Assembly: GCF_008642355.1 (NCBI RefSeq) | Contig: NZ_CP029193.1 | Span: 7,216,001-7,280,000, forward strand | Origin: Streptomyces venezuelae | Lineage (GTDB): Bacteria > Actinomycetota > Actinomycetes > Streptomycetales > Streptomycetaceae | DNA: 64,000 bases | Reading direction: 5' to 3' | Part shown: piece after piece, positions 1-64,000 of the stretch | How positions within the stretch are numbered: the stretch's first letter is position 1 | How the letters are laid out: the number at the start of each line of letters is the position of its first letter | Position numbers and translations under genes: made by a program | Notes under the pieces: model-generated | Databases searched by the model: none | What the model saw: only the letters and a program-made list of their open reading frames with translations | What the model was told of the DNA's origin: nothing

Positions 1-1511
1 ACGGCTGCGTCGACGTCGGCGGCCGCTCCGACGTCCAGTCCGCGAAAGCCGTCGTCGACTGGCTGAACGGCCGCGCCCGGGGCTACACCAGCCGCACGGG
101 CACCGAACGGACGCAGGCGACCTGGAGCAACGGCGCCACCGGAATGATCGGCAAGAGCTACGACGGCACCGTCGCCCAAGGCGTCGCCGCCACCGGAGTC
201 CCGGGTCTCAAGACCATCGTGCCGATCGGTGCGATCTCGTCCTGGTACGACTACTACTTCGCCAAGGGCGCCCCGCTGTACGGCAGCGGCCCCGAGTGGC
301 TGTCGAACTACGTGGAGAGCCCCGAGGCCCGCGCCCGCTGCGGCGCCGTACAGCAGCGGTTGATCGAGGGGGCGCCCCGCACCGGCGACTGGACCTCCCT
401 GTGGAGCGAGCGCAACCACGTACCCGACGCCGACAAGGTGCGCGCCAGCGTCTTCGTCGTCCACGGCATGCAGGACCTCAACGTCCGCACCAAGCACTTC
501 GGCCAGTGGTGGGACGCGCTCGCCGAGAACGGCGTGGACCGCAAGATCTGGCTCAGCCAGACAGGCCACGTCGACCCGTTCGACTTCCGCCGCGCCGACT
601 GGGTCCGCACCCTGCACCGCTGGTTCGACCACGAACTCCTCGGCCACGACAACGGGATCGACCGCGAGCCGATGGCCGACGTCGAACGCGCACCGGACCG
701 CTGGAGCACCGACCGCGTCTGGCCCCCGCGCGGCACCCGCGCCGTGGAACTGCGCCCCGCCAAGGGCACGGAGCCCGGCGTCGGCACCCTCGGCACCCGG
801 CGCGGCAAGGGCACCGAGACGTTCACCGACGACCGGCGCCTGAGCGAGACGGCCTGGGCCGAGAAGATCGACGTGCCGACACCGGAGAAGGCGGGCTTCA
901 TTACCCGGCCGCTCGCCCGTGACCTGCGTATCTCCGGCTCCTCCCAGGTCACCGTCACCGCGACCCCGACAACCCGCACCGCTCACCTCTCCGCGGTCCT
1001 CGTCGACCTCGGCCCCGACACCATCCGCGACTACGCGGCGGCGGGCGAGGGCATCACCACGCTCCCCGAACGCACGTGCTGGGGACCGAGCACCGCGGGT
1101 GACAGCTCCTGCTTCAAGGAGACGCGCGCGAACACCGCCGACGTCGACTACACGATCTTCAGCCGCGGCTGGGCCGACCTCGGCAACTGGGCCGACCCCC
1201 GCCACGGCCGCCCCCTCACCCCGGGCAAGCCGCACACCATCACCCTCGACCTCGCCGCCACCGACCACGTCGTGCCCAAGGGGCACCGGCTCGCCCTGAT
1301 CGTGGCGGGCACCGACCGCGATCTGATCGAACCGCCCGCCGACACCCCGACGCTCACCCTCGACCTGGCCCGCACCTCGGCGAAACTGCCCCTGGTGGGC
1401 GGCGCCGGTTCGTTCACCACCACCGCATCCGTCACTCCCCGCGAAGCCCGACTCGACGGCGTGGCCCCGCCGCGCCGCATCAACCCCGTCCCGGGAGGCA
1501 GCACTTCATGA
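1..1511 (+). CDS. Xaa-Pro dipeptidyl-peptidase (CocE/NonD family), 5'-truncated by window edge
   Basis: Frame is open from base 3, so the true start lies upstream; about 502 residues are visible. The alpha/beta-hydrolase core shows the nucleophile motif GKSYDG (Ser near base 155), the acid in HGMQDLNV and the catalytic His in TGHVDP, in the expected order. The second half (from about base 860) is the X-Pro dipeptidyl-peptidase C-terminal beta-sandwich domain. The family removes Xaa-Pro dipeptides or hydrolyses esters and amides, and in Streptomyces it is usually secreted, but the signal peptide would lie outside the window. Its TGA is overlapped by the ATG of the downstream carboxypeptidase (ATGA), so the two peptidases are probably co-translated for extracellular peptide degradation. 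Family call is strong; exact substrate unknown. Confidence 0.9.
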   Translation, partial: GCVDVGGRSDVQSAKAVVDWLNGRARGYTSRTGTERTQATWSNGATGMIGKSYDGTVAQGVAATGVPGLKTIVPIGAISSWYDYYFAKGAPLYGSGPEWLSNYVESPEARARCGAVQQRLIEGAPRTGDWTSLWSERNHVPDADKVRASVFVVHGMQDLNVRTKHFGQWWDALAENGVDRKIWLSQTGHVDPFDFRRADWVRTLHRWFDHELLGHDNGIDREPMADVERAPDRWSTDRVWPPRGTRAVELRPAKGTEPGVGTLGTRRGKGTETFTDDRRLSETAWAEKIDVPTPEKAGFITRPLARDLRISGSSQVTVTATPTTRTAHLSAVLVDLGPDTIRDYAAAGEGITTLPERTCWGPSTAGDSSCFKETRANTADVDYTIFSRGWADLGNWADPRHGRPLTPGKPHTITLDLAATDHVVPKGHRLALIVAGTDRDLIEPPADTPTLTLDLARTSAKLPLVGGAGSFTTTASVTPREARLDGVAPPRRINPVPGGSTS

Positions 1512-2788
1512 CCCCGCGCATCCGCTCCCTCGCGCTCGTCTGCGCCACCGCCGCGCTCGCCGCGCCGCTCCTGACGGCGCCCGCGCAGGCGACGCCGACC
1601 CCGCCCCGTACCGGATTCGAGGAGACGAACGGAGCGCGCTGGACCACTCAGCCCGAGGAACAGGACCTCCTCGCCGCCGTGGACCGGGCCACCGGGCGGG
1701 TCTCGGTCGACCGCATCGGCACCACCAAGAAGGACCGCCCCCTCCGGTTGGTCCGCATCGGCGAACGCCCGGCGAAGAACACCGTGCTGCTGATCTGCAG
1801 CCAGCACGGCGACGAACCCTCGGGCCGTGAGGCCTGTCTGTCCACGATCCGCGACCTGGCGTACGCCAGGGACAAGAAGACGAAACGCTTCCTCAGCCGC
1901 ACCACGCTCCTCGTCGTGCCGACCGCCAACCCCGACGGGCGCGCCGCCGACACCCGCGGCAACTCCGACGGCGTCGACATCAACCGCGACCACCTCTCCC
2001 TCAGGACCGCCGAGGCCCGCGCCATGGCCGCGGTGATCCGGGACCGCAAGCCCGACGCCATCTACGACCTGCACGAGTACGGCGCCACGCCCAAGTACTA
2101 CGACAAGGACCTGTTCGACCTCTGGCCGCGCAACCTCAACACCGACGACGCCGTGCACGCGGAGGCGCAGACGCTGTCCAAGGCGTACGTGCGGCCGGCC
2201 GCCGGGCGCGACGGATACACGACGGGCACGTACGGCATCTGGACCGACCCCGTCACCGGCGACCCCATCAAGCAGACCGCGGGCGACGGGCAGGAGCGCA
2301 TCCTGCGCAACATGTCCGGCATCAAGCACGCCGCCGGGCTGCTGATCGAGAGCCGCGTCGATCCCCTCACGGAGGCCGAGAAGAAGGACGAGGCGCTCAA
2401 CAACCGGCGCCGCGTCACCTCCCAACGCTCCGCGCTCGGCGGCCTGCTCGACTACACCGACGCACGCCGCGGAGAGCTGGAGGCTGCCACCGGTGCGGCC
2501 CGCGCGAAGGGCTTCCTCGACCGCGGTCCGGTCTACATCGGGGGCGCCGACAACGACCCCGCCGAGCCGTCCGAGATCATCCAGGACCCGCCCTGCGGAT
2601 ACCGCCTGGACGCCGCACAGTACGGCGACATCAAGGACGAACTGGCCCTGCACGGCGTCACCGTGAAGCGCACGAAAACTGGCGCATATGTTCCCCTGCG
2701 GCAGTCCGCACGGGCCCTCGTGCCGCTGCTGCTCGACGAGCGCGCGCCGTATCACATGGTCACAGGTCGGCCCGACATGGCCTGTTGA
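1508..2788 (+). CDS. Secreted M14-family zinc carboxypeptidase
   Basis: 426 aa. A signal peptide spans about residues 1-28, with a hydrophobic core and a TAPAQA cleavage region. Zinc ligands are visible as HxxE in QHGDEPSG (about residue 100) and the later His in IYDLHEYG, and a Glu in GLLIESR fits the catalytic position, all as in M14 peptidases. The enzyme should remove C-terminal amino acids from peptides outside the cell. The start overlaps the stop of the upstream dipeptidyl-peptidase by four bases (ATGA), implying one transcript and a joint role in extracellular peptide turnover. No C-terminal anchor is seen. Confidence 0.88.
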   Translation: MTPRIRSLALVCATAALAAPLLTAPAQATPTPPRTGFEETNGARWTTQPEEQDLLAAVDRATGRVSVDRIGTTKKDRPLRLVRIGERPAKNTVLLICSQHGDEPSGREACLSTIRDLAYARDKKTKRFLSRTTLLVVPTANPDGRAADTRGNSDGVDINRDHLSLRTAEARAMAAVIRDRKPDAIYDLHEYGATPKYYDKDLFDLWPRNLNTDDAVHAEAQTLSKAYVRPAAGRDGYTTGTYGIWTDPVTGDPIKQTAGDGQERILRNMSGIKHAAGLLIESRVDPLTEAEKKDEALNNRRRVTSQRSALGGLLDYTDARRGELEAATGAARAKGFLDRGPVYIGGADNDPAEPSEIIQDPPCGYRLDAAQYGDIKDELALHGVTVKRTKTGAYVPLRQSARALVPLLLDERAPYHMVTGRPDMAC

Positions 2789-2873
2789 GAAGGTGAGAGG
2801 TACGTCACATGTGGTAGGGGGTAACGAAGAACAAACTCTCGACTCAATACCGACCCCCTGAAAGGTGTCACTT

Positions 2874-4604
2874 GTGACGCAGGATCAGCATAAAGCGGAC
2901 GACGGGGGAGGGGCGTCGGAGATCATGGCGCCCGCCCCCGGCGGCCGGTCCCCGCAGACGGACCGGGTGGTGTTCGGCGTCACCGCCGTGCTCACCCTCG
3001 CGTTCGTGGTCTGGGGCGCGGTGTCGACGGACTCGCTCGAGAATGTCTCCACGGACATGCTCAACGGTCTGATGCACAACGGCGGTTGGTTCTTCATGCT
3101 GACCGCCACGGGGTTCGTCGTCTTCGCGCTCTGGCTCGCCGTGAGCCGCTACGGAAAGATCACCCTCGGCAACGAGGGCGAGGACCCGGAGTTCCGCACG
3201 GTCTCCTGGGTCGCCATGATGTTCAGCGCCGGCATGGGCATCGGCCTGATGTTCTACGGAGTGAGCGAGCCCCTCGCGCACTTCAAGGACCATCCGCCGG
3301 GCACCGACCCGGCGGACGCGCCCGCGGCCATGGAGACCGCGATGGCCACCACCCTCTTCCACTGGACGCTCCACCCGTGGGCGATCTACGCGGTCGTGGG
3401 CCTCGCCATCGCGTACAGCACCTTCCGCCGCAACCGCCGGCAGACCATCAGCGCCGTCTTCGAGCCGCTCATCGGCGAGAAGCACGCCCGCGGCGCCTGG
3501 GGCCGTGTCATCGACATCCTCGCCATCTTCGCCACCCTCTTCGGCTCGGCCGCCTCGCTGGGCCTCGGCGCCCTGCAGATCGGCAGCGGCATGGAGGAGG
3601 TCGACTGGATGGACAAGGCGGGCACCGGCCTGCTCGTCGTGATCATCGCCGTGCTGACCCTGGCCTTCGTGGCGTCCGCCATCTCCGGTGTGGAGAAGGG
3701 CGTGCAGTGGCTCTCCAACATCAACATGGTGCTCGCCGGGCTCCTGGTCGTCTTCGTCTTCATCGCGGGCCCGACCGTCATCATCCTCGACATGGTGCCC
3801 ACCTCCATCGGCGCCTACCTCAACGACCTGCCGCAGCTCATCGGCCGCACCGAGGCGTCGAGCGGCGAAGGCGTCGCCGAGTGGCTGAGCAGCTGGACGG
3901 TCTTCTACTGGGCCTGGTGGATCTCCTGGACGCCCTTCGTCGGCATGTTCATCGCGCGCATCAGCCGCGGCCGTACGATCCGCCAGTTCGTCGGCGGCGT
4001 CATCCTGGTGCCCAGCACCGTCAGCCTCATCTGGTTCGCCGTCTTCGGCGGCAGCGCCATGACGGTCGCCGACCGCGGGGGACTCAAGGGCGACACGACC
4101 CAGGAGGCCCAGCTGTTCGGCCTCCTGAACGAGTACCCCATCGCCACCGTGACCAGCCTGTTGGTCATGATCCTCGTCGGCATCTTCTTCGTCTCGGGAG
4201 CCGACGCCGCCTCCATCGTCATGGGCACGCTCTCCCAGAAGGGCGCCCTCGAACCCGGCCGGTTCGTCGTGATCTTCTGGGGCATCGTCACCGGCGCCGT
4301 CGGCGCGATCATGCTCCTGATCGGCGACGGCAACGACGACGCGCTCACGGGTCTGCGCAACCTCACGATCCTGGTCGCCGCGCCCTTCACCATCGTGATG
4401 ATCGGCATGTGCGTGGCCCTCATGCGGGACCTGCGGCACGACCCGCTGATCGTGCGCGGCGAGCACGGCACGGAGGTCCTGGAGAAGGCCGTCATCGCAG
4501 GCCACGAGCACCACGACGGTGACTTCGAGCTCCAGATCGGCCCCGCGACCGACGACAACGGCGACGGCCCTGAACGGGACAACGACCCGGTCTCGCCCCG
4601 CTGA
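2874..4604 (+). CDS. BCCT family betaine/carnitine/choline transporter
   Basis: 576 aa with about twelve hydrophobic helices. The BCCT signature is visible around bases 3895-3990, a Trp-rich stretch (WAWWISWTPFVGMF) followed by IARISRGRTIRQF. The family couples sodium (or proton) uptake to import of glycine betaine, choline or carnitine for osmoprotection. Start choice: an in-frame GTG at 2865 exists, but AAAGG at 2861-2865 lies eight bases before GTG 2874, so 2874 is preferred. The C-terminal 60 residues are hydrophilic and acidic, perhaps a cytoplasmic regulatory tail. The gene stands alone and ends in a strong hairpin. The upstream region contains GGGTAA, loosely like a stress-sigma -10, which would suit osmotic control but is weak evidence. 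Confidence 0.9.
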   Translation: MTQDQHKADDGGGASEIMAPAPGGRSPQTDRVVFGVTAVLTLAFVVWGAVSTDSLENVSTDMLNGLMHNGGWFFMLTATGFVVFALWLAVSRYGKITLGNEGEDPEFRTVSWVAMMFSAGMGIGLMFYGVSEPLAHFKDHPPGTDPADAPAAMETAMATTLFHWTLHPWAIYAVVGLAIAYSTFRRNRRQTISAVFEPLIGEKHARGAWGRVIDILAIFATLFGSAASLGLGALQIGSGMEEVDWMDKAGTGLLVVIIAVLTLAFVASAISGVEKGVQWLSNINMVLAGLLVVFVFIAGPTVIILDMVPTSIGAYLNDLPQLIGRTEASSGEGVAEWLSSWTVFYWAWWISWTPFVGMFIARISRGRTIRQFVGGVILVPSTVSLIWFAVFGGSAMTVADRGGLKGDTTQEAQLFGLLNEYPIATVTSLLVMILVGIFFVSGADAASIVMGTLSQKGALEPGRFVVIFWGIVTGAVGAIMLLIGDGNDDALTGLRNLTILVAAPFTIVMIGMCVALMRDLRHDPLIVRGEHGTEVLEKAVIAGHEHHDGDFELQIGPATDDNGDGPERDNDPVSPR

Positions 4605-4614
4605 CCGGAGGCAC

Positions 4615-4650
4615 AGGGAGGCGGCGCACACCCGAGCGCGCCGCCTCCCT
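4615..4650 (+). terminator. Hairpin terminator after the BCCT transporter
   Basis: Perfect 13-bp inverted repeat, AGGGAGGCGGCGC at 4615-4627 and its complement at 4638-4650, with a 10-base loop, eleven bases after the stop codon. There is no U-tract, as is usual for Streptomyces terminators. Confidence 0.75.
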
Positions 4651-4844
4651 GGCCACACCGCGACGACGGCGTCGTCCAGACCCGTCGCGGCAGGTACGCC
4701 CTCGACCATGCGTGCGCCGACGGGCACGCCCGCGCCGCAACTCCCTCGTACTCGTCGGTGCCGCGCCCGGCGCCGCCTGGCCGCCACCCATCGGAATGTG
4801 CGATGCCGTGCTCACATCACACTTCAGGTGGGGATACTCACAGC

Positions 4845-5888
4845 ATGTCTGCCGAGTACGCGACCTTCGGTCTGGCACCGGCCATCCGCGCCGGTGGGGT
4901 TCTCGCCAACGGTGACTACCAAGTGCACCGCGATTTCGTCGACTTCATCGTCGACGGCCGCCCGCTCCTCTTCCAGCTCTCCGACCTCGACGCGGTGTCG
5001 CCGCTGGCGTCCGACATCCCGCCGGCCATCTTCACCACGCACGTACGCCGACTGCTCCTGGAGGCCCAGGCGCCGCTGGAGGAGGGGCGTTACGTCATAT
5101 ATGGCTGCCCCGAGTGCGAGGGCCTGGAGTGCGGCGCGGTCACGGCGGTGATCGAGAAGGCCGCCGACGGCAGCGACGACTTCGTCTGGCGCGACTTCGC
5201 CTGGCAGACGTCGGAACGGGCCGACCTGGAACTCAACGGGTACCACGGCATAGGGCCGTTCCGGTTCCGGGGCGACGAATACCGGGCGGCACTCGGGCAG
5301 TTGCTCGCCGAGGGCGACGAGGCGCAGCACCGTCGCCGGGTCCTCCTCATCGGCGCGCGCGTGGCGACCCTCGCGAAGCTCGCCGCCGCACTGCGGACGA
5401 TCGGTGTCGGCGCGGAGATCGCGGCGGACGCGGCGGGGGTGCCGGCCGACGAACTCCGCACGTACGGTGCCGTGGCCTTCGGCCCGACGGTGCCCGCGGC
5501 CACCCGGCAGTCCGTGCGCGCCGCCTTCGCCGCCGCGGACGTCCCGGTCGCCTACGTCGACGGCCTCGCCCCGATCGTCCCGCTCCTGGTCGCCCAGATC
5601 GAGGACGCGCTGGACCGCAGCCCCCAGGAGCAGCGCCGCCTCACCCACCTCGCCGCGGGGCCCCGCGCCGCGGAGCTCGACGTCACCTCGACGTGCCGGG
5701 TCCAACTCACGGCGTACCGGATGGACCGCCTCTCCCGCACCCACGTCCACGAGGTCTTCGACGAGGTCCTGGAGCCGGGGCGCCACCGGGTTCCCCTGGC
5801 TCCCAGGACGACCAAGGGCACGTCGTACGTGGTGGCCCGCACGTCGACCCATGTGCTGGTCACCCCTACGTCGGCCCTGCCGGGGTGA
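4845..5888 (+). CDS. Uncharacterised Streptomyces protein
   Basis: 347 aa, no signal peptide or membrane helix. The first half contains a short Cys motif (CPECEGLECG, about residues 86-95) that could bind a metal or be redox active. The second half (about residues 165-275) alternates beta and alpha segments like a small Rossmann-type domain and contains VLLIGARVATLAKLAAAL. Function not recognised; similar proteins are sometimes labelled oxidoreductase without evidence. The ATG at 4845 is preferred over an upstream in-frame ATG at 4758 because the upstream extension is Arg/Pro-rich and lies near the terminator. It is followed after 49 bases by the ABC-F gene. Confidence 0.6.
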   Translation: MSAEYATFGLAPAIRAGGVLANGDYQVHRDFVDFIVDGRPLLFQLSDLDAVSPLASDIPPAIFTTHVRRLLLEAQAPLEEGRYVIYGCPECEGLECGAVTAVIEKAADGSDDFVWRDFAWQTSERADLELNGYHGIGPFRFRGDEYRAALGQLLAEGDEAQHRRRVLLIGARVATLAKLAAALRTIGVGAEIAADAAGVPADELRTYGAVAFGPTVPAATRQSVRAAFAAADVPVAYVDGLAPIVPLLVAQIEDALDRSPQEQRRLTHLAAGPRAAELDVTSTCRVQLTAYRMDRLSRTHVHEVFDEVLEPGRHRVPLAPRTTKGTSYVVARTSTHVLVTPTSALPG

Positions 5889-5922
5889 GGATGCCTGGGC
5901 CACCCGCCAGAACCCGCCGACC

Positions 5923-5928
5923 TACAAT
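5923..5928 (+). promoter_or_regulatory. Possible -10 element of the ABC-F gene
   Basis: TACAAT ends ten bases before the ATG at 5938, so transcription from it would give a nearly leaderless mRNA. No convincing -35 hexamer is present and no Shine-Dalgarno sequence precedes the ATG. Confidence 0.3.
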
Positions 5929-5937
5929 TGCCCCCTG

Positions 5938-7593
5938 ATGACCGCAACCCTCGTCGCCAAAGATCTCGCCGCCGGCCACGGCGACCGCACCCTGTTCGCC
6001 GGGCTCGACCTCGTCGTCGCCCCCGGGGACGTCATCGGGCTCGTCGGGGCCAACGGAGCGGGGAAGTCCACCCTGCTGCGGCTGCTCGCGGGGCTCGACA
6101 CCCCCGAAGGGGGCGAGCTGAGGCTCTCGCCCGCCACCGCCTCCGTGGGACACCTGCCGCAGGAGCCCGACCGTCGCCCCGGCGAGACCATCCGTGCCTT
6201 CCTGGCCCGCCGCACCGGCGTGGCCGAGGCGCAGCTGGCCATGGACCGGGACACGCAGGCCCTGGTCGACGGCGCCCCGGGCGCGGACGACGCGTACGCG
6301 GCCAGCCTGGAGCGCTGGCTGGCGCTCGGCGGCGCGGACCTCGACGAGCGCGCCGAGGAGACCGCCGACTCGCTCGGGCTCGGCGTGAGCCTGGACCAGC
6401 CGATGACCTCCCTCTCGGGAGGCCAGGCGGCCCGCGCCGGACTCGCCTCCCTGCTCCTCTCCCGCTACGACGTGTTCCTCCTGGACGAGCCGACCAACGA
6501 CCTCGACCTCGCGGGCCTGGAACGGCTCGAGAGCTTCGTGCGCGGCCTGCGCGCCGGCACGGTCGTCGTCAGCCACGACCGCGAGTTCCTCACCCGCACC
6601 GTCACCAAGGTCCTCGAACTCGACCTGGCCCAGCAGCAGATCAACCTCTACGGCGGCGGCTACGACGCGTACCTGGAGGAGCGCGACACCTCCCGCCGGC
6701 ACGCCCGCGAGGAGTACGAGGAGTACGCCGACAAGAAGGCCGCGCTCCAGAGCCGCGCCCAGATGCAGCGTTCCTGGGCCGACAAGGGCGTCAAGAACGC
6801 CCGCCGCAAGGCCAGGTCGGGTGGCGGCGACAACGACAAGATCGGCCGGAACTTCCGCGCCGACGCCAGCGAGAAGCAGGCGGCGAAGGCCCGCCAGACG
6901 CAGCGCATGATCGAGCGCCTCGACGTCGTCGAGGAGCCCCGCAAGGAATGGGAGCTCCGCATGGAGATCGCCGCCGCGCCCCGCTCGGGCGCGGTCGTCG
7001 CGAGCCTGCGCGACGCGGAGGTCCACCGGGGCTCGTTCACGCTCGGCCCCGTCACCCTGCAGATCGACTGGGCGGACCGCGTGGCGATCACCGGCGCCAA
7101 CGGCTCGGGCAAGTCCACGCTGCTGGCGGCGCTCCTGGGCCGCGTCCCGCTGGACGAGGGGCACGCCGCGCTCGGCTCGGGCGTCCTGGTCGGCGAGGTC
7201 GACCAGGCGCGCGCCCTGTTCCACGGCGAGGAGTCCCTGCTGGACGCGTTCTGCGCGGCCGTCCCGGACACCGAACCCGCCGAAGTCCGCACGCTGCTCG
7301 CCAAGTTCGGCCTGAAGGCGGACCACGTCCTGCGCCCGGCGGCGACGCTGTCGCCCGGCGAGCGGACCCGCGCGGGCCTCGCGCTGCTCCAGGGCCGGGG
7401 CGTCAACCTCCTCGTCCTCGACGAGCCGACGAACCACCTGGACCTCCCCGCGATCGAGCAGCTGGAGACGGCCTTGGACGCCTACCAGGGCACCCTGCTG
7501 CTCGTCACGCACGACCGAAGGATGCTGGACGCGGTCCACGTGACCCGCCGCCTGGAGGTGGCGGAGGGCAAAGTGACGGAACTGCCACTCTGA
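5938..7593 (+). CDS. ABC-F family ATPase (soluble, two ATP-binding domains)
   Basis: 551 aa with duplicated ABC domains and no membrane segment. Walker A motifs are GANGAGKST (about residue 38) and GANGSGKST (about residue 388). Signature motifs are LSGGQAARAG and LSPGERTRAG, and Walker B motifs are FLLDEPTNDLD and LVLDEPTNHLD. The domains are joined by a charged linker (about residues 235-320), the part that reaches into the ribosome in this family. ABC-F proteins act on translating ribosomes, either as housekeeping factors or as antibiotic-protection proteins; the sequence alone does not decide which. It is convergent with tex. An upstream extension of the frame overlaps the previous gene and is not supported by a ribosome binding site. 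Confidence 0.9.
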   Translation: MTATLVAKDLAAGHGDRTLFAGLDLVVAPGDVIGLVGANGAGKSTLLRLLAGLDTPEGGELRLSPATASVGHLPQEPDRRPGETIRAFLARRTGVAEAQLAMDRDTQALVDGAPGADDAYAASLERWLALGGADLDERAEETADSLGLGVSLDQPMTSLSGGQAARAGLASLLLSRYDVFLLDEPTNDLDLAGLERLESFVRGLRAGTVVVSHDREFLTRTVTKVLELDLAQQQINLYGGGYDAYLEERDTSRRHAREEYEEYADKKAALQSRAQMQRSWADKGVKNARRKARSGGGDNDKIGRNFRADASEKQAAKARQTQRMIERLDVVEEPRKEWELRMEIAAAPRSGAVVASLRDAEVHRGSFTLGPVTLQIDWADRVAITGANGSGKSTLLAALLGRVPLDEGHAALGSGVLVGEVDQARALFHGEESLLDAFCAAVPDTEPAEVRTLLAKFGLKADHVLRPAATLSPGERTRAGLALLQGRGVNLLVLDEPTNHLDLPAIEQLETALDAYQGTLLLVTHDRRMLDAVHVTRRLEVAEGKVTELPL

Positions 7594-7632
7594 CCCCCGC
7601 CTTTCCCGGTCCCACGAAGGCTCCGCGGCCCG

Positions 7633-10080
7633 TCAGCGCCGCTTCGGGTCGACGAGGCCCGCCCGCCGCAACGCCTCGGCCATCGCGTCGTTCGCGGGCG
7701 GCGGGCCCTGCCGCTGCGGCTTCTGCCCGCGGCCACCGCCCCGCTGCCCCTGGCCCTGACTCTGCCCCTGGCCCTGCTGGCGTCGGCCCTGGCCGCCGCC
7801 ACCGCCCTGGCCCCGCTGCCGCTGCTGAGGCGGCCGGCCGCCGCCCCGCCTCGGCTGCTCCCCGTCGCCGCCGGAGGCGTTCGCCTCGTCGTCGAGCCGC
7901 AGCGTCAGCGAGATCCGCTTGCGCGGGATGTCGACGTCCATAACCTTCACCTTGACGATGTCGCCGGGCTTCACGACGTCACGCGGGTCCTTGACGAACG
8001 TCTTGGACATGGCGGACACATGGACCAGACCGTCCTGGTGCACGCCCACGTCCACGAACGCGCCGAACGCGGCGACGTTCGTCACGACGCCTTCGAGGAC
8101 CATTCCGGCGGCGAGGTCGGAGATCTTCTCGACGCCGTCCTTGAAGGTCGCCGTCTTGAAGGCGGGCCGCGGGTCGCGCCCGGGCTTCTCCAGCTCCTTG
8201 AGGATGTCCGTGACGGTGGGCAGACCGAAGACCTCGTCCACGAACGCGTCCGGCTTCAGCGAGCGCAGCGCCGGCGTGTTGCCGATCAGCGAACCGACCT
8301 CGCCGCCCACCGACTTCACCATCCTGCGCACCACGGGGTATGCCTCCGGGTGCACGCTGGAGGCGTCCAGCGGGTCGTCGCCGCCGCGGATGCGGAGGAA
8401 GCCCGCGCACTGCTCGTACGCCTTCGGGCCGAGCCTGGCGACGTCCTTGAGGCCCTTGCGGCTCTTGAACGGGCCGTTCGCGTCGCGGTGCGCCACGATG
8501 TTCTCCGCCAGACCCGCGCCGATGCCGGAGACCCGGGCGAGGAGCGGGGCGGAGGCCGTGTTGACGTCCACGCCGACGCCGTTCACACAGTCCTCGACGA
8601 CCGCGTCGAGGGAGCGCGACAGCTTCACCTCGGACAGGTCGTGCTGGTACTGCCCGACACCGATCGACTTGGGGTCGATCTTCACGAGCTCGGCGAGCGG
8701 GTCCTGGAGGCGGCGGGCGATGGACACCGCGCCGCGGATCGAGACATCGAGGTCGGGCAGCTCCTGCGAGGCGAACGCCGACGCCGAGTACACCGAGGCG
8801 CCCGCCTCGGAGACCATCACCTTCGTCAGGTTCAACTCGGGGTGCTTGGTGATGAGTTCACCGGCGAGCTTGTCGGTCTCGCGCGACGCCGTGCCGTTCC
8901 CGATGGCGATCAGGTCGACGTCGTGCTCCTTGGCGAGCCGGGCGAGTGTCGCCAGGGACTGGTCCCACTTGTTGGCGGGGACGTGCGGGTGGATCGTGTC
9001 GGTCGCGACGACCTTGCCGGTCGCGTCGACGACGGCGACCTTCACACCCGTACGGAACCCGGGGTCCAGGCCCAGCGTCGCGCGCGTGCCCGCGGGCGCG
9101 GCCAGCAGCAGGTCGCGCAGGTTCGACGCGAAGACGCGCACCGCCTCGTCCTCGGCGGCGGTCCGCAGCCGCAGCCGCAGGTCGATGCCGAGGTGCACGA
9201 GGATCCGCGTCCGCCAGGACCAGCGGACCGTGTCCTGCAGCCACTTGTCGCCGGGCCGGCCGCGGTCGGCGATGCCGAAGCGCTGGGCGACGATGCCTTC
9301 GTACGAGGACGGGGCGCCCGGCGTGTCGGAGGGCTCCTCGGGCTCGAGCACGAGGTCGAGGACCTCTTCCTTCTCGCCGCGCAGCATGGCGAGGACGCGG
9401 TGCGAGGGCAGCTCGGTGAAGGGCTCGGTGAAGTCGAAGTAGTCGGCGAACTTGGCGCCCGCCTCCTCCTTGCCCTCCCGGACCTTCGCGGCGAGCCTGC
9501 CGCGCACCCACATGCGCTCGCGCAGCTCGCCGATCAGGTCGGCGTCCTCGGAGAACCGCTCGGCGAGGATCGCCCGCGCGCCGTCCAGGGCGGCCTGCGG
9601 GTCCGCGACGCCCTTGTCGGCGTCCACGAACGCGGCGGCCGCGGCCTGCGGTTCGACGCCCGGGTCGGCGAGCAGCCCGTCCGCGAGCGGTTCGAGCCCG
9701 GCCTCGCGGGCGATCTGCGCCTTGGTGCGCCGCTTCGGCTTGAACGGCAGGTAGATGTCCTCGAGCCGGGCCTTCGTGTCCGCCTCGCGGATCCGCGCTT
9801 CGAGCTCGTCGGTGAGCTTGCCCTGCTCACGGACCGAGTCGAGGATCGCGGCGCGCCGGTCCTCCAGCTCGCGCAGGTAGCGCAGACGCTCCTCGAGCGT
9901 GCGCAGCTGCGCGTCGTCGAGCATCTCGGTCGCTTCCTTGCGGTAGCGCGCGATGAAGGGCACCGTGGAGCCGCCGTCGAGCAGGTCGACGGCGGCCTTC
10001 ACCTGCCGCTCCCGTACGCCGAGCTCCTCGGCGATCCTGCCTTCGATGGACGCTGGGGTGGACGTCTTCAAAGCTGCCAC
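7633..10080 (-). CDS. tex: Tex-like S1-domain RNA-binding transcription accessory protein
   Basis: 815 aa, GTG start. Domain order matches Tex: N-terminal helical Tex_N region (1-200), a YqgF/RNaseH-like fold containing LGLDPGFRTGVKVAVVD (about 340-360), helix-hairpin-helix repeats (VNTASAPLLARVSGIGAGLAENIV, about 500-560), and an S1 domain (about 655-730, GMVLEGVVTNVAAFGAFVDVGVHQDGLVH). Tex binds RNA and structured DNA and is linked to transcription through difficult regions. An actinobacterial feature is the last 80 residues: a low-complexity Gly/Gln/Arg tail (about 740-795) that probably adds nonspecific RNA binding. Length and motif order agree with the family. It stands alone, between convergent and co-directional neighbours. 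Confidence 0.93.
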   Translation of the reverse strand: MAALKTSTPASIEGRIAEELGVRERQVKAAVDLLDGGSTVPFIARYRKEATEMLDDAQLRTLEERLRYLRELEDRRAAILDSVREQGKLTDELEARIREADTKARLEDIYLPFKPKRRTKAQIAREAGLEPLADGLLADPGVEPQAAAAAFVDADKGVADPQAALDGARAILAERFSEDADLIGELRERMWVRGRLAAKVREGKEEAGAKFADYFDFTEPFTELPSHRVLAMLRGEKEEVLDLVLEPEEPSDTPGAPSSYEGIVAQRFGIADRGRPGDKWLQDTVRWSWRTRILVHLGIDLRLRLRTAAEDEAVRVFASNLRDLLLAAPAGTRATLGLDPGFRTGVKVAVVDATGKVVATDTIHPHVPANKWDQSLATLARLAKEHDVDLIAIGNGTASRETDKLAGELITKHPELNLTKVMVSEAGASVYSASAFASQELPDLDVSIRGAVSIARRLQDPLAELVKIDPKSIGVGQYQHDLSEVKLSRSLDAVVEDCVNGVGVDVNTASAPLLARVSGIGAGLAENIVAHRDANGPFKSRKGLKDVARLGPKAYEQCAGFLRIRGGDDPLDASSVHPEAYPVVRRMVKSVGGEVGSLIGNTPALRSLKPDAFVDEVFGLPTVTDILKELEKPGRDPRPAFKTATFKDGVEKISDLAAGMVLEGVVTNVAAFGAFVDVGVHQDGLVHVSAMSKTFVKDPRDVVKPGDIVKVKVMDVDIPRKRISLTLRLDDEANASGGDGEQPRRGGGRPPQQRQRGQGGGGGQGRRQQGQGQSQGQGQRGGGRGQKPQRQGPPPANDAMAEALRRAGLVDPKRR

Positions 10081-10146
10081 GTTCCGGTACCGCCTTCTCG
10101 CTGAGGTTGCCGGGCAATTGTGGCAGGTGACGCCGACCGCGGGTGA

Positions 10147-10323
10147 TCAGACCCGGCGGGCGTGCCCCATGCGGCCCGGCCGCCGGCCGGCACTCCGCCC
10201 GCCCCGCCCCGCGGAACGTGACGCTCCGCCGAACAGCCGGGCCACGGCCCGGAACGGCAGCGTCACGACGGTGGCGAGGGCGGCGCCGATCTGGCGCAGA
10301 ACGTCCGCTATGGCACGGAGCAT
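10147..10323 (-). CDS. Small basic membrane-associated protein (58 aa)
   Basis: 58 aa. Residues 1-32 form a mostly hydrophobic or amphipathic segment (LRAIADVLRQIGAALATVV, then LPFRAVARLFGG) and the rest is an Arg/Gly-rich basic tail. The ATG at 10323 is preceded by AAAGGGGAG at ideal distance, a strong ribosome binding site that rejects a longer frame starting at 10404. Small proteins of this shape are common in Streptomyces, but I know no function. It could sit at the inner face of the membrane and bind nucleic acid or acidic lipid. Confidence 0.6.
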   Translation of the reverse strand: MLRAIADVLRQIGAALATVVTLPFRAVARLFGGASRSAGRGGRSAGRRPGRMGHARRV

Positions 10324-10437
10324 GAGAACTCCCCTTTCGTCCCCGGCCCGCCGGAGGTCGGCGCAGCCGATGGACGAACGGGTACCTCGGACACGCGAAG
10401 CCATGCGTGGCGGGCGGTCCGGCCGCCCGGGCGGCGA

Positions 10438-11367
10438 TCAGCGCTTGCCGAGCAGGTCCGCGGGGAACGCCCCGGCCTGCAGCGCCGTCCCGGTGATGAG
10501 GGTGCCGAGTTCGGTGAGCCGTTCGACGCCCGCCGCGCCCAGGTGCTCGTACGGGGCCCGGTCCAGGCGATCCGTCTCCGCCTCGATGTCCTTGCGCAGC
10601 GCCACGCCGGTCTCCGTCAACTCGCCCTCACCGTCGAGGACTCCGCGCTCCCGGAGCCGGTCCACGGCCGCGTCCCACTCCTCCTGGTTCCAGCCGCGCG
10701 TGGAGAACACCCACTTCGGCCGGGTGCCCTTGCCGGTCGCGGTGTGGCTCACCAGGGCTTCGAGGCCGTCGAGTCCGGCGCCGAGCAGCACGGTCAGGTG
10801 GCCGTCGCCGCGGTGCTCGCGCAGCAGCGTCGCCGCGTGCCAGTAGGCGAGGTGCGGCTCCGCGGGGACGGGCAGGTCGGCGTGGGCGGCGTACAGCGGG
10901 CGCGCGCCGCGTGTGCAGGCCTCGGTGGCGCGCAGCGCGAGCTCCGCGGCCTCGGCCATCTCGGGGGATGCGACGAGCTCCTCGCCGAGCAGCCGCCGCA
11001 GCGTCGTGTCGACACCCCGGAGCCGCGCCGCGAGGACGTCCTCCGGAGAGGCGGTCCGCCACACCTGGGGGACGTGCGCCGCGACGAGCTCGTACTTGTA
11101 GTTGTAGAAGGCTGCCGCCACGGTCCCGGGGCCGACAGCGCCCAGCGCCGCGGCGCGCACGGCGAAGTTCACGGCACTGGGGTGGGTGATCCCGAGGGCC
11201 TTCAGCTCCCGGGTCACGTCCGGTGAGAAGTAGTGCGTGGAGTGCAGGGCGTTGAGGACGGTGTGACAGCGGCGCCCGGCCCGCGCGTCCAGCGCGGCGG
11301 ACGAGGAGGACGAGGAGGACGAGGAGGACGAGGAGGACGAGGAGGGCGAGGTCGTCGAAGAGGTCAT
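10438..11367 (-). CDS. SCO6745-like family protein with N-terminal poly-Ser tract
   Basis: 309 aa, soluble, mostly helical. After a Ser tract, the conserved part begins near residue 30 with HTVLNALHSTHYFSPDV and a second motif FYNYKYELVAAHVP. I associate this pattern with a large actinobacterial family named after SCO6745, with no known biochemical role; the name is from memory. The Ser tract (residues 8-23) is encoded by a 9-bp tandem repeat. The ATG at 11367 has no Shine-Dalgarno sequence, and a palindrome lies only 12 bases upstream, suggesting a short leader and repression at the promoter. It is divergent from the GlxA-type regulator. Confidence 0.65.
   Translation of the reverse strand: MTSSTTSPSSSSSSSSSSSSSSSAALDARAGRRCHTVLNALHSTHYFSPDVTRELKALGITHPSAVNFAVRAAALGAVGPGTVAAAFYNYKYELVAAHVPQVWRTASPEDVLAARLRGVDTTLRRLLGEELVASPEMAEAAELALRATEACTRGARPLYAAHADLPVPAEPHLAYWHAATLLREHRGDGHLTVLLGAGLDGLEALVSHTATGKGTRPKWVFSTRGWNQEEWDAAVDRLRERGVLDGEGELTETGVALRKDIEAETDRLDRAPYEHLGAAGVERLTELGTLITGTALQAGAFPADLLGKR
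11301..11345. repeat. 9-bp tandem repeat, five perfect copies
   Basis: The unit ACGAGGAGG (plus strand) is repeated five times without mismatch inside the minus-strand gene. It encodes the poly-Ser tract. Because the unit is a multiple of three, copy-number change alters the tract length but not the frame. Confidence 0.9.
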
Positions 11368-11378
11368 GGGTGCACGTT

Positions 11379-11396
11379 ACCTACTGGTCGGTATGT
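11379..11396. promoter_or_regulatory. TetR-type operator-like palindrome
   Basis: ACCTACTGGTCGGTATGT is an imperfect 18-bp inverted repeat of the form ACnTAC...GTAnGT, similar to sites bound by many TetR regulators. It lies 12 bases upstream of the minus-strand ATG at 11367 and about 85 bases upstream of the plus-strand ATG at 11482, so it could control either gene. No tetR gene is adjacent. Confidence 0.4.
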
Positions 11397-11481
11397 GGAA
11401 CGTGGCGTGGTCACCCACATGGCAGGAAAGGTGGGGTCGCCGTCATTGCGGACGCCCGGGCCCCGGCGAAGAATCGACGGC

Positions 11482-12489
11482 ATGACGCAGCGAACCGTCC
11501 TGGTCGTCCTCTTCGACGGCGTCCAGAGCCTCGATGTCACGGGGCCCGTGGAGGTGTTCACGGGCGCCGGGCTCTGCGCGGGCGACACCCGGGACGGCTA
11601 CCTCGTCCGCACGGCCTCCCTGGACGGCGGGCCCGTGCGCACGTCCAGCGGCCTCACCCTCGTCCCGGACTCGGCGCTCGCCGACGCCCCCGCACCGCAC
11701 ACGCTGCTGGTCCCCGGCGGCCACGGCACGCGCGGGCAGGACCCCGAGCTGACCGCCTGGCTGCGTGAGCACGGCCCGCACGCGCAGCGCCTCGTCTCGG
11801 TCTGCACCGGCGCGATCCGCCTCGCCGAGGCGGGCCTCCTGGAGGGGCGCAGGGCGACGACGCACTGGGCGTACTGCGAGAAGCTCGCCAGGGACCACCC
11901 GGGCATCGACGTCGACCCCGATCCCATCTACGTACGGGACGGCCACGTCGCCACGTCCGCGGGGGTGACCGCGGGCATCGACCTCGTGCTGGCGCTGGTC
12001 GAGGAGGACCTGGGCCGCGAGGTGGCGCTCACGGTCGCACGCCACCTGGTGGTCTTCCTGCGGCGCCCGGGGAACCAGGCACAGTTCAGCGTCCAGCTCG
12101 CCGCACAGGCCGCACGGCGTGAGCCGCTGCGCGAGGTCCAGCAGTGGATCACCGAGCACCCGGCCGGCAACCTCTCCGTCGAGGCGCTCGCCGCGCGCGC
12201 CCGCCTCTCGCCCCGCCACTTCGCCCGCGCCTTCCAGGCGGACACCGGTCTGACCCCGGGCAAGTACGTCGAGCGCGTCCGCATCGAACACGCCCGGCGC
12301 CTCCTGGAGGACACCTCCGACGGTGTCGAGGAGATCTCCCGCGCCTGCGGCTACGGCACCCCGGAGGCCATGCGCCGTGCCTTCGTGAAGGTGCTCGGCG
12401 CGGCCCCGGCGGAGTACCGCCGCCGCTTCCACCCCGCACCGGCCGCACCGGCCGGCACCTCTTCCCGGCACATCCACCCACACCGATAG
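11482..12489 (+). CDS. GlxA family transcriptional regulator (DJ-1/PfpI + AraC HTH)
   Basis: 335 aa. Residues 1-190 form a DJ-1/PfpI domain with the nucleophile-elbow Cys in SVCTGAIRLAEAGLL. Residues 225-325 form an AraC-type double helix-turn-helix (LSVEALAARARLSPRHFARAF and the second helix pair around ISRACGYGTPEAMRRAF). GlxA-type proteins are transcription factors in which the PfpI domain probably senses a small molecule. Only seven bases separate it from a second PfpI gene, the likely cognate enzyme or target. The ATG at 11482 begins the conserved domain, and the 83-residue upstream extension of the frame crosses the divergent gene's start, so it is rejected. Confidence 0.88.
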   Translation: MTQRTVLVVLFDGVQSLDVTGPVEVFTGAGLCAGDTRDGYLVRTASLDGGPVRTSSGLTLVPDSALADAPAPHTLLVPGGHGTRGQDPELTAWLREHGPHAQRLVSVCTGAIRLAEAGLLEGRRATTHWAYCEKLARDHPGIDVDPDPIYVRDGHVATSAGVTAGIDLVLALVEEDLGREVALTVARHLVVFLRRPGNQAQFSVQLAAQAARREPLREVQQWITEHPAGNLSVEALAARARLSPRHFARAFQADTGLTPGKYVERVRIEHARRLLEDTSDGVEEISRACGYGTPEAMRRAFVKVLGAAPAEYRRRFHPAPAAPAGTSSRHIHPHR

Positions 12490-12496
12490 GGACGCC

Positions 12497-13129
12497 ATGC
12501 AGATCGCCATCGCCCTGTACGAGCGCTTCACCGTCCTCGACGCCATCGGCCCCTACCAGACCCTGGTCAACCTCCCGGGTGCGGAGACCGTCCTCGTGGC
12601 CGAGCAGGCAGGCCCGGTACGCGACGACAACGGCTCCCTCGCCCTCGTCGCCGACCAGTCCTTCGCGGAGGTCCAGCGTCCCGACATCGTGGTCGTGCCC
12701 GGCGGGCCCGGCCAGAGCGACCAGATGGAGAACGAGGCGCTCCTCGGCTGGCTCCGCACGGTCGACGCCACGACCACCTGGACGACGTCCGTGTGCACCG
12801 GTTCGCTCGCGCTGGCCGCCGCGGGTCTCCTCAAGGGCCGCCGCGCCACCTCGCACTGGCTCGCGCTGGCCGAGCTCGACCGGCTCGGCGTCGAGTCGAC
12901 GGGGGAGCGGGTCGTCTTCGACGGCAAGTACGTCACGGCGGCCGGTGTCTCCGCGGGCATCGACATGGGCCTCACCCTGGCCGGCCGGATCGCGGGCGAC
13001 GAGCACGCGCAGACGGTCCAGCTCCTGGCCGAGTACGACCCCCAGCCGCCCTACGACGCCGGGTCCCCGGAGAAGGCGCCCGCGCACCTCGTCGCCAAGT
13101 TCCGTGAGGGGAGCCGGTTCGCCCAATAG
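12497..13129 (+). CDS. DJ-1/PfpI family protein
   Basis: 210 aa, a single DJ-1/PfpI domain with the conserved Cys in TSVCTGSLALAAAGLL and the following ATSHWLAL helix. Relatives include isonitrile hydratases and glyoxalase-III-like or chaperone proteins. I cannot assign the reaction, although the TTSVCTGSL context resembles the isonitrile hydratase (InhA) branch. It lies seven bases after the GlxA regulator and is almost certainly in the same transcript. It ends eight bases before the convergent enoyl-CoA hydratase stop, with no obvious terminator between them. Confidence 0.82.
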   Translation: MQIAIALYERFTVLDAIGPYQTLVNLPGAETVLVAEQAGPVRDDNGSLALVADQSFAEVQRPDIVVVPGGPGQSDQMENEALLGWLRTVDATTTWTTSVCTGSLALAAAGLLKGRRATSHWLALAELDRLGVESTGERVVFDGKYVTAAGVSAGIDMGLTLAGRIAGDEHAQTVQLLAEYDPQPPYDAGSPEKAPAHLVAKFREGSRFAQ

Positions 13130-13136
13130 GTGCCTG

Positions 13137-13874
13137 TCAGTACGTGAAGCGCGCCTGCCTGCGCTCCAGGAAGGCGGCGACCCCCTCCGCGGTGTCGCCG
13201 CTGCCGCGCGCCTGCTCCGTCCAGTGCGCGTCGCGGTCCGTGCGGCCCGCGGCGAACTCCTTGGCCGCCGCCTGCGTCAGCAGGGAGCGCGACACGAGGA
13301 TCCGGGTGAACTCGGCGACCCGCTTGTCCAGCTCCCCCGACGGCAGCACCTCGTCCACCAGACCGGTGCGCAGCGCCCGCTCGGAGCCGATCAACTCCCC
13401 TGAGAAAAGCAGGTACTTGGCGGTTGCGGGCCCCACCAGCGACACCAGGCGCCGGGTGGACGACGCCGGGTAGACGATGCCGAGCTTGGCCGGCGTCACA
13501 CCGAACGAGGCGCCCTCGTCCGCGAACCGCAGGTCGCAGGCGCCCGCCAGCTGCGCACCGCCGCCCACGCAGTACCCCCGTACCGCCGCGAGCGTCGGCT
13601 TCGGGAACGCCGCGAGGGCCTCCTCGGCCCGCACCGCGAGGTCCTGCGCGGTGCCGGGCAACTCCCGCAGCGTGGAGATGTCGGCACCGGCACAGAACGT
13701 GTCGCCCGCGCCGGTCAGGACCACGGCGCGCACGGCCGGGTCGGCGCCCAGGGCCGCGAAGAGCGGTGGCACCTGACGCCACATGTCGGCGGTCATGGCG
13801 TTGCGCTTGGCCGGATGGTCGATGAGGACGGTCGCGACGCCGTCCGTGACGGTGTGGCTCAGCTGCGGCTCCAT
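13137..13874 (-). CDS. Enoyl-CoA hydratase/isomerase family protein
   Basis: 245 aa crotonase-fold protein. Seen: the N-terminal VTDGVATVLIDHPAKRNAMT motif, the oxyanion-hole segment AGDTFCAGADIS, and ALAAVRGYCVGGGAQLAGACDLRFA, where the second catalytic position of classical hydratases can be judged only by alignment. It should act on an acyl-CoA thioester, probably in beta-oxidation or isomerisation. The start at 13874 is the Met opening the crotonase domain; a 33-residue N-terminal extension from 13973 is Arg/Ser-rich and overlaps the divergent gene, so it is rejected. Confidence 0.85.
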   Translation of the reverse strand: MEPQLSHTVTDGVATVLIDHPAKRNAMTADMWRQVPPLFAALGADPAVRAVVLTGAGDTFCAGADISTLRELPGTAQDLAVRAEEALAAFPKPTLAAVRGYCVGGGAQLAGACDLRFADEGASFGVTPAKLGIVYPASSTRRLVSLVGPATAKYLLFSGELIGSERALRTGLVDEVLPSGELDKRVAEFTRILVSRSLLTQAAAKEFAAGRTDRDAHWTEQARGSGDTAEGVAAFLERRQARFTY

Positions 13875-13942
13875 GCGCCGGATGCTATCCGCACCCCTCG
13901 AACGTACGATCAGGAAGGGGGCCGAGCGAGAGGGAGACGCTG

Positions 13943-14575
13943 ATGGCCGGACCCAGGAACGACAGGGCCACATCGGAGGCCAGGACCGTCAGCCGGGGCT
14001 TCGGCTGGCTCGCCCTGCTCGGCGTGATCCTCGCCGCGGCAGGGCTCGTCGGCCTCGTCTACACCGGTGTCGCCACGCTGACCTCGATGCTCCTGTTCGG
14101 CTGGCTGCTGCTCATCGGCGGCGTCGTCGGTCTGCTGCACGCCGTCCAGTCGCGGGGCACCAGCTTCTTCTGGCTGGGCGTCGTGGTCGCCGCGCTGAAC
14201 CTCGCGGCGGGCGTCGTCGTCATCCGACGACCCGACGTCGCGGCGGAGGCGCTGACCATGTTCGCGGCGCTGCTCTTCCTGACGGGCGGAGTGTTCCGTC
14301 TCGTCGGCAGTCTGGTGGTAAGGGGCCCGCAGTTCGCCCTGACACTCCTGCAGGGAGCCTTCGGCCTGCTGATCGGCATCCTGGTCCTCGCGGGATGGCC
14401 CAGCAGCAGCCAGTACGTGATCGGCTGCTTCTTCTCCCTGGCGCTGCTCGTCGACGGCCTCGGGCTGATCGCGACGGGCATCGGAGGGCGCCGCATCGTC
14501 AGTCTCGTACAACCTGAAGAACACTTGAAGGCAGCACATCGGGGGCAGGGCGGGCAGGACCAGTCGGACAACTGA
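13943..14575 (+). CDS. HdeD-like (DUF308) integral membrane protein
   Basis: 210 aa with six predicted membrane helices arranged as paired hairpins (roughly residues 20-40, 43-65, 74-94, 103-125, 132-150, 155-180). This is the DUF308/HdeD layout. HdeD of E. coli belongs to an acid-resistance island, but its actinobacterial relatives are uncharacterised. The C-terminal 25 residues are hydrophilic and Gln/Gly-rich. It is divergent from the enoyl-CoA hydratase with a 68-base gap. Confidence 0.8.
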   Translation: MAGPRNDRATSEARTVSRGFGWLALLGVILAAAGLVGLVYTGVATLTSMLLFGWLLLIGGVVGLLHAVQSRGTSFFWLGVVVAALNLAAGVVVIRRPDVAAEALTMFAALLFLTGGVFRLVGSLVVRGPQFALTLLQGAFGLLIGILVLAGWPSSSQYVIGCFFSLALLVDGLGLIATGIGGRRIVSLVQPEEHLKAAHRGQGGQDQSDN

Positions 14576-14704
14576 CGCCGTCCGACCCAGGCGGTCAAAT
14601 CGCGTCGATAGTCGCTGACTTCTGGTCAGTGGAGTGGCTCGGACCGGAGCGTTACCAACACTCGTGGTGTGGCGACAATCGAGCGCGAGGGCGGCGACCG
14701 GACG

Positions 14705-15181
14705 ATGGGGAACGACGGGAGAGGGCCGTGCCCTTTCCCTAGGAGCGGCGGATCGGTGCCGTACGAAGGGGTGTGGCGCTTCACCGCCCCCGCCGTCGAC
14801 GCCTCCGTGCCCCAGGCCCGGCACGCGGTGCGCGACCTGCTGGCCCGGCAGGGCGTACCGGCGCCGGACGACCTCGTACAGGGACTGCTGCTGATCGTCT
14901 CCGAGCTGGTGACCAACGCGGTGCGCCACGCGGCCCTGCTGTCGCCGATGCTTGCGGTGGAGGTCGCGGTCGGCGCCGAGTGGGTGCGGGTCTCCGTCGA
15001 GGACAACCACCCCTACCGCCCGACCGCCCTGGTGGCGGACCACGCGCAGACGGGCGGGCGCGGCCTCCTCCTCGTACGCGAGATCACCGCGGAGGCGGGC
15101 GGTGCCTGCGACGTCGAGCACACCGCGAGCGGGGGCAAGGTCATCTGGGCGGCCCTGCCCCTGAAGCCCAACGGCGGCTGA
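14705..15181 (+). CDS. Anti-sigma-factor-type ATP-binding protein (HATPase_c_2, RsbW/SpoIIAB-like)
   Basis: 158 aa from ATG 14705. The GHKL ATPase N-box is visible in LLIVSELVTNAVRHA and the G1/G2 region in VEDNHPYRP...GGRGLLLVREI. Streptomyces encodes dozens of such proteins; some are anti-sigma or anti-anti-sigma partners and most are unassigned. No sigma or antagonist gene is adjacent. The start is uncertain: GTG 14669 would overlap GACAAT (14674-14679), a possible -10, and GTG 14753 has AGGAGCGG upstream. All choices keep the whole ATPase domain. It is convergent with idi. Confidence 0.78.
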   Translation: MGNDGRGPCPFPRSGGSVPYEGVWRFTAPAVDASVPQARHAVRDLLARQGVPAPDDLVQGLLLIVSELVTNAVRHAALLSPMLAVEVAVGAEWVRVSVEDNHPYRPTALVADHAQTGGRGLLLVREITAEAGGACDVEHTASGGKVIWAALPLKPNGG

Positions 15182-15189
15182 CCGCCCGG

Positions 15190-15783
15190 CTACCAGCCCG
15201 CGGAGGGGCCCGTCAGCTCCTTGACCGCGGGCCGCGCCGCGTCGAGCACGGTCATGAACCAGGCGGAGAACGGGTCCCTTTCGTGCCGCTCGGCCAGCTC
15301 CGCCGCCGTCACGAACGCGGTGTCGCCGATCTCTTCCGGGTCGGGCCGCAGCGGGGACTGCACCATGCCCACGAACAGGTGGTTGAACTCCTGCTCCACG
15401 AGCCCCGACTCCGGGTCCGGGTGGTTGTAGCGCACCGTGCCCGCCTCGGCGAGCAGCGACGGCGAGACCCCGAGCTCCTCGTACGTGCGCCGGGCGGCCG
15501 CCGCGAAGGGGGCCTCACCCGGGTAGGGGTGCCCGCAGCACGTGTTCGACCAGACACCGGGGGAGTGGTACTTGCCGAGGGCGCGCTGCTGGAGCAGCAG
15601 ACGGCCCTGCTCGTCGAAGAGAAAGACGGAGAACGCCCGGTGCAGTTGCCCGGGCGCCTGATGCGCGGAGAGTTTCTCCGCTGTGCCGATGGTCCTGCCG
15701 TCCTCGTCGACGAGTTCGAGCAAGATCGCTTCTCCGGTGCCGTTCGACGGGCTGGTCGCCGCGGTGGCAGGTGTGATCGGCAT
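15190..15783 (-). CDS. idi: Isopentenyl-diphosphate delta-isomerase, type 1
   Basis: 197 aa, a Nudix-fold type 1 IDI that interconverts IPP and DMAPP. Visible family residues: metal-binding His pair in AHQAPGQLHRAFSVFLF, active-site Cys and His in NTCCGHPYPGE, the EEL Nudix-like helix (RRTYEELG), and the acidic active-site segment in VEQEFNHLF. The start at 15783 is chosen because AAGGA sits five bases before that ATG; upstream Met codons would give a 36-residue Arg-rich extension. It supplies DMAPP for prenyl chains and so connects functionally to the hopanoid cluster 11 kb downstream, although it is not in that operon. Confidence 0.92.
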   Translation of the reverse strand: MPITPATAATSPSNGTGEAILLELVDEDGRTIGTAEKLSAHQAPGQLHRAFSVFLFDEQGRLLLQQRALGKYHSPGVWSNTCCGHPYPGEAPFAAAARRTYEELGVSPSLLAEAGTVRYNHPDPESGLVEQEFNHLFVGMVQSPLRPDPEEIGDTAFVTAAELAERHERDPFSAWFMTVLDAARPAVKELTGPSAGW

Positions 15784-15901
15784 ACGCATCCTTCTCATCG
15801 GTCTTCGAACCCCAAGTCTGCCGTACGTTCCGGACACCTCGGGCACTTCGAGGACCCGCATGTCCCGCCGCGCCGGGGCGCGGCGGGACACCCGGAGACG
15901 G

Positions 15902-17158
15902 TCAGACCCCGAAGGCGGCCGGATAGGTGATCGTGCCCCGCGGCAGTTGTGCGGAATCGTCGGATCCGTGCAGGACCAGAGCCATCATCGCCTCGTCGGG
16001 GACCTCGAAGCCCGGCCGGATTCCGTACCCGGAAGCGGGCTTGAAACCGAACCTCGGGTAGTACGACGGATGTCCCAGTACGAGGACGATCCGCTCCCCG
16101 CGCGCGCGTGCCGCGTCGAGCACGGCTCGCACGACCGCCGTTCCCGCCCCCGTCCCCTGGTGCTCGGGCAGGGTGGCGACGGGCGCGAGGGCGAGCGCGG
16201 GCGCCCCGTCCACCCGGCAGCGGGTGATCAGCGCGTACGCGGCCACCGAACCGTCGGGCGCCTCGGCGACGTACGACAGACCGGGGAGCCACGCATCCGG
16301 GTCCGCGCGCAGCGCGTCGACCAGGTCGGCCTCCGCCTCCGTCTCGAAGGCGGCGGCGTTGACGGCGTGCACGGCGGCGACGTCGGCCGCGGTCTCCGGG
16401 CGGGTGGGCCAGGAGTCCACGGGCCGCAGCACGTACCCGGTGTAGCCGTACTCGGCGCCGTGCTCGCGTCGCATCGCGAGCTCCTCGCGGGTGGCGGCGA
16501 GCGCCTCCGCCATCCCGGGCGCACCCGGGTCCGCCGCGTCCGCGCGGGCGGCCAGCGGACCGTAGTACTCGTCCCAGTCGGACTCGGGCTGCGGGTGCGC
16601 GCCGAGCACCGCGTACCCGGCGCGGGTCGCAGCCCGCACGTTCTCCTCGCCGGTGCGCAGCCTGTAGTGCCGCTCCCAGAAGGCGCGGGCGGCGGCGGAC
16701 GGCTCGGCTGCCGTCCACTCGCACTCGGTGAGGACGAGCGCCCCACCGGGGGCGAGCAGGCGCCGCCAGGAGCGCAGCGCGGTGTCGAAGCCGATGCTGT
16801 ACGCCGAGCTCTCCGCCCAGACGACGTCGAACGAACCGTCCGCGTAGGGGAGTTCCCCCATGTCGGCATTGACGGGGGTGATCGACCCGCCGAGACCGCG
16901 GGCGTCGGCCGCGGCCCGGAGCTCGTCGAGGAACGGCTCGTGGAGGTCGACGGCGGTCACCTCGGCGCCGGCCTCGGCGGCGAGCAGGAGCGCGGAGCGG
17001 CCGGGACCGCAGCCCAGGTCGAGGACGCGCGGCCGCTCGGGCAGCGCACCCACGAAGGAGAGCAGCCGCCGTGTGGTGTCATCGGAGCCGGGACCCTGCC
17101 GCGGAAGCCCGTGGTGCAGGGCGAAGAAGGCACGGGAAAGGGAAGTGTTGTCGGTCAA
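15902..17158 (-). CDS. Fused SAM-dependent methyltransferase / GNAT N-acetyltransferase
   Basis: 418 aa. Residues 1-240 form a class I methyltransferase with motif I VLDLGCGPGRSALLLA, an acidic motif II end (AVDLHEPFL), and FDVVWAESSAYSIGF. Residues 250-418 form a GNAT acetyltransferase with the acetyl-CoA-binding motif A in ATLPEHQGTGAGTAVVRAVLDAA and HPSYYPRFGFKPAS, as in YhbS-type enzymes. Both active domains look intact. One polypeptide could methylate and acetylate the same small molecule or protein, but the substrate is unknown. It is preceded by a possible 22-codon leader ORF with a very good ribosome binding site. Confidence 0.83.
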   Translation of the reverse strand: MTDNTSLSRAFFALHHGLPRQGPGSDDTTRRLLSFVGALPERPRVLDLGCGPGRSALLLAAEAGAEVTAVDLHEPFLDELRAAADARGLGGSITPVNADMGELPYADGSFDVVWAESSAYSIGFDTALRSWRRLLAPGGALVLTECEWTAAEPSAAARAFWERHYRLRTGEENVRAATRAGYAVLGAHPQPESDWDEYYGPLAARADAADPGAPGMAEALAATREELAMRREHGAEYGYTGYVLRPVDSWPTRPETAADVAAVHAVNAAAFETEAEADLVDALRADPDAWLPGLSYVAEAPDGSVAAYALITRCRVDGAPALALAPVATLPEHQGTGAGTAVVRAVLDAARARGERIVLVLGHPSYYPRFGFKPASGYGIRPGFEVPDEAMMALVLHGSDDSAQLPRGTITYPAAFGV

Positions 17159-17236
17159 CGTGGAAATCCTTGAGTGAAGGACCCGCGGACCGCGCGCACG
17201 GGATACGTACGAAAAGTACGAGTGCCGTACGGCAGG

Positions 17237-17305
17237 TCAGACGCGCGCCCGGAGAGTGGGGATGCACGTGTCGCCGCGCGGAGCAGCGCAGACCACGACA
17301 GTCAT
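17237..17305 (-). CDS. Possible 22-aa leader peptide upstream of the MT-GNAT fusion
   Basis: An ATG at 17305 is preceded by GGGAGG at seven bases, one of the best ribosome binding sites in the window. It opens a 22-codon frame with two Cys residues (positions 6 and 14) and ends in TGA at 17237, 78 bases before the MT-GNAT start. Between the two lie TGCCGTACGGCA (17224-17235) and a pair of GTAC palindromes around a GAAAA loop, which could form alternative structures. This is the layout of an attenuation leader. No homology was recognised, so it may be chance. Confidence 0.4.
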   Translation of the reverse strand: MTVVVCAAPRGDTCIPTLRARV

Positions 17306-17379
17306 CGACCCACCTCCCAGGACTCAAGAACTCTGGCCACCATAGCACCCTGCGTGACGGACCGCGGGGGTGCGGCGCG

Positions 17380-18318
17380 TCAGTGGCAGAGCTTCGCCTC
17401 GTGCTCCGCGTGGCCGCTCGGCTCCAGCTGGAATGTGCAGTGCTCGACGTCGAAGTGGTCGCCCAGGCAGCCCTGGAGCTCGTGCAGCATCTTCTCGTGG
17501 CCGATCGCGTCGAGGGCCCAGGAGCTCACGACGACATGCGCGGAGAGAACCGGCATGCCCGACGTGATCGTCCAGGCGTGCAGGTCGTGGACCTCCTCGA
17601 CGCCCGGCAGGTCGAGTATGTGCGCCCGCACCTCCGCCATGTCGACGCCCTTGGGTGCCGACTCCAGGAGCACGTTCAGGGTCTCCTTGAGGAGCTTGAC
17701 CGTGCGCGGGACGATCATGACGCCGATGACGAGCGAGGCGATCGGGTCGGCGGCCTGCCAGCCGGTCAGCATGATCAGGACCGAGGCGACGATGACCGTC
17801 AGCGACCCGAGGGTGTCCGCGACGACCTCCAGGAAGGCGCCGCGGACGTTGAGGCTCTCCTTCTGCCCGCGCACGAGCAGCGAGAGCGAGATCATGTTCG
17901 CGACGAGCCCGAAGACGCCGAACCAGAGGGCGAGACCCCCCTGGGTCTCGGCGGGGGTGACGAACCGCTGGACCGCCTCGTACAACACGTACCCGCCGAC
18001 GCCCAGGAGCAGCAGACAGTTGGCGAGCGCCGCGAGTATCTCGGCGCGGGCGTAGCCGAAGGTGCGGTTCTCGGTCGGCGGCCTGTTCGCGAAGTGGATC
18101 GCGAACAGGGCCATGCCGAGGCCGAGCGCGTCCGTCGCCATGTGCGTCGCGTCCGCGATGAGCGCGAGCGAGTCCGCCATGAGCCCGCCCACGATCTGGG
18201 CCAGCATGACCGTGATCGTGATGGTGAGAGCGATGCGGAGCCGCCCCTTGTGGGCGTTGGCCGCCGTCCCCGTCGCAGGGGCCCCGTGCAGGTGTCCGTG
18301 ATCGTGCCCAGCCCCCAT
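17380..18318 (-). CDS. zitB: Cation diffusion facilitator, ZitB-like zinc exporter
   Basis: 312 aa, six membrane helices, a His-rich N-terminus (GHDHGHLHG) and a cytoplasmic C-terminal domain containing EEVHDLHAWTI. Metal site: helix 2 carries THMATDALG and helix 5 carries LEVVADTLGS, i.e. Glu instead of His at the first helix-5 position, a variant I have seen in other actinobacterial members. The family exports Zn(II) (sometimes Co/Cd) in exchange for protons. Start 18318 is chosen because GGGAGG lies eight bases before it; a Met at 18336 is possible. A Zur-like palindrome lies about 130 bases upstream, agreeing with memory that S. coelicolor zitB is under Zur control. Confidence 0.87.
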   Translation of the reverse strand: MGAGHDHGHLHGAPATGTAANAHKGRLRIALTITITVMLAQIVGGLMADSLALIADATHMATDALGLGMALFAIHFANRPPTENRTFGYARAEILAALANCLLLLGVGGYVLYEAVQRFVTPAETQGGLALWFGVFGLVANMISLSLLVRGQKESLNVRGAFLEVVADTLGSLTVIVASVLIMLTGWQAADPIASLVIGVMIVPRTVKLLKETLNVLLESAPKGVDMAEVRAHILDLPGVEEVHDLHAWTITSGMPVLSAHVVVSSWALDAIGHEKMLHELQGCLGDHFDVEHCTFQLEPSGHAEHEAKLCH

Positions 18319-18445
18319 GGAGCCGCCCTCCCGCATGCGTCGTCGGTGTGCTGTCCGCTGGTCGCGGGACCACAGTGAACTACGGGTGGGGGGTACCTGG
18401 CAACGCGGTACTGAACACCGTTATCACTGCGCTGACCTGCGAAAA

Positions 18446-18460
18446 TGGCAACGGTTGCCG
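18446..18460. promoter_or_regulatory. Zur-box-like palindrome upstream of the zinc exporter
   Basis: The 13-bp core GGCAACGGTTGCC (18447-18459) is a perfect 6-1-6 inverted repeat. Extended to 15 bp (TGGCAACGGTTGCCG) it has the same 7-1-7 geometry as the Streptomyces Zur box TGAAAATGATTTTCA and matches eight of fifteen positions. A second copy of the left half (TGGCAACG) occurs at 18408-18415. Assignment to Zur is inference from geometry and neighbour. Confidence 0.42.
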
Positions 18461-18497
18461 ACTGGGGGAGTGGGTGCAGGTCAGAGCGCGGGAACGA

Positions 18498-19481
18498 TCA
18501 TCCGCGGCGCGCCTCCGGGTGATGCAGACACCATCCCGCCCACGCCGACTCGACCATCTCGCGCACCCCGAGCCGGGCCCTCCAGCCGAGCTCCGCCGCC
18601 GCGAGACGCGCGTCGGCCACGGCACGCGGCGAGTCGCCCGCGCGGGCCGGCTCGACGAGCGCGGGACGCGGGTCACCGCTCACCTCACCGATGACGGTGA
18701 TCAGTTCGCGCACGGAAACACCCTCCCCCCGGCCGATGTTCACCGTCAGATCGCCCGCGGCGCCCTCCGCGAGCCTGCGTGCCGCCGCCAGGTGGGCCTC
18801 GGCGAGGTCGGAGACGTGGACGTAGTCACGGATGCAGGTGCCGTCCGGCGTCGGGTGCGTGTCGCCGAAGATGCGCGGCGACTCGTCGCGGCGCAGCCGG
18901 TCGAAGACCATCGGGATCACGTTGAAGACCCCGGTGTCCGCGAGCTCGGGCGCCGCGGCGCCCGCCACGTTGAAGTAGCGCAGGCACACCGTCCCTATGC
19001 CGTGCGCCCGCCCGGCCGCCCGCACCAGCCACTCCCCGGCGAGCTTCGTCTCGCCGTAGGGGCTGACCGGGACGCACGGCGTGTCCTCGCCCACGAGCTC
19101 CGCGTCCGGCGGATTGCCGTACACCGCGGCCGACGAGGAGAACACGAAGCGCTTGATGCCGGCCTCGGCCACCGCTTCGAGCAGCGTCGTGAGGCCGCCC
19201 ACGTTCTCCCGGTAGTAGCGCAGCGGCTGCTCCACCGACTCCCCGACCTGCTTGCGGGCCGCGAGATGCACCACACCGGTGACGCCGTACTCGGCGAAGA
19301 CCCGGCGCAGCAGCTCCCCGTCCAGCGAGGAGCCCTTCACGAGGGGCATGTCCGCGGGCAGCCGCTGCGGGACACCCGACGAGACGTCGTCCAGGACGAC
19401 GACGTCCTCCCCGGCACCGGCCATGACCCGCGCCACATGTGCCCCGATGTAACCCGCTCCGCCTGTGATCAGCCATGTCAT
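18498..19481 (-). CDS. galE: UDP-glucose 4-epimerase
   Basis: 327 aa extended SDR. NAD-binding GGAGYIG at the N-terminus, catalytic Ser in SSSAAVYG, YxxxK in SPYGETKLAGE, and the RYFNVAGA motif are all present, as in GalE. It interconverts UDP-glucose and UDP-galactose. The ATG at 19481 opens the Rossmann domain; an extension to 19595 is Cys/Arg-rich and rejected. It lies divergent to the CDP-alcohol/teichoic-like operon, so it may feed UDP-galactose to the GT2 enzyme of that operon, although that is only positional inference. Confidence 0.9.
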   Translation of the reverse strand: MTWLITGGAGYIGAHVARVMAGAGEDVVVLDDVSSGVPQRLPADMPLVKGSSLDGELLRRVFAEYGVTGVVHLAARKQVGESVEQPLRYYRENVGGLTTLLEAVAEAGIKRFVFSSSAAVYGNPPDAELVGEDTPCVPVSPYGETKLAGEWLVRAAGRAHGIGTVCLRYFNVAGAAAPELADTGVFNVIPMVFDRLRRDESPRIFGDTHPTPDGTCIRDYVHVSDLAEAHLAAARRLAEGAAGDLTVNIGRGEGVSVRELITVIGEVSGDPRPALVEPARAGDSPRAVADARLAAAELGWRARLGVREMVESAWAGWCLHHPEARRG

Positions 19482-19787
19482 GGGCGCCCACCCTAAGCGA
19501 CCCTCCGGGCGCAGCCCCGCACGCACGGGCATGTGACCGTCAATCGGGCAAGCCGGGCACCGGCAGCCGCGCGGTTTGTGGGCGCGGCCCCCCATCCACC
19601 ATGATGATCGCGAAGGCCGAGGCCCTCGCAGGCCCCTCTTATCGGGGCGTGAACGGGTGATGAACGCCCGCTTCCCATCATCCGATAGCCTCAGCCGACG
19701 TGCCGCCCGGCCGCCATGGGCCCGGGGGCGCTCCCCTTACGCATGTGCCCGGCGCAAGCCGCGCCGGTACTCAAGGAGTGAGTTCGT
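19482..19787. other. Divergent intergenic region between galE and the CDP-alcohol operon
   Basis: 306 bases without a gene. It must hold the promoters of both transcription units. Seen: TAGCCT (19686-19691) as a possible plus-strand -10 without a convincing -35; an inverted repeat GGTGATG...CATCATCC around 19656-19682; and the ribosome binding site AAGGAG at 19773-19778 serving the CTG start at 19788. Confidence 0.6.
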
Positions 19788-21593
19788 CTGTCGACCGCCA
19801 TCCTCACCGGACAGCCGGTCCCCGGGTCGCCGCTCGAAGGCGATCTGCGGTCCCTCGGCTTCGACGTGCGGGTCGCCTCCGACGCGGCGGACGCCGAGTC
19901 GCTGCTCGCGGCCGTGCCCGCCGACCAGCGGGTCGCGGTCGTCGACGCACGCTTCGTCGGACATGTCCACGCGCTGCGCCTCGGCCTCACCGACCCCCGC
20001 TTCGCCGCCTCCGCGGTGCCCGGCGCCGTCGCGGCCAAGCCCGAGGCCCGCACGGAGCTGACGCGCGCGCTGCGGACGACCGCCGCCACCACGGGCGGCG
20101 TCGTCACCCACGACGCGCTCCCCGACGACATCGCCGCGGCCATGGAGTCCGGTGCGACGGACGTCCACCGCCCCGACCTCGGCACGCTCGTCGCCACCGT
20201 CCCCGACGACCCGCAGGCGCGGAACGAGGCACGCCAGGCCGTCGCCGCCGTCGACGACGAGGCCGTACGCCTGCGCACCGCGGTGAAGTCGCGGGACGGC
20301 TTCTTCACGACGTACTGCATCTCCCCGTACTCGCGCTACATCGCCCGCTGGTGCGCCCGCCGCGGCCTCACCCCGAACCAGGTCACCACCGCCTCGCTGC
20401 TCACCGCCCTGATCGCGGCGGGCTGCGCGGCGACCGGGACGCGCGGCGGCTTCGTCGCCGCCGGTGTACTGCTGCTCCTCTCCTTTGTCCTGGACTGCAC
20501 GGACGGGCAGCTCGCCCGCTACTCCCTGCAGTACTCGACGCTCGGCGCCTGGCTCGACGCGACGTTCGACCGCGCCAAGGAGTACGCGTACTACGCGGGC
20601 CTCGCGCTCGGCGCGGCCAACGCGAACAGCGACGACGTGTGGGCGCTGGCCCTCGGCGCCATGGTCCTCCAGACCTGCCGCCACGTCGTCGACTTCTCCT
20701 TCAACGAGGCGAACCACGACGCCACCGCCAACACCAGCCCCACGGCGGCCCTTTCGGACAAGCTCGACAGCGTCGGGTGGACGGTCTGGGTGCGCCGGAT
20801 GATAGTGCTGCCCATCGGCGAGCGCTGGGCGATGATCGCCGTGCTCACCGCGGTCACCACCCCGCGCATCACCCTCGTCGTCCTCATCATCGGCTGCGCC
20901 CTCGCCGCCTGTTACACGACCGCCGGACGCGTCCTGCGCTCGCTGACCCGCAAGGCCACCCGCACCGACCGCGCCGCCCAGGCACTGAGCGACCTCGCCG
21001 ACAACGGCACGCTCGCCTCCTCCTTCACCGCCCTCGGCCGCCGCGGGCGCTTCCTGCCCGCACCCGTGCTCGCCTTCGTCGGCGGCGCCGCGATCGTGGC
21101 GGTCGCCGCGTTCACCTCGTACGGCAGCCCGTGGGTCGTCGTCGCCGCGGTCGTGTACGTGGTCCTGTCCGGCCTCGCCCTCGCGCGGCCGCTCAAGGCC
21201 CCCCTGGACTGGCTGGTCCCGCCGTTCTTCCGCGCCGCCGAGTACGGCACGGTCCTGGTCCTCGCGGCCAAGGCCGACGTGAACGGGGCGCTGCCCGCGG
21301 CTTTCGGGCTGGTGTCGGCGGTCGCCTACCATCACTACGACACGGTGTACCGCATCAAGGGCGGCGCCGGTGCGCCCCCGCGCCGGCTGGTGCGGGCGAT
21401 CGGCGGCCAAGAAGGCAGGACCCTCGTGGTCGCGCTGGCCGCCACCCTGCTGTCCACCACTGATTTCACCGTCGCGCTCACGGCACTTGCCGTGGCCGTG
21501 GCACTCGTGGTGCTCGTCGAGAGCATCCGCTTCTGGGTCGCCGCCGAGAAAAAGGGCGCACCCGCCGTACACGATGAAGGAGAACCCGCATGA
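19788..21593 (+). CDS. CDP-alcohol phosphotransferase with DUF5941-type C-terminal region (CTG start)
   Basis: 601 aa. The CDP-alcohol phosphotransferase motif D-x2-DG-x2-AR-x8-G-x3-D-x3-D is complete in LDCTDGQLARYSLQYSTLG followed by AWLDATFD (about residues 230-262), so the enzyme should displace CMP from a CDP-alcohol onto another alcohol at the membrane. Residues 1-150 form a soluble domain of unknown role. Residues 170-600 are largely membrane helices, the last part resembling DUF5941. Start: the frame is closed by a TGA at 19779, AAGGAG (19773-19778) lies nine bases before CTG 19788, and the sequence between CTG and the next GTG (19866) reads as conserved protein, so CTG is the likely initiator. 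It overlaps the next gene by four bases. Confidence 0.85.
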   Translation: MSTAILTGQPVPGSPLEGDLRSLGFDVRVASDAADAESLLAAVPADQRVAVVDARFVGHVHALRLGLTDPRFAASAVPGAVAAKPEARTELTRALRTTAATTGGVVTHDALPDDIAAAMESGATDVHRPDLGTLVATVPDDPQARNEARQAVAAVDDEAVRLRTAVKSRDGFFTTYCISPYSRYIARWCARRGLTPNQVTTASLLTALIAAGCAATGTRGGFVAAGVLLLLSFVLDCTDGQLARYSLQYSTLGAWLDATFDRAKEYAYYAGLALGAANANSDDVWALALGAMVLQTCRHVVDFSFNEANHDATANTSPTAALSDKLDSVGWTVWVRRMIVLPIGERWAMIAVLTAVTTPRITLVVLIIGCALAACYTTAGRVLRSLTRKATRTDRAAQALSDLADNGTLASSFTALGRRGRFLPAPVLAFVGGAAIVAVAAFTSYGSPWVVVAAVVYVVLSGLALARPLKAPLDWLVPPFFRAAEYGTVLVLAAKADVNGALPAAFGLVSAVAYHHYDTVYRIKGGAGAPPRRLVRAIGGQEGRTLVVALAATLLSTTDFTVALTALAVAVALVVLVESIRFWVAAEKKGAPAVHDEGEPA

Positions 21594-22327
21594 TCGGCCT
21601 CGTCCTTGCGGCAGGCGCCGGACGGCGTCTGCGTCCCTACACGGACACCCTGCCCAAGGCCCTGGTGCCCGTCGATGGTGACACCACCATCCTCGACCTG
21701 ACGCTCGGCAACTTCGCCGAGATCGGTCTCACCGAGGTCGCGATCATCGTCGGCTACAAGAAGGAGGCCGTCTACGAGCGCAAGGCGGCCCTGGAGGCGA
21801 AGTACGGCCTCAAGCTGACCCTGATCGACAATGACAAGGCCGAGGAGTGGAACAACGCCTACTCCCTGTGGTGCGGGCGTGACGCCATCAAGCACGACGT
21901 GATCCTCGCCAACGGCGACACCGTGCACCCTGTCTCCGTCGAGAAGACGCTGCTCGCCGCCCGCGGCAACGGCCAGAAGATCATCCTCGCCCTCGACACG
22001 GTGAAGCAGCTCGCCGACGAGGAGATGAAGGTCATCGTCGACGACGCCAAGGGCGTGCAGCGCATCACCAAGCTGATGGACCCCTCCGAGGCCACCGGTG
22101 AGTACATCGGCGTCACCCTCATCGAGGGCTCCGCAGCCGACGAGCTCGCCGACGCCCTGAAGACGACCTTCGAGCGCGACCCCGACCTCTACTACGAGGA
22201 CGGCTACCAGGAGCTCGTCAACCGCGGCTTCAAGGTCGACGTGGCCCCGATCGGCGACGTCAAGTGGGTCGAGATCGACAACCACGACGACCTCGCCAAG
22301 GGCCGGGAGATCGCGTGCCAGTACTGA
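21590..22327 (+). CDS. Sugar/polyol-phosphate nucleotidyltransferase (cytidylyltransferase-like)
   Basis: 245 aa NTP transferase. The N-terminal signature LAAGAGRRLRPYT...LPKALVPV, NNAYSLWCGRD, and the metal-binding ANGDT are seen. The NNxYSL motif is typical of phosphocholine cytidylyltransferase (LicC) and inositol-1-phosphate cytidylyltransferase relatives, so CTP is the likely nucleotide and a phosphorylated alcohol the acceptor. The ATG overlaps the previous stop (ATGA), and the next gene starts inside its 3' end, so translation is coupled. Inferred role: to make the CDP-alcohol used by the two phosphotransferases in this operon. The exact substrate is unknown. Confidence 0.83.
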   Translation: MIGLVLAAGAGRRLRPYTDTLPKALVPVDGDTTILDLTLGNFAEIGLTEVAIIVGYKKEAVYERKAALEAKYGLKLTLIDNDKAEEWNNAYSLWCGRDAIKHDVILANGDTVHPVSVEKTLLAARGNGQKIILALDTVKQLADEEMKVIVDDAKGVQRITKLMDPSEATGEYIGVTLIEGSAADELADALKTTFERDPDLYYEDGYQELVNRGFKVDVAPIGDVKWVEIDNHDDLAKGREIACQY

Positions 22328-23382
22328 CGAGGCTCATCCCCTCGCCGGTCGTCGTCGACATCCGGCCGGGGGCGCTCGACGACCTGGCCGGTGTCCTCGC
22401 CGACCAGCGGATCTGCTCGTCGACCGGCAAGCTCGCCATCGCCATCAGCGGCGGCTCGGGTGCGGTGCTCCGCGAGCGGCTGATGCCGTCGCTGGGCGGC
22501 GCGGAGTGGTTCGAGGTCGGCGGCGGCACGCTCGACGACGCCATCAAGCTCGGCGAGGACATCCGCAAGTCGGGCCGGTACGACGCGGTCGTCGGCCTCG
22601 GCGGCGGCAAGATCATCGACTGTGCCAAGTTCGCCGCGGCGCGCGTGGGCCTGCCGCTGGTCGCCGTCGCGACGAACCTGTCGCACGACGGCCTCTGCTC
22701 GCCGGTCGCGACGCTCGACAACGACGCGGGCCGCGGCTCGTACGGCGTGCCGAACCCCATCGCGGTCGTCATCGACCTCGATGTGATCCGTGAGGCGCCC
22801 GTCCGTTTCGTCCGCTCCGGCATCGGCGACGCGCTGTCCAACATCTCCGCCATCCGGGACTGGGAGCTCGCCGCCCGCGAGCGCGGCGAGGACATCGACG
22901 GCCTCGCGGCCGCCATGGCCCGCCAGGCCGGCGAGGCCGTGCTCCGCCACCCCGGCGGCGTCGGCGACGACGGCTTCCTCCAGGTCCTGGCCGAGGGCCT
23001 GGTCCTCACCGGCATCGCCATGTCGATCTCGGGCGACTCCCGCCCGGCGTCCGGCGCCTGCCACGAGATCAACCACGCCTTCGACCTCCTCTTCCCCAAG
23101 CGCGCCGCCAGCCACGGCGAGCAGTGCGGCCTGGGCGCGGCCTTCGCGATGCACCTGCGCGGTGCCCGCGAGGAGTCGGCGTTCATGGCGCAGGTGCTGC
23201 GCCGCCACGGCCTGCCCGTGCTGCCGGAGGAGATCGGCTTCACCGTGGACGAGTTCGTGAAGGTCGTGGAGTTCGCTCCGCAGACCCGCCCGGGCCGCTA
23301 CACGATCCTCGAACACCTCGACCTGTCCACCGACCAGATCAGGGACGCATACGCCGACTATGCAAAAGCCATCGGTAGCTGA
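22315..23382 (+). CDS. Iron-containing alcohol dehydrogenase family, glycerol-1-phosphate dehydrogenase-like
   Basis: 355 aa, GTG start overlapping the previous gene by 13 bases. The NAD(P)-binding GGG motif (VVGLGGGKIIDCAKFAA) is followed by the metal ligands expected for G1PDH/AraM: Asp in NLSHDGLCSP, His in SGACHEINHAFD and His in ASHGEQCG. This family reduces dihydroxyacetone phosphate to sn-glycerol-1-phosphate, and relatives reduce other phosphoketoses. Next to a cytidylyltransferase and CDP-alcohol phosphotransferases, it probably makes the polyol phosphate that is activated with CTP. No heptaprenylglyceryl-phosphate synthase (PcrB) is present here, so the archaeal-ether-lipid-like route of Bacillus is not supported. 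Confidence 0.82.
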   Translation: MPVLTRLIPSPVVVDIRPGALDDLAGVLADQRICSSTGKLAIAISGGSGAVLRERLMPSLGGAEWFEVGGGTLDDAIKLGEDIRKSGRYDAVVGLGGGKIIDCAKFAAARVGLPLVAVATNLSHDGLCSPVATLDNDAGRGSYGVPNPIAVVIDLDVIREAPVRFVRSGIGDALSNISAIRDWELAARERGEDIDGLAAAMARQAGEAVLRHPGGVGDDGFLQVLAEGLVLTGIAMSISGDSRPASGACHEINHAFDLLFPKRAASHGEQCGLGAAFAMHLRGAREESAFMAQVLRRHGLPVLPEEIGFTVDEFVKVVEFAPQTRPGRYTILEHLDLSTDQIRDAYADYAKAIGS

Positions 23383-24139
23383 GCTCCGCCCGGTTGTTCA
23401 CCCCCCGGGGGTGAAGGACCGGCGCAGCGGCGAACACTGGGCCGGCCGGCTCTACATGCGCGAGGTCTCCCTGCGCATCGACCGGCACCTGGTGAACACG
23501 CGGGTCACGCCCAACCAGCTGACCTACGTGATGACCGTCGCCGGCGCCCTCGCCGCCCCGGCGCTGCTGGTGCCCGGCGTCACGGGCGCCGTGCTCGGCG
23601 TGGTCGCGGTCCAGCTCTACCTGCTGCTCGACTGCGTGGACGGCGAGATCGCCCGCTGGAAGAAGCAGTACTCGATGGCCGGGGTCTACCTGGACCGGGT
23701 CGCCGCCTACCTGTGCGACGCCGCAGTCCTGGTCGGCTTCGGCCTGCGCGCCGCGGACATATGGGGCTCGGGACGCATCGACTGGCTGTGGGCCTTCCTC
23801 GGCACCCTGGCCGCGCTCGGCGCGATCCTGATCAAGGCCGAGACCGACCTCGTCGGCGTCGCCCGGCACCAGACGGGCAAGGAGCCGGTCAAGGAGTCGG
23901 CGGCCGAGCCGCGCTCCTCGGGCATGGCACTGGCCCGCAGGGCCGCCGCCGCGCTGAAGTTCCACCGGCTCATCCTCGGGGTCGAGGCGTCCCTGCTGAT
24001 CCTCGTCATCGCGTTCGTCGACCAGGCGCGCGGCGACCTGTTCTTCTCGCGCCTCGGCGTGGCGGTCCTCGCGGGCATCGCGATGCTGCAGACCCTGCTC
24101 CACCTCGTGTCCATCCTCGTATCGAGCAGGTTGAAGTGA
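23360..24139 (+). CDS. CDP-alcohol phosphotransferase family protein, last motif Asp replaced
   Basis: 259 aa, about five or six membrane helices. The motif DCVDGEIARWKKQYSMAG then VYLDRVAA shows the first three aspartates, but the final Asp of G-x3-D-x3-D is Ala (the position is aligned by exact spacing). In characterised family members that last Asp acts as the catalytic base, so this protein may use another base, a different chemistry, or be a non-catalytic partner of the first phosphotransferase. The start overlaps the dehydrogenase by 23 bases, and the stop overlaps the glycosyltransferase GTG. Two such genes in one operon suggest two successive transfer steps or a heteromeric enzyme. 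Confidence 0.8.
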   Translation: MQKPSVAELRPVVHPPGVKDRRSGEHWAGRLYMREVSLRIDRHLVNTRVTPNQLTYVMTVAGALAAPALLVPGVTGAVLGVVAVQLYLLLDCVDGEIARWKKQYSMAGVYLDRVAAYLCDAAVLVGFGLRAADIWGSGRIDWLWAFLGTLAALGAILIKAETDLVGVARHQTGKEPVKESAAEPRSSGMALARRAAAALKFHRLILGVEASLLILVIAFVDQARGDLFFSRLGVAVLAGIAMLQTLLHLVSILVSSRLK

Positions 24140-25047
24140 ACACCCCGAGCACTCCGAGCCCTGCGGCGGAGAAGCTGAAGGTCGGCGCCGTCATCATCAC
24201 GATGGGCAACCGGCCCCAGGAGCTGCGTGCCCTCCTCGACTCGGTCGCCAAGCAGGAGGGCGACCCGGTCGAGGTGGTCGTGGTCGGCAACGGAGCCCCG
24301 GTGCCCGAGGTCCCCGAAGGTGTGCGCACCGTCGAGCTGCCGGAGAACCTCGGCATCCCCGGCGGCCGCAACGTCGGCATCGAGGCCTTCGGGCCCGGCG
24401 GCACCGACGTCGACATCCTGCTCTTCCTGGACGACGACGGCCTGCTCGCCACCCTGGACACGGCGCGGCTGTGCCGCGAGGCGTTCGCCGCCGACCCGGA
24501 GCTCGGCATCATCAGCTTCCGCATCGCCGACCCGGACACGGGGGAGACCCAGCGCCGCCACGTGCCGCGACTGCGGGCCTCCGACCCGATGCGCTCCTCG
24601 CGCGTGACGACCTTCCTCGGCGGCGCCAACGCCGTTCGCACGAAGGTCCTCGCCGAGGTCGGCGGGCTGCCCGGCGAGTTCTTCTACGCCCATGAGGAGA
24701 CGGACCTCGCCTGGCGCGCGCTCGACGCGGGCTGGATGATCGACTACCGCTCCGACATGGTCCTTTTCCACCCCACGACGGCCCCCTCGCGGCACGCGGT
24801 CTACCACCGGATGGTGGCCCGCAACCGCGTCTGGCTGGCCCGTCGCAACCTCCCCGCGCCGCTGGTCCCCGTCTACCTCGGGGTCTGGATGCTCCTCACC
24901 CTCGCCCGCCGCCCCTCGGGCCCGGCCCTCAAGGCCTGGTTCGGCGGCTTCAAGGAGGGCTGGACCACGCCCTGCGGGCCTCGCAGGCCCATGAAGTGGC
25001 GTACGGTGTGGCGGCTGACCCGACTGGGCCGACCTCCCGTCATCTGA
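24136..25047 (+). CDS. Family 2 glycosyltransferase
   Basis: 303 aa, GTG start in a GTGA overlap with the previous stop. GT-A fold signs: VGAVIITMGNRPQELRALLDSV at the N-terminus, NLGIPGGRNVGIEA, the metal-binding LLFLDDDG, and HEETDLAWRALDAGW (ED-type catalytic base region). Rhamnosyl-, galactosyl- and galactofuranosyl-transferases share this pattern. There is no obvious transmembrane helix except a hydrophobic patch near residue 245. It probably decorates or starts the polymer or lipid made by the operon, on the cytoplasmic side, before export by the adjacent ABC transporter. Confidence 0.87.
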   Translation: MNTPSTPSPAAEKLKVGAVIITMGNRPQELRALLDSVAKQEGDPVEVVVVGNGAPVPEVPEGVRTVELPENLGIPGGRNVGIEAFGPGGTDVDILLFLDDDGLLATLDTARLCREAFAADPELGIISFRIADPDTGETQRRHVPRLRASDPMRSSRVTTFLGGANAVRTKVLAEVGGLPGEFFYAHEETDLAWRALDAGWMIDYRSDMVLFHPTTAPSRHAVYHRMVARNRVWLARRNLPAPLVPVYLGVWMLLTLARRPSGPALKAWFGGFKEGWTTPCGPRRPMKWRTVWRLTRLGRPPVI

Positions 25048-25143
25048 CAAGCTCGGGTCTGAGAGCATTCGGGCCATACCCCGGTCCCTGGCCCACGCCT
25101 ACGCCCGACCGGCTGCGCTTTTCGAAGACGAAAGTTTCCACTC

Positions 25144-26091
25144 GTGAGTGAGACAACGCATGACGGCGGAGTCGCGGTGACAGCATCACCGTCGACTCCG
25201 TCGCCCGATGACGGGCTCTCCCGGGCCGAACTCGCCGCCAAGTACGGTCTGACCGTCAGCGGCGCCCGCCCCGGACTTTTCGAGTACGTCCGCCAGCTCT
25301 GGGGACGGCGCCACTTCATCCTCGCCTTCTCCCAGGCGAAGCTGACCGCCCAGTACAGCCAGGCCAAGCTCGGCCAGCTGTGGCAGGTGGCGACGCCGCT
25401 GCTGAACGCGGCGGTCTACTTCTTCATCTTCGGGCTGCTGCTCGGCGCCCGCGAGGGCATCCCGCACGAGATCTACGTGCCGTTCCTCGTGACGGGTGTC
25501 TTCGTCTTCACGTTCACGCAGAGCTCGGTCATGGCGGGCGTGCGGGCGATCTCCGGCAACCTCGGCCTCGTCAGGGCCCTGCACTTCCCGCGGGCCTCAC
25601 TGCCGATCTCCTTCGCGCTGCAGCAGCTCCAGCAGCTGCTCTTCTCGATGATCGTGCTCGTCGTGATCATGTGCGCGTTCGGCATCTTCCCCGCCGTGTC
25701 CTGGCTGCTCGTCCTGCCCGCGCTGGTCCTGCAGTTCGTCTTCAACATGGGCCTGGCGCTGATCTTCGCCCGGATGGGCAGCAAGACGCCCGACCTGGCG
25801 CAGCTCATGCCGTTCGTGATGCGGACCTGGATGTACGCCTCGGGCGTCATGTTCAGCATCCCCGCGATGCTCGCGACCAAGAAGGACGTGCCCGCCTGGG
25901 TCGGGGACGTGCTCCAGTGGAATCCGGCCTCCATCTACATGGACCTGATCCGCTTCGCCATGATCGACAAGTACGACTCCTCGTACCTGCCCCCGCACGT
26001 GTGGGCCTTCGCGGTCGGCTGGGCCGTGGTGATCGGCGCGGTCGGGTTCGTGTACTTCTGGAAGGCGGAGGAGCGGTACGGCCGTGGCTGA
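25144..26091 (+). CDS. ABC-2 type polysaccharide/teichoic acid export permease (TagG-like)
   Basis: 315 aa, GTG start. A hydrophilic N-terminus of about 60 residues precedes six membrane helices in ABC-2 arrangement (beginning around QLWQVATPLLNAAVYFFIFGLLL). The LGQLWQ...NAAVYFFIFG region is typical of TagG/RfbA permeases that export undecaprenyl- or lipid-linked polymers. Its last eight bases overlap the ATPase gene, so the pair forms one exporter. A 96-base gap separates it from the glycosyltransferase and could hold a secondary promoter. The substrate is inferred from the operon. Confidence 0.87.
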   Translation: MSETTHDGGVAVTASPSTPSPDDGLSRAELAAKYGLTVSGARPGLFEYVRQLWGRRHFILAFSQAKLTAQYSQAKLGQLWQVATPLLNAAVYFFIFGLLLGAREGIPHEIYVPFLVTGVFVFTFTQSSVMAGVRAISGNLGLVRALHFPRASLPISFALQQLQQLLFSMIVLVVIMCAFGIFPAVSWLLVLPALVLQFVFNMGLALIFARMGSKTPDLAQLMPFVMRTWMYASGVMFSIPAMLATKKDVPAWVGDVLQWNPASIYMDLIRFAMIDKYDSSYLPPHVWAFAVGWAVVIGAVGFVYFWKAEERYGRG

Positions 26092-26890
26092 CGACAAGAC
26101 CCCCGAGAAGGGCGACGCGAACGCCGGCAAGGGGCACATCCCCACCGTCATCGCCGACGAGCTGCACATCGTCTACCGAGTCAACGGCGCGAAGACGGGC
26201 AAGGGCAGCGCCACCTCCGCCCTGAGCCGCATGCTCAGGCGGGGCGAGGAGCGCGGGGTGCGCAAGGTGCACGCCGTGCGCGGCGTCAGCTTCACCGCCT
26301 ACCGCGGCGAGGCCATCGGCCTCATCGGCTCCAACGGTTCCGGCAAGTCGACCCTGCTCCGCGCCATCGCAGGCCTGCTCCCCGCCGAGAAGGGCAAGGT
26401 CTACACCGACGGCCAGCCCTCGCTGCTCGGCGTCAACGCGGCCCTGATGAACGACCTGACGGGCGAGCGCAACGTCATCCTCGGCGGGCTCGCGATGGGC
26501 ATGTCCCGCGAGCAGATCCGGGAGCGCTACCAGGAGATCGTCGACTTCTCCGGCATCAATGAGAAGGGTGACTTCATCACCCTTCCGATGCGCACGTACT
26601 CCTCCGGCATGGCGGCCCGCCTCCGTTTCTCCATCGCGGCCGCCAAGGACCACGACGTCCTGATGATCGACGAGGCCCTGGCCACCGGCGACCGCAAGTT
26701 CCAGAAGCGCTCCGAGGCCCGCATCCGCGAGCTCCGCAAGGAGGCCGGCACGGTCTTCCTGGTCAGCCACAACAACAAGTCGATCCGCGACACGTGCGAC
26801 CGCGTGCTGTGGCTGGAGCGCGGCGAGCTGCGCATGGACGGGCCGACCGACGAGGTCATAAAGGAGTACGAGAAGTTCACCGGCAAGTAG
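26084..26890 (+). CDS. ABC transporter ATPase, teichoic acid/polysaccharide export type (TagH-like)
   Basis: 268 aa, GTG start inside the permease gene. Walker A GSNGSGKST, the short signature YSSGMAARLRFSIA and Walker B VLMIDEALATGD are those of TagH/RfbB-type exporters. An insert around residues 35-60 (GSATSALSRMLRRGEERG) before the first strand is also typical. There is no extra C-terminal carbohydrate-binding domain, as found in Wzt proteins. A strong hairpin follows, so this is the last gene of the operon beginning at 19788. Confidence 0.9.
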   Translation: MADDKTPEKGDANAGKGHIPTVIADELHIVYRVNGAKTGKGSATSALSRMLRRGEERGVRKVHAVRGVSFTAYRGEAIGLIGSNGSGKSTLLRAIAGLLPAEKGKVYTDGQPSLLGVNAALMNDLTGERNVILGGLAMGMSREQIRERYQEIVDFSGINEKGDFITLPMRTYSSGMAARLRFSIAAAKDHDVLMIDEALATGDRKFQKRSEARIRELRKEAGTVFLVSHNNKSIRDTCDRVLWLERGELRMDGPTDEVIKEYEKFTGK

Positions 26891-26926
26891 CTCGATCGAG
26901 CCACGGGGGAACACCCGTTCGGTAAT

Positions 26927-26959
26927 AGTGCCCCGCCGGGACGAGCCCGGCGGGGCACT
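26927..26959 (+). terminator. Strong hairpin terminator closing the export operon
   Basis: Perfect 14-bp stem (AGTGCCCCGCCGGG at 26927-26940 with its complement at 26946-26959) and a 5-base loop. It separates the CDP-alcohol/export operon from the hopanoid operon. Confidence 0.85.
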
Positions 26960-27077
26960 GTCGTGACATGGTGTCCCCGGGGCCACTCGGCCCCCTCAAC
27001 TCACCGTCGGCGAAGGAAGGTTGACGCCAATCGGTGTGTTGTTGTGATGCGCCGAACACCCCGACGATGCGTGTTGG

Positions 27078-27100
27078 GTTGTACAACGTAAGCTGTACAG
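27078..27100. promoter_or_regulatory. Tandem TGTACA palindromes upstream of hpnC
   Basis: GTTGTACAAC (27078-27087) and CTGTACAG (27093-27100) are two perfect palindromes sharing a TGTACA core, with centres about 14 bases apart. They sit in the 277-base leader of the hopanoid operon. A dimeric regulator could bind both. A second direct repeat, CCTCGGAGC, occurs at 27144-27152 and 27161-27169, and TAGGAT (27192-27197) is a possible -10. Confidence 0.4.
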
Positions 27101-27236
27101 GTGCTGATTCGCGGCAAGTGGGGCGATATCGCGCGGTGCCCCGCCTCGGAGCACGGCCCACCTCGGAGCGAACCGGGCGGCGTGTCCGAAATAGGATGTA
27201 TTGGGTCGGCAGTGTAGAACGGGAGATGTGACGGCA

Positions 27237-28133
27237 ATGGCTACGGACGATCTCCAGCTCCGCGATGCTTCCGCCGTCCTCGCCAAGGCCGCGGACGAGA
27301 ACTTTCCCGTCGCGCCCTTCTTCCTTCCCCGCGCCTGGCGCGACGACCTCATGGCCGTCTACGGCGTCGTCCGCCTCATCGACGACATCGGCGACGGCGA
27401 CTTGGCCCCCGGCGCCGGCCACGCCCGCCACCTCGGGCTCGACGCCGACACGGACGACCCGCTGCCTCTCCTCGACGCTGTCGCCGCCGACCTGGACAAG
27501 GTCTTCACCGGCGCCCAGCCCGGCCACCCGCTCGTACGGGCGCTGCGGCCGGCCGCCGAACGCGGCACCCTCACAGCCGCCCCCTTCCTGGCCCTGATCG
27601 AGGCCAACCGCCAGGACCAGGCCATCACGCGCTACGAGACGTACGACGACCTCGTCGCGTACTGCGCGCTCTCCGCCAACCCCATCGGCCGCCTCGTCCT
27701 GGCCATCACGGGCACGGAGACCCCGGAGCGCGTCCGCCGCTCGGACGCCGTCTGCACCGGCCTGCAGATCGTCGAGCACATCCAGGACGTCGCCGAAGAC
27801 CTGCGGCGCGGCCGCATCTACCTGCCTGTCGAGGACATGAAGCGGTTCCACGTGAGTGAGTCAGATCTGGCCCTGCCGACAGCGGGCGCATCGGTGCGCG
27901 CCCTGGTCGCATTCGAAGTGGAACGCGCCCGCGGCCTGCTGAATGAAGGCACCCCCCTGGTGGGTAGCGTCCACGGCAGGCTGAAGCTGCTGCTGGCCGG
28001 GTTCGTGGCAGGGGGGAGGGCGGCCACCCGGGCGATCGCCGACGCCGGGTACGACGTCCTGCCCGGACCGCCGAAGCCGACCAAGCCGCGCCTGCTGCGC
28101 GAGACGGGTGCAGTTCTGCGAGGAGAGGGGTGA
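27237..28133 (+). CDS. hpnC: Squalene synthase HpnC (hydroxysqualene-forming)
   Basis: 298 aa, trans-isoprenyl diphosphate synthase of the squalene/phytoene synthase family. The two Asp-rich regions are VVRLIDDIGDGDLA (about residue 45) and VEHIQDVAEDLRRGRIYLP (about residue 180). In the three-enzyme bacterial route, HpnD makes presqualene diphosphate from two farnesyl diphosphates, HpnC converts it to hydroxysqualene, and HpnE reduces that to squalene. GGGAG lies 11 bases before the ATG at 27237; GTG 27228 is too close to it. First gene of the hopanoid operon; its stop overlaps the hpnD GTG. Confidence 0.9.
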   Translation: MATDDLQLRDASAVLAKAADENFPVAPFFLPRAWRDDLMAVYGVVRLIDDIGDGDLAPGAGHARHLGLDADTDDPLPLLDAVAADLDKVFTGAQPGHPLVRALRPAAERGTLTAAPFLALIEANRQDQAITRYETYDDLVAYCALSANPIGRLVLAITGTETPERVRRSDAVCTGLQIVEHIQDVAEDLRRGRIYLPVEDMKRFHVSESDLALPTAGASVRALVAFEVERARGLLNEGTPLVGSVHGRLKLLLAGFVAGGRAATRAIADAGYDVLPGPPKPTKPRLLRETGAVLRGEG

Positions 28134-29080
28134 GCCGGGCCGTGGAGTCGGATCCGCACGTATCCGCGTCGGTGCTCGCCGCGTACAGCTACTGCGAGGC
28201 CGTGACCGGCCGGCAGGCGCGCAACTTCGCGTACGGCATCAGGCTGCTGCCGACGCCCAAGCGCCGGGCCATGTCCGCGCTCTACGCCCTGTCCCGGCGG
28301 GTCGACGACATCGGCGACGGCGAGCTCGCCCTGGACGTCAAGGCGCAGCGGCTCGACGACACCCGCGCGCTGGTCGCACGGATCCGCACGGGCGAGGTGC
28401 ACGAGGACGACACCGACCCCGTGGCGGTCGCCCTCGCCCACGCCGCCGCGCACTTCCCCATCCCGCTGGAAGGCCTCGACGAACTCATCGACGGCGTCCT
28501 GAAGGACGTACGCGGTGAGACGTACGAGACGTGGGAGGACCTCAAGGTCTACTGCCGCTGCGTCGCCGGAGCCATCGGGCGGCTCTCACTCGGCGTGTTC
28601 GGCACCGAGCGGGGGGCGCTCCACGCGGAACGCGCGCCGGAGTATGCCGACACGCTCGGCCTCGCGCTCCAACTGACCAACATTCTCCGGGACGTTCGCG
28701 AGGACGCCCTCGACGGGCGGACCTATCTGCCCGCCGACGACCTCGCCAAGTTCGGCTGCTCCGCCGGCTTCGCCGGCTCCGAGCCGCCCGCCGGAGCCGA
28801 CTTCGCGGGCCTCGTCCACTTCGAGGTGCGCCGCGCGCGTGCCCTGTTCGCCGAGGGCTACCGCCTGCTGCCCATGCTGGACCGGCGCAGCGGCGCCTGC
28901 GTGGCCGCCATGGCCGGCATCTACCGCCGCCTCCTCGACCGCATCGAGCGCGAGCCGGAAGCGGTCCTGCGCGGCCGTGTCTCGCTCCCCGGGCGCGAGA
29001 AGGCGTACGTCGCCGTGCGCGGACTGTCCGGTCTCGACGCGCGGAACGTGTCACGACAGACCGTCCGGAGGCGTGTGTGA
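28130..29080 (+). CDS. hpnD: Presqualene diphosphate synthase HpnD
   Basis: 316 aa, squalene/phytoene synthase family. Asp motifs are ALSRRVDDIGDGEL (about residue 60) and LTNILRDVREDALDGRTYLP (about residue 185), with YCRCVAGAIG between them, as in presqualene/phytoene synthases. It condenses two farnesyl diphosphates head to head. The GTG start lies in a GTGA overlap with hpnC, and the stop overlaps a small coupled ORF (TGATG). Position next to hpnC and hpnE supports squalene rather than carotenoid synthesis. Confidence 0.92.
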   Translation: MSRAVESDPHVSASVLAAYSYCEAVTGRQARNFAYGIRLLPTPKRRAMSALYALSRRVDDIGDGELALDVKAQRLDDTRALVARIRTGEVHEDDTDPVAVALAHAAAHFPIPLEGLDELIDGVLKDVRGETYETWEDLKVYCRCVAGAIGRLSLGVFGTERGALHAERAPEYADTLGLALQLTNILRDVREDALDGRTYLPADDLAKFGCSAGFAGSEPPAGADFAGLVHFEVRRARALFAEGYRLLPMLDRRSGACVAAMAGIYRRLLDRIEREPEAVLRGRVSLPGREKAYVAVRGLSGLDARNVSRQTVRRRV

Positions 29081-29193
29081 TGCGCATCCGGAGTGATCGT
29101 GGGGCAGTTGGGACAACGTTCGCAAAGCGGCGGGCAACCCTCCGCTCCAAGGTCGCGTCCCAGACTGCAACGGCCGAAGGGGTGGGTGCATGA
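29080..29193 (+). CDS. 37-aa translationally coupled ORF between hpnD and hpnE (DUF6380-like)
   Basis: The ATG overlaps the hpnD stop by one base (TGATG), GGAGG lies eight bases upstream of it, and its TGA overlaps the hpnE ATG (ATGA). The frame therefore fits between the two genes exactly. The product is small and basic; its RATLRS...ASQTATA stretch resembles short Streptomyces proteins labelled DUF6380 that I recall from the same position. There is no membrane segment. It may be a coupling device for hpnE translation, a real microprotein, or both. Confidence 0.6.
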   Translation: MRIRSDRGAVGTTFAKRRATLRSKVASQTATAEGVGA

Positions 29194-30614
29194 CGAGGAA
29201 AGACATGCAGCCCGAGGGGCTGACCGAGGAAGCCGAAGGCCGCTCCGCAGGGGCGGCCGCCGTGGTGGTCGGCGGCGGCCTCGCGGGCGTCACCGCCGCG
29301 CTCGCGCTCGCCGACGCGGGCCTGCGCGTGACGCTGCTCGAAGGGCGGCCGCGGCTCGGCGGGCTCGCGTTCTCCTTCCAGCGCGGCGCGCTGACCGTCG
29401 ACAACGGCCAGCACGTCTATCTGCGCTGCTGCACCGCCTACCGCTGGTTCCTCGACCGCATCGACGGCGCACACCTCGCACCCGTGCAGGAACGTCTCGA
29501 CGTGCCCGTCCTCGACGCGGACCGCAACCGGCTCGGACGCCTCAGGCGCACCGCGCTTCCCGTGCCGCTGCACCTCGCGGCGAGCCTCGCCACCTATCCT
29601 CACCTGTCGGTCGCCGAGCGCGCCAAGGTGGGCCGCGCGGCGCTCGCCCTCAAGGGACTCGACCCGGCCGACCCCGTGCTCGACGGCCAGAACTTCGGCA
29701 GCTGGCTCGCCAGGAACGGTCAGTCCGCGCGCGCCATCGAGGCCCTCTGGGACCTCGTGGGCGTCGCGACGCTCAACGCCTGCGCGGGAGACGCCTCACT
29801 CGGGCTCGCCGCGATGGTGTTCAAGACCGGGCTGCTCTCCGAACCGGGCGCCGCCGACATCGGCTGGGCCCGGGTGCCCCTCGGCGATCTGCACGACACG
29901 CTGGCCCGCAAGGCGCTCGACGCAGCGGGAGTCCGTACGGAACTAAAGGCACGTGTCACCTCCATCTCCCGTACGGACAACGGTGGTTGGCGCGTGGAGG
30001 TTCCCGGCGAGACCATCGAGGCGGAAACCGTCGTGCTCGCCGTGCCGCAGCACGAGACGCACGATCTCCTGCCCGACGGCGCCCTCGACCGGCCCGACCG
30101 GCTGCTCGACATCGACACCGCGCCGATCCTCAACATCCACGTCGTGTACGACAGGAAGGTCCTGAAACGGCCCTTCTTCGCCGCCATCGGCACACCCGTG
30201 CAGTGGGTCTTCGACCGGACCGAGGCCTCCGGACTGACCGAGGGGCAGTACCTGGCGCTCTCGCAGTCGAACGCGCGGGACGAGATCGACGCGCCCGTCG
30301 CGGCCCTGCGAGAGCGCTATCTGCCGGAGCTTGAGCGGCTGCTGCCCGCGGCGCACGGCGCCGAGGTGCGGGACTTCTTCGTCACCCGCGAGCGCACCGC
30401 GACCTTCGCGCCCACCCCCGGCGTCGGCAGGCTCCGCCCCGGTGCCCGCACCAAGGCCCGCGGCCTGTACCTCGCGGGCGCGTGGACCGCCACCGGGTGG
30501 CCCGCGACCATGGAGGGTGCCGTACGCAGCGGCATCAGCGCGGCCGAAGCCGCCCTCTCCGCCCTCGACCGCCCCCGTGATCACCTCTTCGCATTCGAGG
30601 AGGCGGCGGCGTGA
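29190..30614 (+). CDS. hpnE: Hydroxysqualene dehydroxylase HpnE
   Basis: 474 aa flavoprotein of the amine-oxidase/phytoene-desaturase fold. The FAD-binding GGGLAGVTAALALADAG (about residues 30-46) is followed by LLEGRPRLGGLAFSF, and a C-terminal GLYLAGAWTATGWPATMEGAVRSG closes the FAD site. HpnE reductively removes the hydroxyl of hydroxysqualene to give squalene. The ATG is preceded by a GA-rich stretch and overlaps the preceding small ORF. The stop overlaps an in-frame GTG that opens the next frame. Confidence 0.9.
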   Translation: MTRKDMQPEGLTEEAEGRSAGAAAVVVGGGLAGVTAALALADAGLRVTLLEGRPRLGGLAFSFQRGALTVDNGQHVYLRCCTAYRWFLDRIDGAHLAPVQERLDVPVLDADRNRLGRLRRTALPVPLHLAASLATYPHLSVAERAKVGRAALALKGLDPADPVLDGQNFGSWLARNGQSARAIEALWDLVGVATLNACAGDASLGLAAMVFKTGLLSEPGAADIGWARVPLGDLHDTLARKALDAAGVRTELKARVTSISRTDNGGWRVEVPGETIEAETVVLAVPQHETHDLLPDGALDRPDRLLDIDTAPILNIHVVYDRKVLKRPFFAAIGTPVQWVFDRTEASGLTEGQYLALSQSNARDEIDAPVAALRERYLPELERLLPAAHGAEVRDFFVTRERTATFAPTPGVGRLRPGARTKARGLYLAGAWTATGWPATMEGAVRSGISAAEAALSALDRPRDHLFAFEEAAA

Positions 30615-30673
30615 AGCTCGACCTTCTGGGGTCAGGTCCCCAGCGAAACAGCACCGGAACAAGAGGAGAAACT

Positions 30674-31744
30674 GTGCCGACTGTGCCCTCGGCCGAGAAA
30701 ACGGCTGCCGACACGGTGGACGTGACCTCACTGCTCGAGCAAGGAAGGACGCTGGCCACCCCGGTGCTGCGGGCCGCGGTGGACCGTCTCGCGCCGCCCA
30801 TGGACACCGTGGCCGCCTACCACTTCGGCTGGATCGACGCGGAGGGCAACCCCTCCGACGGCGACGGCGGCAAGGCCGTGCGCCCCGCGCTCGCCCTGCT
30901 CTCCGCCGAGGCCGCGGGCGCGCCGCCCGAGGTCGGCGTCCCCGGCGCGGTCGCCGTCGAGCTCGTGCACAACTTCTCGCTGCTCCACGACGACCTGATG
31001 GACGGCGACGAGCAGCGCCGCCACCGCGACACCGTGTGGAAGGTGCACGGCCCCGCGCAGGCCATCCTCGTCGGCGATGCCCTCTTCGCACTCGGCAACG
31101 AGATCCTCCTCGAACTCGGCACCGTCGAGGCGGGCCGCGCCACCCGCCGCCTCATCACCGCCACCCGCGCGCTGATCGACGGCCAGGCCCAGGACATCAG
31201 CTACGAGCACCGCGACCGGGTCACCGTCGAGGAGTGCCTGGAGATGGAGGGCAAGAAGACCGGCGCCCTCCTCGCCTGCGCGGTCTCCATCGGCGCCGTC
31301 CTCGGCGGCGCGGACGACCACACCGCCGACACCCTGGAGAAGTACGGGTACCACCTCGGCCTCGCCTTCCAGGCCGTGGACGATCTGCTCGGCATCTGGG
31401 GCGACCCGGAGGCCACCGGCAAGCAGACGTGGAGCGACCTGCGCCAGCGCAAGAAGTCGCTGCCCGTGGTGGCCGCCCTGGCCGCGGGCGGCCCCGCGTC
31501 CGAGCGGCTCGGCGAACTGCTCACCGCCGACTCCAAGAGCAGCGACTTCGAGAACTTCTCCGAGGACGAGTTCGCCGCGCGCGCCGCCCTCATCGAGGAG
31601 GCGGGCGGCCGCGAGTGGACCGCCAAGGAGGCCCGGCGCCAGCACGCCATCGCCATCGAGGCACTGGACCACGTCCAGATGCCGGACCGTATCCGGGCGC
31701 AGCTCGTCGCGCTCGCCGACTTCGTCGTCGTACGAGAGAGATGA
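30674..31744 (+). CDS. Polyprenyl diphosphate synthase (farnesyl/geranylgeranyl type)
   Basis: 356 aa trans-prenyltransferase. The first Asp motif is LLHDDLMDGDEQRR and the second AFQAVDDLLGIWGD. Chain-length residues before the first motif (VHNFSLLHDD) lack bulky aromatics at several positions, so the product could be C15 or C20; in this operon farnesyl diphosphate for squalene is expected. Start: a GTG at 30611 overlaps the hpnE stop, but GAGGAG at 30663-30668 lies five bases before GTG 30674 and the conserved sequence begins later, so 30674 is preferred. Followed by a 134-base gap with a hairpin before shc. Confidence 0.88.
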   Translation: MPTVPSAEKTAADTVDVTSLLEQGRTLATPVLRAAVDRLAPPMDTVAAYHFGWIDAEGNPSDGDGGKAVRPALALLSAEAAGAPPEVGVPGAVAVELVHNFSLLHDDLMDGDEQRRHRDTVWKVHGPAQAILVGDALFALGNEILLELGTVEAGRATRRLITATRALIDGQAQDISYEHRDRVTVEECLEMEGKKTGALLACAVSIGAVLGGADDHTADTLEKYGYHLGLAFQAVDDLLGIWGDPEATGKQTWSDLRQRKKSLPVVAALAAGGPASERLGELLTADSKSSDFENFSEDEFAARAALIEEAGGREWTAKEARRQHAIAIEALDHVQMPDRIRAQLVALADFVVVRER

Positions 31745-31770
31745 TCACCATCGCGCGGATATCCGGGACA

Positions 31771-31790
31771 TCCGGGGGGTGACCCCCGGA
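31771..31790 (+). terminator. Small intra-operon hairpin before shc
   Basis: TCCGGGGG and CCCCCGGA form a perfect 8-bp stem with a GTGA loop, 26 bases after the prenyltransferase stop. It may attenuate or stabilise the transcript rather than end it, because hopanoid genes continue in the same direction. Confidence 0.4.
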
Positions 31791-31878
31791 CCCACAGGCA
31801 GTCGCCGGCCGGCGTGACGCGTCGGCCGACGGCGGACCCACAGCAGACGTAGCCACCGCACTGCACGAAGGGGAAGCC

Positions 31879-33897
31879 ATGACAGCGACGACCGACGGAA
31901 GCACCGGAGCGGCCACGCCCCGCGCAGCCTCGGCCAGCCAGTCCACCGAAACCGTCCTTCCGATCGATACGACCGCGGCAGGCCCTCGCGAGGCCGCCGC
32001 GCGCGCCATGCGGCGCTCCACGGACTTCCTGCTCGCCCGGCAGGACGCCGAAGGCTGGTGGAAGGGCGACCTCGAGACCAATGTGACCATGGACGCCGAG
32101 GACCTCCTCCTGCGGCAGTTCCTCGGCATCAGGGACGAGGACACCACACGCGCCGCCGCGCTCTTCATCCGCGGTGAGCAGCGCGACGACGGCACCTGGG
32201 CCACGTTCTACGGCGGCCCCGGCGAACTCTCCACCACCATCGAGGCGTACGTCGCGCTGCGCCTGGCCGGCGACCGGCCCGACGAGCCCCACATGGCGAA
32301 GGCCTCCGCGTGGATCCGCGACCGGGGCGGCATCGCCGAGGCCCGCGTCTTCACCCGGATCTGGCTCGCCCTCTTCGGCTGGTGGAAGTGGGACGACCTG
32401 CCCGAACTCCCGCCGGAGCTCATCTACTTCCCCAAGTGGGTCCCGCTCAACATCTACGACTTCGGCTGCTGGGCGCGGCAGACGATAGTGCCGCTCACCA
32501 TCGTGTCCGCCAAGCGGCCCGTGCGTCCCGCGCCGTTCGCCCTGGACGAGCTGCACACCGACGCGCGCGTGCCCAACCCCTCCAAACCCCTTGCGCCTGT
32601 GGCGAGTTGGGACGGTCTCTTCCAGCGGCTCGACAAGGCGCTGCACGTCTACCACAAGGTCGCGCCGCGCCCGCTGCGCAGGGCCGCGATGAACAGCGCC
32701 GCCCGCTGGATCATCGAGCGGCAGGAGAACGACGGCTGCTGGGGCGGCATCCAGCCGCCCGCCGTCTACTCCGTCATCGCGCTGCACCTGCTCGGCTACG
32801 ACCTGGAACACCCCGTCCTGAAGGCCGGACTCGCCTCCCTCGACCGGTTCGCCGTGTGGCGCGAGGACGGCTCGCGGATGATCGAGGCCTGCCAGTCGCC
32901 CGTGTGGGACACCTGCCTGGCGACGATCGCGCTCGCGGACGCCGGAGTGCCCGCGGACCACCCGCAGCTGGTCAAGGCCGCCGACTGGATGCTCGGCGAG
33001 CAGATCGTGCGGCCCGGTGACTGGTCGGTGCGCAGGCCCGGTCTCACGCCCGGCGGCTGGGCGTTCGAGTTCCACAACGACAACTACCCCGACATCGACG
33101 ACACCGCGGAGGTCGCCCTCGCGCTGCGCCGGGTCGCGCACCCGGACAAGGCGCGCCTGGAGAACGCCATCGACCGCGGGGTCCGCTGGAACCTCGGCAT
33201 GCAGTCGAAGAACGGCGCCTGGGGAGCCTTCGACGTCGACAACACCAGCCCCTTCCCCAACCGGCTGCCGTTCTGCGACTTCGGCGAGGTCATCGACCCG
33301 CCGTCCGCCGACGTCACCGGGCACGTCGTGGAGATGCTCGCCGTCGAGGGGAAGTCCCACGACCCGCGCACCCGGCGCGGCATCGAGTGGCTCCTCGCCG
33401 AACAGGAGGAGAACGGCGCCTGGTTCGGACGCTGGGGCGTCAACTACATCTACGGCACGGGGTCGGTGGTGCCCGCCCTGATCACGGCCGGACTGCCCGC
33501 CTCGCACCCGGCGATCCGGCGCGCGGTGCGGTGGGTCGAGTCGGTGCAGAACGACGACGGCGGCTGGGGCGAGGACCTGCGCTCCTACCGCGACCGGGGC
33601 TGGGTCGGCCACGGCACGTCGTCCGCGTCGCAGACCGCGTGGGCGCTCCTCGCCCTCCTGTCGGCCGGCGAGCGCGAGGCGAAGTCGACGGAGCGGGGCA
33701 TCGCCTGGCTCGTCGACGCGCAGCGCGCGGACGGCTCGTGGGACGAGCCGTACTTCACCGGCACCGGCTTCCCCTGGGACTTCTCCATCAACTACCACCT
33801 GTACCGGCAGGTGTTCCCGCTCACCGCCCTCGGCAGGTACATCAACGGGGAGCCCTTCGCGGGCGGCTCCGACGCCCGCACCGCCAAGGGCAGCTGA
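31879..33897 (+). CDS. shc: Squalene-hopene cyclase
   Basis: 672 aa, normal length for the family. The catalytic DxDDT motif is DIDDT in YPDIDDTAEVALALRR. Several QW repeats are seen (QENDGCWGG, QSKNGAWGAF, QEENGAWFGRWG, QNDDGGWGED, QRADGSWDE). The enzyme protonates squalene and cyclises it to hopene/hopanol as a monotopic membrane protein. The first 45 residues are Thr/Ala-rich and poorly ordered, usual in Streptomyces. A good GAAGGGGA ribosome binding site precedes ATG 31879. Its stop overlaps the hpnG ATG (TGATG). Confidence 0.96.
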   Translation: MTATTDGSTGAATPRAASASQSTETVLPIDTTAAGPREAAARAMRRSTDFLLARQDAEGWWKGDLETNVTMDAEDLLLRQFLGIRDEDTTRAAALFIRGEQRDDGTWATFYGGPGELSTTIEAYVALRLAGDRPDEPHMAKASAWIRDRGGIAEARVFTRIWLALFGWWKWDDLPELPPELIYFPKWVPLNIYDFGCWARQTIVPLTIVSAKRPVRPAPFALDELHTDARVPNPSKPLAPVASWDGLFQRLDKALHVYHKVAPRPLRRAAMNSAARWIIERQENDGCWGGIQPPAVYSVIALHLLGYDLEHPVLKAGLASLDRFAVWREDGSRMIEACQSPVWDTCLATIALADAGVPADHPQLVKAADWMLGEQIVRPGDWSVRRPGLTPGGWAFEFHNDNYPDIDDTAEVALALRRVAHPDKARLENAIDRGVRWNLGMQSKNGAWGAFDVDNTSPFPNRLPFCDFGEVIDPPSADVTGHVVEMLAVEGKSHDPRTRRGIEWLLAEQEENGAWFGRWGVNYIYGTGSVVPALITAGLPASHPAIRRAVRWVESVQNDDGGWGEDLRSYRDRGWVGHGTSSASQTAWALLALLSAGEREAKSTERGIAWLVDAQRADGSWDEPYFTGTGFPWDFSINYHLYRQVFPLTALGRYINGEPFAGGSDARTAKGS

Positions 33898-34550
33898 TGG
33901 ACCGGAACCCGGCCCCACGGCCGGGCCCCGCCCCGCTGCTGATCGCCTGCGCGCTCGGCATCGAGCGCCTCGCCCTGCGCACCGGCGACCGCAAGGGCGC
34001 GCCGGGAGACATGACCGTGCTGCGCACCGGCATGGGCCCCAAGAACGCCGAGCGCGCCGTCACCGGGGCGCTCGGACAGCACACCCTGCGCGACGCGGCC
34101 GTACTGGCCACCGGCTTCTGCGCCGGACTCGCCCCCGGCATGCACCCCGGCGATCTCGTCGTCGCCGAGGAGACCAGGGACGCGCGCGGCAGCACCCCCT
34201 GTACGGGAACCGGGCTGCTGGTCGAGGAGCTGGTGCGGGCCCTGCCCGGCCGCACCGTGCACACCGGACCGCTCACCGGCTCCGACCACGTCGTCCGCGG
34301 TCCCGAGCGCGGCGCTCTCCTGGCCACGGGCGCGATCGCCGTGGACATGGAGTCCGCCGCGACGCTGCACGGTGCCGTACGCACCGGCCGACGGCCCGTT
34401 GCGGCCGTCCGGGTGGTCGTGGATGCCCCACAGCACGAACTCGTCCGCATCGGCACGGTGCGCGGTGGAATATCAGCTTTCCGTGTTCTTCGTGCCGTGC
34501 TCCCCGCTTTCTTTGAATGGCACCGTTCTTCGCTGCTCCCCCGGAGGTGA
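33897..34550 (+). CDS. hpnG: Hopanoid-associated nucleoside phosphorylase HpnG
   Basis: 217 aa phosphorylase/MTA-SAH nucleosidase-fold protein. Seen: VLRTGMGPKNAERAV, LATGFCAGLAPGMHPGDLVVA and the substrate-binding DMESAAT. HpnG removes adenine from adenosylhopane to give (phospho)ribosylhopane, the step between HpnH and side-chain maturation. The start overlaps the shc stop by one base, and hpnH follows after five bases. It is on the short side for the family but all core motifs are present. Confidence 0.85.
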   Translation: MDRNPAPRPGPAPLLIACALGIERLALRTGDRKGAPGDMTVLRTGMGPKNAERAVTGALGQHTLRDAAVLATGFCAGLAPGMHPGDLVVAEETRDARGSTPCTGTGLLVEELVRALPGRTVHTGPLTGSDHVVRGPERGALLATGAIAVDMESAATLHGAVRTGRRPVAAVRVVVDAPQHELVRIGTVRGGISAFRVLRAVLPAFFEWHRSSLLPRR

Positions 34551-34555
34551 GCCAG

Positions 34556-35578
34556 ATGGCCATGCCGCTTCGTCAGTCCATCAAGGTCGCTACGTATCTC
34601 TTTGAACAGAAGCTGCGCAAGCGCGACAAGTTCCCGCTGATCGTCGAATTGGAACCGCTCTTCGCCTGCAACCTGAAGTGTGAGGGCTGCGGGAAGATCC
34701 AGCATCCGGCCGGGGTGCTCAAGCAGCGCATGCCGGTGGCCCAGGCCGTGGGCGCCGTTCTCGAATCCGGTGCCCCCATGGTGTCCATCGCGGGCGGCGA
34801 GCCGCTGATGCACCCTCAGATCGACGAGATCGTGCGCCAGTTGGTGGCGCGGAAGAAGTACGTCTTCCTCTGCACCAACGCGATGCTGCTGCGCAAGAAG
34901 ATCGAGAAGTTCGAGCCCTCGCCGTATTTCGCGTTCGCCGTGCACATCGACGGAATGCGGGAGCGGCACGACGAGTCCGTCGCGAAGGAAGGCGTCTTCG
35001 ACGAGGCCGTGGCCGCCATCAAGGAGGCCAAGCGGCGCGGTTTCCGGGTCACCACCAATTCGACGTTCTTCAACACCGACACCCCGCAGACCATCATCGA
35101 GGTCCTCAACTTCCTCAACGACGACCTGCAGGTCGACGAGATGATGCTGTCGCCCGCCTACGCCTACGAGAAGGCGCCCGACCAGGAGCACTTCCTCGGT
35201 GTCGAGCAGACCCGCGAGCTCTTCAAGAAGGCCTTCGCGGGCGGCAACAGGCTGCGCTGGCGGCTCAACCACTCGCCGCTCTTCCTGGACTTCCTGGAGG
35301 GCAAGGCGGACTTCCCGTGCACCGCGTGGGCCATCCCGAACTACTCGCTGTTCGGCTGGCAGCGCCCGTGCTACCTGATGAGCGACGGGTACGTCCCCAC
35401 GTACCGCCAGCTCATCGAGGAGACCGACTGGGACAAGTACGGTCGCGGCAAGGACCCGCGCTGCGCCAACTGCATGGCGCACTGCGGTTACGAACCGACG
35501 GCGGTCCTCGCCACCATGGGCTCCCTCAAGGAGTCCATCCGCGCGGCCCGCGAGACGGTCTCCGGAAACCGCGGGTGA
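34556..35578 (+). CDS. hpnH: Adenosyl-hopene transferase HpnH (radical SAM)
   Basis: 340 aa. The radical-SAM cluster motif CxxxCxxC is CNLKCEGC, near residue 38. The C-terminal Cys group CANCMAHCGYEP probably belongs to the HpnH-type auxiliary domain. The enzyme adds the 5'-deoxyadenosyl radical to diploptene to form adenosylhopane. GGAGG lies eight bases before ATG 34556; an earlier ATG (34517) inside hpnG gives a non-conserved extension. A perfect 15-bp hairpin follows directly. Confidence 0.94.
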   Translation: MAMPLRQSIKVATYLFEQKLRKRDKFPLIVELEPLFACNLKCEGCGKIQHPAGVLKQRMPVAQAVGAVLESGAPMVSIAGGEPLMHPQIDEIVRQLVARKKYVFLCTNAMLLRKKIEKFEPSPYFAFAVHIDGMRERHDESVAKEGVFDEAVAAIKEAKRRGFRVTTNSTFFNTDTPQTIIEVLNFLNDDLQVDEMMLSPAYAYEKAPDQEHFLGVEQTRELFKKAFAGGNRLRWRLNHSPLFLDFLEGKADFPCTAWAIPNYSLFGWQRPCYLMSDGYVPTYRQLIEETDWDKYGRGKDPRCANCMAHCGYEPTAVLATMGSLKESIRAARETVSGNRG

Positions 35579-35586
35579 CGTGATGA

Positions 35587-35621
35587 CCTCCCGGAGGCCC
35601 GTTTCCCGGGCCTCCGGGAGG
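35587..35621 (+). terminator. Perfect 15-bp hairpin between hpnH and dxs
   Basis: Arms CCTCCCGGAGGCCCG (35587-35601) and its exact complement (35607-35621) with a TTTCC loop, eight bases after the hpnH stop and 25 bases before the dxs start. It looks like an intrinsic terminator or attenuator in the middle of the hopanoid gene set. Confidence 0.7.
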
Positions 35622-35646
35622 GATCAACCAGAGAGGGGGCTCGAGC

Positions 35647-37575
35647 ATGACCATTCTCGACACCATCAGGGGGCCACGGGACCTGAAGGGGCTCTCCGGG
35701 GCGGAGCTCGACGAACTGGCAGGGGAGATCAGGGAGTTCCTGGTGCACGCGGTCGCCAGGACGGGAGGCCATCTCGGCCCCAATCTGGGGGTGGTGGAGC
35801 TCTCCATCGCCCTGCACCGCGTCTTCGAGTCGCCGGTCGACCGGCTCGTGTGGGACACCGGCCACCAGAGCTACGTGCACAAACTGCTCACCGGGCGTCA
35901 GGACTTCTCCAAACTCCGCGGCAAGGGCGGCCTCTCCGGCTACCCCTCGCGCGAGGAGTCCGAGCACGACATCGTCGAGAACAGCCACGCGTCGACCGCG
36001 CTCGGCTGGGCGGACGGCCTCGCCAAGGCGCGGCAGGTCCTCGGCGAGCGCGGCCACGTCGTCGCCGTCATCGGGGACGGCGCGCTCACCGGCGGCATGG
36101 CCTGGGAGGCGCTGAACAACATCGCGGCCGCGAAGAACCGGCCGTTGATCATCGTCGTCAACGACAACGAACGCTCGTACGCGCCCACCATCGGCGGCCT
36201 CGCCAACCACCTCGCGACGCTCCGCACGACCGACGGCTACGAGCGCGTCCTCGCCTGGGGCAAGGACATCCTGCAGCGCACACCCCTCGTGGGGCAGACG
36301 CTGTACGAGTCGCTGCACGGCGCCAAGAAGGGGTTCAAGGACGCGTTCGCGCCGCAGGGCATGTTCGAGGACCTGGGGCTCAAGTACGTCGGGCCGATCG
36401 ACGGGCACGACATCGGAGCCGTCGAGTCGGCCCTGCGCCGGGCGAAGCGCTTCCACGGCCCCGTCATCGTCCACTGTCTCACCGAGAAGGGCCGCGGCTA
36501 CGAACCCGCGCTCGCCGACGAGGCGGACCGCTTCCACACCGTCGGCGTCATGGACCCGCTCACCTGCGAACCGCTCGCGCCGTCCAACGGCCCGTCCTGG
36601 ACCTCGGTGTTCGGGGACGAGATCGTCCGCATCGGCGCCGAGCGCGAGGACGTCGTCGCCATCACCGCGGCCATGCTGGGCCCGGTCGGCCTGACGAAGT
36701 TCGCGGCGGCCCACCCCGACCGGGTGTGGGACGTCGGCATCGCCGAGCAGCACGCCGCCGTGTCGGCCGCCGGGCTCGCCACGGGCGGCCTGCACCCGGT
36801 CGTCGCCGTGTACGCCACGTTCCTCAACCGCGCCTTCGACCAGCTCCTGATGGACGTGGCGCTGCACCGGTGCGGGGTCACGTTCGTGCTCGACCGGGCC
36901 GGGGTCACCGGTGTCGACGGCGCCTCGCACAACGGCATGTGGGACATGTCGATCCTCCAGGTCGTGCCGGGGCTGCGGATCGCCGCGCCACGCGACGCCG
37001 ACCAGCTGAGGGCGCAGCTGCGGGAAGCGGTCGCCGTGGACGACGCGCCGACGCTCCTGCGGTTCCCCAAGGAGTCGGTGGGGCCCGCGATCCCGGCCGT
37101 GGGCCGGGTCGGCGGCATGGACGTCCTGCTCCAGGAGTCGGACGCGGAAGGCGAGGCGGGCGCGGATGTGCTGCTCGTCGCCGTCGGGGTGATGGCGCCG
37201 GTCTGTCTGCAGGCCGCCGAGCTGCTCCGGGAGCGCGGTCTGCGCTGCACCGTCGTCGACCCGCGCTGGGTCAAGCCCGTCGACCCGGAGCTGCCCGGCC
37301 TCGCCGCACGGCACCGCCTCGTCGCCGTCGTCGAGGACAACAGCCGCGCCTCCGGGGTCGGCGCGGCGGTCGCGCTCGCGCTCGGCGACGCCGAAGTCGA
37401 CGTACCGGTACGGCGGTTCGGCATCCCCGAACAGTTCCTGGCGCACGCCAAGCGGGGCGAGGTCCTCGCCGACCTGGGGCTCACCCCCGTCGAGATCGCC
37501 GGCCGCGTCAGCGCCACGCTGACCGCCGACCGGGGCGCGCACCAGCAGGGTCCAGGCAAGGAGTACACCGTATGA
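35647..37575 (+). CDS. dxs: 1-deoxy-D-xylulose-5-phosphate synthase
   Basis: 642 aa, full length. The thiamine-diphosphate motif is [16 protein letters not shown]. The N-terminal [18 protein letters not shown] and the transketolase middle domain ([30 protein letters not shown]) are intact, followed by the C-terminal domain. It makes DXP from pyruvate and glyceraldehyde-3-phosphate, the first step of the MEP pathway. Streptomyces usually has another dxs elsewhere, so this copy is probably dedicated to hopanoid supply. The ATG overlap at its end couples it to the aminotransferase. Confidence 0.96.
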
Positions 37576-38981
37576 CCAAGGGGCTCGACACCGAGGGCGC
37601 CAAGGAGTTCAACCTCGGCAGACTGCTGGCCGAGCGGGGCGCCGAACGGTACGAACTGCACACCCGGCACCTCAACCACCAGCTGCCGCGCATGCTGCAC
37701 ACCATCGGCTTCGACAAGGTCTACGAACGGGCCGAGGGCGCGTACTTCTGGGACGCGGAGGGCAACGACTACCTCGACATGCTCGCGGGCTTCGGCGTCA
37801 TGGGTCTCGGCAGGCACCACCCGGTCGTCCGAAAGGCGCTGCACGACGTCCTCGACGCCTCGCTCGCCGACCTCACCCGCTTCGACTGCCAGCCGCTGCC
37901 CGGCCTGCTCGCCGAGCAACTGCTCGGGCACAGCCCGCACCTGGACCGGGTCTTCTTCGGCAACAGTGGCACCGAGGCGGTCGAGACGGCTCTGAAGTTC
38001 GCCCGCTACGCGACCGGCAGGCCGCGGGTGCTCTACTGCTCGCACGCCTTCCACGGGCTCACCACCGGCTCCCTCTCCGTCAACGGCGAGGCCGGTTTCC
38101 GGGACGGCTTCGCGCCGCTGCTGCCCGACACCGCGGTCCCGCTCGGCGACCTGGACGCGCTCGCCGCGGAGCTGAGGAAGGGCGACGTCGCCGGGCTGAT
38201 CGTCGAACCCATCCAGGGCAAGGGCGTGCACGAGACCCCGCCCGGCTATCTGCGCGCCGCGCAGGAGCTGCTCCACCGCCACAAGGCGCTCCTGATCGCC
38301 GACGAGGTGCAGACCGGTCTCGGCAGGACCGGCGACTTCTACGCCTACCAGCACGAGGAGGGCGTCGAGCCCGACCTGGTCTGCGTCGCCAAGGCGTTGT
38401 CCGGCGGCTACGTGCCGGTCGGCGCGACCCTGGGCAAGGACTGGATCTTCAAGAAGGTCTACTCCTCGATGGACCGGGTGCTCGTGCACTCGGCGAGCTT
38501 CGGCTCCAACGCGCAGGCCATGGCGGCGGGGCTCGCCGTGCTCTCGGTGCTGGAGAACGAGAAGGTCGTCGAGAACGCCCGGGTGACGGGTGAGCTCCTC
38601 AAGTCCCGGCTCGCCGCCCTCGTCGGCCGCTACGAGCTGCTGAGCGAGGTGCGCGGCCGGGGGCTGATGATCGGCATCGAGTTCGGGCGCCCCAAGTCGC
38701 TCAAGCTGCGCGGCCGGTGGACGATGCTGCAGGCGGCCCGCAAGGGACTCTTCGCGCAGATGGTCGTCGTACCGCTGCTGCAGAAGCACCGCATCCTCAC
38801 CCAGGTCTCCGGGGACCACCTGGAGGTCATCAAGCTGATCCCGCCGCTGACCGTGGGGGAGCGGGAGGTGGACCGCTTCGTGGACGCCTTCACCGCGGTG
38901 ATGGAGGACGCGCACAGCGGCGGCGGACTGATGTGGGACTTCGGCAGGACGCTGGTGAAGCAGGCGGTCGCGAACCGGTAG
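37572..38981 (+). CDS. Class III aminotransferase, hopanoid-associated (HpnO-like)
   Basis: 469 aa PLP enzyme of fold type I, class III (ornithine/acetylornithine aminotransferase group). Seen: [20 protein letters not shown], the Asp motif [15 protein letters not shown], and the PLP lysine in [15 protein letters not shown]. In other bacteria HpnO converts ribosylhopane to aminobacteriohopanetriol, and the location in this operon, overlapping dxs by four bases, supports that role. Some class III members make other amines, so the hopanoid role rests on context. Last gene of the hopanoid set; followed by the XRE operator. Confidence 0.87.
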
Positions 38982-39006
38982 ACCGGGGGAGGCGACCAGT
39001 CCTTTT

Positions 39007-39041
39007 TGCCTCTCGGGCAAGAAAGTTGCCCGAGAGGCAAG
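39007..39041. promoter_or_regulatory. Doubled palindromic operator upstream of the XRE-cupin regulator
   Basis: TTGCCTCTCGGGCAA (39007-39021) and TTGCCCGAGAGGCAA (39027-39041) are exact reverse complements separated by GAAAG. Each arm is itself TTGCC-N5-GGCAA, so there are four half-sites on two helical turns, centres 20 bases apart. This is better explained as a tandem operator for the regulator starting 20 bases downstream than as a terminator, although as RNA it would also form a 15-bp hairpin after the hopanoid operon. Confidence 0.65.
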
Positions 39042-39060
39042 GCTCTGACTCAATCAAGAC

Positions 39061-39696
39061 ATGAGCCCTGCCGAGCCCAAGGAGCCCGCGCCGCCGCCCG
39101 AGGCGGCCGAAGCGCTCCCCGCCGTGGCGCCCCAGCTGCGTGAACTGCGCCGCCGCGCCTCCCTGACCCTGGAGGCCGCCGCCCGCACGGCCGGGCTCTC
39201 GCCCGCCCACCTCTCCCGCCTGGAGACCGGGCAGCGCCAGCCCTCGCTGCCGATGCTGCTCACGCTCGCACGCGTCTACGGTACGACGGTCTCGGAGCTC
39301 CTCGGCGAGACGGTCGCGGACCGGGACGCGGTCGTCCGCGCGTCGGACATGGAACCGACCGCGGCCGGCGGCTGGACCTACTGGCAGGCGGGCGCCCCGG
39401 GCCGCGGCATGCAGGCACTGCGCGTGCACGTGCCGCACGGGGCGCAGGGCGACATCGTGCGCGTCCACCCCGGTGAGGAGTGGCTGTACGTCCTGAAGGG
39501 GCGGCTGCGGCTGCACCTGGGGGACACCGCGCACCTCCTCGGGCCGGGGGACAGCGCGCACTTCGACTCGCTGACCCCGCACCGGATCGCCGCCGCCGAC
39601 CCGGGTGGCGCCGATCTCCTCTTCGTCCACACGCTGCTGCAGAGCCCCGCCACCGCGCTGTGCCTCGGCGGCCCCACTCAGGGAGACCCGACATGA
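39061..39696 (+). CDS. XRE-family transcriptional regulator with C-terminal cupin domain
   Basis: 211 aa. Helix-turn-helix at residues 20-80 (LRELRRRASLTLEAAARTAGLSPAHLSRLETGQRQPS), cupin_2 domain at about 125-200 (VHPGEEWLYVLKGRLRLHLG...LGPGDSAHFDSLTPHRI). Members of this group sense small metabolites through the cupin pocket. No ribosome binding site precedes the ATG, so the mRNA is probably leaderless, and the doubled operator ends 19 bases upstream, implying autoregulation. It overlaps a DUF6126 gene by four bases. The neighbouring operator could also influence the upstream hopanoid transcript. Confidence 0.87.
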   Translation: MSPAEPKEPAPPPEAAEALPAVAPQLRELRRRASLTLEAAARTAGLSPAHLSRLETGQRQPSLPMLLTLARVYGTTVSELLGETVADRDAVVRASDMEPTAAGGWTYWQAGAPGRGMQALRVHVPHGAQGDIVRVHPGEEWLYVLKGRLRLHLGDTAHLLGPGDSAHFDSLTPHRIAAADPGGADLLFVHTLLQSPATALCLGGPTQGDPT

Positions 39697-39866
39697 CGGA
39701 ACCGGAACAGCAGGGCCCTGTTCAGCCGGAGCGGCCCGCCCGCAACACCATGGAGGAGAAGTTTCCCCGCGGGCTCTGGGTCCGTCTGATCATCTATGTG
39801 GCGGTCGGCCACGTCTTCGCGGCCTTCCTCTACCTGCTGTTCGAGGTGGGCGCGAACAGCAAGTAG
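39693..39866 (+). CDS. DUF6126-like small membrane protein
   Basis: 57 aa, one membrane helix at about residues 28-50 (GLWVRLIIYVAVGHVFAAFLYLLF), acidic hydrophilic N-terminus. It overlaps the XRE-cupin stop (ATGA). From memory, DUF6126 proteins are regularly paired with XRE-cupin regulators in Streptomyces, so the two probably form a functional unit, for example membrane anchoring or signalling to the regulator. Function unknown. Confidence 0.72.
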   Translation: MTEPEQQGPVQPERPARNTMEEKFPRGLWVRLIIYVAVGHVFAAFLYLLFEVGANSK

Positions 39867-39882
39867 CGGCCGGGCCCATGGC

Positions 39883-40707
39883 TCAGTCGAGGAGACGCTC
39901 GCGCAGCCGCTCGCGCGTCTCGGGGCTGAGCTTCAGACCCGTCGAGAGGTACGTGTCCACGTCGCCCCAGGTCTCCTCGATCGTCTCGTACGCCACCGCC
40001 AGGTACTCGGCGCGGGCGTCGAAGAGCGGGTCGAGGAGCTCCATGACCTCGGGCGACATCGCGTTCGGTGAGCTGTCGGAGCGGTGCACCTTGTAGCGGC
40101 GGTGCTTCACGTTCGACTTGAGGTAGTCCGCCTCGATCGCGTCACGCTCCACGCCCACGGCGAGGAGCGTGACGGCTATGGACAGGCCCGCGCGGTCCTT
40201 GCCCGCCGCGCAGTGCATCAGGGCGGGCACGCTGTCCTCGGCGAGCGCGTGCAGCACCTTGCTATGCTCGGCGGTGCGCTCCTTGATGATCGCCCGGTAC
40301 GCGGCGCCCATCCGGTCGGCGCCCCTGCCGTCGGAGAGGATCGAGCGCAGCTGGTCGAGGTCGCCGTCGCGCACCATCTTCCAGAACTCGGCGCCGTCGG
40401 CCGGGTCGGTCAGCGGCAGATTCACGTTGCGCACGCCGGGCAGCTCGATGTCGGGGCCCTCGAGGCGCTGGTCGGCGGCGTTGCGGAAGTCGAAGATCGT
40501 GTGCAGGCCCAGCGACGCGAGGAACGCGGCGTCCTCCGCGGTGGCGTGCGCCAGGTGGCCGCTGCGGAAGAGCACGCCCCGGCGCACGTGCCGGCCGTCC
40601 ACGGTCGGCAGCTCGCCCACGTCACGGAAGTTGCGCACTCCGGCGAGGTCGGGCTCCGACAGCTCCACCAGTGCTGCCAGCTCTGTCGGCGGGGACTCCT
40701 GCGTCAC
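39883..40707 (-). CDS. Tyrosine-protein phosphatase (PtpB-like, Y_phosphatase3)
   Basis: 274 aa. The CX5R catalytic loop is in MHCAAGKDRAGLS. The N-terminal LAGVRNFRDVGELP and LFRSGHLAHAT motifs are those of secreted-type actinobacterial PtpB/triple-specificity phosphatases, which act on phosphotyrosine, phosphoserine/threonine or phosphoinositides. Start GTG 40707 is chosen because GAGGAG lies five bases before it; GTG 40713 overlaps that site. No signal peptide. It is convergent with the DUF6126 gene. Confidence 0.88.
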   Translation of the reverse strand: MTQESPPTELAALVELSEPDLAGVRNFRDVGELPTVDGRHVRRGVLFRSGHLAHATAEDAAFLASLGLHTIFDFRNAADQRLEGPDIELPGVRNVNLPLTDPADGAEFWKMVRDGDLDQLRSILSDGRGADRMGAAYRAIIKERTAEHSKVLHALAEDSVPALMHCAAGKDRAGLSIAVTLLAVGVERDAIEADYLKSNVKHRRYKVHRSDSSPNAMSPEVMELLDPLFDARAEYLAVAYETIEETWGDVDTYLSTGLKLSPETRERLRERLLD

Positions 40708-40818
40708 GGGCACTCCTCGGACTCTGCGCCGGCGCGGCTCGCCGGTAGATGCGTCTTTGACGATACGACATGGCTTCCCGGAGCGATCAAGTCCCGGCGG
40801 AGGCCTTCTCGTGACGCG

Positions 40819-41604
40819 TCAGGCCAGGGGTTCGCCGGTCTCCAGAAGGGTCTTGAGGCTGGAGAGGATGGCGGGCCAGCCCTGGCTGCACATGGACTTC
40901 AGCGTGCCCGCTCCGTCGAACTCGTGCGTGACGGTCAGCTTCACGCGGTCGCCCTCGGGCTCCAGGTCGAAGGTGACCTGTGAACGGCGCTCGCTCGCGA
41001 GCCGGGCGCGGAGTTCCTCGTCGATGCCGTTCGCCTCGGCCCACTGCGGGCTGAAGGTGTGCCAGGTGTACGCCAGCCTGCGGTGCGGCTCGTGGACGAG
41101 GACGACCTGCTCGGGGTCCTCGGTCGTGGCGCCCGTCTCGGTCCAGGTCATCGGGGAGCCAGGGGTCCAGTCGGTGCCGAAGCTCACGCCCCAGTACCGG
41201 CGGGTGAAGGCCGGGTCGGTCAGGGCCTGCCAGAGCCGCTCGGGGGTGGTGCGGATGTACGTCGTGTACACGAACGTCGTGCTGTCGCTGTCCATCGTCG
41301 GGTGCTCCAATGCTCTCTTCAGGTCCGCGAGGGCGTGGGCCCGTTCGCGGTCGAACCGGCTGATCCACCGTTCGGTGATGGCGTTGATCGGAGCGGCGTT
41401 CAGGTAGTGCAGCTTCGCCCGTCCCTGCCGCGTCGTGGTCACGAGTTCGGCGGCCTCCAGGACCGCGAGGTGCTTGCTGACCGACTGCCGGGCCATGTCG
41501 AGGCCCGCGCACAGCTCCCGCAGGGTCTGTCCGTTGCGGTCCCGCAGCCGGTCCAGCAGCTGTCGCCGGACCGGATCGGCCAGCGCCTTGAACGCCGCGT
41601 CCAC
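40819..41604 (-). CDS. ArsR-type HTH fused to SRPBCC (AHSA1-like) domain
   Basis: 261 aa. Residues 1-90 form an ArsR/SmtB winged helix (FKALADPVRRQLLDRLRDRNGQTLRELCAGLDMARQSVSKHLAVLE) without the classical metal-binding Cys pair. Residues 105-255 are an SRPBCC/START-like domain (YTTYIRTTPERLWQALTDPAFTRRYWGVSFGTDW) that would bind a hydrophobic ligand. A longer frame would begin at TTG 41676, but that TTG is the -35 hexamer, so GTG 41604 is preferred. The palindrome pair and promoter just upstream point to autoregulation. Confidence 0.83.
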   Translation of the reverse strand: MDAAFKALADPVRRQLLDRLRDRNGQTLRELCAGLDMARQSVSKHLAVLEAAELVTTTRQGRAKLHYLNAAPINAITERWISRFDRERAHALADLKRALEHPTMDSDSTTFVYTTYIRTTPERLWQALTDPAFTRRYWGVSFGTDWTPGSPMTWTETGATTEDPEQVVLVHEPHRRLAYTWHTFSPQWAEANGIDEELRARLASERRSQVTFDLEPEGDRVKLTVTHEFDGAGTLKSMCSQGWPAILSSLKTLLETGEPLA

Positions 41605-41624
41605 TCTCCGCCACCCCCAGTCAT

Positions 41625-41676
41625 GCAGCCGGACGGCTGCATCTCCATGATTGGCAGCCGACTGGCTGCATGTCAA
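41625..41676 (-). promoter_or_regulatory. Promoter and two operator palindromes of the ArsR-SRPBCC gene
   Basis: On the minus strand TTGACA (41671-41676) is followed after exactly 17 bases by CAATCA (41648-41653). The spacer contains GCAGCC-N4-GGCTGC (41654-41669), and a second identical GCAGCC-N4-GGCTGC lies at 41625-41640, over the expected transcript start. Repression by occupancy of both sites is likely, most simply by the encoded ArsR protein. Confidence 0.6.
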
Positions 41677-41839
41677 TCGGGGGGCGGATGACCGAGAAGG
41701 AGCGCCCGGAAAGGGTCGCGGGACGGAGCTGACACTTATTCCGTAGTTGGGTGAATCTTGACCGGTGGCTTATCTCACCCTCCGTCAACCCCTCCCTACG
41801 GTGGCGTAGGTCACTTAGAGAGGTGAAGGATGTGACGTC

Positions 41840-42673
41840 GTGAGCGCAGAGTCGACAACCTTCATCCACCACCCCATCAACAACGGAGTGATCAACTCCT
41901 ACGCAGCGGTCGGCGACAGCTTCACCGAAGGCGTGGGCGACCCGGCCCCCGACGGCACCTTCGTCGGCTGGGCCGACCGCCTCGCGGTCCTGCTGGACGA
42001 CCGGGTGCCCGAGCACACCTTCCGCTATGCCAACCTCGCCGTCCGCGGCAAACTCCTCGACCAGATCGTCGAGGACCAGGTGCCGCGCGCCAAGGAGCTC
42101 GCCCCCGACCTGGTGAGCTTCTGCGCCGGGGGCAACGACATCATCCGGCCCGGCACCGACCCCGACGAGGTCGCCGAGCGGTTCGAGCGGGCCGTCGCCG
42201 ACCTCTCGTCGGCCGTGGGCACGGTCATGGTGACCACCGGCTTCGACACCCGCGGCGTCGCGGTCCTCAAGCACCTGCGCGGCAAGATCGCCACGTACAA
42301 CATGCACGTCCGTGCCATCGCGGACCGCTACGGCTGCCCCGTCCTCGACCTGTGGTCCCTCAAGACCGTCCAGGACCGCCGGGCGTGGGACGGCGACCGG
42401 CTGCACCTCTCCGCCGAGGGCCACACGCGCGTGGCACTGCGGGCCGCCCAGGTCCTGGGGCTCGACGTGCCCGCCGACCCCGACCAGGCGTGGCCGCCGC
42501 TGCCGCCGCGCGGCACGCTGGAGGTGCGTCGCGACGACATCCACTGGGCACGCGAGTACCTGGTGCCGTGGATCGGACGGCGCATCCGCGGCGAGAGCTC
42601 GGGGGACCACGTGGAGGCGAAGGGCTTCCGCAACATCGACGCCCTCAAGATGCAGATCCACGCCGGCTCCTGA
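41840..42673 (+). CDS. SGNH/GDSL hydrolase family protein
   Basis: 277 aa, GTG start with AAGGA nine bases upstream. The block I nucleophile motif AVGDSFTEGVGD, the block III GGND (FCAGGNDII) and the block V Asp/His in WDGDRLHLSAEGH are all present. There is no signal peptide, so a cytoplasmic esterase/lipase acting on acylated small molecules is likely. The gene stands alone, divergent from the ArsR-SRPBCC regulator across a 235-base region. Confidence 0.88.
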   Translation: MSAESTTFIHHPINNGVINSYAAVGDSFTEGVGDPAPDGTFVGWADRLAVLLDDRVPEHTFRYANLAVRGKLLDQIVEDQVPRAKELAPDLVSFCAGGNDIIRPGTDPDEVAERFERAVADLSSAVGTVMVTTGFDTRGVAVLKHLRGKIATYNMHVRAIADRYGCPVLDLWSLKTVQDRRAWDGDRLHLSAEGHTRVALRAAQVLGLDVPADPDQAWPPLPPRGTLEVRRDDIHWAREYLVPWIGRRIRGESSGDHVEAKGFRNIDALKMQIHAGS

Positions 42674-42970
42674 ACCGAGGGGGCCGTCCGTGCCCGCCAC
42701 CATCGCCCGCCCGGGGCGGTCTTCACGGGCGGGGACGGACGGCGGCGCGCGCGGCCCGGGGCGCCGCGCGTGCGGGACGGGGGCGCTCGGCAACCCGCAC
42801 ACCGAGAGTCCCGCGTCGACCGAGTTGATCGAGGTGGCCGCCCGCGACGCCCAGCACGCGTCCGGGCCCCACCGACGGCACGTCGATGCCGGACAACGCC
42901 GCACCCCCGCCCGGCAGCACGAGTTCGCCCCCGCGCGCCGAGAGCCCCACGCCCGGCCCACCCGCGGTCG
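42674..42970. other. Non-coding GC-rich stretch after the SGNH hydrolase
   Basis: No gene is supported. The minus strand has an 83-codon GTG frame (42723-42974) overlapping the remnant described next, but its end is Arg/Ala/Pro-rich and I see no family. Short inverted repeats GGGGC/GCCCC and CGGCGCG/CGCGCCG occur near 42700-42760 and may act as a terminator. Confidence 0.5.
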
Positions 42971-43069
42971 TCACTCGCCGCCCGCCCGCAGCGACGCGGT
43001 GCGCGCGACCTCGTCGAGCAGCTCCTGGTAGGTCAGGCCGCGGACCGTGCCGGTGACGGGGCTGTCGTG
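42971..43069 (-). pseudogene. Short remnant of an acyl-CoA (acetyl/propionyl-CoA) synthetase
   Basis: About 33 codons read HDSPVTGTVRGLTYQELL, then DEVARTASLRAGGE and a stop. This matches the region around residues 100-130 of acetyl/propionyl-CoA synthetases (typically DSPVTGTxRxLTYxELxxEVARFAGxLR). Nothing before or after continues the enzyme, so it is a decayed internal fragment. Codon use is still strongly GC3-biased, suggesting recent loss. The call rests on recall of the family pattern. Confidence 0.4.
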
Positions 43070-43232
43070 CGAGGTCTCTGCACGGCATCGTGGGGCGAAC
43101 GCCCGCCATCGCAGGGGGAGTCGGCCGGTGAGGTGACAGGGCTGGAGTGGCGCGGACCCGCGCGGGCGGCCCGGTGCTGGGATGACGGCGAACCGTCCCC
43201 GCAGGGACGGGCAGCCGGAAGGAACCCACGTC

Positions 43233-44024
43233 ATGCGCTCAGTACGTTCCGTACGTTCCGTCAGTGCCCTGGCCCTCGCGTTCGCCGCTCTCGGGCTGCC
43301 GGGCGCCCCCGCCGTCGCCGCCCCGACCGCACCCGCCGCCCGCCCGGCCGCCGCCGTGGCCCCCGCGCCGGCGACGGTGAGCGTGACCGGGGCGGGCAGC
43401 GCGTCATCCGCACCCGACATGGCCGTGCTCACCGCCGGCATCGAGGTCACCCGGCCGACGGCGCACAAGGCGCTCATGGAGCAGAGCGCCGCGGCCGAGG
43501 TGCTCCTCGCCGCCGCACGCGCGGCGGGCGTCGACGAGCGCGACATCAGGACCGAGAACCTCTCGCTGTCCGCGGTGTACCGCGACCGGGACGGCGACCC
43601 GGGCCAGTACGAGGCCACGGGGCCGAGGGGCGAGGGCGAACTCTTCGTCGGCCACCGGGCCACGCAGATGTTCTCCCTGGTCGTCCGGGACATCGAGAAG
43701 ACCGGCGCCGTGGTCCGCGCCGTCGCCGACGCACCCGGCGACGCGAGCCGCATCCACGCCGTCGCCTTCGACGTCCAGCACCCGGAGGAGCTGCGCGCCA
43801 GGGCCCGCTCGTCGGCGTACGAGGACGCGAGGAGCAGAGCCGCGCAGTACGCCCGGCTGAGCGGCCGGGGCCTGGGCCGGCTGCTCTCGCTGGAGGAGAG
43901 CGACGGCGGGCGCCCGCGTCCCGTGCCGGTCCCGGTGAGCTCCTTCTCGAAGGAGTCGGTCCCGGTGGCGCCGGGACGCATCCGGGACGAGGTCTCGGTG
44001 ACGGCGGTGTACGAGCTGCGGTGA
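43233..44024 (+). CDS. Secreted SIMPL (DUF541) domain protein
   Basis: 263 aa. Signal peptide at residues 1-30 with a hydrophobic core and AVAAP cleavage region, then an Ala/Pro-rich linker and a DUF541/SIMPL domain (from VSVTGAGSASSAPDMAVLTAGIEV to the C-terminal VSVTAVYEL). Members are periplasmic or envelope proteins such as E. coli YggE, linked to oxidative stress. ATG 43233 lies ten bases after GAAGGA; an earlier start at 43182 has no supporting site. The first codons contain a short direct repeat (GTACGTTCC). Confidence 0.83.
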   Translation: MRSVRSVRSVSALALAFAALGLPGAPAVAAPTAPAARPAAAVAPAPATVSVTGAGSASSAPDMAVLTAGIEVTRPTAHKALMEQSAAAEVLLAAARAAGVDERDIRTENLSLSAVYRDRDGDPGQYEATGPRGEGELFVGHRATQMFSLVVRDIEKTGAVVRAVADAPGDASRIHAVAFDVQHPEELRARARSSAYEDARSRAAQYARLSGRGLGRLLSLEESDGGRPRPVPVPVSSFSKESVPVAPGRIRDEVSVTAVYELR

Positions 44025-44132
44025 CACGGGACGCCGCACCACGGGCGGGGCACCGGCTCAGGTGCCCCGCAGGACTCAGCCGGAGCCCGTGGACATAATG
44101 GGGAGGCCTATTCACCCCCCTCAGGAGGTCCC

Positions 44133-45341
44133 GTGTCCCGGTTCCTGATCCCCGGGCTGCGCTCGCTGCGGTCCGCTGCCTTCGGAGCGGATCCCTCGGG
44201 TGCCCGGCTGGCACGCATCCGCAGGTCGCCGAATTTCTCGGTGGCGGAGGGGTCCTTCCAGAACCCCGTGGGGGCGCGGACCCGGCCGACCGGGTCGACC
44301 CTGGAGTTCGCCAAGATCTACTTCCGCAAGGAGGAGCGTGTACGCCGCGGACCGGCCGGTACGGTTCCCGTGCACGCCACGACCCTCGCCGACCTCGCCA
44401 AGCCGCCGGTCGGCGGATTGCGCGTCACCTGGATGGGTCACTCCAGCGTCCTGGTCGAGATCGACGGGCGCCGCGTCCTCTTCGACCCGGTGTGGGGTGA
44501 GCGGTGCTCGCCCTTCTCCTTCGCGGGTCCCAAAAGGCTGCACCCGGTGCCGGTGCCGCTGGAGGCGCTCGGTCCTGTCGACGCGGTGGTCATCTCGCAC
44601 GACCACTACGACCACCTGGACATGCCCACCATCAAGGCCCTCACCGGCACGGACACGGTGTTCGCGGTGCCGCTCGGCGTCGGCGCCCACCTGGAGCGGT
44701 GGGGCGTACCGGCCGACCGCCTGCGCGAACTGGACTGGCACGAGTCGGCGAAGGTCTCGGGGCTGACCCTCACGGCCACCCCGGCCCGCCACTTCTGCGG
44801 CCGCGGCCTGCGCAACCAGCAGCACACGCTGTGGGCGTCGTGGGTGGTGGCCGGGTCCGAGCACCGCGTCTACCACAGCGGCGACACGGGGTACTTCGCC
44901 GGTTTCCAGGAGATCGGTGCCGCACACGGGCCGTTCGACGTGACGATGATCCAGATCGGCGCGTACTCCGAGTACTGGCCCGACATCCACATGACCCCGG
45001 CCGAGGGCATGCAGGCCCACCTCGACCTCCAGGGCGGCGAGCCGCGCGGTGTGCTCCTGCCGATCCACTGGGGGACGTTCAACCTCGCCCCGCACGCCTG
45101 GTCGGAGCCGGGTGAGGACACGATGGCGGCGGCGCGCCGCGCGGGCGCCGCCATCGCCCTGCCCTGCCCCGGTGAGCCCTTCGAGCCCGGGTCAGGGTCC
45201 GTCCCGACGGCGCCGTGGTGGCGGGGCGTCGCCCTCACCCCGAAGGGCGGCTGGCCGGAGCCGGCCGTGGCGGACGCCGCCGCAACCGAACGGAGGCGCC
45301 CGTCGGACAGCGGGGAGCCGGAGGCGGCGCCGGTGGGGTGA
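44133..45341 (+). CDS. MBL-fold metallo-hydrolase (NAPE-PLD/UlaG-like)
   Basis: 402 aa, GTG start with AGGAGG just upstream. The metallo-beta-lactamase motif HxHxDH is SHDHYDHLD. Other ligands fit in TPARHFCGRG, YHSGDTGYF and LLPIHWGTFNL. The N-terminal 90 residues with NPVGARTRPT and the order of motifs resemble N-acyl-phosphatidylethanolamine phospholipase D-type hydrolases, so a phospholipid or lactone substrate is possible. The Pro/Ala-rich C-terminus (about 30 residues) is variable. A convergent terminator follows. Confidence 0.87.
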   Translation: MSRFLIPGLRSLRSAAFGADPSGARLARIRRSPNFSVAEGSFQNPVGARTRPTGSTLEFAKIYFRKEERVRRGPAGTVPVHATTLADLAKPPVGGLRVTWMGHSSVLVEIDGRRVLFDPVWGERCSPFSFAGPKRLHPVPVPLEALGPVDAVVISHDHYDHLDMPTIKALTGTDTVFAVPLGVGAHLERWGVPADRLRELDWHESAKVSGLTLTATPARHFCGRGLRNQQHTLWASWVVAGSEHRVYHSGDTGYFAGFQEIGAAHGPFDVTMIQIGAYSEYWPDIHMTPAEGMQAHLDLQGGEPRGVLLPIHWGTFNLAPHAWSEPGEDTMAAARRAGAAIALPCPGEPFEPGSGSVPTAPWWRGVALTPKGGWPEPAVADAAATERRRPSDSGEPEAAPVG

Positions 45342-45349
45342 CGCGGCGC

Positions 45350-45381
45350 GGGGGACGCGGCGACCTGCGCCTGCGTCCCCC
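45350..45381. terminator. Convergent hairpin between the MBL hydrolase and CGNR genes
   Basis: GGGGGACGC (45350-45358) and GCGTCCCCC (45373-45381) form a perfect 9-bp stem with a 14-base loop between two converging stop codons, so it could work for both. ACGCGGCGCG flanks it as a direct repeat. Confidence 0.6.
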
Positions 45382-45387
45382 TCCACC

Positions 45388-45906
45388 TCACGCGGCGCGT
45401 GCGCGGTGTCTGCGTACCGCGTCGCGATTGGCGCAGCGCTGCGAGCAGTAGCGCTGCCGCCCCGTGCGCGAGGTGTCGGCGAAGACCGCCGTGCACCCGG
45501 TCACCGCGCACCGCCGCAGCCGGTGCATGCCCCGCCCCGCCAGATGCAGTGCCGTGCCCACCGAGATCAGTGAGAACAGCAGGTCGCCCAGGCGCCGGTC
45601 CGCCTCGCGGTAGTGCAGGTGCCAGCCGCTGCCCGCGTGGTCGGTCAGCCGCGGATACGCCGCCGCCGCGGCCAGCATGGCGTTGACCAGCTCGGCCCGC
45701 TCGTGCTCGTCGACCGCGTCGACGACCTTCTCCCAGGCGTCCAGGGCCTCCAGCGCACGCACCAGGTCGGCGTGCGCCACCGGGCGCTCCAGTACCAGCC
45801 CCGCGGCACGGCAGCGGTCCGCGAGTTCCTCCGCGTCGGCAGGCCGGCGGTTGGCCAGCTCGGCGGCCAGGTTCACGGCGTCCTCGCCGTAAGGGTTGAG
45901 ATGCAT
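45388..45906 (-). CDS. CGNR zinc-finger protein (ABATE domain regulator)
   Basis: 172 aa. The N-terminal helical domain (residues 1-120, ABATE-like) is followed by the zinc finger CAVTGCTAVFADTSRTGRQRYCSQRCANRDAVRRHR, in which the name-giving CGNR is CANR. The four Cys spaced C-x4-C and C-x3-C fit zinc binding. Members are putative transcriptional regulators in actinobacteria. Length is normal. It is divergent from the conservon, so control of that operon is conceivable but unproven. Confidence 0.82.
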   Translation of the reverse strand: MHLNPYGEDAVNLAAELANRRPADAEELADRCRAAGLVLERPVAHADLVRALEALDAWEKVVDAVDEHERAELVNAMLAAAAAYPRLTDHAGSGWHLHYREADRRLGDLLFSLISVGTALHLAGRGMHRLRRCAVTGCTAVFADTSRTGRQRYCSQRCANRDAVRRHRARAA

Positions 45907-46167
45907 GGGCCCATTACAGCAGGGAGCGCGAATCGGACCCGCGTACGAGGGCTCATACCAGAGCGGGACGCTGCCCCGCTGACTTTGTCAACTGCCCACC
46001 GCACATGATGCGTTGCCGACTACCGTGAGTGGCCGTCGGGCGACGCAGGGATCACGACGCAGGGCTGACGTCGCGACCTGCCGACCGGCACGGCGATGCC
46101 GCAACCACGCCGCAAAGAGGAGTCCGGCCGACCGCCGGGCCCTCGTCGCAACGTACCGAGGACGCAG

Positions 46168-47994
46168 ATGTCTCACCTACGCGCACCGGCCGCCCGCGCA
46201 GACCGCCGAGAGGGCGGTCGGCACGGCAGACCCGGCAGCCGGACCGCCGCCGCCCTGCCCGAGACCCACATACGGCCGCAGCTCCTGCGCATCGCCGTGC
46301 TGCCCGCCGTCGCCGTGGGCCTCAGCGCCTGCGCGGCCGTGCTGTTCACCCTGCGGTCGACCGGCGCCCGGCCCGACCCCGTCCTGCTCGCCGTCCTCAC
46401 CGCCGCCGCCCTCGTGGGCCTCGCCGGCATCGTGACGGCCGCCGTCGCCGCCGAGCGCGCCGCCAAGACCGTGCGCGACCGGGTCATCGTGCTGCGCCGC
46501 GCCACCGCCCGCGGCCAGACGGAACTGCGCGGCGTCGTCGACCAGTTGCGCCGCGGCGACCAGCCGCCCATCCCCGACCCCACGGCCCGGGTCAGGTCGG
46601 GCGGCGACGAGTTCGACCAGCTCGCCGACGAGCTGAACCGCGCCCAGGAAGCCGCAGTCGGCGCGGTCGTGCAGGCCTCGCAGCTCTCAAGCCACGCGGG
46701 AAGCGAACAGAAGGTCGAGGTCTTCGTGAACCTCGCCCGGCGGCTCCAGTCGCTCGTGCACCGCGAGATCTCCCTGCTCGACGAGTTGGAGAACGAGGTC
46801 GAGGACCCCGAACTGCTCAAGGGCCTCTTCCACGTCGACCACCTCGCGACCCGCATCCGCAGGCACGCCGAGAACCTCGCCGTGCTCGGCGGCGCCGTCT
46901 CGCGCCGCCAGTGGAGCAACCCGGTCTCCATGCACGAGGTGATGCGCTCCGCCATCGCGGAGGTCGAGCAGTACTCGCGCGTCAAACTGGTGCCGCCCAT
47001 CGACGGCACCCTGCGCGGACACGCCGTCGCCGACGTCATCCACCTGCTCGCCGAACTCGTCGAGAACGCCACGGTGTTCAGCGCTCCGCACACCCAGGTC
47101 CTGCTGCGCGCCAACCTCGTCACCGCGGGAATCGCCGTGGAGGTCGAGGACCGCGGCCTCGGCATGCCCGTCACCGAGCAGAACAAGATGAACCGGCTGC
47201 TGACCGACCCCGACCAGGTCGACGTCGCGAGCCTGCTGCAGGACGGCCGCATCGGACTCTTCGTGGTCTCCGCGCTCGCCCGCAGGCACGGCGTCGCGGT
47301 GCGGCTGCAGACCAACATCTACGGCGGCGTCCAGGCCGTACTGATCCTGCCGCAGGAACTCCTCGGCGAGGAGCAGGAGGCCGACCCGGTCACCCGCCGC
47401 CGCCCGGCGGCGGAGGCGGCATCGCGGGGCGCCGCGGGGAGCGTGGAGGAAGGAGGGCGGGACGCGACACGCGCCGTGGCGCACGCCGACCCCCCGACCT
47501 GGCCGGAACCCACCCCGCTCCAACCCCAGCCGGCTCCTCAGCCCCAGCCGGACCCCCTGCCCCACCCGGCCCCCGCCACCGCACCGCCCCAGCCGCGCAC
47601 CGCGAACGGCGCGGCACCCGCACCCCTCCCCGTGCGGGGCGCACGCCAGGACCGTCCGACGCCCGCCGACGCCACCCCCGGCATCCGTCCCGAGGACCGG
47701 CAGGCCGCCGCCGAACACACCGCGGCGCCGCCGACGCCCCGCAACGGTGCCGTGCGCGGCCGGGTCGGCAGACCACAGCTCCCGAAGCGGCGCGCCCAGG
47801 AACACATCGCACCGCAACTGCGCGACTCGCCGTCGCCGCGGTCCGACAACGACCAGGTCGTCGGCCACGACCCGAACCTGATGGCCGCGTTCCAGCGCGG
47901 CATCGGCCTCGCCCAGGCGCAGGACGCGCGCGAACCCACCCCGCGGGAACACCGGGCCGGCGCCCCGCACGACGGGCAAGGACACGGCGGCTGA
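46168..47994 (+). CDS. cvnA: Conservon sensor-kinase-like protein CvnA
   Basis: 608 aa. Two membrane helices (about residues 45-70 and 77-100) are followed by a HAMP-like segment and a DHp-like region containing DHLATRIRRHAENLAVLGG. The HATPase domain has N-box LLAELVENATVFS, G1 VEDRGLGMP and G2 DGRIGLFVVSALARRHG. The last 190 residues are Pro/Ala-rich and unstructured. CvnA heads the four-gene conservon module of actinomycetes, thought to act like a membrane-bound G-protein-coupled receptor complex. The start is uncertain: ATG 46168 has GAGGAC upstream, and 46096 is an alternative. Confidence 0.85.
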   Translation: MSHLRAPAARADRREGGRHGRPGSRTAAALPETHIRPQLLRIAVLPAVAVGLSACAAVLFTLRSTGARPDPVLLAVLTAAALVGLAGIVTAAVAAERAAKTVRDRVIVLRRATARGQTELRGVVDQLRRGDQPPIPDPTARVRSGGDEFDQLADELNRAQEAAVGAVVQASQLSSHAGSEQKVEVFVNLARRLQSLVHREISLLDELENEVEDPELLKGLFHVDHLATRIRRHAENLAVLGGAVSRRQWSNPVSMHEVMRSAIAEVEQYSRVKLVPPIDGTLRGHAVADVIHLLAELVENATVFSAPHTQVLLRANLVTAGIAVEVEDRGLGMPVTEQNKMNRLLTDPDQVDVASLLQDGRIGLFVVSALARRHGVAVRLQTNIYGGVQAVLILPQELLGEEQEADPVTRRRPAAEAASRGAAGSVEEGGRDATRAVAHADPPTWPEPTPLQPQPAPQPQPDPLPHPAPATAPPQPRTANGAAPAPLPVRGARQDRPTPADATPGIRPEDRQAAAEHTAAPPTPRNGAVRGRVGRPQLPKRRAQEHIAPQLRDSPSPRSDNDQVVGHDPNLMAAFQRGIGLAQAQDAREPTPREHRAGAPHDGQGHGG

Positions 47995-48083
47995 CCAGTA
48001 CCCCGGGCCCGACCCCGACCCCGACCCCCCACCACTGCTTGCGCAGACCTACGTACGTCCGTACCTCAAGGAGTCGATCCACC

Positions 48084-48518
48084 ATGGCGAGCGATGCGCC
48101 GACCGGCCATGTATCCGATCTCGACTGGCTGATGAGCGGCCTCGTGCAGCGCGTGCCGCACACGCACAGCGCCGTCCTGCTCTCCTCCGACGGACTCGTG
48201 AAGTCGGTGCACGGCCTCGACCCGGACAGCGCCGACCACATGGCCGCCCTCGCCTCCGGGCTCTACTCGCTGGGGCGCAGCGCGGGCATCCGCTTCGGCG
48301 ACGGCGGTGACGTCCGTCAGGTCGTCGTGGAGCTGGACTCGACCCTCCTGTTCGTCTCCACCGCGGGCTCGGGCACCTGCCTGGCGGTGCTCGCCGGGCG
48401 CGACGCGGACGCGGCCGTCCTCGGCTACGAGATGGCGATGCTGGTCAAAAGCGTGCGGCCGTACCTGATCACCGCCCCCCGGCAACCCGCCGGTGAACCC
48501 GCGCCGATGAGGCACTGA
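48084..48518 (+). CDS. cvnB: Conservon roadblock/LC7 protein CvnB
   Basis: 144 aa roadblock/LC7 domain protein. DLDWLMSGLVQRVPHTHSAVLLSSDGL and the DRxxADHMAALASGLYSLG-like stretch are typical. Roadblock proteins regulate small GTPases, and CvnB interacts with CvnA and CvnD in studied systems. AAGGAG lies about ten bases before ATG 48084. It is separated from cvnA by 89 bases and from cvnC by two bases. Confidence 0.9.
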   Translation: MASDAPTGHVSDLDWLMSGLVQRVPHTHSAVLLSSDGLVKSVHGLDPDSADHMAALASGLYSLGRSAGIRFGDGGDVRQVVVELDSTLLFVSTAGSGTCLAVLAGRDADAAVLGYEMAMLVKSVRPYLITAPRQPAGEPAPMRH

Positions 48519-48520
48519 GG

Positions 48521-48892
48521 ATGGCGGCCCCGCACGACGGGCCCTGGCTCGACGACGCCGCGGGGCGGCTGGTCCGCCCCTACACCGTCAGCAACGGACG
48601 GACGAGACCGAGCAGTCAACTCGACCTGCTCTCCCTGGTGATGGCGACCGGATCCACCCCGCTCGGCTACCTCGGACCGGAGCATTCCACGGCCCTCGGA
48701 CTGTGCGAGGAGCCGACCTCCGTCGCCGAGATCGCGGCCCAGCTGAAGCTGCCCGCGGCCGTGACCAAAGTGATCCTCTCGGATCTCCTCGACTGCGGGG
48801 CCCTCACCCAGAAGGCCCCGGACTTCTACCACAACCCCACTGACCGGTCCCTGTTGGAGGCAGTGCTCGATGGATTACGACGACAGCTCTGA
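48521..48892 (+). CDS. cvnC: Conservon DUF742 protein CvnC
   Basis: 123 aa. DUF742 motifs are seen: DDAAGRLVRPYTVSNGRT at the start, LDLLSLVMATG and a winged-helix-like ALGLCEEPTSVAEIAAQLKLP, then VILSDLLDCGAL. Third gene of the conservon; its 3' end overlaps cvnD by 23 bases. The winged-helix appearance raises the possibility of DNA binding, but this is not established for the family. Confidence 0.9.
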   Translation: MAAPHDGPWLDDAAGRLVRPYTVSNGRTRPSSQLDLLSLVMATGSTPLGYLGPEHSTALGLCEEPTSVAEIAAQLKLPAAVTKVILSDLLDCGALTQKAPDFYHNPTDRSLLEAVLDGLRRQL

Positions 48893-49463
48893 CCCCTTCC
48901 CCACCGCACTGAAGATCCTGGTCGCGGGTGGCTTCGGGGTCGGCAAGACGACCTTTGTCGGCGCGGTCAGCGAAATCGCGCCGCTCAGCACCGAGGAGCT
49001 GCTCACCACGGTCAGCGAGGGCACCGACGACCTGTCGGGCGTGGAGAACAAGACCACGACGACGGTCGCCATGGACTTCGGGAGGATCACACTCGACCCC
49101 GAACACGTGCTGTATCTCTTCGGCACGCCGGGCCAGGAACGCTTCTGGTTCATGTGGGACGAGCTCTCCGAAGGGGCACTCGGCGCGGTGGTGCTCGCCG
49201 ACACGCGCCGCCTCGAGGACTGCTTCGCCGCCGTGGACTTCTTCGAGCAGCGCGGCATGGGCTTCATCGTGGCGATCAACGAATTCGACGGCGCCTACCG
49301 CTACGAACCCGACGAAGTGCGCTCCGCGATCGACCTCGACCCGCAAGTGCCCGTCGTGCGCTGCGACGCACGCATCTCCAGCTCCGGCATCCAGACCCTT
49401 CTCATCCTCGTCAAGCACCTCCTCAACCACGCCCCCGCGGCAAGCTACGGAGCCCACACGTGA
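48870..49463 (+). CDS. cvnD: Conservon small GTPase-like protein CvnD
   Basis: 197 aa Ras-like/MglA-related NTPase. P-loop GGFGVGKTT, switch region TTTTVAMDFG, Walker B LFGTPGQERFWFMW (DxxG is GTPGQ), and the base-specificity position in AINEFDGAY (NxFD instead of NKxD), as in other conservon CvnD proteins. It probably hydrolyses GTP at the membrane in complex with CvnA-C. The start lies inside cvnC, and the stop overlaps the GAF gene ATG (TGATG). Confidence 0.92.
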   Translation: MDYDDSSDPFPTALKILVAGGFGVGKTTFVGAVSEIAPLSTEELLTTVSEGTDDLSGVENKTTTTVAMDFGRITLDPEHVLYLFGTPGQERFWFMWDELSEGALGAVVLADTRRLEDCFAAVDFFEQRGMGFIVAINEFDGAYRYEPDEVRSAIDLDPQVPVVRCDARISSSGIQTLLILVKHLLNHAPAASYGAHT

Positions 49464-49996
49464 TGCACGACCCGACCGGGCGCCTCCTGCTCACCCCGGT
49501 GGACAACGAGGCGCCCGCCCGGGTGCGGAGGCTGCGCGGGCTCGGGATCGGTCAGTATCCCGAACCGGCCTTCGACGCCTTCGCGGACCGGCTCGCCGAC
49601 CTGACGGGCGCGCCGTACGCCATGGTCAACTTCCTCGACGAGACCGGGCAGTTCTTCGCGGGCCTGCACGCCCCCGGCCACCCGGTCCGCGCGGCCGGCC
49701 GCTACATGACCCGCGATCACGGGTACTGCCCGCACGTGGTCGTACGCCGCAGAGCCCTCGTCCTGGAGGACGTCCGCGACTACCCGCGGTTCGCCGGCAA
49801 TCCCGTCGTCGACGAGACCGGCATCCGCTCCTACCTCGGCGCACCCCTGATCGACCGCACGGACACGGTCCTCGGCACGGTCTGCGTCGTCGACGTCGAG
49901 CCACGCCGCTGGGGCACGGCGGGACTCGACACGATCAAACGCATGGCCGGGGAGCTGGTGGAGCAGATCCACCGGCGCGAGGAGGGCGGGATCTGA
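49463..49996 (+). CDS. GAF-domain protein coupled to the conservon
   Basis: 177 aa, a single GAF domain (about residues 25-170: ADLTGAPYAMVNFLDETGQFFAG to RSYLGAPLIDRTDTVLGTVCVVD). A Cys-His pair (DHGYCPHVVV, about residue 90) could bind a ligand, heme or metal. It is translationally coupled to cvnD (TGATG), making it a fifth conservon gene. Many conservons carry a cytochrome P450 in this place, so a GAF protein marks a subtype that may sense a small molecule or redox state for the GTPase module. Confidence 0.85.
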   Translation: MHDPTGRLLLTPVDNEAPARVRRLRGLGIGQYPEPAFDAFADRLADLTGAPYAMVNFLDETGQFFAGLHAPGHPVRAAGRYMTRDHGYCPHVVVRRRALVLEDVRDYPRFAGNPVVDETGIRSYLGAPLIDRTDTVLGTVCVVDVEPRRWGTAGLDTIKRMAGELVEQIHRREEGGI

Positions 49997-50036
49997 CCCG
50001 TTCCCGCGGCTCGGGGCCCCGTTCCCCGCGGCCGCC

Positions 50037-50588
50037 TCAGGGCGACGTCCACGCGTCGGCGGGGAGGAACCTCGTCGGTGCGTGCATCGCCTCGTAGGGG
50101 AGGAAGACCGGCCGCGTGAGCAGACGGTCCGCCGCCCGCTGGGCGCACACGACCACGCCGAGGCTGGCCGACCCCGGTTCGCCGAGCTTCACGTAGAAGA
50201 GCTCCGAGAAAGGCTCGCGGGTCTCGGAACGGTCGATGATCCACTGCTCGACCTCCGACGGCACGCGGCCCACCAGGGCCATGCCGTCGGCGAAGACTTG
50301 CGGCCCCTTCGAGGCGTCGACCGAGATGCCCCGCAGCCGTTCGTCCAGGCCGTAGTAGAACGTCAGACCCAGCCCCCAGCACTCCCCTTTGACCGTGCCG
50401 TACCGATCCTGCGGCAGAGCCGCGCGCGTGTGGTGCTGGGGGTTCCGCGTGATGCCGCCGAGCGCCGCGGTGACGTCGGCGGGGCGCATCCCGAACCGCA
50501 GCGGGCCCACGCTCTGGAACGGTTCCAGCGACCAGCGCCGCCGCTCGCTCTCCGGCAGTACATCCCACACGCCCCACCGATCGAACAT
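50037..50588 (-). CDS. Uncharacterised protein
   Basis: 183 aa, soluble, no signal peptide. It contains LEPFQSVGPLRFGMRPADVTAALGG and LTFYYGLDERLRGISVDASKGPQVFADGM, suggesting a small alpha/beta fold of the type found in uncharacterised or immunity-like proteins, but I recognise no family. ATG 50588 has AAGGG about eight bases upstream. It lies convergent with the conservon and downstream of the broken LAETG surface protein gene on the same strand. Confidence 0.55.
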   Translation of the reverse strand: MFDRWGVWDVLPESERRRWSLEPFQSVGPLRFGMRPADVTAALGGITRNPQHHTRAALPQDRYGTVKGECWGLGLTFYYGLDERLRGISVDASKGPQVFADGMALVGRVPSEVEQWIIDRSETREPFSELFYVKLGEPGSASLGVVVCAQRAADRLLTRPVFLPYEAMHAPTRFLPADAWTSP

Positions 50589-50639
50589 TCGCTCAGCCCT
50601 TCATCGTCGGTCCCGGCCGCCGTGCACGGCGGGTGCCGG

Positions 50640-51777
50640 TCAGTCAGTGGTGCGGCGCCGCCTGTGGGCCGCGACGGCCAGCGCCGTGCCGACCGCGACG
50701 GAGGCGCCGCCGGCACCGATCAGCCAGCCGGTGCCGTCGCTGCTCCCGGTCTCGGCGAGGGAGCCGCCCGCGGTGGTCCTGCCGGTGTCATTGCCGGTCG
50801 TGCCGGAGTGCTCGGCGGCCGGGTGGACGGCGCTGTCGCCGGTGCCGGGAGTTGGGGGAGTGGCGGGCTGGGTGTGGTCGGTGGCTCTGCCGCCGCCGCT
50901 CGTGTCGCCCTTGCCCGGGCGTTCGCCCGCACCGGGCTTGTGCCCGCTTCCGGGCTCGCCGTCTCCGGGCTTCTCGCCGTCCCGCAGGCCTTTCGGGATC
51001 AACCGGCTTCTCGGGATCACCCGGCTTCTCGGGGTCTTCGGGCTCCTCGGGATCCCCGGGCTTTTCGGGGTCTCCCGGCTCCCCTCCGCCCTCGGAAGGA
51101 GCGATGATCTTCGACCACACCCAGTATTCGTCGTCCGATTGGACCTGCTCGTCGCAGACCCGCGGGCCCATGAAGAAGGCGATGAGCGGTGCGTCCGACG
51201 CGGCGCGCATGCGGAGGGGGAAGGTGGTCCGGCCCGTCGGCAACGGGAATTCCAGCAGCAGTTCGAGGTCGTAGTCGCCGAGGTCCGGGGGGCTGTAGAC
51301 CCTTGCGTCGCGCCAGGCGCCGTCGACCTGTATCTGGACGCGGAGATCGTCCCCGTACAAGCGGAGGCCGGAGGCTTCGGTGTTGACGGCCATGTCGAGG
51401 TCCCAGAGGTTCCCTTCGTCGTGGGGGTTGTCGACGACGATGGTGAAGTTCGACCAGTCGTCGCCCCCGATGAGGGCGTCCGGGACGCCTTCCAGCTTGA
51501 CGTCAGGGGGCGCGGGCGCGCGCGTCTCGGAGGCGTGAGCTGCCGACTCCTCCTGTGGGCTGTGGTCGGGCGCAGGCATGGCGGCGTCGGGGCCCTCGGC
51601 AGGGGCTTTTGTCGTGCCCGGCTCGGAGGCGTGAGGCGTCGGCTCCTCCTCCGGGCTGCGGTCGGGCGCCGGCACGGCCGGGCCGAGGGCTTCGCCCGCT
51701 GCCGCAGGCGTGGCCCCGAACAGCGCCGGAGCCATCGCGGCGACGGTGGCCATCGCGGTCAGATGCTTCAGTTTCAC
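50640..51777 (-). pseudogene. LAETG sortase-anchored surface protein gene with a frameshift
   Basis: The N-terminal frame (51777 to about 50990) encodes a signal peptide (MKLKHLTAMATVAAM start, GTG 51777 with GAGGGA upstream), a Pro/Glu-rich linker, a beta-rich domain of about 150 residues and a DPEKPG repeat. The second frame (about 50995 to 50640) continues EKPGDGEPGSG, a Thr/Gly-rich wall spacer, the sorting motif LAETG, a hydrophobic helix and an RRRR tail. Removing one base makes a continuous 378-aa protein, so a single-base insertion lies in or beside the repeat near 50990-50995. LAXTG is the motif used by class E sortases of Streptomyces. The shift could be real, phase-variable or a sequencing error. 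Confidence 0.75.
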
Positions 51778-51997
51778 TACGTCATCCCTCATGCGGTGTC
51801 GTGTGGTGCCGCGCCACCAGCCTCGAAGTCCGGCGCAGTACTGAGTAGACGTGTCCGACTAATGCATTCATAAGCGGCATCTATGAGTGTGTCGAGGGAA
51901 GTGCCGCACGAAGAAGTGCCGATACCGGGCCACGGGGGCAGCTTCACGTGAGTCCGCGACCGAGGACACACCGACCGTGCTCTTCAAGGGAGGCAGG

Positions 51998-53878
51998 TCA
52001 CAGGGTGAGCTCCGTACCGTCGGGAAAGCGGACGCGAACGGTGTCGCCGTCCACGGCACAGGTGATGGATTCCCGTAGCGCGCTCGGGTCGACCGTGTCC
52101 TGGGAGAGTGTGATCAGGGTGACGTGGACGCTGTCGCCGCCCGGGTGGGACGTGGCGGTCAGGAACGGTGTCGCGGAGTGCGGGCCGTACGCGTTGGACG
52201 CCACCTCGCGGGCGGTGCCCGCCTCATCGTCCCAGCCGTGCAGAGCGACGACCGCGCTGGTCAGGCCCGTCGTCGTACGAGCGAGTGCCCAGCCGGGGCC
52301 GCACTCGGTGTGCGGCTGGGCGTCGTCCGCCACGGCGTGGCCGCCCTCGCGGACGGTCGCTCCTGTCGGCGCCGTCACGCGATGCACCCGGATCTCCCAC
52401 GGGCCGTGCAGCGCGCTGGTCGTCTCGATGGGATACGTCTCGTCAGCGCCCGGATACCGGGCGTCGTGGCGGGAGGCGGCGACGCGGCCCGCGCAGCCCA
52501 GCGGGTGGATGCGCAGGCGCCGCGAGGGCGTGCCGTCGGGCGTGAGGAGTGCCAGGTGGCCGTCGACGGCGCGGCCCCACGCGCGTGGGGCAGTCTCCGG
52601 GGCGGTCGCGGTGGAGTACGCGAACTTGGCGTAGTGCGGGTCGTCCTGGGCGGGGCCCTCAAGAGGGTTGTGGTCGCTGCCGTGGTTGATCAGGCGGACG
52701 ATGCCGTCGTGCCGGGTGCCGTGCAGCAGCCAGCCGGGCTGAGGGAGCGCCGTGTACTGGTCGGACTCCTCCACGGGAAGCGGTACTTCGCGCTCCGTCC
52801 ACACCGGATGGTCGGCGGGGAGCAGCAGGCCCAGAAATCCCTTGCTCGCCCAGTAAGGGGAGGCGGGCCCCGAGTAGGCCTGCGTGGCGGGCAGGAACGT
52901 CCCGTACCAGCCGAGCGGCAGAAGCCCCCGCTCGTCGGGCACGCCGCGCTCCACGAAGTGCCGTGCCGTGCCGGAGGCGAGGCGCCGCGTGAGACCGGGC
53001 GCCAGCGGAGTGCACTCGGCCAGAGCGCCCATCCACACGGGCGCGGCAGCGGCGAAGCGGTACGTCAGGGAGCGCCCCTGGTGGACGGGCGCGCCGTCAC
53101 CCCCGAAGAAGTGCGGGTAGGTCCGCAGGAACTGTCCGAGGCGCTCCCGGTAGACAGTGGCCCGGCCGCCGTCGTTCCCGCCGGTCATCCGGGCCCACAG
53201 CAGCGGGTAGAGGTGCATGGCCCACCCGATGTAGTAGTCGAAGTTGCGCCCGTCGCCGTCGCTGTACCAGCCGTCGCCGCGGTACCAGTCCTCGATGCGG
53301 TCCAGGCCGCCGTCGACGTCCGCCTGGCTGTAGGGGGCGCCCACCGACGCGAGGAACTGTTCCGACACCACTTGGAACAGCCGCCAGTTGTTGTCCCAGG
53401 TCTTCCCGCCGACGAACCCGGAGAACCAGTCGACGATCCGCTCCTGGACCCCCGCGTCGAGCTTGTCCCAGATCCAGGGGCGGGTCTCGTGCAGCCCGAT
53501 CGCGATGGAGGCGGCCTCCACCATCTGCTGGGAGCAGTCGGTGAGTTCCGGCCAGGCCTCGCCGCTGTTCCGGTCCGTGCCCGTTGTCAGACCCCGCGCG
53601 TAGCGTTCCACGAGACGGGGGTCCGCCTCGCCGCCCGCTCCCGCGATCCGAAAGGCGGCGAGGAGAAATGACCGCGCAAACCCTTCGAGCCCGTCCGACA
53701 CGACCCCCGACCAACTGTGCCGCCCCGGCAGCCGATACTGCGCCAAGCCCGGCGTGGCGTAAGGGACAAGGGCCTCCAACTGCCGATCGGCGAGGGCTTC
53801 CCAGTGGGCACGGGTCCATCCGGTGAGCGGGGAGAGGACGCGATCGCTGGGCGGAAGGGCGAGGTACGGGGCGGGCAT
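51998..53878 (-). CDS. DUF2264 domain protein
   Basis: 626 aa, no signal peptide. The first 350 residues form an alpha-helical barrel-like domain with WTRAHWEALADRQLEALVPYA, RNSGEAWPELTDCSQQMVEAASIAIGLHETRPWIWDKL and DGWYSDGDGRNFDYYIGWAMHLYPLLWARM, characteristic of DUF2264. The rest is beta-rich. The family sits in polysaccharide-utilisation loci and has (alpha/alpha)6-barrel similarity to glycoside hydrolases and lyases, so an intracellular sugar-cleaving role is plausible. Start 53878 opens the conserved domain; an extension to 54010 is Pro/Arg-rich. It lies 153 bases after the PL8 gene on the same strand. Confidence 0.82.
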   Translation of the reverse strand: MPAPYLALPPSDRVLSPLTGWTRAHWEALADRQLEALVPYATPGLAQYRLPGRHSWSGVVSDGLEGFARSFLLAAFRIAGAGGEADPRLVERYARGLTTGTDRNSGEAWPELTDCSQQMVEAASIAIGLHETRPWIWDKLDAGVQERIVDWFSGFVGGKTWDNNWRLFQVVSEQFLASVGAPYSQADVDGGLDRIEDWYRGDGWYSDGDGRNFDYYIGWAMHLYPLLWARMTGGNDGGRATVYRERLGQFLRTYPHFFGGDGAPVHQGRSLTYRFAAAAPVWMGALAECTPLAPGLTRRLASGTARHFVERGVPDERGLLPLGWYGTFLPATQAYSGPASPYWASKGFLGLLLPADHPVWTEREVPLPVEESDQYTALPQPGWLLHGTRHDGIVRLINHGSDHNPLEGPAQDDPHYAKFAYSTATAPETAPRAWGRAVDGHLALLTPDGTPSRRLRIHPLGCAGRVAASRHDARYPGADETYPIETTSALHGPWEIRVHRVTAPTGATVREGGHAVADDAQPHTECGPGWALARTTTGLTSAVVALHGWDDEAGTAREVASNAYGPHSATPFLTATSHPGGDSVHVTLITLSQDTVDPSALRESITCAVDGDTVRVRFPDGTELTL

Positions 53879-53885
53879 GGGGTTC

Positions 53886-53933
53886 GTGACTCCTGGGGAG
53901 AACGGGGGTGTGACTCCTGGGGGAGGACGGGGG
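53886..53933. repeat. Imperfect 23/24-bp direct repeat before the DUF2264 start
   Basis: Copies at 53886-53908 and 53910-53933 share GTGACTCCTGGGG and an ACGGGGG end. Because each copy contains AGGAGTCAC on the minus strand, the ribosome-binding sequence of the DUF2264 gene is duplicated. Confidence 0.7.
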
Positions 53934-54031
53934 ATGCTTTCAGGGGCACGGGGACTGCGCGACCGGCCACGACGCGCCCGCGGACGAAGATCTGGACCTT
54001 CCGCCGTCACCTCCCTCCGCCGACCACCCCC

Positions 54032-56506
54032 TCACCGCAGCTCAGCACCATGCGTGTGCCCGCGAGAACCCCCCACCCGCACGGTGAGACCACCCCGCCT
54101 CCCCGCCCGGACGCTCACCGAGTCATCCGCCCGGACCACCCCCCGTACAGGAAACGGAAGCTCGACGTCGACCGTCGACTCCGTCCGGCCGGGATCGGCG
54201 ACAGCGACCGACACGCCGCCACCCCGCTGACCGCGCCGGACGAGCACCGTGCACGGCCCGGACACCGCAAGGCCACCGACCCGCCCCGGTCGCCAGAAGT
54301 GCGCGGCGAGGAGCCCGGCCCGCCGTGCCTCCACCGCCTGGACGCCCGCGTCGTTGGCGACGACCCGCACGGGCGAGGACCGCGCCCAGACCGCCGTCGC
54401 GGCGCCGCTCGCACCGGGCAGCAGGACATACGCGTAGGACGCGTCCGTCGGCGACACCCCGTGGTCCAGCCAGAGGGTGAGATAGCGGCGCGTCACGGGC
54501 GACGCGCCGCCCCCCGTATCGGCACCCGTGTTGATGTCCCGCCACGCGCCGACGCGCATCTCGCGCAGACCGCGCAGGCCCGCGTCGTCCGCACGGCCGG
54601 GGTACCGGGGGAAGACGTAGCCCCCGGTCCCGGACAAGTGCGCCCACCGGGCGTCACCGAGCCGCGCCGACCACCCGTCGTGTCCCGGTTGCTCCCGCCC
54701 GTCCACGGTCAGCCGCCGCGTCGGCCCGGCACCGTAAAGGTTGCGGTTGTCGACGACGGTCTCGATCGTGCGGCCGTCGCTCGCGGTGATGCCCGCGCCG
54801 AGCGCGACGACGACGTTGTCCAGGCAGAACCACGCCTTGCGGGCCCGCAGCGTGCTGCCGTCGGCGAGGAGTTCCATGGCCGCCGCGCCGTGACGCGCGT
54901 CCAGGACGGCGCCGCCCGCGACCGCGTTCTTCGGGCGGTACGTCCCCGTGCCGGCGCCCGACCCGATGTCGGCGCGGGCCCGCGTGTCGACCGTCGTGCC
55001 CGGCAGCCGGTACGGATCGACGGTCGCCCAGAAGCCGTCCCCGAACCGGCCGAGGTCGTCGCCGTCGTACAGATAGGTCATGCCGTCGCCCGTGTACCAG
55101 CCGTGCAGGTTCTCGCCGTTGCCCGCCTCGTACGCGGCGATGCGCCGGGAGGAGAGCGACAGGGCGAGGGCCCAGCCGGGGCGGCGGTGCACGACCCGGT
55201 CCATGTCCGCGAAGACGAAGTGCCCGGTGAGCCGGTCGCCCGCCGGGACCGACGGGTCGTCGAGAACGGCCTTGGCGCGGGCCAGCGCCGGGATGCCCAC
55301 GAGACCCAGGTAGGGCGTGTTCTCATTGCGCCGTATCCAGCCCTTGGCCATGGCCCGCCAGCGGCGCGCGCGGTCCGCGGGGGCGCCGGAGGCCAGTTGG
55401 AGGATGTGCGAGAGCGTCGCCGCGCCGTCGTTGTGGTCCCGGGCCTTCTCCCGGGAGATCGCCCGGCCGCGCACCGAGTCCATCATCAGCCCGTCGAACA
55501 CCACGGGCGCGAACGTCCGGTCCACCGCGTCGTACAGCACGGACGTCGCCGGGTCGGTGACCGTCCACGGGGAGTCCGCGAGCAGCGCGATGAGCTGACC
55601 GGTGCTGCCGAGCAGGACGCTGCCGTACGTTCCCGTGTACGCCACGGAGCCGTGCTGCACGAACGACCCGTCCTCGTAGAAACCGTCGCCCGAAGTGACG
55701 TACTGGAACAGGCTGTTCTTCCCCTTGTCGCGGATGTCGGACAGCCCGTCGCGGGCCAGCGCGACCGTGGCTCCGTCCCGGGCGAGCAGGCCGCGCAGTG
55801 CCACGATGACGGCCTTGTCGGCGCGGTTCGCGCCGGTCTCGGACAGGGAGGGCGTGTTGGTGCGCCGGTCGGGGTCGGGGCAGAACCTCGCGACCGTCGC
55901 GGTGTACGCGGCGAGGTCGGCGGCGGGGACGTGCGCGCGCAGCAGTACGCAGGTGTCCATCAGCGCGCGCGGTGCGCCGATCTCCCAGAACCACCAGTTT
56001 CCGGACTGCGGCCGGCCGGGGTGGTAGCCGGTGGCGTGCAGGAAGCGCAGCGCGTCGAGCAGGGTGCCGAGGGTCTCCGCGCTGCCGCTCAGGGAGGTGC
56101 CGGGGGTGGCCCAGGCCGTGGCGAGGGTGCGCAGGCGGGTGTAGCTCTGGCCGAAGTTGCCGGGATCCTTCGCGGGGGAGAGGTCGGCCCACAGCGCGGT
56201 CCTGCCCGCCGACCGGTCCAACTGTCGCCACCAGCCGGACGCCTGGGTGTCCAGGGTCTTCTGGGCGGCGGCGAAGTCCGGGTCCGCCGCGTCGAAGTCG
56301 CCTCCGGTGAGCTGCTCGGCGGCACGGGCGAGGAGGGTCTCGTAGGGATCGGGAGCTTCGGCGGCGGCCGAGACCGTGGCGCCCCATGCCGCGCCGCCCG
56401 CCGCCCACGGGACGACGGCGGATGCCGCCCCCGCCGTCAGGAGCGTGCGGCGGCTGGGCCCGGCGGAACCCATGGGTCCGGAGGAGTCGGAGTCAGGTGC
56501 GGGCAT
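54032..56506 (-). CDS. Polysaccharide lyase family 8 (hyaluronate/chondroitin/xanthan lyase type), Tat-exported
   Basis: 824 aa. Twin-arginine signal (PSRRTLLTAGAASAVVP, about residues 18-34). The N-terminal alpha/alpha toroid contains the catalytic Asn segment SGNWWFWEIGAPRAL, and His and Tyr in FVQHGSVAYTGTYG; the central and C-terminal beta-sandwich domains follow (NGENLHGWYTGDGMTYLY). PL8 enzymes cleave uronic-acid polysaccharides by beta-elimination outside the cell. Start 56506 has GGGAG six bases upstream. A LacI-like site lies about 90 bases upstream in the divergent promoter region. Confidence 0.9.
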   Translation of the reverse strand: MPAPDSDSSGPMGSAGPSRRTLLTAGAASAVVPWAAGGAAWGATVSAAAEAPDPYETLLARAAEQLTGGDFDAADPDFAAAQKTLDTQASGWWRQLDRSAGRTALWADLSPAKDPGNFGQSYTRLRTLATAWATPGTSLSGSAETLGTLLDALRFLHATGYHPGRPQSGNWWFWEIGAPRALMDTCVLLRAHVPAADLAAYTATVARFCPDPDRRTNTPSLSETGANRADKAVIVALRGLLARDGATVALARDGLSDIRDKGKNSLFQYVTSGDGFYEDGSFVQHGSVAYTGTYGSVLLGSTGQLIALLADSPWTVTDPATSVLYDAVDRTFAPVVFDGLMMDSVRGRAISREKARDHNDGAATLSHILQLASGAPADRARRWRAMAKGWIRRNENTPYLGLVGIPALARAKAVLDDPSVPAGDRLTGHFVFADMDRVVHRRPGWALALSLSSRRIAAYEAGNGENLHGWYTGDGMTYLYDGDDLGRFGDGFWATVDPYRLPGTTVDTRARADIGSGAGTGTYRPKNAVAGGAVLDARHGAAAMELLADGSTLRARKAWFCLDNVVVALGAGITASDGRTIETVVDNRNLYGAGPTRRLTVDGREQPGHDGWSARLGDARWAHLSGTGGYVFPRYPGRADDAGLRGLREMRVGAWRDINTGADTGGGASPVTRRYLTLWLDHGVSPTDASYAYVLLPGASGAATAVWARSSPVRVVANDAGVQAVEARRAGLLAAHFWRPGRVGGLAVSGPCTVLVRRGQRGGGVSVAVADPGRTESTVDVELPFPVRGVVRADDSVSVRAGRRGGLTVRVGGSRGHTHGAELR

Positions 56507-56595
56507 GCGAACTCCCAGAGGTGTCGGGGGCACATGAGGCCTTGAGGCACATGAGGCCGTGAGGCGCATGGGGTGAGCCGATCCCGCGACAGCAT

Positions 56596-56607
56596 GTAAG
56601 CGGTTGC
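56596..56607 (-). promoter_or_regulatory. LacI-type operator half (PL8 side)
   Basis: GTAAGCGGTTGC resembles the LacI-family consensus GTAAGCGCTTAC with two changes. On the minus strand it falls between a TTGCGC and a CATGCT that could be -35 and -10 elements with 17-base spacing, about 90 bases upstream of the lyase start. Confidence 0.45.
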
Positions 56608-56706
56608 TGCGACGCGCAAGAGGGTCTGGAGAGTTTCTCCGTTCTTTCTGCTCCGACCCGAAACAACACGCGGGTGGTCCACGGGAACCCCCGTGCCGAC
56701 GGGGTA

Positions 56707-56736
56707 TTGACCATCGCAGTAAGCGATTACTACGTT
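56707..56736 (+). promoter_or_regulatory. Promoter with embedded LacI-type operator (Gfo/Idh side)
   Basis: TTGACC (56707-56712) and TACGTT (56731-56736) form an 18-base-spaced promoter. Between them GTAAGCGATTAC (56719-56730) differs from the LacI-family consensus GTAAGCGCTTAC at one position, and the wider AGTAAGCGATTACT is a perfect inverted repeat. A repressor bound here would block RNA polymerase. Confidence 0.6.
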
Positions 56737-56798
56737 GCCACCTGACGGCTGAGAAAAAGCCCCGCCCTCACCCCCTCCGCCCACTCGACAGGAGTTCC

Positions 56799-57983
56799 GT
56801 GACCGACCTCCGTCTCGGCGTTCTCGGCTACGGGCTGCGCGGTTCGCTCGCCCGTACCGCCCACCGACCGGACGCGGGCGCACGCGTCACCGCGCTCGCC
56901 GACCACGACGCCACCGCCCGCGCCGAGGCGGCCGTGGCCTTTCCCGGCGCGCTGATATCGAGCGACCACCGCGAGGTCGTCGAAGACCCGGACGTCGACG
57001 CGGTCGTGGTCCTCACCCCCGACCACACCCACGCGCGGCTCGCCTGCGAGGCGCTGCGCGCGGGCAAGCCCGTCTTCGTGGAGAAGCCGCTGGGGACGAG
57101 CGTCGAGGCCTGCGACGAGATCCTGCGCACAGCGCACGAGACGGGCACGCGGCTGTATGTCGGGCACAACATGCGGCACATGCCCGTGGTCCGCCTGATG
57201 CGCGACATCATCGAGCGCGGCGAGATCGGCGCGGTGAAGACGGTCTGGGTGCGGCACTTCGTCGGATACGGCGGCGACTGGTACTTCAAGGACTGGCACG
57301 CCGAACGGCGTCACACCACCGGCCTGTTGCTGCAGAAGGCCGCCCACGACATCGACGTCCTGCACTGGCTCGCGGGCGGCTGCACGCGGCAGGTGCAGGC
57401 CCTCGGCGACCTCATGGTCTACGGCGACAATCCGCACCGCCGCGAGCCGGGCGAGCCGAAGACCGACGACTGGTGCACCAAGGACGGCCACTGGCCGCCG
57501 CACACGCAGCGCGACCTCAATCCCGTCATCGACGTCGAGGACGTCTCCCTGGTCAACATGCGCCTGGACAACGGCGTCCTCGCCGCCTACCAGCAGTGCC
57601 ACTTCACGCCCGACTACTGGCGCAACTACACCGTCATCGGCGACGCGGGCCGTCTGGAGAACTTCGGGGACGGGCCCGGGGGAGTGGTGAAGGTGTGGAA
57701 CGCGCGCCGGTCGGGACACCGCGGTGCGGCCGACGCCGAGTACGCGGTGCCGGACGTCCAGGACGAGGGCGGGCACGGCGGCGCGGATCCGCTGCTCGTC
57801 GACGAGTTCGTCCGTTTCGTACGGGAGGGAGGGCGAACCGACACGTCGCCCGTCGCGGCGCGGATGGCCGTGGCGGCGGGGGAGCGGGCCACCCAATCGC
57901 TGCGGGACGGCGGGACGCCCCGCGAGGTGCCCTCCCCCGACCCGGAGCTGACCGCCTATTTCGAGCGTGGTCAGACCCGCTGA
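56799..57983 (+). CDS. Gfo/Idh/MocA family oxidoreductase
   Basis: 394 aa, GTG start with AGGAG upstream. The NAD(P)-binding LGVLGYGLRGSLAR, the EKPLG motif (FVEKPLGTSVEACDEI) and the substrate-side His/Lys region (LLLQKAAHDIDVLHWL) are as expected. The family oxidises or isomerises sugars and sugar acids. Divergent from the PL8 lyase across a region with two LacI-like sites, it probably processes the unsaturated uronate or a side-chain sugar released by the lyase. No LacI gene is within the window. Confidence 0.87.
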   Translation: MTDLRLGVLGYGLRGSLARTAHRPDAGARVTALADHDATARAEAAVAFPGALISSDHREVVEDPDVDAVVVLTPDHTHARLACEALRAGKPVFVEKPLGTSVEACDEILRTAHETGTRLYVGHNMRHMPVVRLMRDIIERGEIGAVKTVWVRHFVGYGGDWYFKDWHAERRHTTGLLLQKAAHDIDVLHWLAGGCTRQVQALGDLMVYGDNPHRREPGEPKTDDWCTKDGHWPPHTQRDLNPVIDVEDVSLVNMRLDNGVLAAYQQCHFTPDYWRNYTVIGDAGRLENFGDGPGGVVKVWNARRSGHRGAADAEYAVPDVQDEGGHGGADPLLVDEFVRFVREGGRTDTSPVAARMAVAAGERATQSLRDGGTPREVPSPDPELTAYFERGQTR

Positions 57984-58006
57984 ACCCCAGGTCTGAAGGA
58001 AAGCTG

Positions 58007-58048
58007 CGGCGGCGCTTAAGAAATCCTCGATGGACCGGGGCGCCGCCG
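58007..58048 (+). terminator. Hairpin in the gap before tdh
   Basis: CGGCGGCGC (58007-58015) and GCGCCGCCG (58040-58048) form a 9-bp stem with a 24-base AT-richer loop. It lies 23 bases after the Gfo/Idh stop and could terminate that transcript, or form a leader structure for tdh. Confidence 0.45.
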
Positions 58049-58105
58049 TAGGGAAGATTCCTGTGTCGTCGGGGGAAGAAGCGACGTACGACGGGAGCCG
58101 TGGCG

Positions 58106-59134
58106 TTGAAGGCGCTGGTCAAGGAGAAGGCAGAGCCGGGTCTCAGCCTCAAGGACGTACCGGAGCCGGTCATCGGCCACGGCGACGTGCTCATCAAGGT
58201 GCTCCGCACCGGGATCTGCGGGACGGACCTGCACATCAGGGCGTGGGACGGCTGGGCGCAGCAGGCGATCTCCGCGCCGCTGGTGGTCGGGCACGAGTTC
58301 GTCGGCGAGGTCGTCGAGACCGGCCGTGACGTCACCGACATCAAGATCGGCGACCGCGTCAGCGGCGAGGGCCACCTGGTGTGCGGAAAGTGCCGCAACT
58401 GTCTGGCCGGACGGCGGCACCTGTGCCGCGCCACGGTCGGCCTCGGGGTCGGCAGGGACGGCGCCTTCGCCGAGTACGTGGCGCTGCCCGCGACGAACGT
58501 GTGGGTGCACCGCGTCCCCGTGGACCTCGACGTGGCCGCGATCTTCGACCCGTTCGGCAACGCCGTGCACACGGCCCTGTCGTTCCCGCTCGTCGGCGAG
58601 GACGTGCTGATCACGGGCGCCGGTCCGATCGGGCTCATGGCGGCGGCCGTCGCCCGGCACGCGGGGGCCCGCAACGTCGTGGTCACCGACGTCAGCGAGG
58701 AGCGCCTGGCGCTGGCCCGCAAGGTCGGCGTCAGCCTCGCCCTCAACGTCGCGGACTCGACGATCGCCGACGGACAGCGCGAGCTCGGCCTGCGCGAGGG
58801 CTTCGACATCGGCCTGGAGATGTCCGGCAACCCGCGCGCGATGCGCGACATGGTCGCCAACATGACCCACGGCGGCAAGATCGCCATGCTCGGCCTGCCC
58901 GCCGAGGAGTTCTCCGTCGACTGGTCGCGGATCGTCACCTCGATGATCACCATCAAGGGCATCTACGGCCGCGAGATGTTCGAGACCTGGTACGCGATGT
59001 CGGTGCTGCTCGAAGGCGGCCTCGACCTGGCCCCCGTCATCACCGGACGGTACGGCCACCGCGACTTCGAGGCCGCGTTCGACGACGCGGCGAGCGGTCG
59101 CGGCGGCAAGGTCATCCTCGACTGGACCGCCTGA
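58106..59134 (+). CDS. tdh: L-threonine 3-dehydrogenase
   Basis: 342 aa, zinc-dependent medium-chain dehydrogenase. Catalytic zinc Cys in [17 protein letters not shown], the structural-zinc Cys group [15 protein letters not shown], and the Rossmann [13 protein letters not shown] are present. It oxidises threonine to 2-amino-3-ketobutyrate. TTG 58106 is chosen as start because it gives the MKAL N-terminus found in known enzymes and lies eight bases after GGGAG, whereas GTG 58100 is only two bases from it. The next gene, kbl, completes the pathway. Confidence 0.93.
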
Positions 59135-59177
59135 CCACCGTCCCCCGCCCCTCCCTCGCACTCCCGAAGGAATCCGC

Positions 59178-60392
59178 ATGTTCGACTCCGTACGCGAAGA
59201 CCTCCAGGCCACCCTCGACGAGATCCGTGCCGCCGGTCTGCACAAGCCCGAGCGCGTGATCGGCACCCCGCAGTCCGCGACCGTGGCCGTGACCTCGGGC
59301 GGCCGTCCCGGCGAGGTCCTGAACTTCTGCGCGAACAACTACCTCGGCCTCGCCGACCACCCCGACGTCGTCGCCGCCGCCCACGAGGCGCTCGACCGCT
59401 GGGGCTACGGCATGGCCTCCGTCCGCTTCATCTGCGGCACGCAGGAGGTCCACAAGGAGCTCGAGGCACGTCTGTCCGCGTTCCTCGGCCAGGAGGACAC
59501 GATCCTCTACTCCTCCTGCTTCGACGCGAACGGAGGCGTCTTCGAGACGCTGCTCGGCGCCGAGGACGCGGTGATCTCCGACGCCCTGAACCACGCCTCG
59601 ATCATCGACGGCATCCGCCTCTCCAAGGCCCGCCGCTTCCGCTACGCCAACCGCGACATGGCGGACCTGGAGCAGCAGCTGAAGGAGGCCTCCGAGGGCG
59701 GCGCCCGCCGCAAGCTGATCGTCACCGACGGCGTCTTCTCCATGGACGGCTACGTCGCGCCGCTCCAGGAGATCTGCGACCTCGCCGACCGCTACGACGC
59801 GATGGTCATGGTCGACGACTCGCACGCCGTCGGCTTCGTCGGCCCCGGCGGCCGCGGCACGCCCGAGCTGCACGGCGTCATGGACCGCGTCGACATCATC
59901 ACCGGCACGCTGGGCAAGGCCCTCGGCGGTGCCTCCGGCGGCTACGTCGCCGCACGCGCCGAGATCGTCGCCCTGCTGCGCCAGCGCTCGCGCCCCTACC
60001 TCTTCTCGAACACCCTCGCCCCGGTGATCGCCGCGGCCTCCCTGAAGGTCCTCGACCTCCTGGAGTCCGCCGGTGACCTGCGTGAACACCTCGCCGCCAA
60101 CACGGCCCTGTTCCGCTCGCGGATGACGGACGAGGGCTTCGACATCCTGCCCGGAGACCACGCCATCGCGCCGGTCATGATCGGTGACGCGGCGAAGGCG
60201 GCCCGCATGGCCGAGCTGCTCCTGGAGCGCGGCGTCTACGTGATCGGCTTCTCCTACCCGGTCGTCCCCCAGGGCAAGGCCCGCATCCGTGTCCAGCTCT
60301 CCGCCGCGCACTCCACGGAGGACGTGAACCGCGCGGTCGACGCGTTCGTCGCCGCGCGGGCGGAGCTGGAGCGGGAGTCCGCGCAGGGCTGA
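59178..60392 (+). CDS. kbl: Glycine C-acetyltransferase (2-amino-3-ketobutyrate CoA ligase)
   Basis: 404 aa PLP enzyme of the alpha-oxoamine synthase family. Seen: [35 protein letters not shown], the PLP lysine in [13 protein letters not shown], and [12 protein letters not shown]. It splits 2-amino-3-ketobutyrate with CoA into glycine and acetyl-CoA. AGGA lies eight bases before the ATG and 43 bases separate it from tdh, so they form a threonine-to-glycine operon. Confidence 0.95.
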
Positions 60393-60479
60393 TACGCCGA
60401 CGCAGCTGAGACCCGTGCCCCAGGTCCCCTCCCAGGGCCCGCGGTGCACGGGTGGCAGTCGGTTTGGGAGAATCGCCGC

Positions 60480-61397
60480 ATGATCGAAGCGCGGCGGCTG
60501 CACATCCTCCGTGCGGTGGCCGACCACCGCACGGTCACCGCAGCTGCCGCCGCGCTGTATCTCACGCCGTCCGCGGTGTCGCAGCAGCTCACCGCCCTGG
60601 AGCAGGAGACCGGGCACCGGCTCGTCGAGCGGTCGGCGCGGGGTGTGCGGCTCACCGCGGCCGGGGAGATCCTGCTCACGCACACCAACGCGGTGCTGGC
60701 CCAGCTGGAGCGTGCCGAGGCCGAGCTCGCCGCGTACAGCTCCGGCGAGGCGGGGACCGTGACCGTCGCCGCCTTCGCCACCGGCATCGGCCTGGTCGTC
60801 GCCCCCGCCTTGGCCCGGCTCGCGGACTCCGCCCCCGGCATCCGGGTCCGCGTGCAGGACGCGGAGGGCGACGCGAGCCTGCCGATGGTCCTGGACCGGC
60901 AGGTCGACGTGGCCGTCGCCGTCGAGTACCGCGGCGCGCCGGGCGCGGACGACCCGAGACTCACCCGCGTACCCCTCTACGCCGAGCCCTTCGACGCGGT
61001 GCTCCCGCTGGGCCACCGGTTCGCGGACACGGAACGGGTGGCCCTGGCCGAGCTCGCCAAGGACGCGTGGATCGGCCCCTTCGCCGGCAACCCCTGCCAC
61101 GACGTGGTCGTCCTCGCCTGCGAACAGGCCGGATTCCAGCCCCTGTTGGAACATTGGTCGGACGACTTCCGGGCAGTTGTCGCACTCGCCTCGGCAGGCG
61201 CGGGAGTCGCCCTCGTACCGCGCTCGGCGCTGCGCGGCATGGACGTGTCGGGTGCGGTGGTGCGCCCGGTCGAGGGCGTGGCTCCCACACGCCGGGTGTT
61301 CGCGGCGGTGCGGTGCGGCGCGGAGGACCATCCGCTGATCCGCCCCGTGCTGGAGGAACTGGGTGGGGCGGCGGCCCGCTCCGTCACACCGTCTTGA
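60480..61397 (+). CDS. LysR-family transcriptional regulator
   Basis: 305 aa. N-terminal winged HTH (LHILRAVADHRTVTAAAAALYLTPSAVSQQLTALEQETG) and a periplasmic-binding-like effector domain (residues 90-300, TVTVAAFATGIGLVVAPALARL). ATG 60480 has GGGAG nine bases upstream and opens the HTH. It follows kbl by 87 bases and converges with the SDR gene, whose stop overlaps its 3' end by 14 bases. It may regulate tdh-kbl, but LysR genes more often regulate divergent neighbours, which are absent here. Confidence 0.87.
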   Translation: MIEARRLHILRAVADHRTVTAAAAALYLTPSAVSQQLTALEQETGHRLVERSARGVRLTAAGEILLTHTNAVLAQLERAEAELAAYSSGEAGTVTVAAFATGIGLVVAPALARLADSAPGIRVRVQDAEGDASLPMVLDRQVDVAVAVEYRGAPGADDPRLTRVPLYAEPFDAVLPLGHRFADTERVALAELAKDAWIGPFAGNPCHDVVVLACEQAGFQPLLEHWSDDFRAVVALASAGAGVALVPRSALRGMDVSGAVVRPVEGVAPTRRVFAAVRCGAEDHPLIRPVLEELGGAAARSVTPS

Positions 61398-62177
61398 CGG
61401 AGTTGCCGTCGATGACGTGGTCCGCCCCGTGACGCTCGCGGCGAGCGGTGACCCCAAGTAGGTCACGAGCGCGGCGACTTCGGCGGGCTCGACGAGTCTC
61501 CCCGTGACCATGCCCGCCGTGTCGGGCAGGCCGTCCAGGAGCTGGGCACGGGGGACTCCCAGGGACGCGGCGAGCTGGGCCCCGTACCCGTCCGGGCTCT
61601 CCCACATCGCCGTGCGGACGGGACCCGGGGAGACCGTGTTGACCCGCACACCCCGGGGCCCCACTTCCTCGGCCAGGGCCTTGCCGAAGGCGGTCAGGGC
61701 CGCTTTCGCGGCGCTGTACGCGATCGGTCCGGCGTGCGGGGTGAGGGCGCTCGTGGACGAGACGTTGACGATCGCACCCCCGGCCTCCGCCTCGGTGAGG
61801 AGGGGCAGCGCGGCCCGTGTGGTGCGGACCGAGGCGAAGAAGTTCACGTCGAAGGCGTCCGACCACTGCTGGTCGGTGACATGGAGGAAGCCACCCGTCC
61901 AGTTGGCGTCCGCGTCCCCGCCGCCCACGTTGTTGACGAGCAGGTCGAGCCCGCCCAGCTCGGACCGGACCCGGTCCACGAGACGGGCGGGCCCGTCGGC
62001 CGCGGTGAGGTCCACGGCGACCGCCGCGGCGTCCGTGGCGCCGAGCTCCGGCGTGATCGTGCGGGCTGCCCCCACGACCCGTACGCCTTCGTCGAGCAGC
62101 GCGTTCACGGTGGCGAGACCGATGCCTCGGCTCGCTCCGGTCACGAGTGCGGTCTTTCCGCTCAGCCGCAGATCCAT
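61384..62177 (-). pseudogene. SDR-family oxidoreductase with a one-base frameshift near the C-terminus
   Basis: The frame from ATG 62177 encodes a normal SDR: TGASRGIG, LLVNNVGGG, Ser in IVNVSSTSAL and YxxxK in IAYSAAKAAL. At CCCC 61425-61428 (GGGG on the coding strand) the frame is lost. The expected C-terminus GADHVIDGNSVKTV and its TGA (61384-61386) are in the next frame. Adding one G restores a 264-aa protein. Without it the frame reads on into unrelated antisense sequence. Only the last 14 residues are affected, so partial activity is possible. It may be a homopolymer sequencing error. Confidence 0.75.
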
Positions 62178-62404
62178 GCGAGTCCCACTTTCTCCGTCCG
62201 CTCTGCCCGAAATCTTGGCCCTTACGGGCATCAAATCGCCCGTATGGCGTTGATCAGGACATTGGACGATACGTTTCGGCCGTGCGCCTTTTCAAAGATT
62301 GCCATGTACAGGCTTCCTGCACGATCGTCATCGTGCAAGCGCAAAACGTCTCCCGGAAATGGTCGCCAAATGGCCACGTACGGGCCCGAAATCAGGGAGT
62401 ACTT

Positions 62405-62761
62405 GTGCTGTCGAAAACCAAGCGGGTCGCCCGCTCCGCGACCGTGGCGATCGCCGCGGCCGCCGCATTCACCGTGGTGATGCCCAGTGGCAACGCCTTC
62501 GCCATCGACCACGTCGAATGCCGTGGCGGCGAGAATTTCCTGAAGATCTGGTCGCACAGCGGCGACGGCCGCTCGAGCGTGGACTGCTACGCCAACAAGG
62601 GCCGCACCGGCTTCGGCAACTGGTGGGTCGACCGCATCTCCACGGGCAACAACGACCTGATCTACTACGACGCCAATGGCGACTCCGTGCGCATCAACCG
62701 ATGGACCGACATCACCTTCCCGCACCGTCCGCCGAAGGTGAAGGACATCGAAATCCTCTGA
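62405..62761 (+). CDS. Secreted beta/gamma-crystallin-fold protein (Streptomyces killer-toxin-like)
   Basis: 118 aa, GTG start with GGAG six bases upstream. Signal peptide residues 1-33 (cleavage after GNAFA), mature protein of about 85 residues beginning IDHVECRGGENFLKIW, with two Cys (positions near 39 and 61) and STGNNDLIYYDANGDSVRI. These motifs recall the SKLP protein of Streptomyces, a single beta/gamma-crystallin domain with weak toxicity to yeast. A terminator-like hairpin lies 100 bases downstream. Role unproven; it could be a small antifungal or a structural extracellular protein. Confidence 0.78.
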   Translation: MLSKTKRVARSATVAIAAAAAFTVVMPSGNAFAIDHVECRGGENFLKIWSHSGDGRSSVDCYANKGRTGFGNWWVDRISTGNNDLIYYDANGDSVRINRWTDITFPHRPPKVKDIEIL

Positions 62762-62861
62762 CGAGTCACATGCTCCGGTAAACAGGTTCCAAAACGGGAG
62801 TCAATGACTGGCAAGTCAATGGTGAGCCGATGGTCATATCCGCACCATGACCATTCGGTAT

Positions 62862-62895
62862 AAGCCGGCCACGCCTTTTCTGGCGTGGCCGGTTT
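62862..62895 (+). terminator. Hairpin terminator
   Basis: CCGGCCACGCC (62865-62875) pairs with GGCGTGGCCGG (62882-62892), extended by wobble and A-T pairs on both sides, with a TTTTCT loop. Probably ends the crystallin-protein transcript. Confidence 0.75.
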
Positions 62896-62993
62896 CACGT
62901 GTTATTGCAATACGCCGCCTTTTCCCGGCCGCCGACGGCGCGGGCCCCGCCCCGCACGTACGGCGTCGGTTCGGCCGTCATGAGCTCGCCGGT

Positions 62994-63377
62994 GTGACGT
63001 TCTCCGGACATGGCCTGAACTTCTACTCCAACGGCCTCATCGCGGGCAGCGAGACGCTCCAGGGCAGGGGTGATCTGGCGAAGCGGATGACCGCGGCGGT
63101 CAGCGAGGCGTGGGCGGCGGCCGAGAAACAACCGGGCCCGGCGGTCGCGGCGATGGAGGGCGCCTCCGAACAACTCCCGCCCCAGGACGTCCTGTCGGAA
63201 CAGTTCAAGACCACGCTCACGCTGCTGCACACCGACGCCACCGAGGGCAAGGCGCCCGGGGCCAACACCGAAGCGGACTGGAGGCGGACCATCGAGGTGT
63301 TCTCCGAGGCGGGACTGGTCAAGAACCCCAAGTCCGTGACGGATTACTGGGATGCGGCCAAGGGGATCAAGGGGTGA
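62994..63377 (+). pseudogene. C-terminal fragment of an NMT1/SsuA-type ABC substrate-binding protein
   Basis: From about GTG 62994 the frame reads VTFSGHGLNFYSNGLIAGSETLQ and runs to [15 protein letters not shown], the last 125 residues of an NMT1/THI5-like substrate-binding protein. The 200 or so N-terminal residues with the lipoprotein signal are missing; upstream sequence is low in family similarity and contains a terminator hairpin. The stop overlaps the ABC ATPase start (GTGA), showing this was the first gene of an ABC import operon. The left edge is approximate. It could still be translated from GTG 62994 as a non-functional fragment. Confidence 0.7.
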
Positions 63378-64000
63378 CCATGCCCGACGACGCGACGTTC
63401 AGCAAGCGCGATGCACGTACGGGGACGGACGCGGAAGGGGCGGCGGGCATGGGCACGGCCGCGCCCGCCGTGCGGATCGGCGACGTCGCCGTGCGATTTC
63501 GCACGAAGAAGAAGGACGTCACCGCGTTGCGCGACGTTTCCCTCGACATCGGCGCCGGCGAGTTCGTGGCGATCGTCGGCCCCTCGGGCTGCGGAAAGTC
63601 GACCCTGCTCAAACTCGTCGCCGGACTTCTCGCACCCTCCCCGGGCGGGGTGCTCCTGGGCGGCGAGCGGGTGCGGGGCCCGCGCCCCGACATCGGGTAC
63701 GTGTTCCAGCGCGCCGCCCTGCTCGACTGGCGCTCGGCGCGCCGCAACATCCTCCTCCAGGCTGAGATGCGCAGTGTCCCCGCCGGACGGGCACGCGCGC
63801 GTGCCGACGATCTGATCCGCATGACCGGTCTCGACGGCTTCGAGGACGCGTACCCGCACGAGCTGTCCGGCGGCATGCAGCAGCGGGTGGCGCTGTGCCG
63901 TGCGCTGCTGCACGAGCCGCCCGTGCTGCTCATGGACGAACCGTTCGGCGCGCTCGACGCGTTGACGCGGGAGCAGCTGAACGTCGAACTGAACCGCATC
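63374..64000 (+). CDS. ABC transporter ATPase, nitrate/sulfonate/taurine type, 3'-truncated by window edge
   Basis: 209 codons visible, continuing beyond the window. Walker [11 protein letters not shown]-loop in [14 protein letters not shown], signature [16 protein letters not shown] and Walker [20 protein letters not shown] are those of SsuB/TauB/NrtD-type importers. The first 30 residues are a variable hydrophilic extension. The start is either GTG 63374 (GTGA overlap with the preceding stop, AGGGG eight bases upstream) or ATG 63380. It belonged with the truncated substrate-binding protein, so the importer may now lack its binding protein unless another is supplied in trans. Confidence 0.88.

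Follow-up and report, generated by a model that had tools for sequence, protein, structure and literature searches.

Lipids are the acceptors of many CDP-alcohol phosphotransferases, and Rhodothermus has a known lipid route that depends on CDP-inositol. The wall teichoic acid (WTA) of Bacillus subtilis is built of sn-glycerol-3-phosphate, according to a passage of PMC7086022. In Campylobacter jejuni HS:5, a cytidylyltransferase paired with an NAD(P)H reductase supplies the CDP-polyol CDP-6-D-glucitol for a surface polymer, as described in the cited part of PMC10918830. The alignment of glycerol-1-phosphate dehydrogenases (G1PDH; EgsA/AraM) in an earlier phylogenetic study took in a Streptomyces homologue (PMC5059525, alignment passage). 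A 2026 synteny paper (PMC13118837) reports araM, tagG, tagH and crtB as syntenic with clusters of CDP-alcohol transferase, GT2 and nucleotidyltransferase genes, tying the neighbourhood to teichoic acid biosynthesis and secondary metabolism and, in the passage concerned, leaving the steps unassigned. The open-licence literature searched yielded no functional study of the gene set analyzed here, and the preliminary description knew of no characterised pathway with exactly this set.

The window, a 64,000-nt stretch of Streptomyces venezuelae DNA (NZ_CP029193.1), contains the seven open reading frames g1 to g7 at the positions and in the order first claimed, all on the + strand, and Pfam matches for every one of them agree with the families originally assigned.

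19788..21593, + strand: g1, CDP-alcohol phosphotransferase (PF01066) with an unassigned N-terminal domain (about 165 aa), DUF5941 (PF19365) at the C-terminus and a conserved CTG start
21590..22327, + strand: g2, LicC/IPCT-type nucleotidyltransferase (PF00483 NTP_transferase, 55 bits)
22315..23382, + strand: g3, G1PDH-like (EgsA/AraM-like) iron-type alcohol dehydrogenase (PF13685)
23360..24139, + strand: g4, CDP-alcohol phosphotransferase-like membrane protein (PF01066) with Ala at the fourth signature Asp
24136..25047, + strand: g5, GT2 glycosyltransferase (PF00535 Glycos_transf_2, 39 bits)
25144..26091, + strand: g6, TagG/Wzm-type ABC exporter permease (PF01061 ABC2_membrane, 44 bits)
26084..26890, + strand: g7, TagH/Wzt-type ABC exporter ATPase (ABC_tran, 71 bits)
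26925..26961, + strand: 16-bp GC-rich hairpin 3' of g7 and before hpnC, probable operon end

The tight spacing first described is confirmed by overlaps of 4 bases for g1/g2, 13 for g2/g3 (GTG start at 22315), 23 for g3/g4, 4 for g4/g5 and 8 for g6/g7, with a single gap of 96 bases between g5 and g6. At 19788, g1 starts with a CTG codon that lies nine bases downstream of AAGGAG, and an in-frame TGA begins 9 bases upstream of this codon. In 58 of 78 g1 loci a CTG precedes (S/P)TAI in the same way, another CTG is present in 5, and 15 have no candidate. The 91-nt stretch holding the hairpin folds at -50 kcal/mol (z -4.8, 0/200 shuffles equally good), although the terminator scan, which requires a T-run, did not report it.

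A g3 query retrieved 80 related loci, 77 of them from Streptomyces and several cut by contig ends. The genes g2, g3, g4 and g5 are present in all 80, g1 in 78, g6 in 75 and g7 in 72. The conservation check proposed earlier found the full set in unbroken order in 70 of the 80, and the g1-g5 order is unbroken in 78 and in several distant lineages. Because gene order is conserved across these loci, the seven-gene grouping is not due to chance, and the operon is widespread in Streptomyces. In this genus-level set hpnC lies downstream of the operon in 63 of 80 loci. Queries with hpn genes gave no match in the annotated loci outside the genus, and with a strong hairpin between g7 and hpnC, a hopanoid link was set aside as neighbourhood only.

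We assign a probability of roughly 0.48 to the reading in which the operon provides precursor supply, priming and export for wall teichoic acid synthesis of an actinobacterial kind. In this scheme, g3 would reduce dihydroxyacetone phosphate to sn-glycerol-1-phosphate (G1P), which g2 would convert with CTP to CDP-glycerol, the two together replacing TagD. The membrane proteins g1, with an ordinary signature, and g4, a variant, would build or prime a polyprenyl-linked starter together with the glycosyltransferase g5, in place of TagA/TagB; TagF-family enzymes whose genes lie in another part of the genome would extend the chain from the same CDP-glycerol, and g6-g7 would export the lipid-linked product. 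The computation shows the gene families, their conserved order, the co-occurrence with PF04464, the lack of strong TagD-like proteins beside g3, the exporter kinship and the missing Asp of g4; from these we infer each substrate, the enantiomer, the final polymer and how g1, g4 and g5 divide the work.

The best PDB match of g2 is LicC (1jyk, 3e-13), followed by 4jd0 in second place (9e-9), with 6pd1 fourth (5e-7). The signature LAAGxGxRLxPxTxxxPK occurs together with NGDTxHP and N(N/A)YS in 130 of 143 rows, the other 13 being possibly mis-started, partial or distant ORFs. These features match the LicC/IPCT-like NTP transferase of the preliminary description, of the phospho-alcohol cytidylyltransferase type by the 1jyk and 4jd0 matches, and g2 is probably a CTP:polyol-phosphate cytidylyltransferase. 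Counting against the proposed substrate, CpgD, a member of the same broad family whose closest structure is 4JD0, the second PDB match of g2, acts on phosphoglycerate and is inactive on glycerol-1-phosphate in the cited part of PMC12275187. For g3, Fe-ADH_2 (PF13685) scores 95 bits and the best NCBIfam family is the G1PDH model PRK00843 at 229 bits, with the next family 140 bits less at 89; the earlier G1PDH-like call thus holds as a family likeness, though below the PRK00843 cut-off of 413. The G1PDH structures 4rgq and 4rfl match at 5e-41. At least 156 of 158 rows retain residues D168, H246, H250 and H263 (numbered from 22327), and the Asp/His/His site D168, H246 and H263, which we take to be metal ligands, is matched in the 4rgq alignment with the G1PDH-type motifs kept.

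The S. venezuelae genome carries seven matches to PF04464 (TagB/F family) in a separate cluster at C1:3.17-3.21 Mb. TagD (TIGR01518) gave 0 matches and 0 candidates there even at E 0.001 (control positive in 12 of 14 named genomes), and TagA (PF03808) gave 0 matches among 17 candidates (control positive in 7 of 14). No PcrB was found among 11 candidates (control positive in 7 of 14), so any G1P made here would not feed ether lipids by the route known from bacteria, and this explanation was rejected.

Among 394 genomes of the same class, g3 orthologues (E<=1e-60) occur in 100, PF04464 in 157, and TagD-like proteins of at least 109 bits in 30. PF04464 is present in 94 of the 100 g3 genomes (6 lack it) versus 63 of 294 without g3, and outside Streptomyces in 55 of 60 g3 genomes. 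The 157 PF04464 genomes comprise 94 with g3, 21 with TagD, 0 with both and 42 with neither, and a strong TagD-like protein stands beside g3 in 0 of 100 genomes; these counts are uncorrected for descent, g3 and TagD lying mostly in different families and overlapping only in family f7, which includes 3 g3 genomes. The preliminary description had CDP-alcohol enzymes building the chain instead of TagB/F; the seven PF04464 matches in the same genome make this improbable, as does the co-occurrence with g3. By these comparisons, what is replaced instead may be TagD and TagA, possibly with the TagB priming step.

The TagD limit (about 100 bits) was set after a score gap from 109 to 86 bits had been seen, and the curated TIGR01518 cut-off is passed in only 4 of 394 genomes. 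At E<=1e-12, weaker TIGR01518 matches of 51-68 bits appear in 20 of 100 g3 genomes (19 of 40 in Streptomyces). Of four such proteins examined by a scan, one resembles HldE, while the other three fit TagD and the adenylyltransferase domain of HldE about equally well, with scores under the cut-offs of both families. Some of the weak matches could be distant TagD enzymes. Because the exclusion of TagD depends on the score limit, confidence in g2-g3 as the CDP-polyol source is lowered, and we regard that role as somewhat probable. That the polyol is sn-1 glycerol is a tentative assignment, held at a little under even odds.

The same teichoic role could be served by another polyol, with g3 reducing a different phosphoketose (e.g. 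D-ribulose 5-phosphate) and g2 making CDP-ribitol or a mixture. WTA of S. griseus and S. antibioticus is mainly ribitol phosphate, that of S. griseus consisting mainly of poly(ribitol phosphate), with glycerol phosphate at some termini (passage in PMC13274773), which counts against the glycerol reading. No TarI-type protein was recognised among the three IspD-family matches of the S. venezuelae genome, namely a strong IspD, a protein that has GlmU-like hexapeptide repeats, and a MobA-like protein, and a second g2-g3 or g3 copy is found in three genomes (G403, G433, G539). The ribitol alternative is nonetheless unlikely given the score distance of g3 from the next family, its G1PDH-type motifs relative to 4rgq, and the strong TagD-like proteins (the glycerol enzyme) that never occur beside g3 in the class-wide TagD survey. 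G403 and G539 also have TagF genes close to their second g3 copies, a linkage that was discounted as weak, since the copies sit in an apparent rne-rplU-rpmA-obg locus, whose genes were named by Pfam in G433 but in G403 by Pfam for rne only and otherwise by size and order.

The exporter agrees with the TagGH-like assignment and the export of a wall-polymer-type product proposed before, as g6 and g7 share 69% (permease) and 81% (ATPase) identity with the exporter of the PF04464 cluster in the same genome; g7 matches NCBIfam TagH PRK13546 at 183 bits, below its cut-off of 320. In relatives the same genes lie close to TagF-type genes. One locus (L184) reads g2-g3-tagG-tagH-g1-g4-g5 with a PF04464 gene adjoining, another (L136) has g1 together with tagG, tagH and a PF04464 gene, a third (L177) has a TagF-like gene with a PF04464 match 4.4 kb from g3-g2-g1, and a fourth (L211) reads g5-g4-g1-tagH-tagG with a PF04464 gene opposite. 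The product is likely a teichoic-type wall polymer. The idea of an exported CDP-alcohol polymer is thus partly supported: the comparative evidence points to wall teichoic acid, with exporter kinship and PF04464 linkage favouring teichoic-type export, while the TagB/F replacement is improbable. Streptomycete walls are reported in PMC11481543 to contain mainly phosphate-free teichulosonic acid, which counts against the best reading.

A phosphoglycolipid or lipoteichoic-type anchor would have g1 and g4 place the CDP-linked head group on a lipid, g5 glycosylate it and g6-g7 flip it. The lipid-acting CDP-alcohol phosphotransferases, the Rhodothermus route and the single glycosyltransferase of the operon would suit such a product, but the TagGH/TagF kind of exporter and neighbours, and PF04464 in nearly all g3 genomes, render it quite unlikely.

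The two CDP-alcohol phosphotransferases first claimed are both PF01066 members (g1 37 bits, g4 35 bits, cut-off 22), but they differ in their signatures. Every g1 of the genus-level set (78 of 78 loci) has the complete eight-residue signature D-xx-DG-xx-AR-x8-G-xxx-D-xxx-D; two distant relatives (L171, L172) have g1 counterparts that have lost it, and g1 catalysis is therefore dispensable in some lineages. In g4 the fourth-Asp (D4) position is Ala in 93, His in 44 and Asp in 0 of 137 distinct orthologues, whereas Asp occupies D4 in all 117 control rows, which are CDP-alcohol transferases from the fetched loci with lower scores (30-150 bits) and were not deduplicated. Elsewhere in the signature, g4 shows no variation in 22 rows (seven residues: D91, D94, G95, A98, R99, G108, D112), and g4 sequences form one clade (support 97/96). 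Loss of the fourth Asp throughout this clade was unexpected. This Asp is the likely catalytic base of the family according to a passage of PMC4634129, and two ordinary CDP-alcohol transferases therefore cannot be assumed. The clade is thus a natural system in which to ask how strongly catalysis by CDP-alcohol phosphotransferases relies on the fourth aspartate. A role for g4 as merely a dead partner of g1 is less likely, given that the His-type g4 of L171/L172 keeps 7 of 8 residues where the g1 counterpart has lost the whole signature, and that the L209 and L210 loci have a g4 although no g1 was called there.

DUF5941 of g1 scores 313 bits and is an ORF of its own directly downstream in several relatives. 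Its interpretation as a decayed second CDP-alcohol domain was not supported by profile comparison with g4 (probability 0.6%), and the open-licence papers searched yielded nothing on it. As a model for the N-terminal domain, AF2299 was considered, presumably carrying an NTP-transferase-like domain; 1 of 17 members matches NTP_transf_3, at 0.00096, and the best PDB sequence matches of the domain profile reach only E 0.35. Both g1 and g4 match AF2299 (g4 at 9e-13) and the DIPP synthase structure 4mnd, and g1, g2 and g4 score 50-52 bits each against the IPCT/DIPPS model NF041135, in line with g2 and a CDP-alcohol transferase making a compatible solute that is soluble and of the same type as di-myo-inositol phosphate or diglycerol phosphate. 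Such a solute is very improbable, because these scores are far under the NF041135 cut-off of 580, the operon also encodes a glycosyltransferase and an exporter, and relatives have TagF-family genes close by. The NCBIfam matches of g5 (e.g. MftF, EpsD, GlfT1) are all under cut-off.

The genes g2-g3 might only feed TagF enzymes elsewhere, with g1, g4 and g5 decorating finished chains or making an unrelated glycopolymer. Locus L192 carries g2-g3-tagG-tagH-(GT2+PF04464) in a single run without g4-g5, and its genome (G352) has no g4; g4-g5 also occur in genomes without a g3 match. Overall, g4 accompanies either source, in favour of the main reading, with 52 of 61 g3 genomes (absent in 9) and 2 of 9 TagD genomes, but is also present in 4 of 10 tested with neither source; as g4 is missing from some g3 genomes and present without either source, g2-g3 and g4-g5 are separable. 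Against a division of roles stand the rarely interrupted g1-g5 order and the proximity of g4 to PF04464 genes even without g3 (L209, L210 and L212, protein within 2 kb), which leave it with a small share of the probability. Within the wall teichoic acid reading, chain priming by g1/g4/g5 is possible but doubtful.

The operon is a concrete candidate for how teichoic acids are made and started where neither TagD nor TagA is recognised. If true, the sn-1 route would explain a G1PDH-like gene in a bacterium without the PcrB ether-lipid pathway, and the wall polymer, made of mirror-image glycerol phosphate, would be of opposite handedness to that of Bacillus. It is rather unlikely, taken as a whole, that many actinobacteria use an sn-glycerol-1-phosphate teichoic acid made by a G1PDH plus LicC-type route replacing TagD, with membrane priming by a CDP-alcohol phosphotransferase pair whose g4 lacks the catalytic Asp.

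Among known systems, the C. jejuni HS:5 pathway resembles g2-g3 by description only, in the passage cited, and differs in that activation precedes reduction. CpgD of Caulobacter (CDP-glycerate, ceramide diphosphoglycerate) shares a COG1213-type cytidylyltransferase and a three-carbon CDP donor but, unlike the proposed g2, serves a sphingolipid. IPCT/DIPPS and AF2299-type enzymes follow the same logic of cytidylyltransferase plus CDP-alcohol phosphotransferase, whereas the operon has separate genes, an extra dehydrogenase, a GT2 and an exporter, and a g4 without the fourth Asp. The Bacillus AraM/PcrB glycerol-1-phosphate route likewise has a G1PDH-like enzyme, but S. venezuelae has no PcrB and g3 is paired with a cytidylyltransferase. 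With B. subtilis WTA (TagO, TagA, TagB, TagD, TagF, TagGH) the system shares a CDP-polyol precursor, as inferred here, cytoplasmic assembly, a TagGH-type exporter and PF04464 in the genome; in place of TagD and TagA, which have no match, stand the G1PDH-like and LicC-type pair and membrane CDP-alcohol transferases, and a polymer made through G1P would be the mirror image of the sn-glycerol-3-phosphate polymer of B. subtilis.

The seven-gene operon g1-g7 is best filed as a wall teichoic acid (WTA) pathway whose supply and priming enzymes are unlike the textbook ones. All seven genes of the preliminary description are present in the window, at the place and in the order it gave, within an 8.0 Mb genome on a single contig.

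18498-19595 (-): galE-type UDP-glucose 4-epimerase, divergent, upstream of the operon (308 bits against a cut-off of 262)
19788-26890 (+): the operon, in the order g1 to g7
g1: CDP-alcohol phosphotransferase with DUF5941
g2: nucleotidyltransferase
g3: iron-type dehydrogenase
g4: CDP-alcohol phosphotransferase
g5: GT2
g6: permease
g7: ATPase
26925-26961: 16-bp hairpin between g7 and hpnC
27201-30614: hpnC, hpnD and hpnE, 3' of the operon, each above its own NCBIfam cut-off

Conservation of the gene set among relatives, proposed as a check in that description, is borne out in the 80 best loci of 514 confirmed g3 relatives (77 of the 80 titled Streptomyces), with an unbroken g1-g7 order in 70. 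Within this set, g2, g4 and g5 each occur in 80/80 loci, g1 in 78, g6 in 75 and g7 in 72; the presence of g3 is no test, because the loci were picked by it. The g1 and g2 genes overlap by four bases in 78/78 loci. The apparent start codon of g1 is a rare CTG (19788-19790), nine bases 3' of AAGGAG, and CTG followed by (S/P)TAI, with a ribosome-binding-site-like sequence ahead, recurs in 58 of the 78 g1 loci. At the borders, galE adjoins the operon on the opposite strand in 64/80 loci, and hpnC lies downstream in 63/80.

The top PDB matches of g2 are LicC and 4jd0, with 7whr next and 6pd1, the phosphonate enzyme PntC, in fourth place; the g2 signature motifs are present in 130/143 rows. The available part of PMC12275187 names 4jd0 as a Thermotoga inositol-phosphate cytidylyltransferase and describes CpgD, a cytidylyltransferase of the g2 kind, as not using glycerol-1-phosphate, and therefore caution is warranted in assigning that substrate to g2. 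In the public collection, the g3 relative ranked first comes from Streptomyces atriruber and is 100% identical. Among curated families, G1PDH fits g3 best at 229 bits (below its cut-off of 413), the next family reaching 89. The top PDB row of g3, 3ce9, is annotated as glycerol dehydrogenase, and the next four (4rgq, 4rfl, 5fb3 and 9h4x) are G1PDH; a Streptomyces sequence already stood in the EgsA/AraM G1PDH alignment of PMC5059525. Since G1PDH is both the best curated family and represented among the PDB matches, DHAP would be the likeliest substrate of g3.

The proposal of an exported CDP-alcohol polymer stood in part: the operon is linked to teichoic-type machinery, but the textbook TagB/TagF family, which membrane CDP-alcohol enzymes were proposed to replace, is still present in the genome. 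Orthologues of g3 were found in 100/394 genomes of the class sample, the window's genus accounting for 40, and none of the 20 zero-match genomes listed of 294 belongs to that genus. PF04464, the TagB/TagF family, occurs in 157/394 genomes; 94 genomes carry both, 6 only g3, 63 only PF04464 and 231 neither, and PF04464 is present in 55 of the 60 g3 genomes outside the genus. TagD-like proteins (TIGR01518) of at least 109 bits, a limit chosen in the analysis at a score gap from 109 to 86 bits, occur in 30/394 genomes, while the curated cut-off of 165 bits is passed by only 4/394. No genome among the 394 combines g3 (100 genomes) with TagD at this limit (30 genomes), and the 157 PF04464 genomes divide into 94 with g3, 21 with TagD, none with both and 42 with neither. 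The very small Fisher p-values for g3, PF04464 and TagD do not represent independent trials, because the genomes are related; the g3/TagD exclusion stems mainly from between-family differences, and a single family (f7) has both kinds.

At E<=1e-12, TIGR01518 matches 76/394 genomes, including 20 of the 100 g3 genomes at a weak 51-68 bits. With 19 of these 20 in the window's genus, a distant TagD could be present in half of that genus. The window's own genome has no TIGR01518 match, even at E 0.001. Of four such weak proteins scanned, one is HldE-like and the other three score 63-68 bits for TagD versus 61-76 for the HldE adenylyltransferase domain, below both cut-offs; these may be neither TagD nor HldE.

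The seven PF04464 matches of the window's genome are grouped in one region at 3.17-3.21 Mb. Its exporter pair shares 69% identity with g6 and 81% with g7, and a galE relative (67%) is found there as well. In this genome, L185 and L186 (3.168-3.208 Mb) show a large cluster whose members are TagF-family, GT2 and exporter genes, among them 518-, 288- and 543-aa proteins without a Pfam match at 1e-5. Neither TagA (PF03808) nor PcrB gave a match in the genome. Of the IspD-family matches, one is a strong IspD, one resembles GlmU and one resembles MobA, so no TarI is recognised. Given no TagD match and no recognised TarI, g2 is the sole recognised CDP-polyol source, with TagD and the IspD family searched, for the seven polyol-phosphate transferases, which is suggestive, not exclusive.

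Neighbourhoods in relatives bring the two sets of genes together. In locus L192 (genome G352), g2, g3, TagG, TagH, a GT2-PF04464 protein and a GT4 lie on the same strand; L184 (G337) holds g2, g3, TagG, TagH, g1, g4 and g5 with a convergent GT2-PF04464 protein. The DUF5941-type g1 of L136 (G204) is flanked by TagGH on one side and a GT2-PF04464 protein on the other, and in L177 (G325) a TagF-like gene (763 aa), a PF04464 match, lies 4.4 kb from g3-g2-g1. Where g3 was not matched, L211 (G428) has a Stealth protein and a PF04464 protein opposite g5-g4-g1-TagH-TagG, and L209, L210 and L212 have a PF04464 protein less than 2 kb from g4 (28, 37 and 84 bits, respectively; cut-off 22); the genes called in L209 and L212 also include g5. 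A g4 profile search of 80 chosen genomes gave strong matches (at least 249 bits) in 52/61 g3 genomes (G513 and the 60 non-genus ones). Nine of the 30 TagD genomes were included, two of them with such a match, as were ten of the 42 with PF04464 but neither g3 nor TagD, four of them with such a match. As strong g4 occurs in all three groups, it seems to track teichoic machinery, not one particular CDP-glycerol source.

Of the new facts, the most solid is a g4 clade that lacks the fourth signature Asp. The accessible text of PMC4634129 describes eight absolutely conserved residues in CDP-alcohol phosphotransferases, and gives the fourth Asp as the likely catalytic base, with an Asn variant nearly inactive in mycobacterial PIP synthase. 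All eight are kept by g1 in 78/78 loci. At the fourth Asp position, g4 has Ala in 70/80 loci and His in 10/80, and across every locus fetched, 137 distinct g4 sequences show Ala in 93, His in 44 and Asp in none; as a control, Asp is found in 117/117 lower-scoring CDP-alcohol transferase rows of the same loci, not deduplicated. Four positions further on, the residue is always acidic in these 137 sequences (Asp 94, Glu 43). In a 49-row tree, midpoint-rooted and with long branches, the Asp-less proteins form one clade (support 97/96), and a single change suffices in 98% of 200 bootstrap trees; His occupies nearly all branches of the clade, and Ala occurs within Streptomyces and once outside. Loss of the Asp might make g4 a dead partner of g1, a less favoured reading for the His type. 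At L171 and L172, the g1 counterparts (3214-4113 (-) and 11841-12707 (-), respectively) align with the g1 CDP-alcohol domain at 31-33% identity and have lost the signature residues, leaving g4, of the His type with the other seven residues kept, as the only motif-bearing protein of the locus. For this reason, the residue patterns favour His-type g4 as an enzyme in which a different base acts, possibly the conserved acidic side chain one turn further along.

Beyond the window's genus, g1, g2, g3, g4 and g5 make up the core, with the exporter present or absent. DUF5941, found in 13/296 genomes of the phylum sample, is often its own ORF downstream of g1 there; it lies directly 3' of the g1 counterpart in L131, L133, L169-L172, L176, L181, L183 and L194, and these separate ORFs have invariant W-xx-P, EY and H-xx-D residues. 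Some Streptomyces carry extra g2-g3 copies (L191 6753-8569; L193 8802-10603; L190 14379-15410, with g3 alone called). By Pfam, the second copy of L193 sits between rne and rplU-rpmA-obg, and L191 and L190 appear to share this order. In L138 and L139, a diverged g3-like gene (36-42% identity) is paired with a g2-like one (25-28%) amid other surroundings, and the two may belong to a further CDP-polyol system.

The most consequential point that we infer is that a G1PDH-plus-LicC-type pair probably takes the place of TagD. Because S. griseus WTA, in the available portion of PMC13274773, is mainly ribitol phosphate with terminal 3-linked glycerol phosphate, glycerol phosphate there may be a primer or cap only, or the product of g3 may be a different polyol phosphate. 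In the part of PMC7086022 available, B. subtilis WTA is built from sn-glycerol-3-phosphate and its LTA from sn-glycerol-1-phosphate. If CDP-glycerol here is G1PDH-fed, the route would yield the other enantiomer, and thus a WTA of opposite hand to that of B. subtilis.
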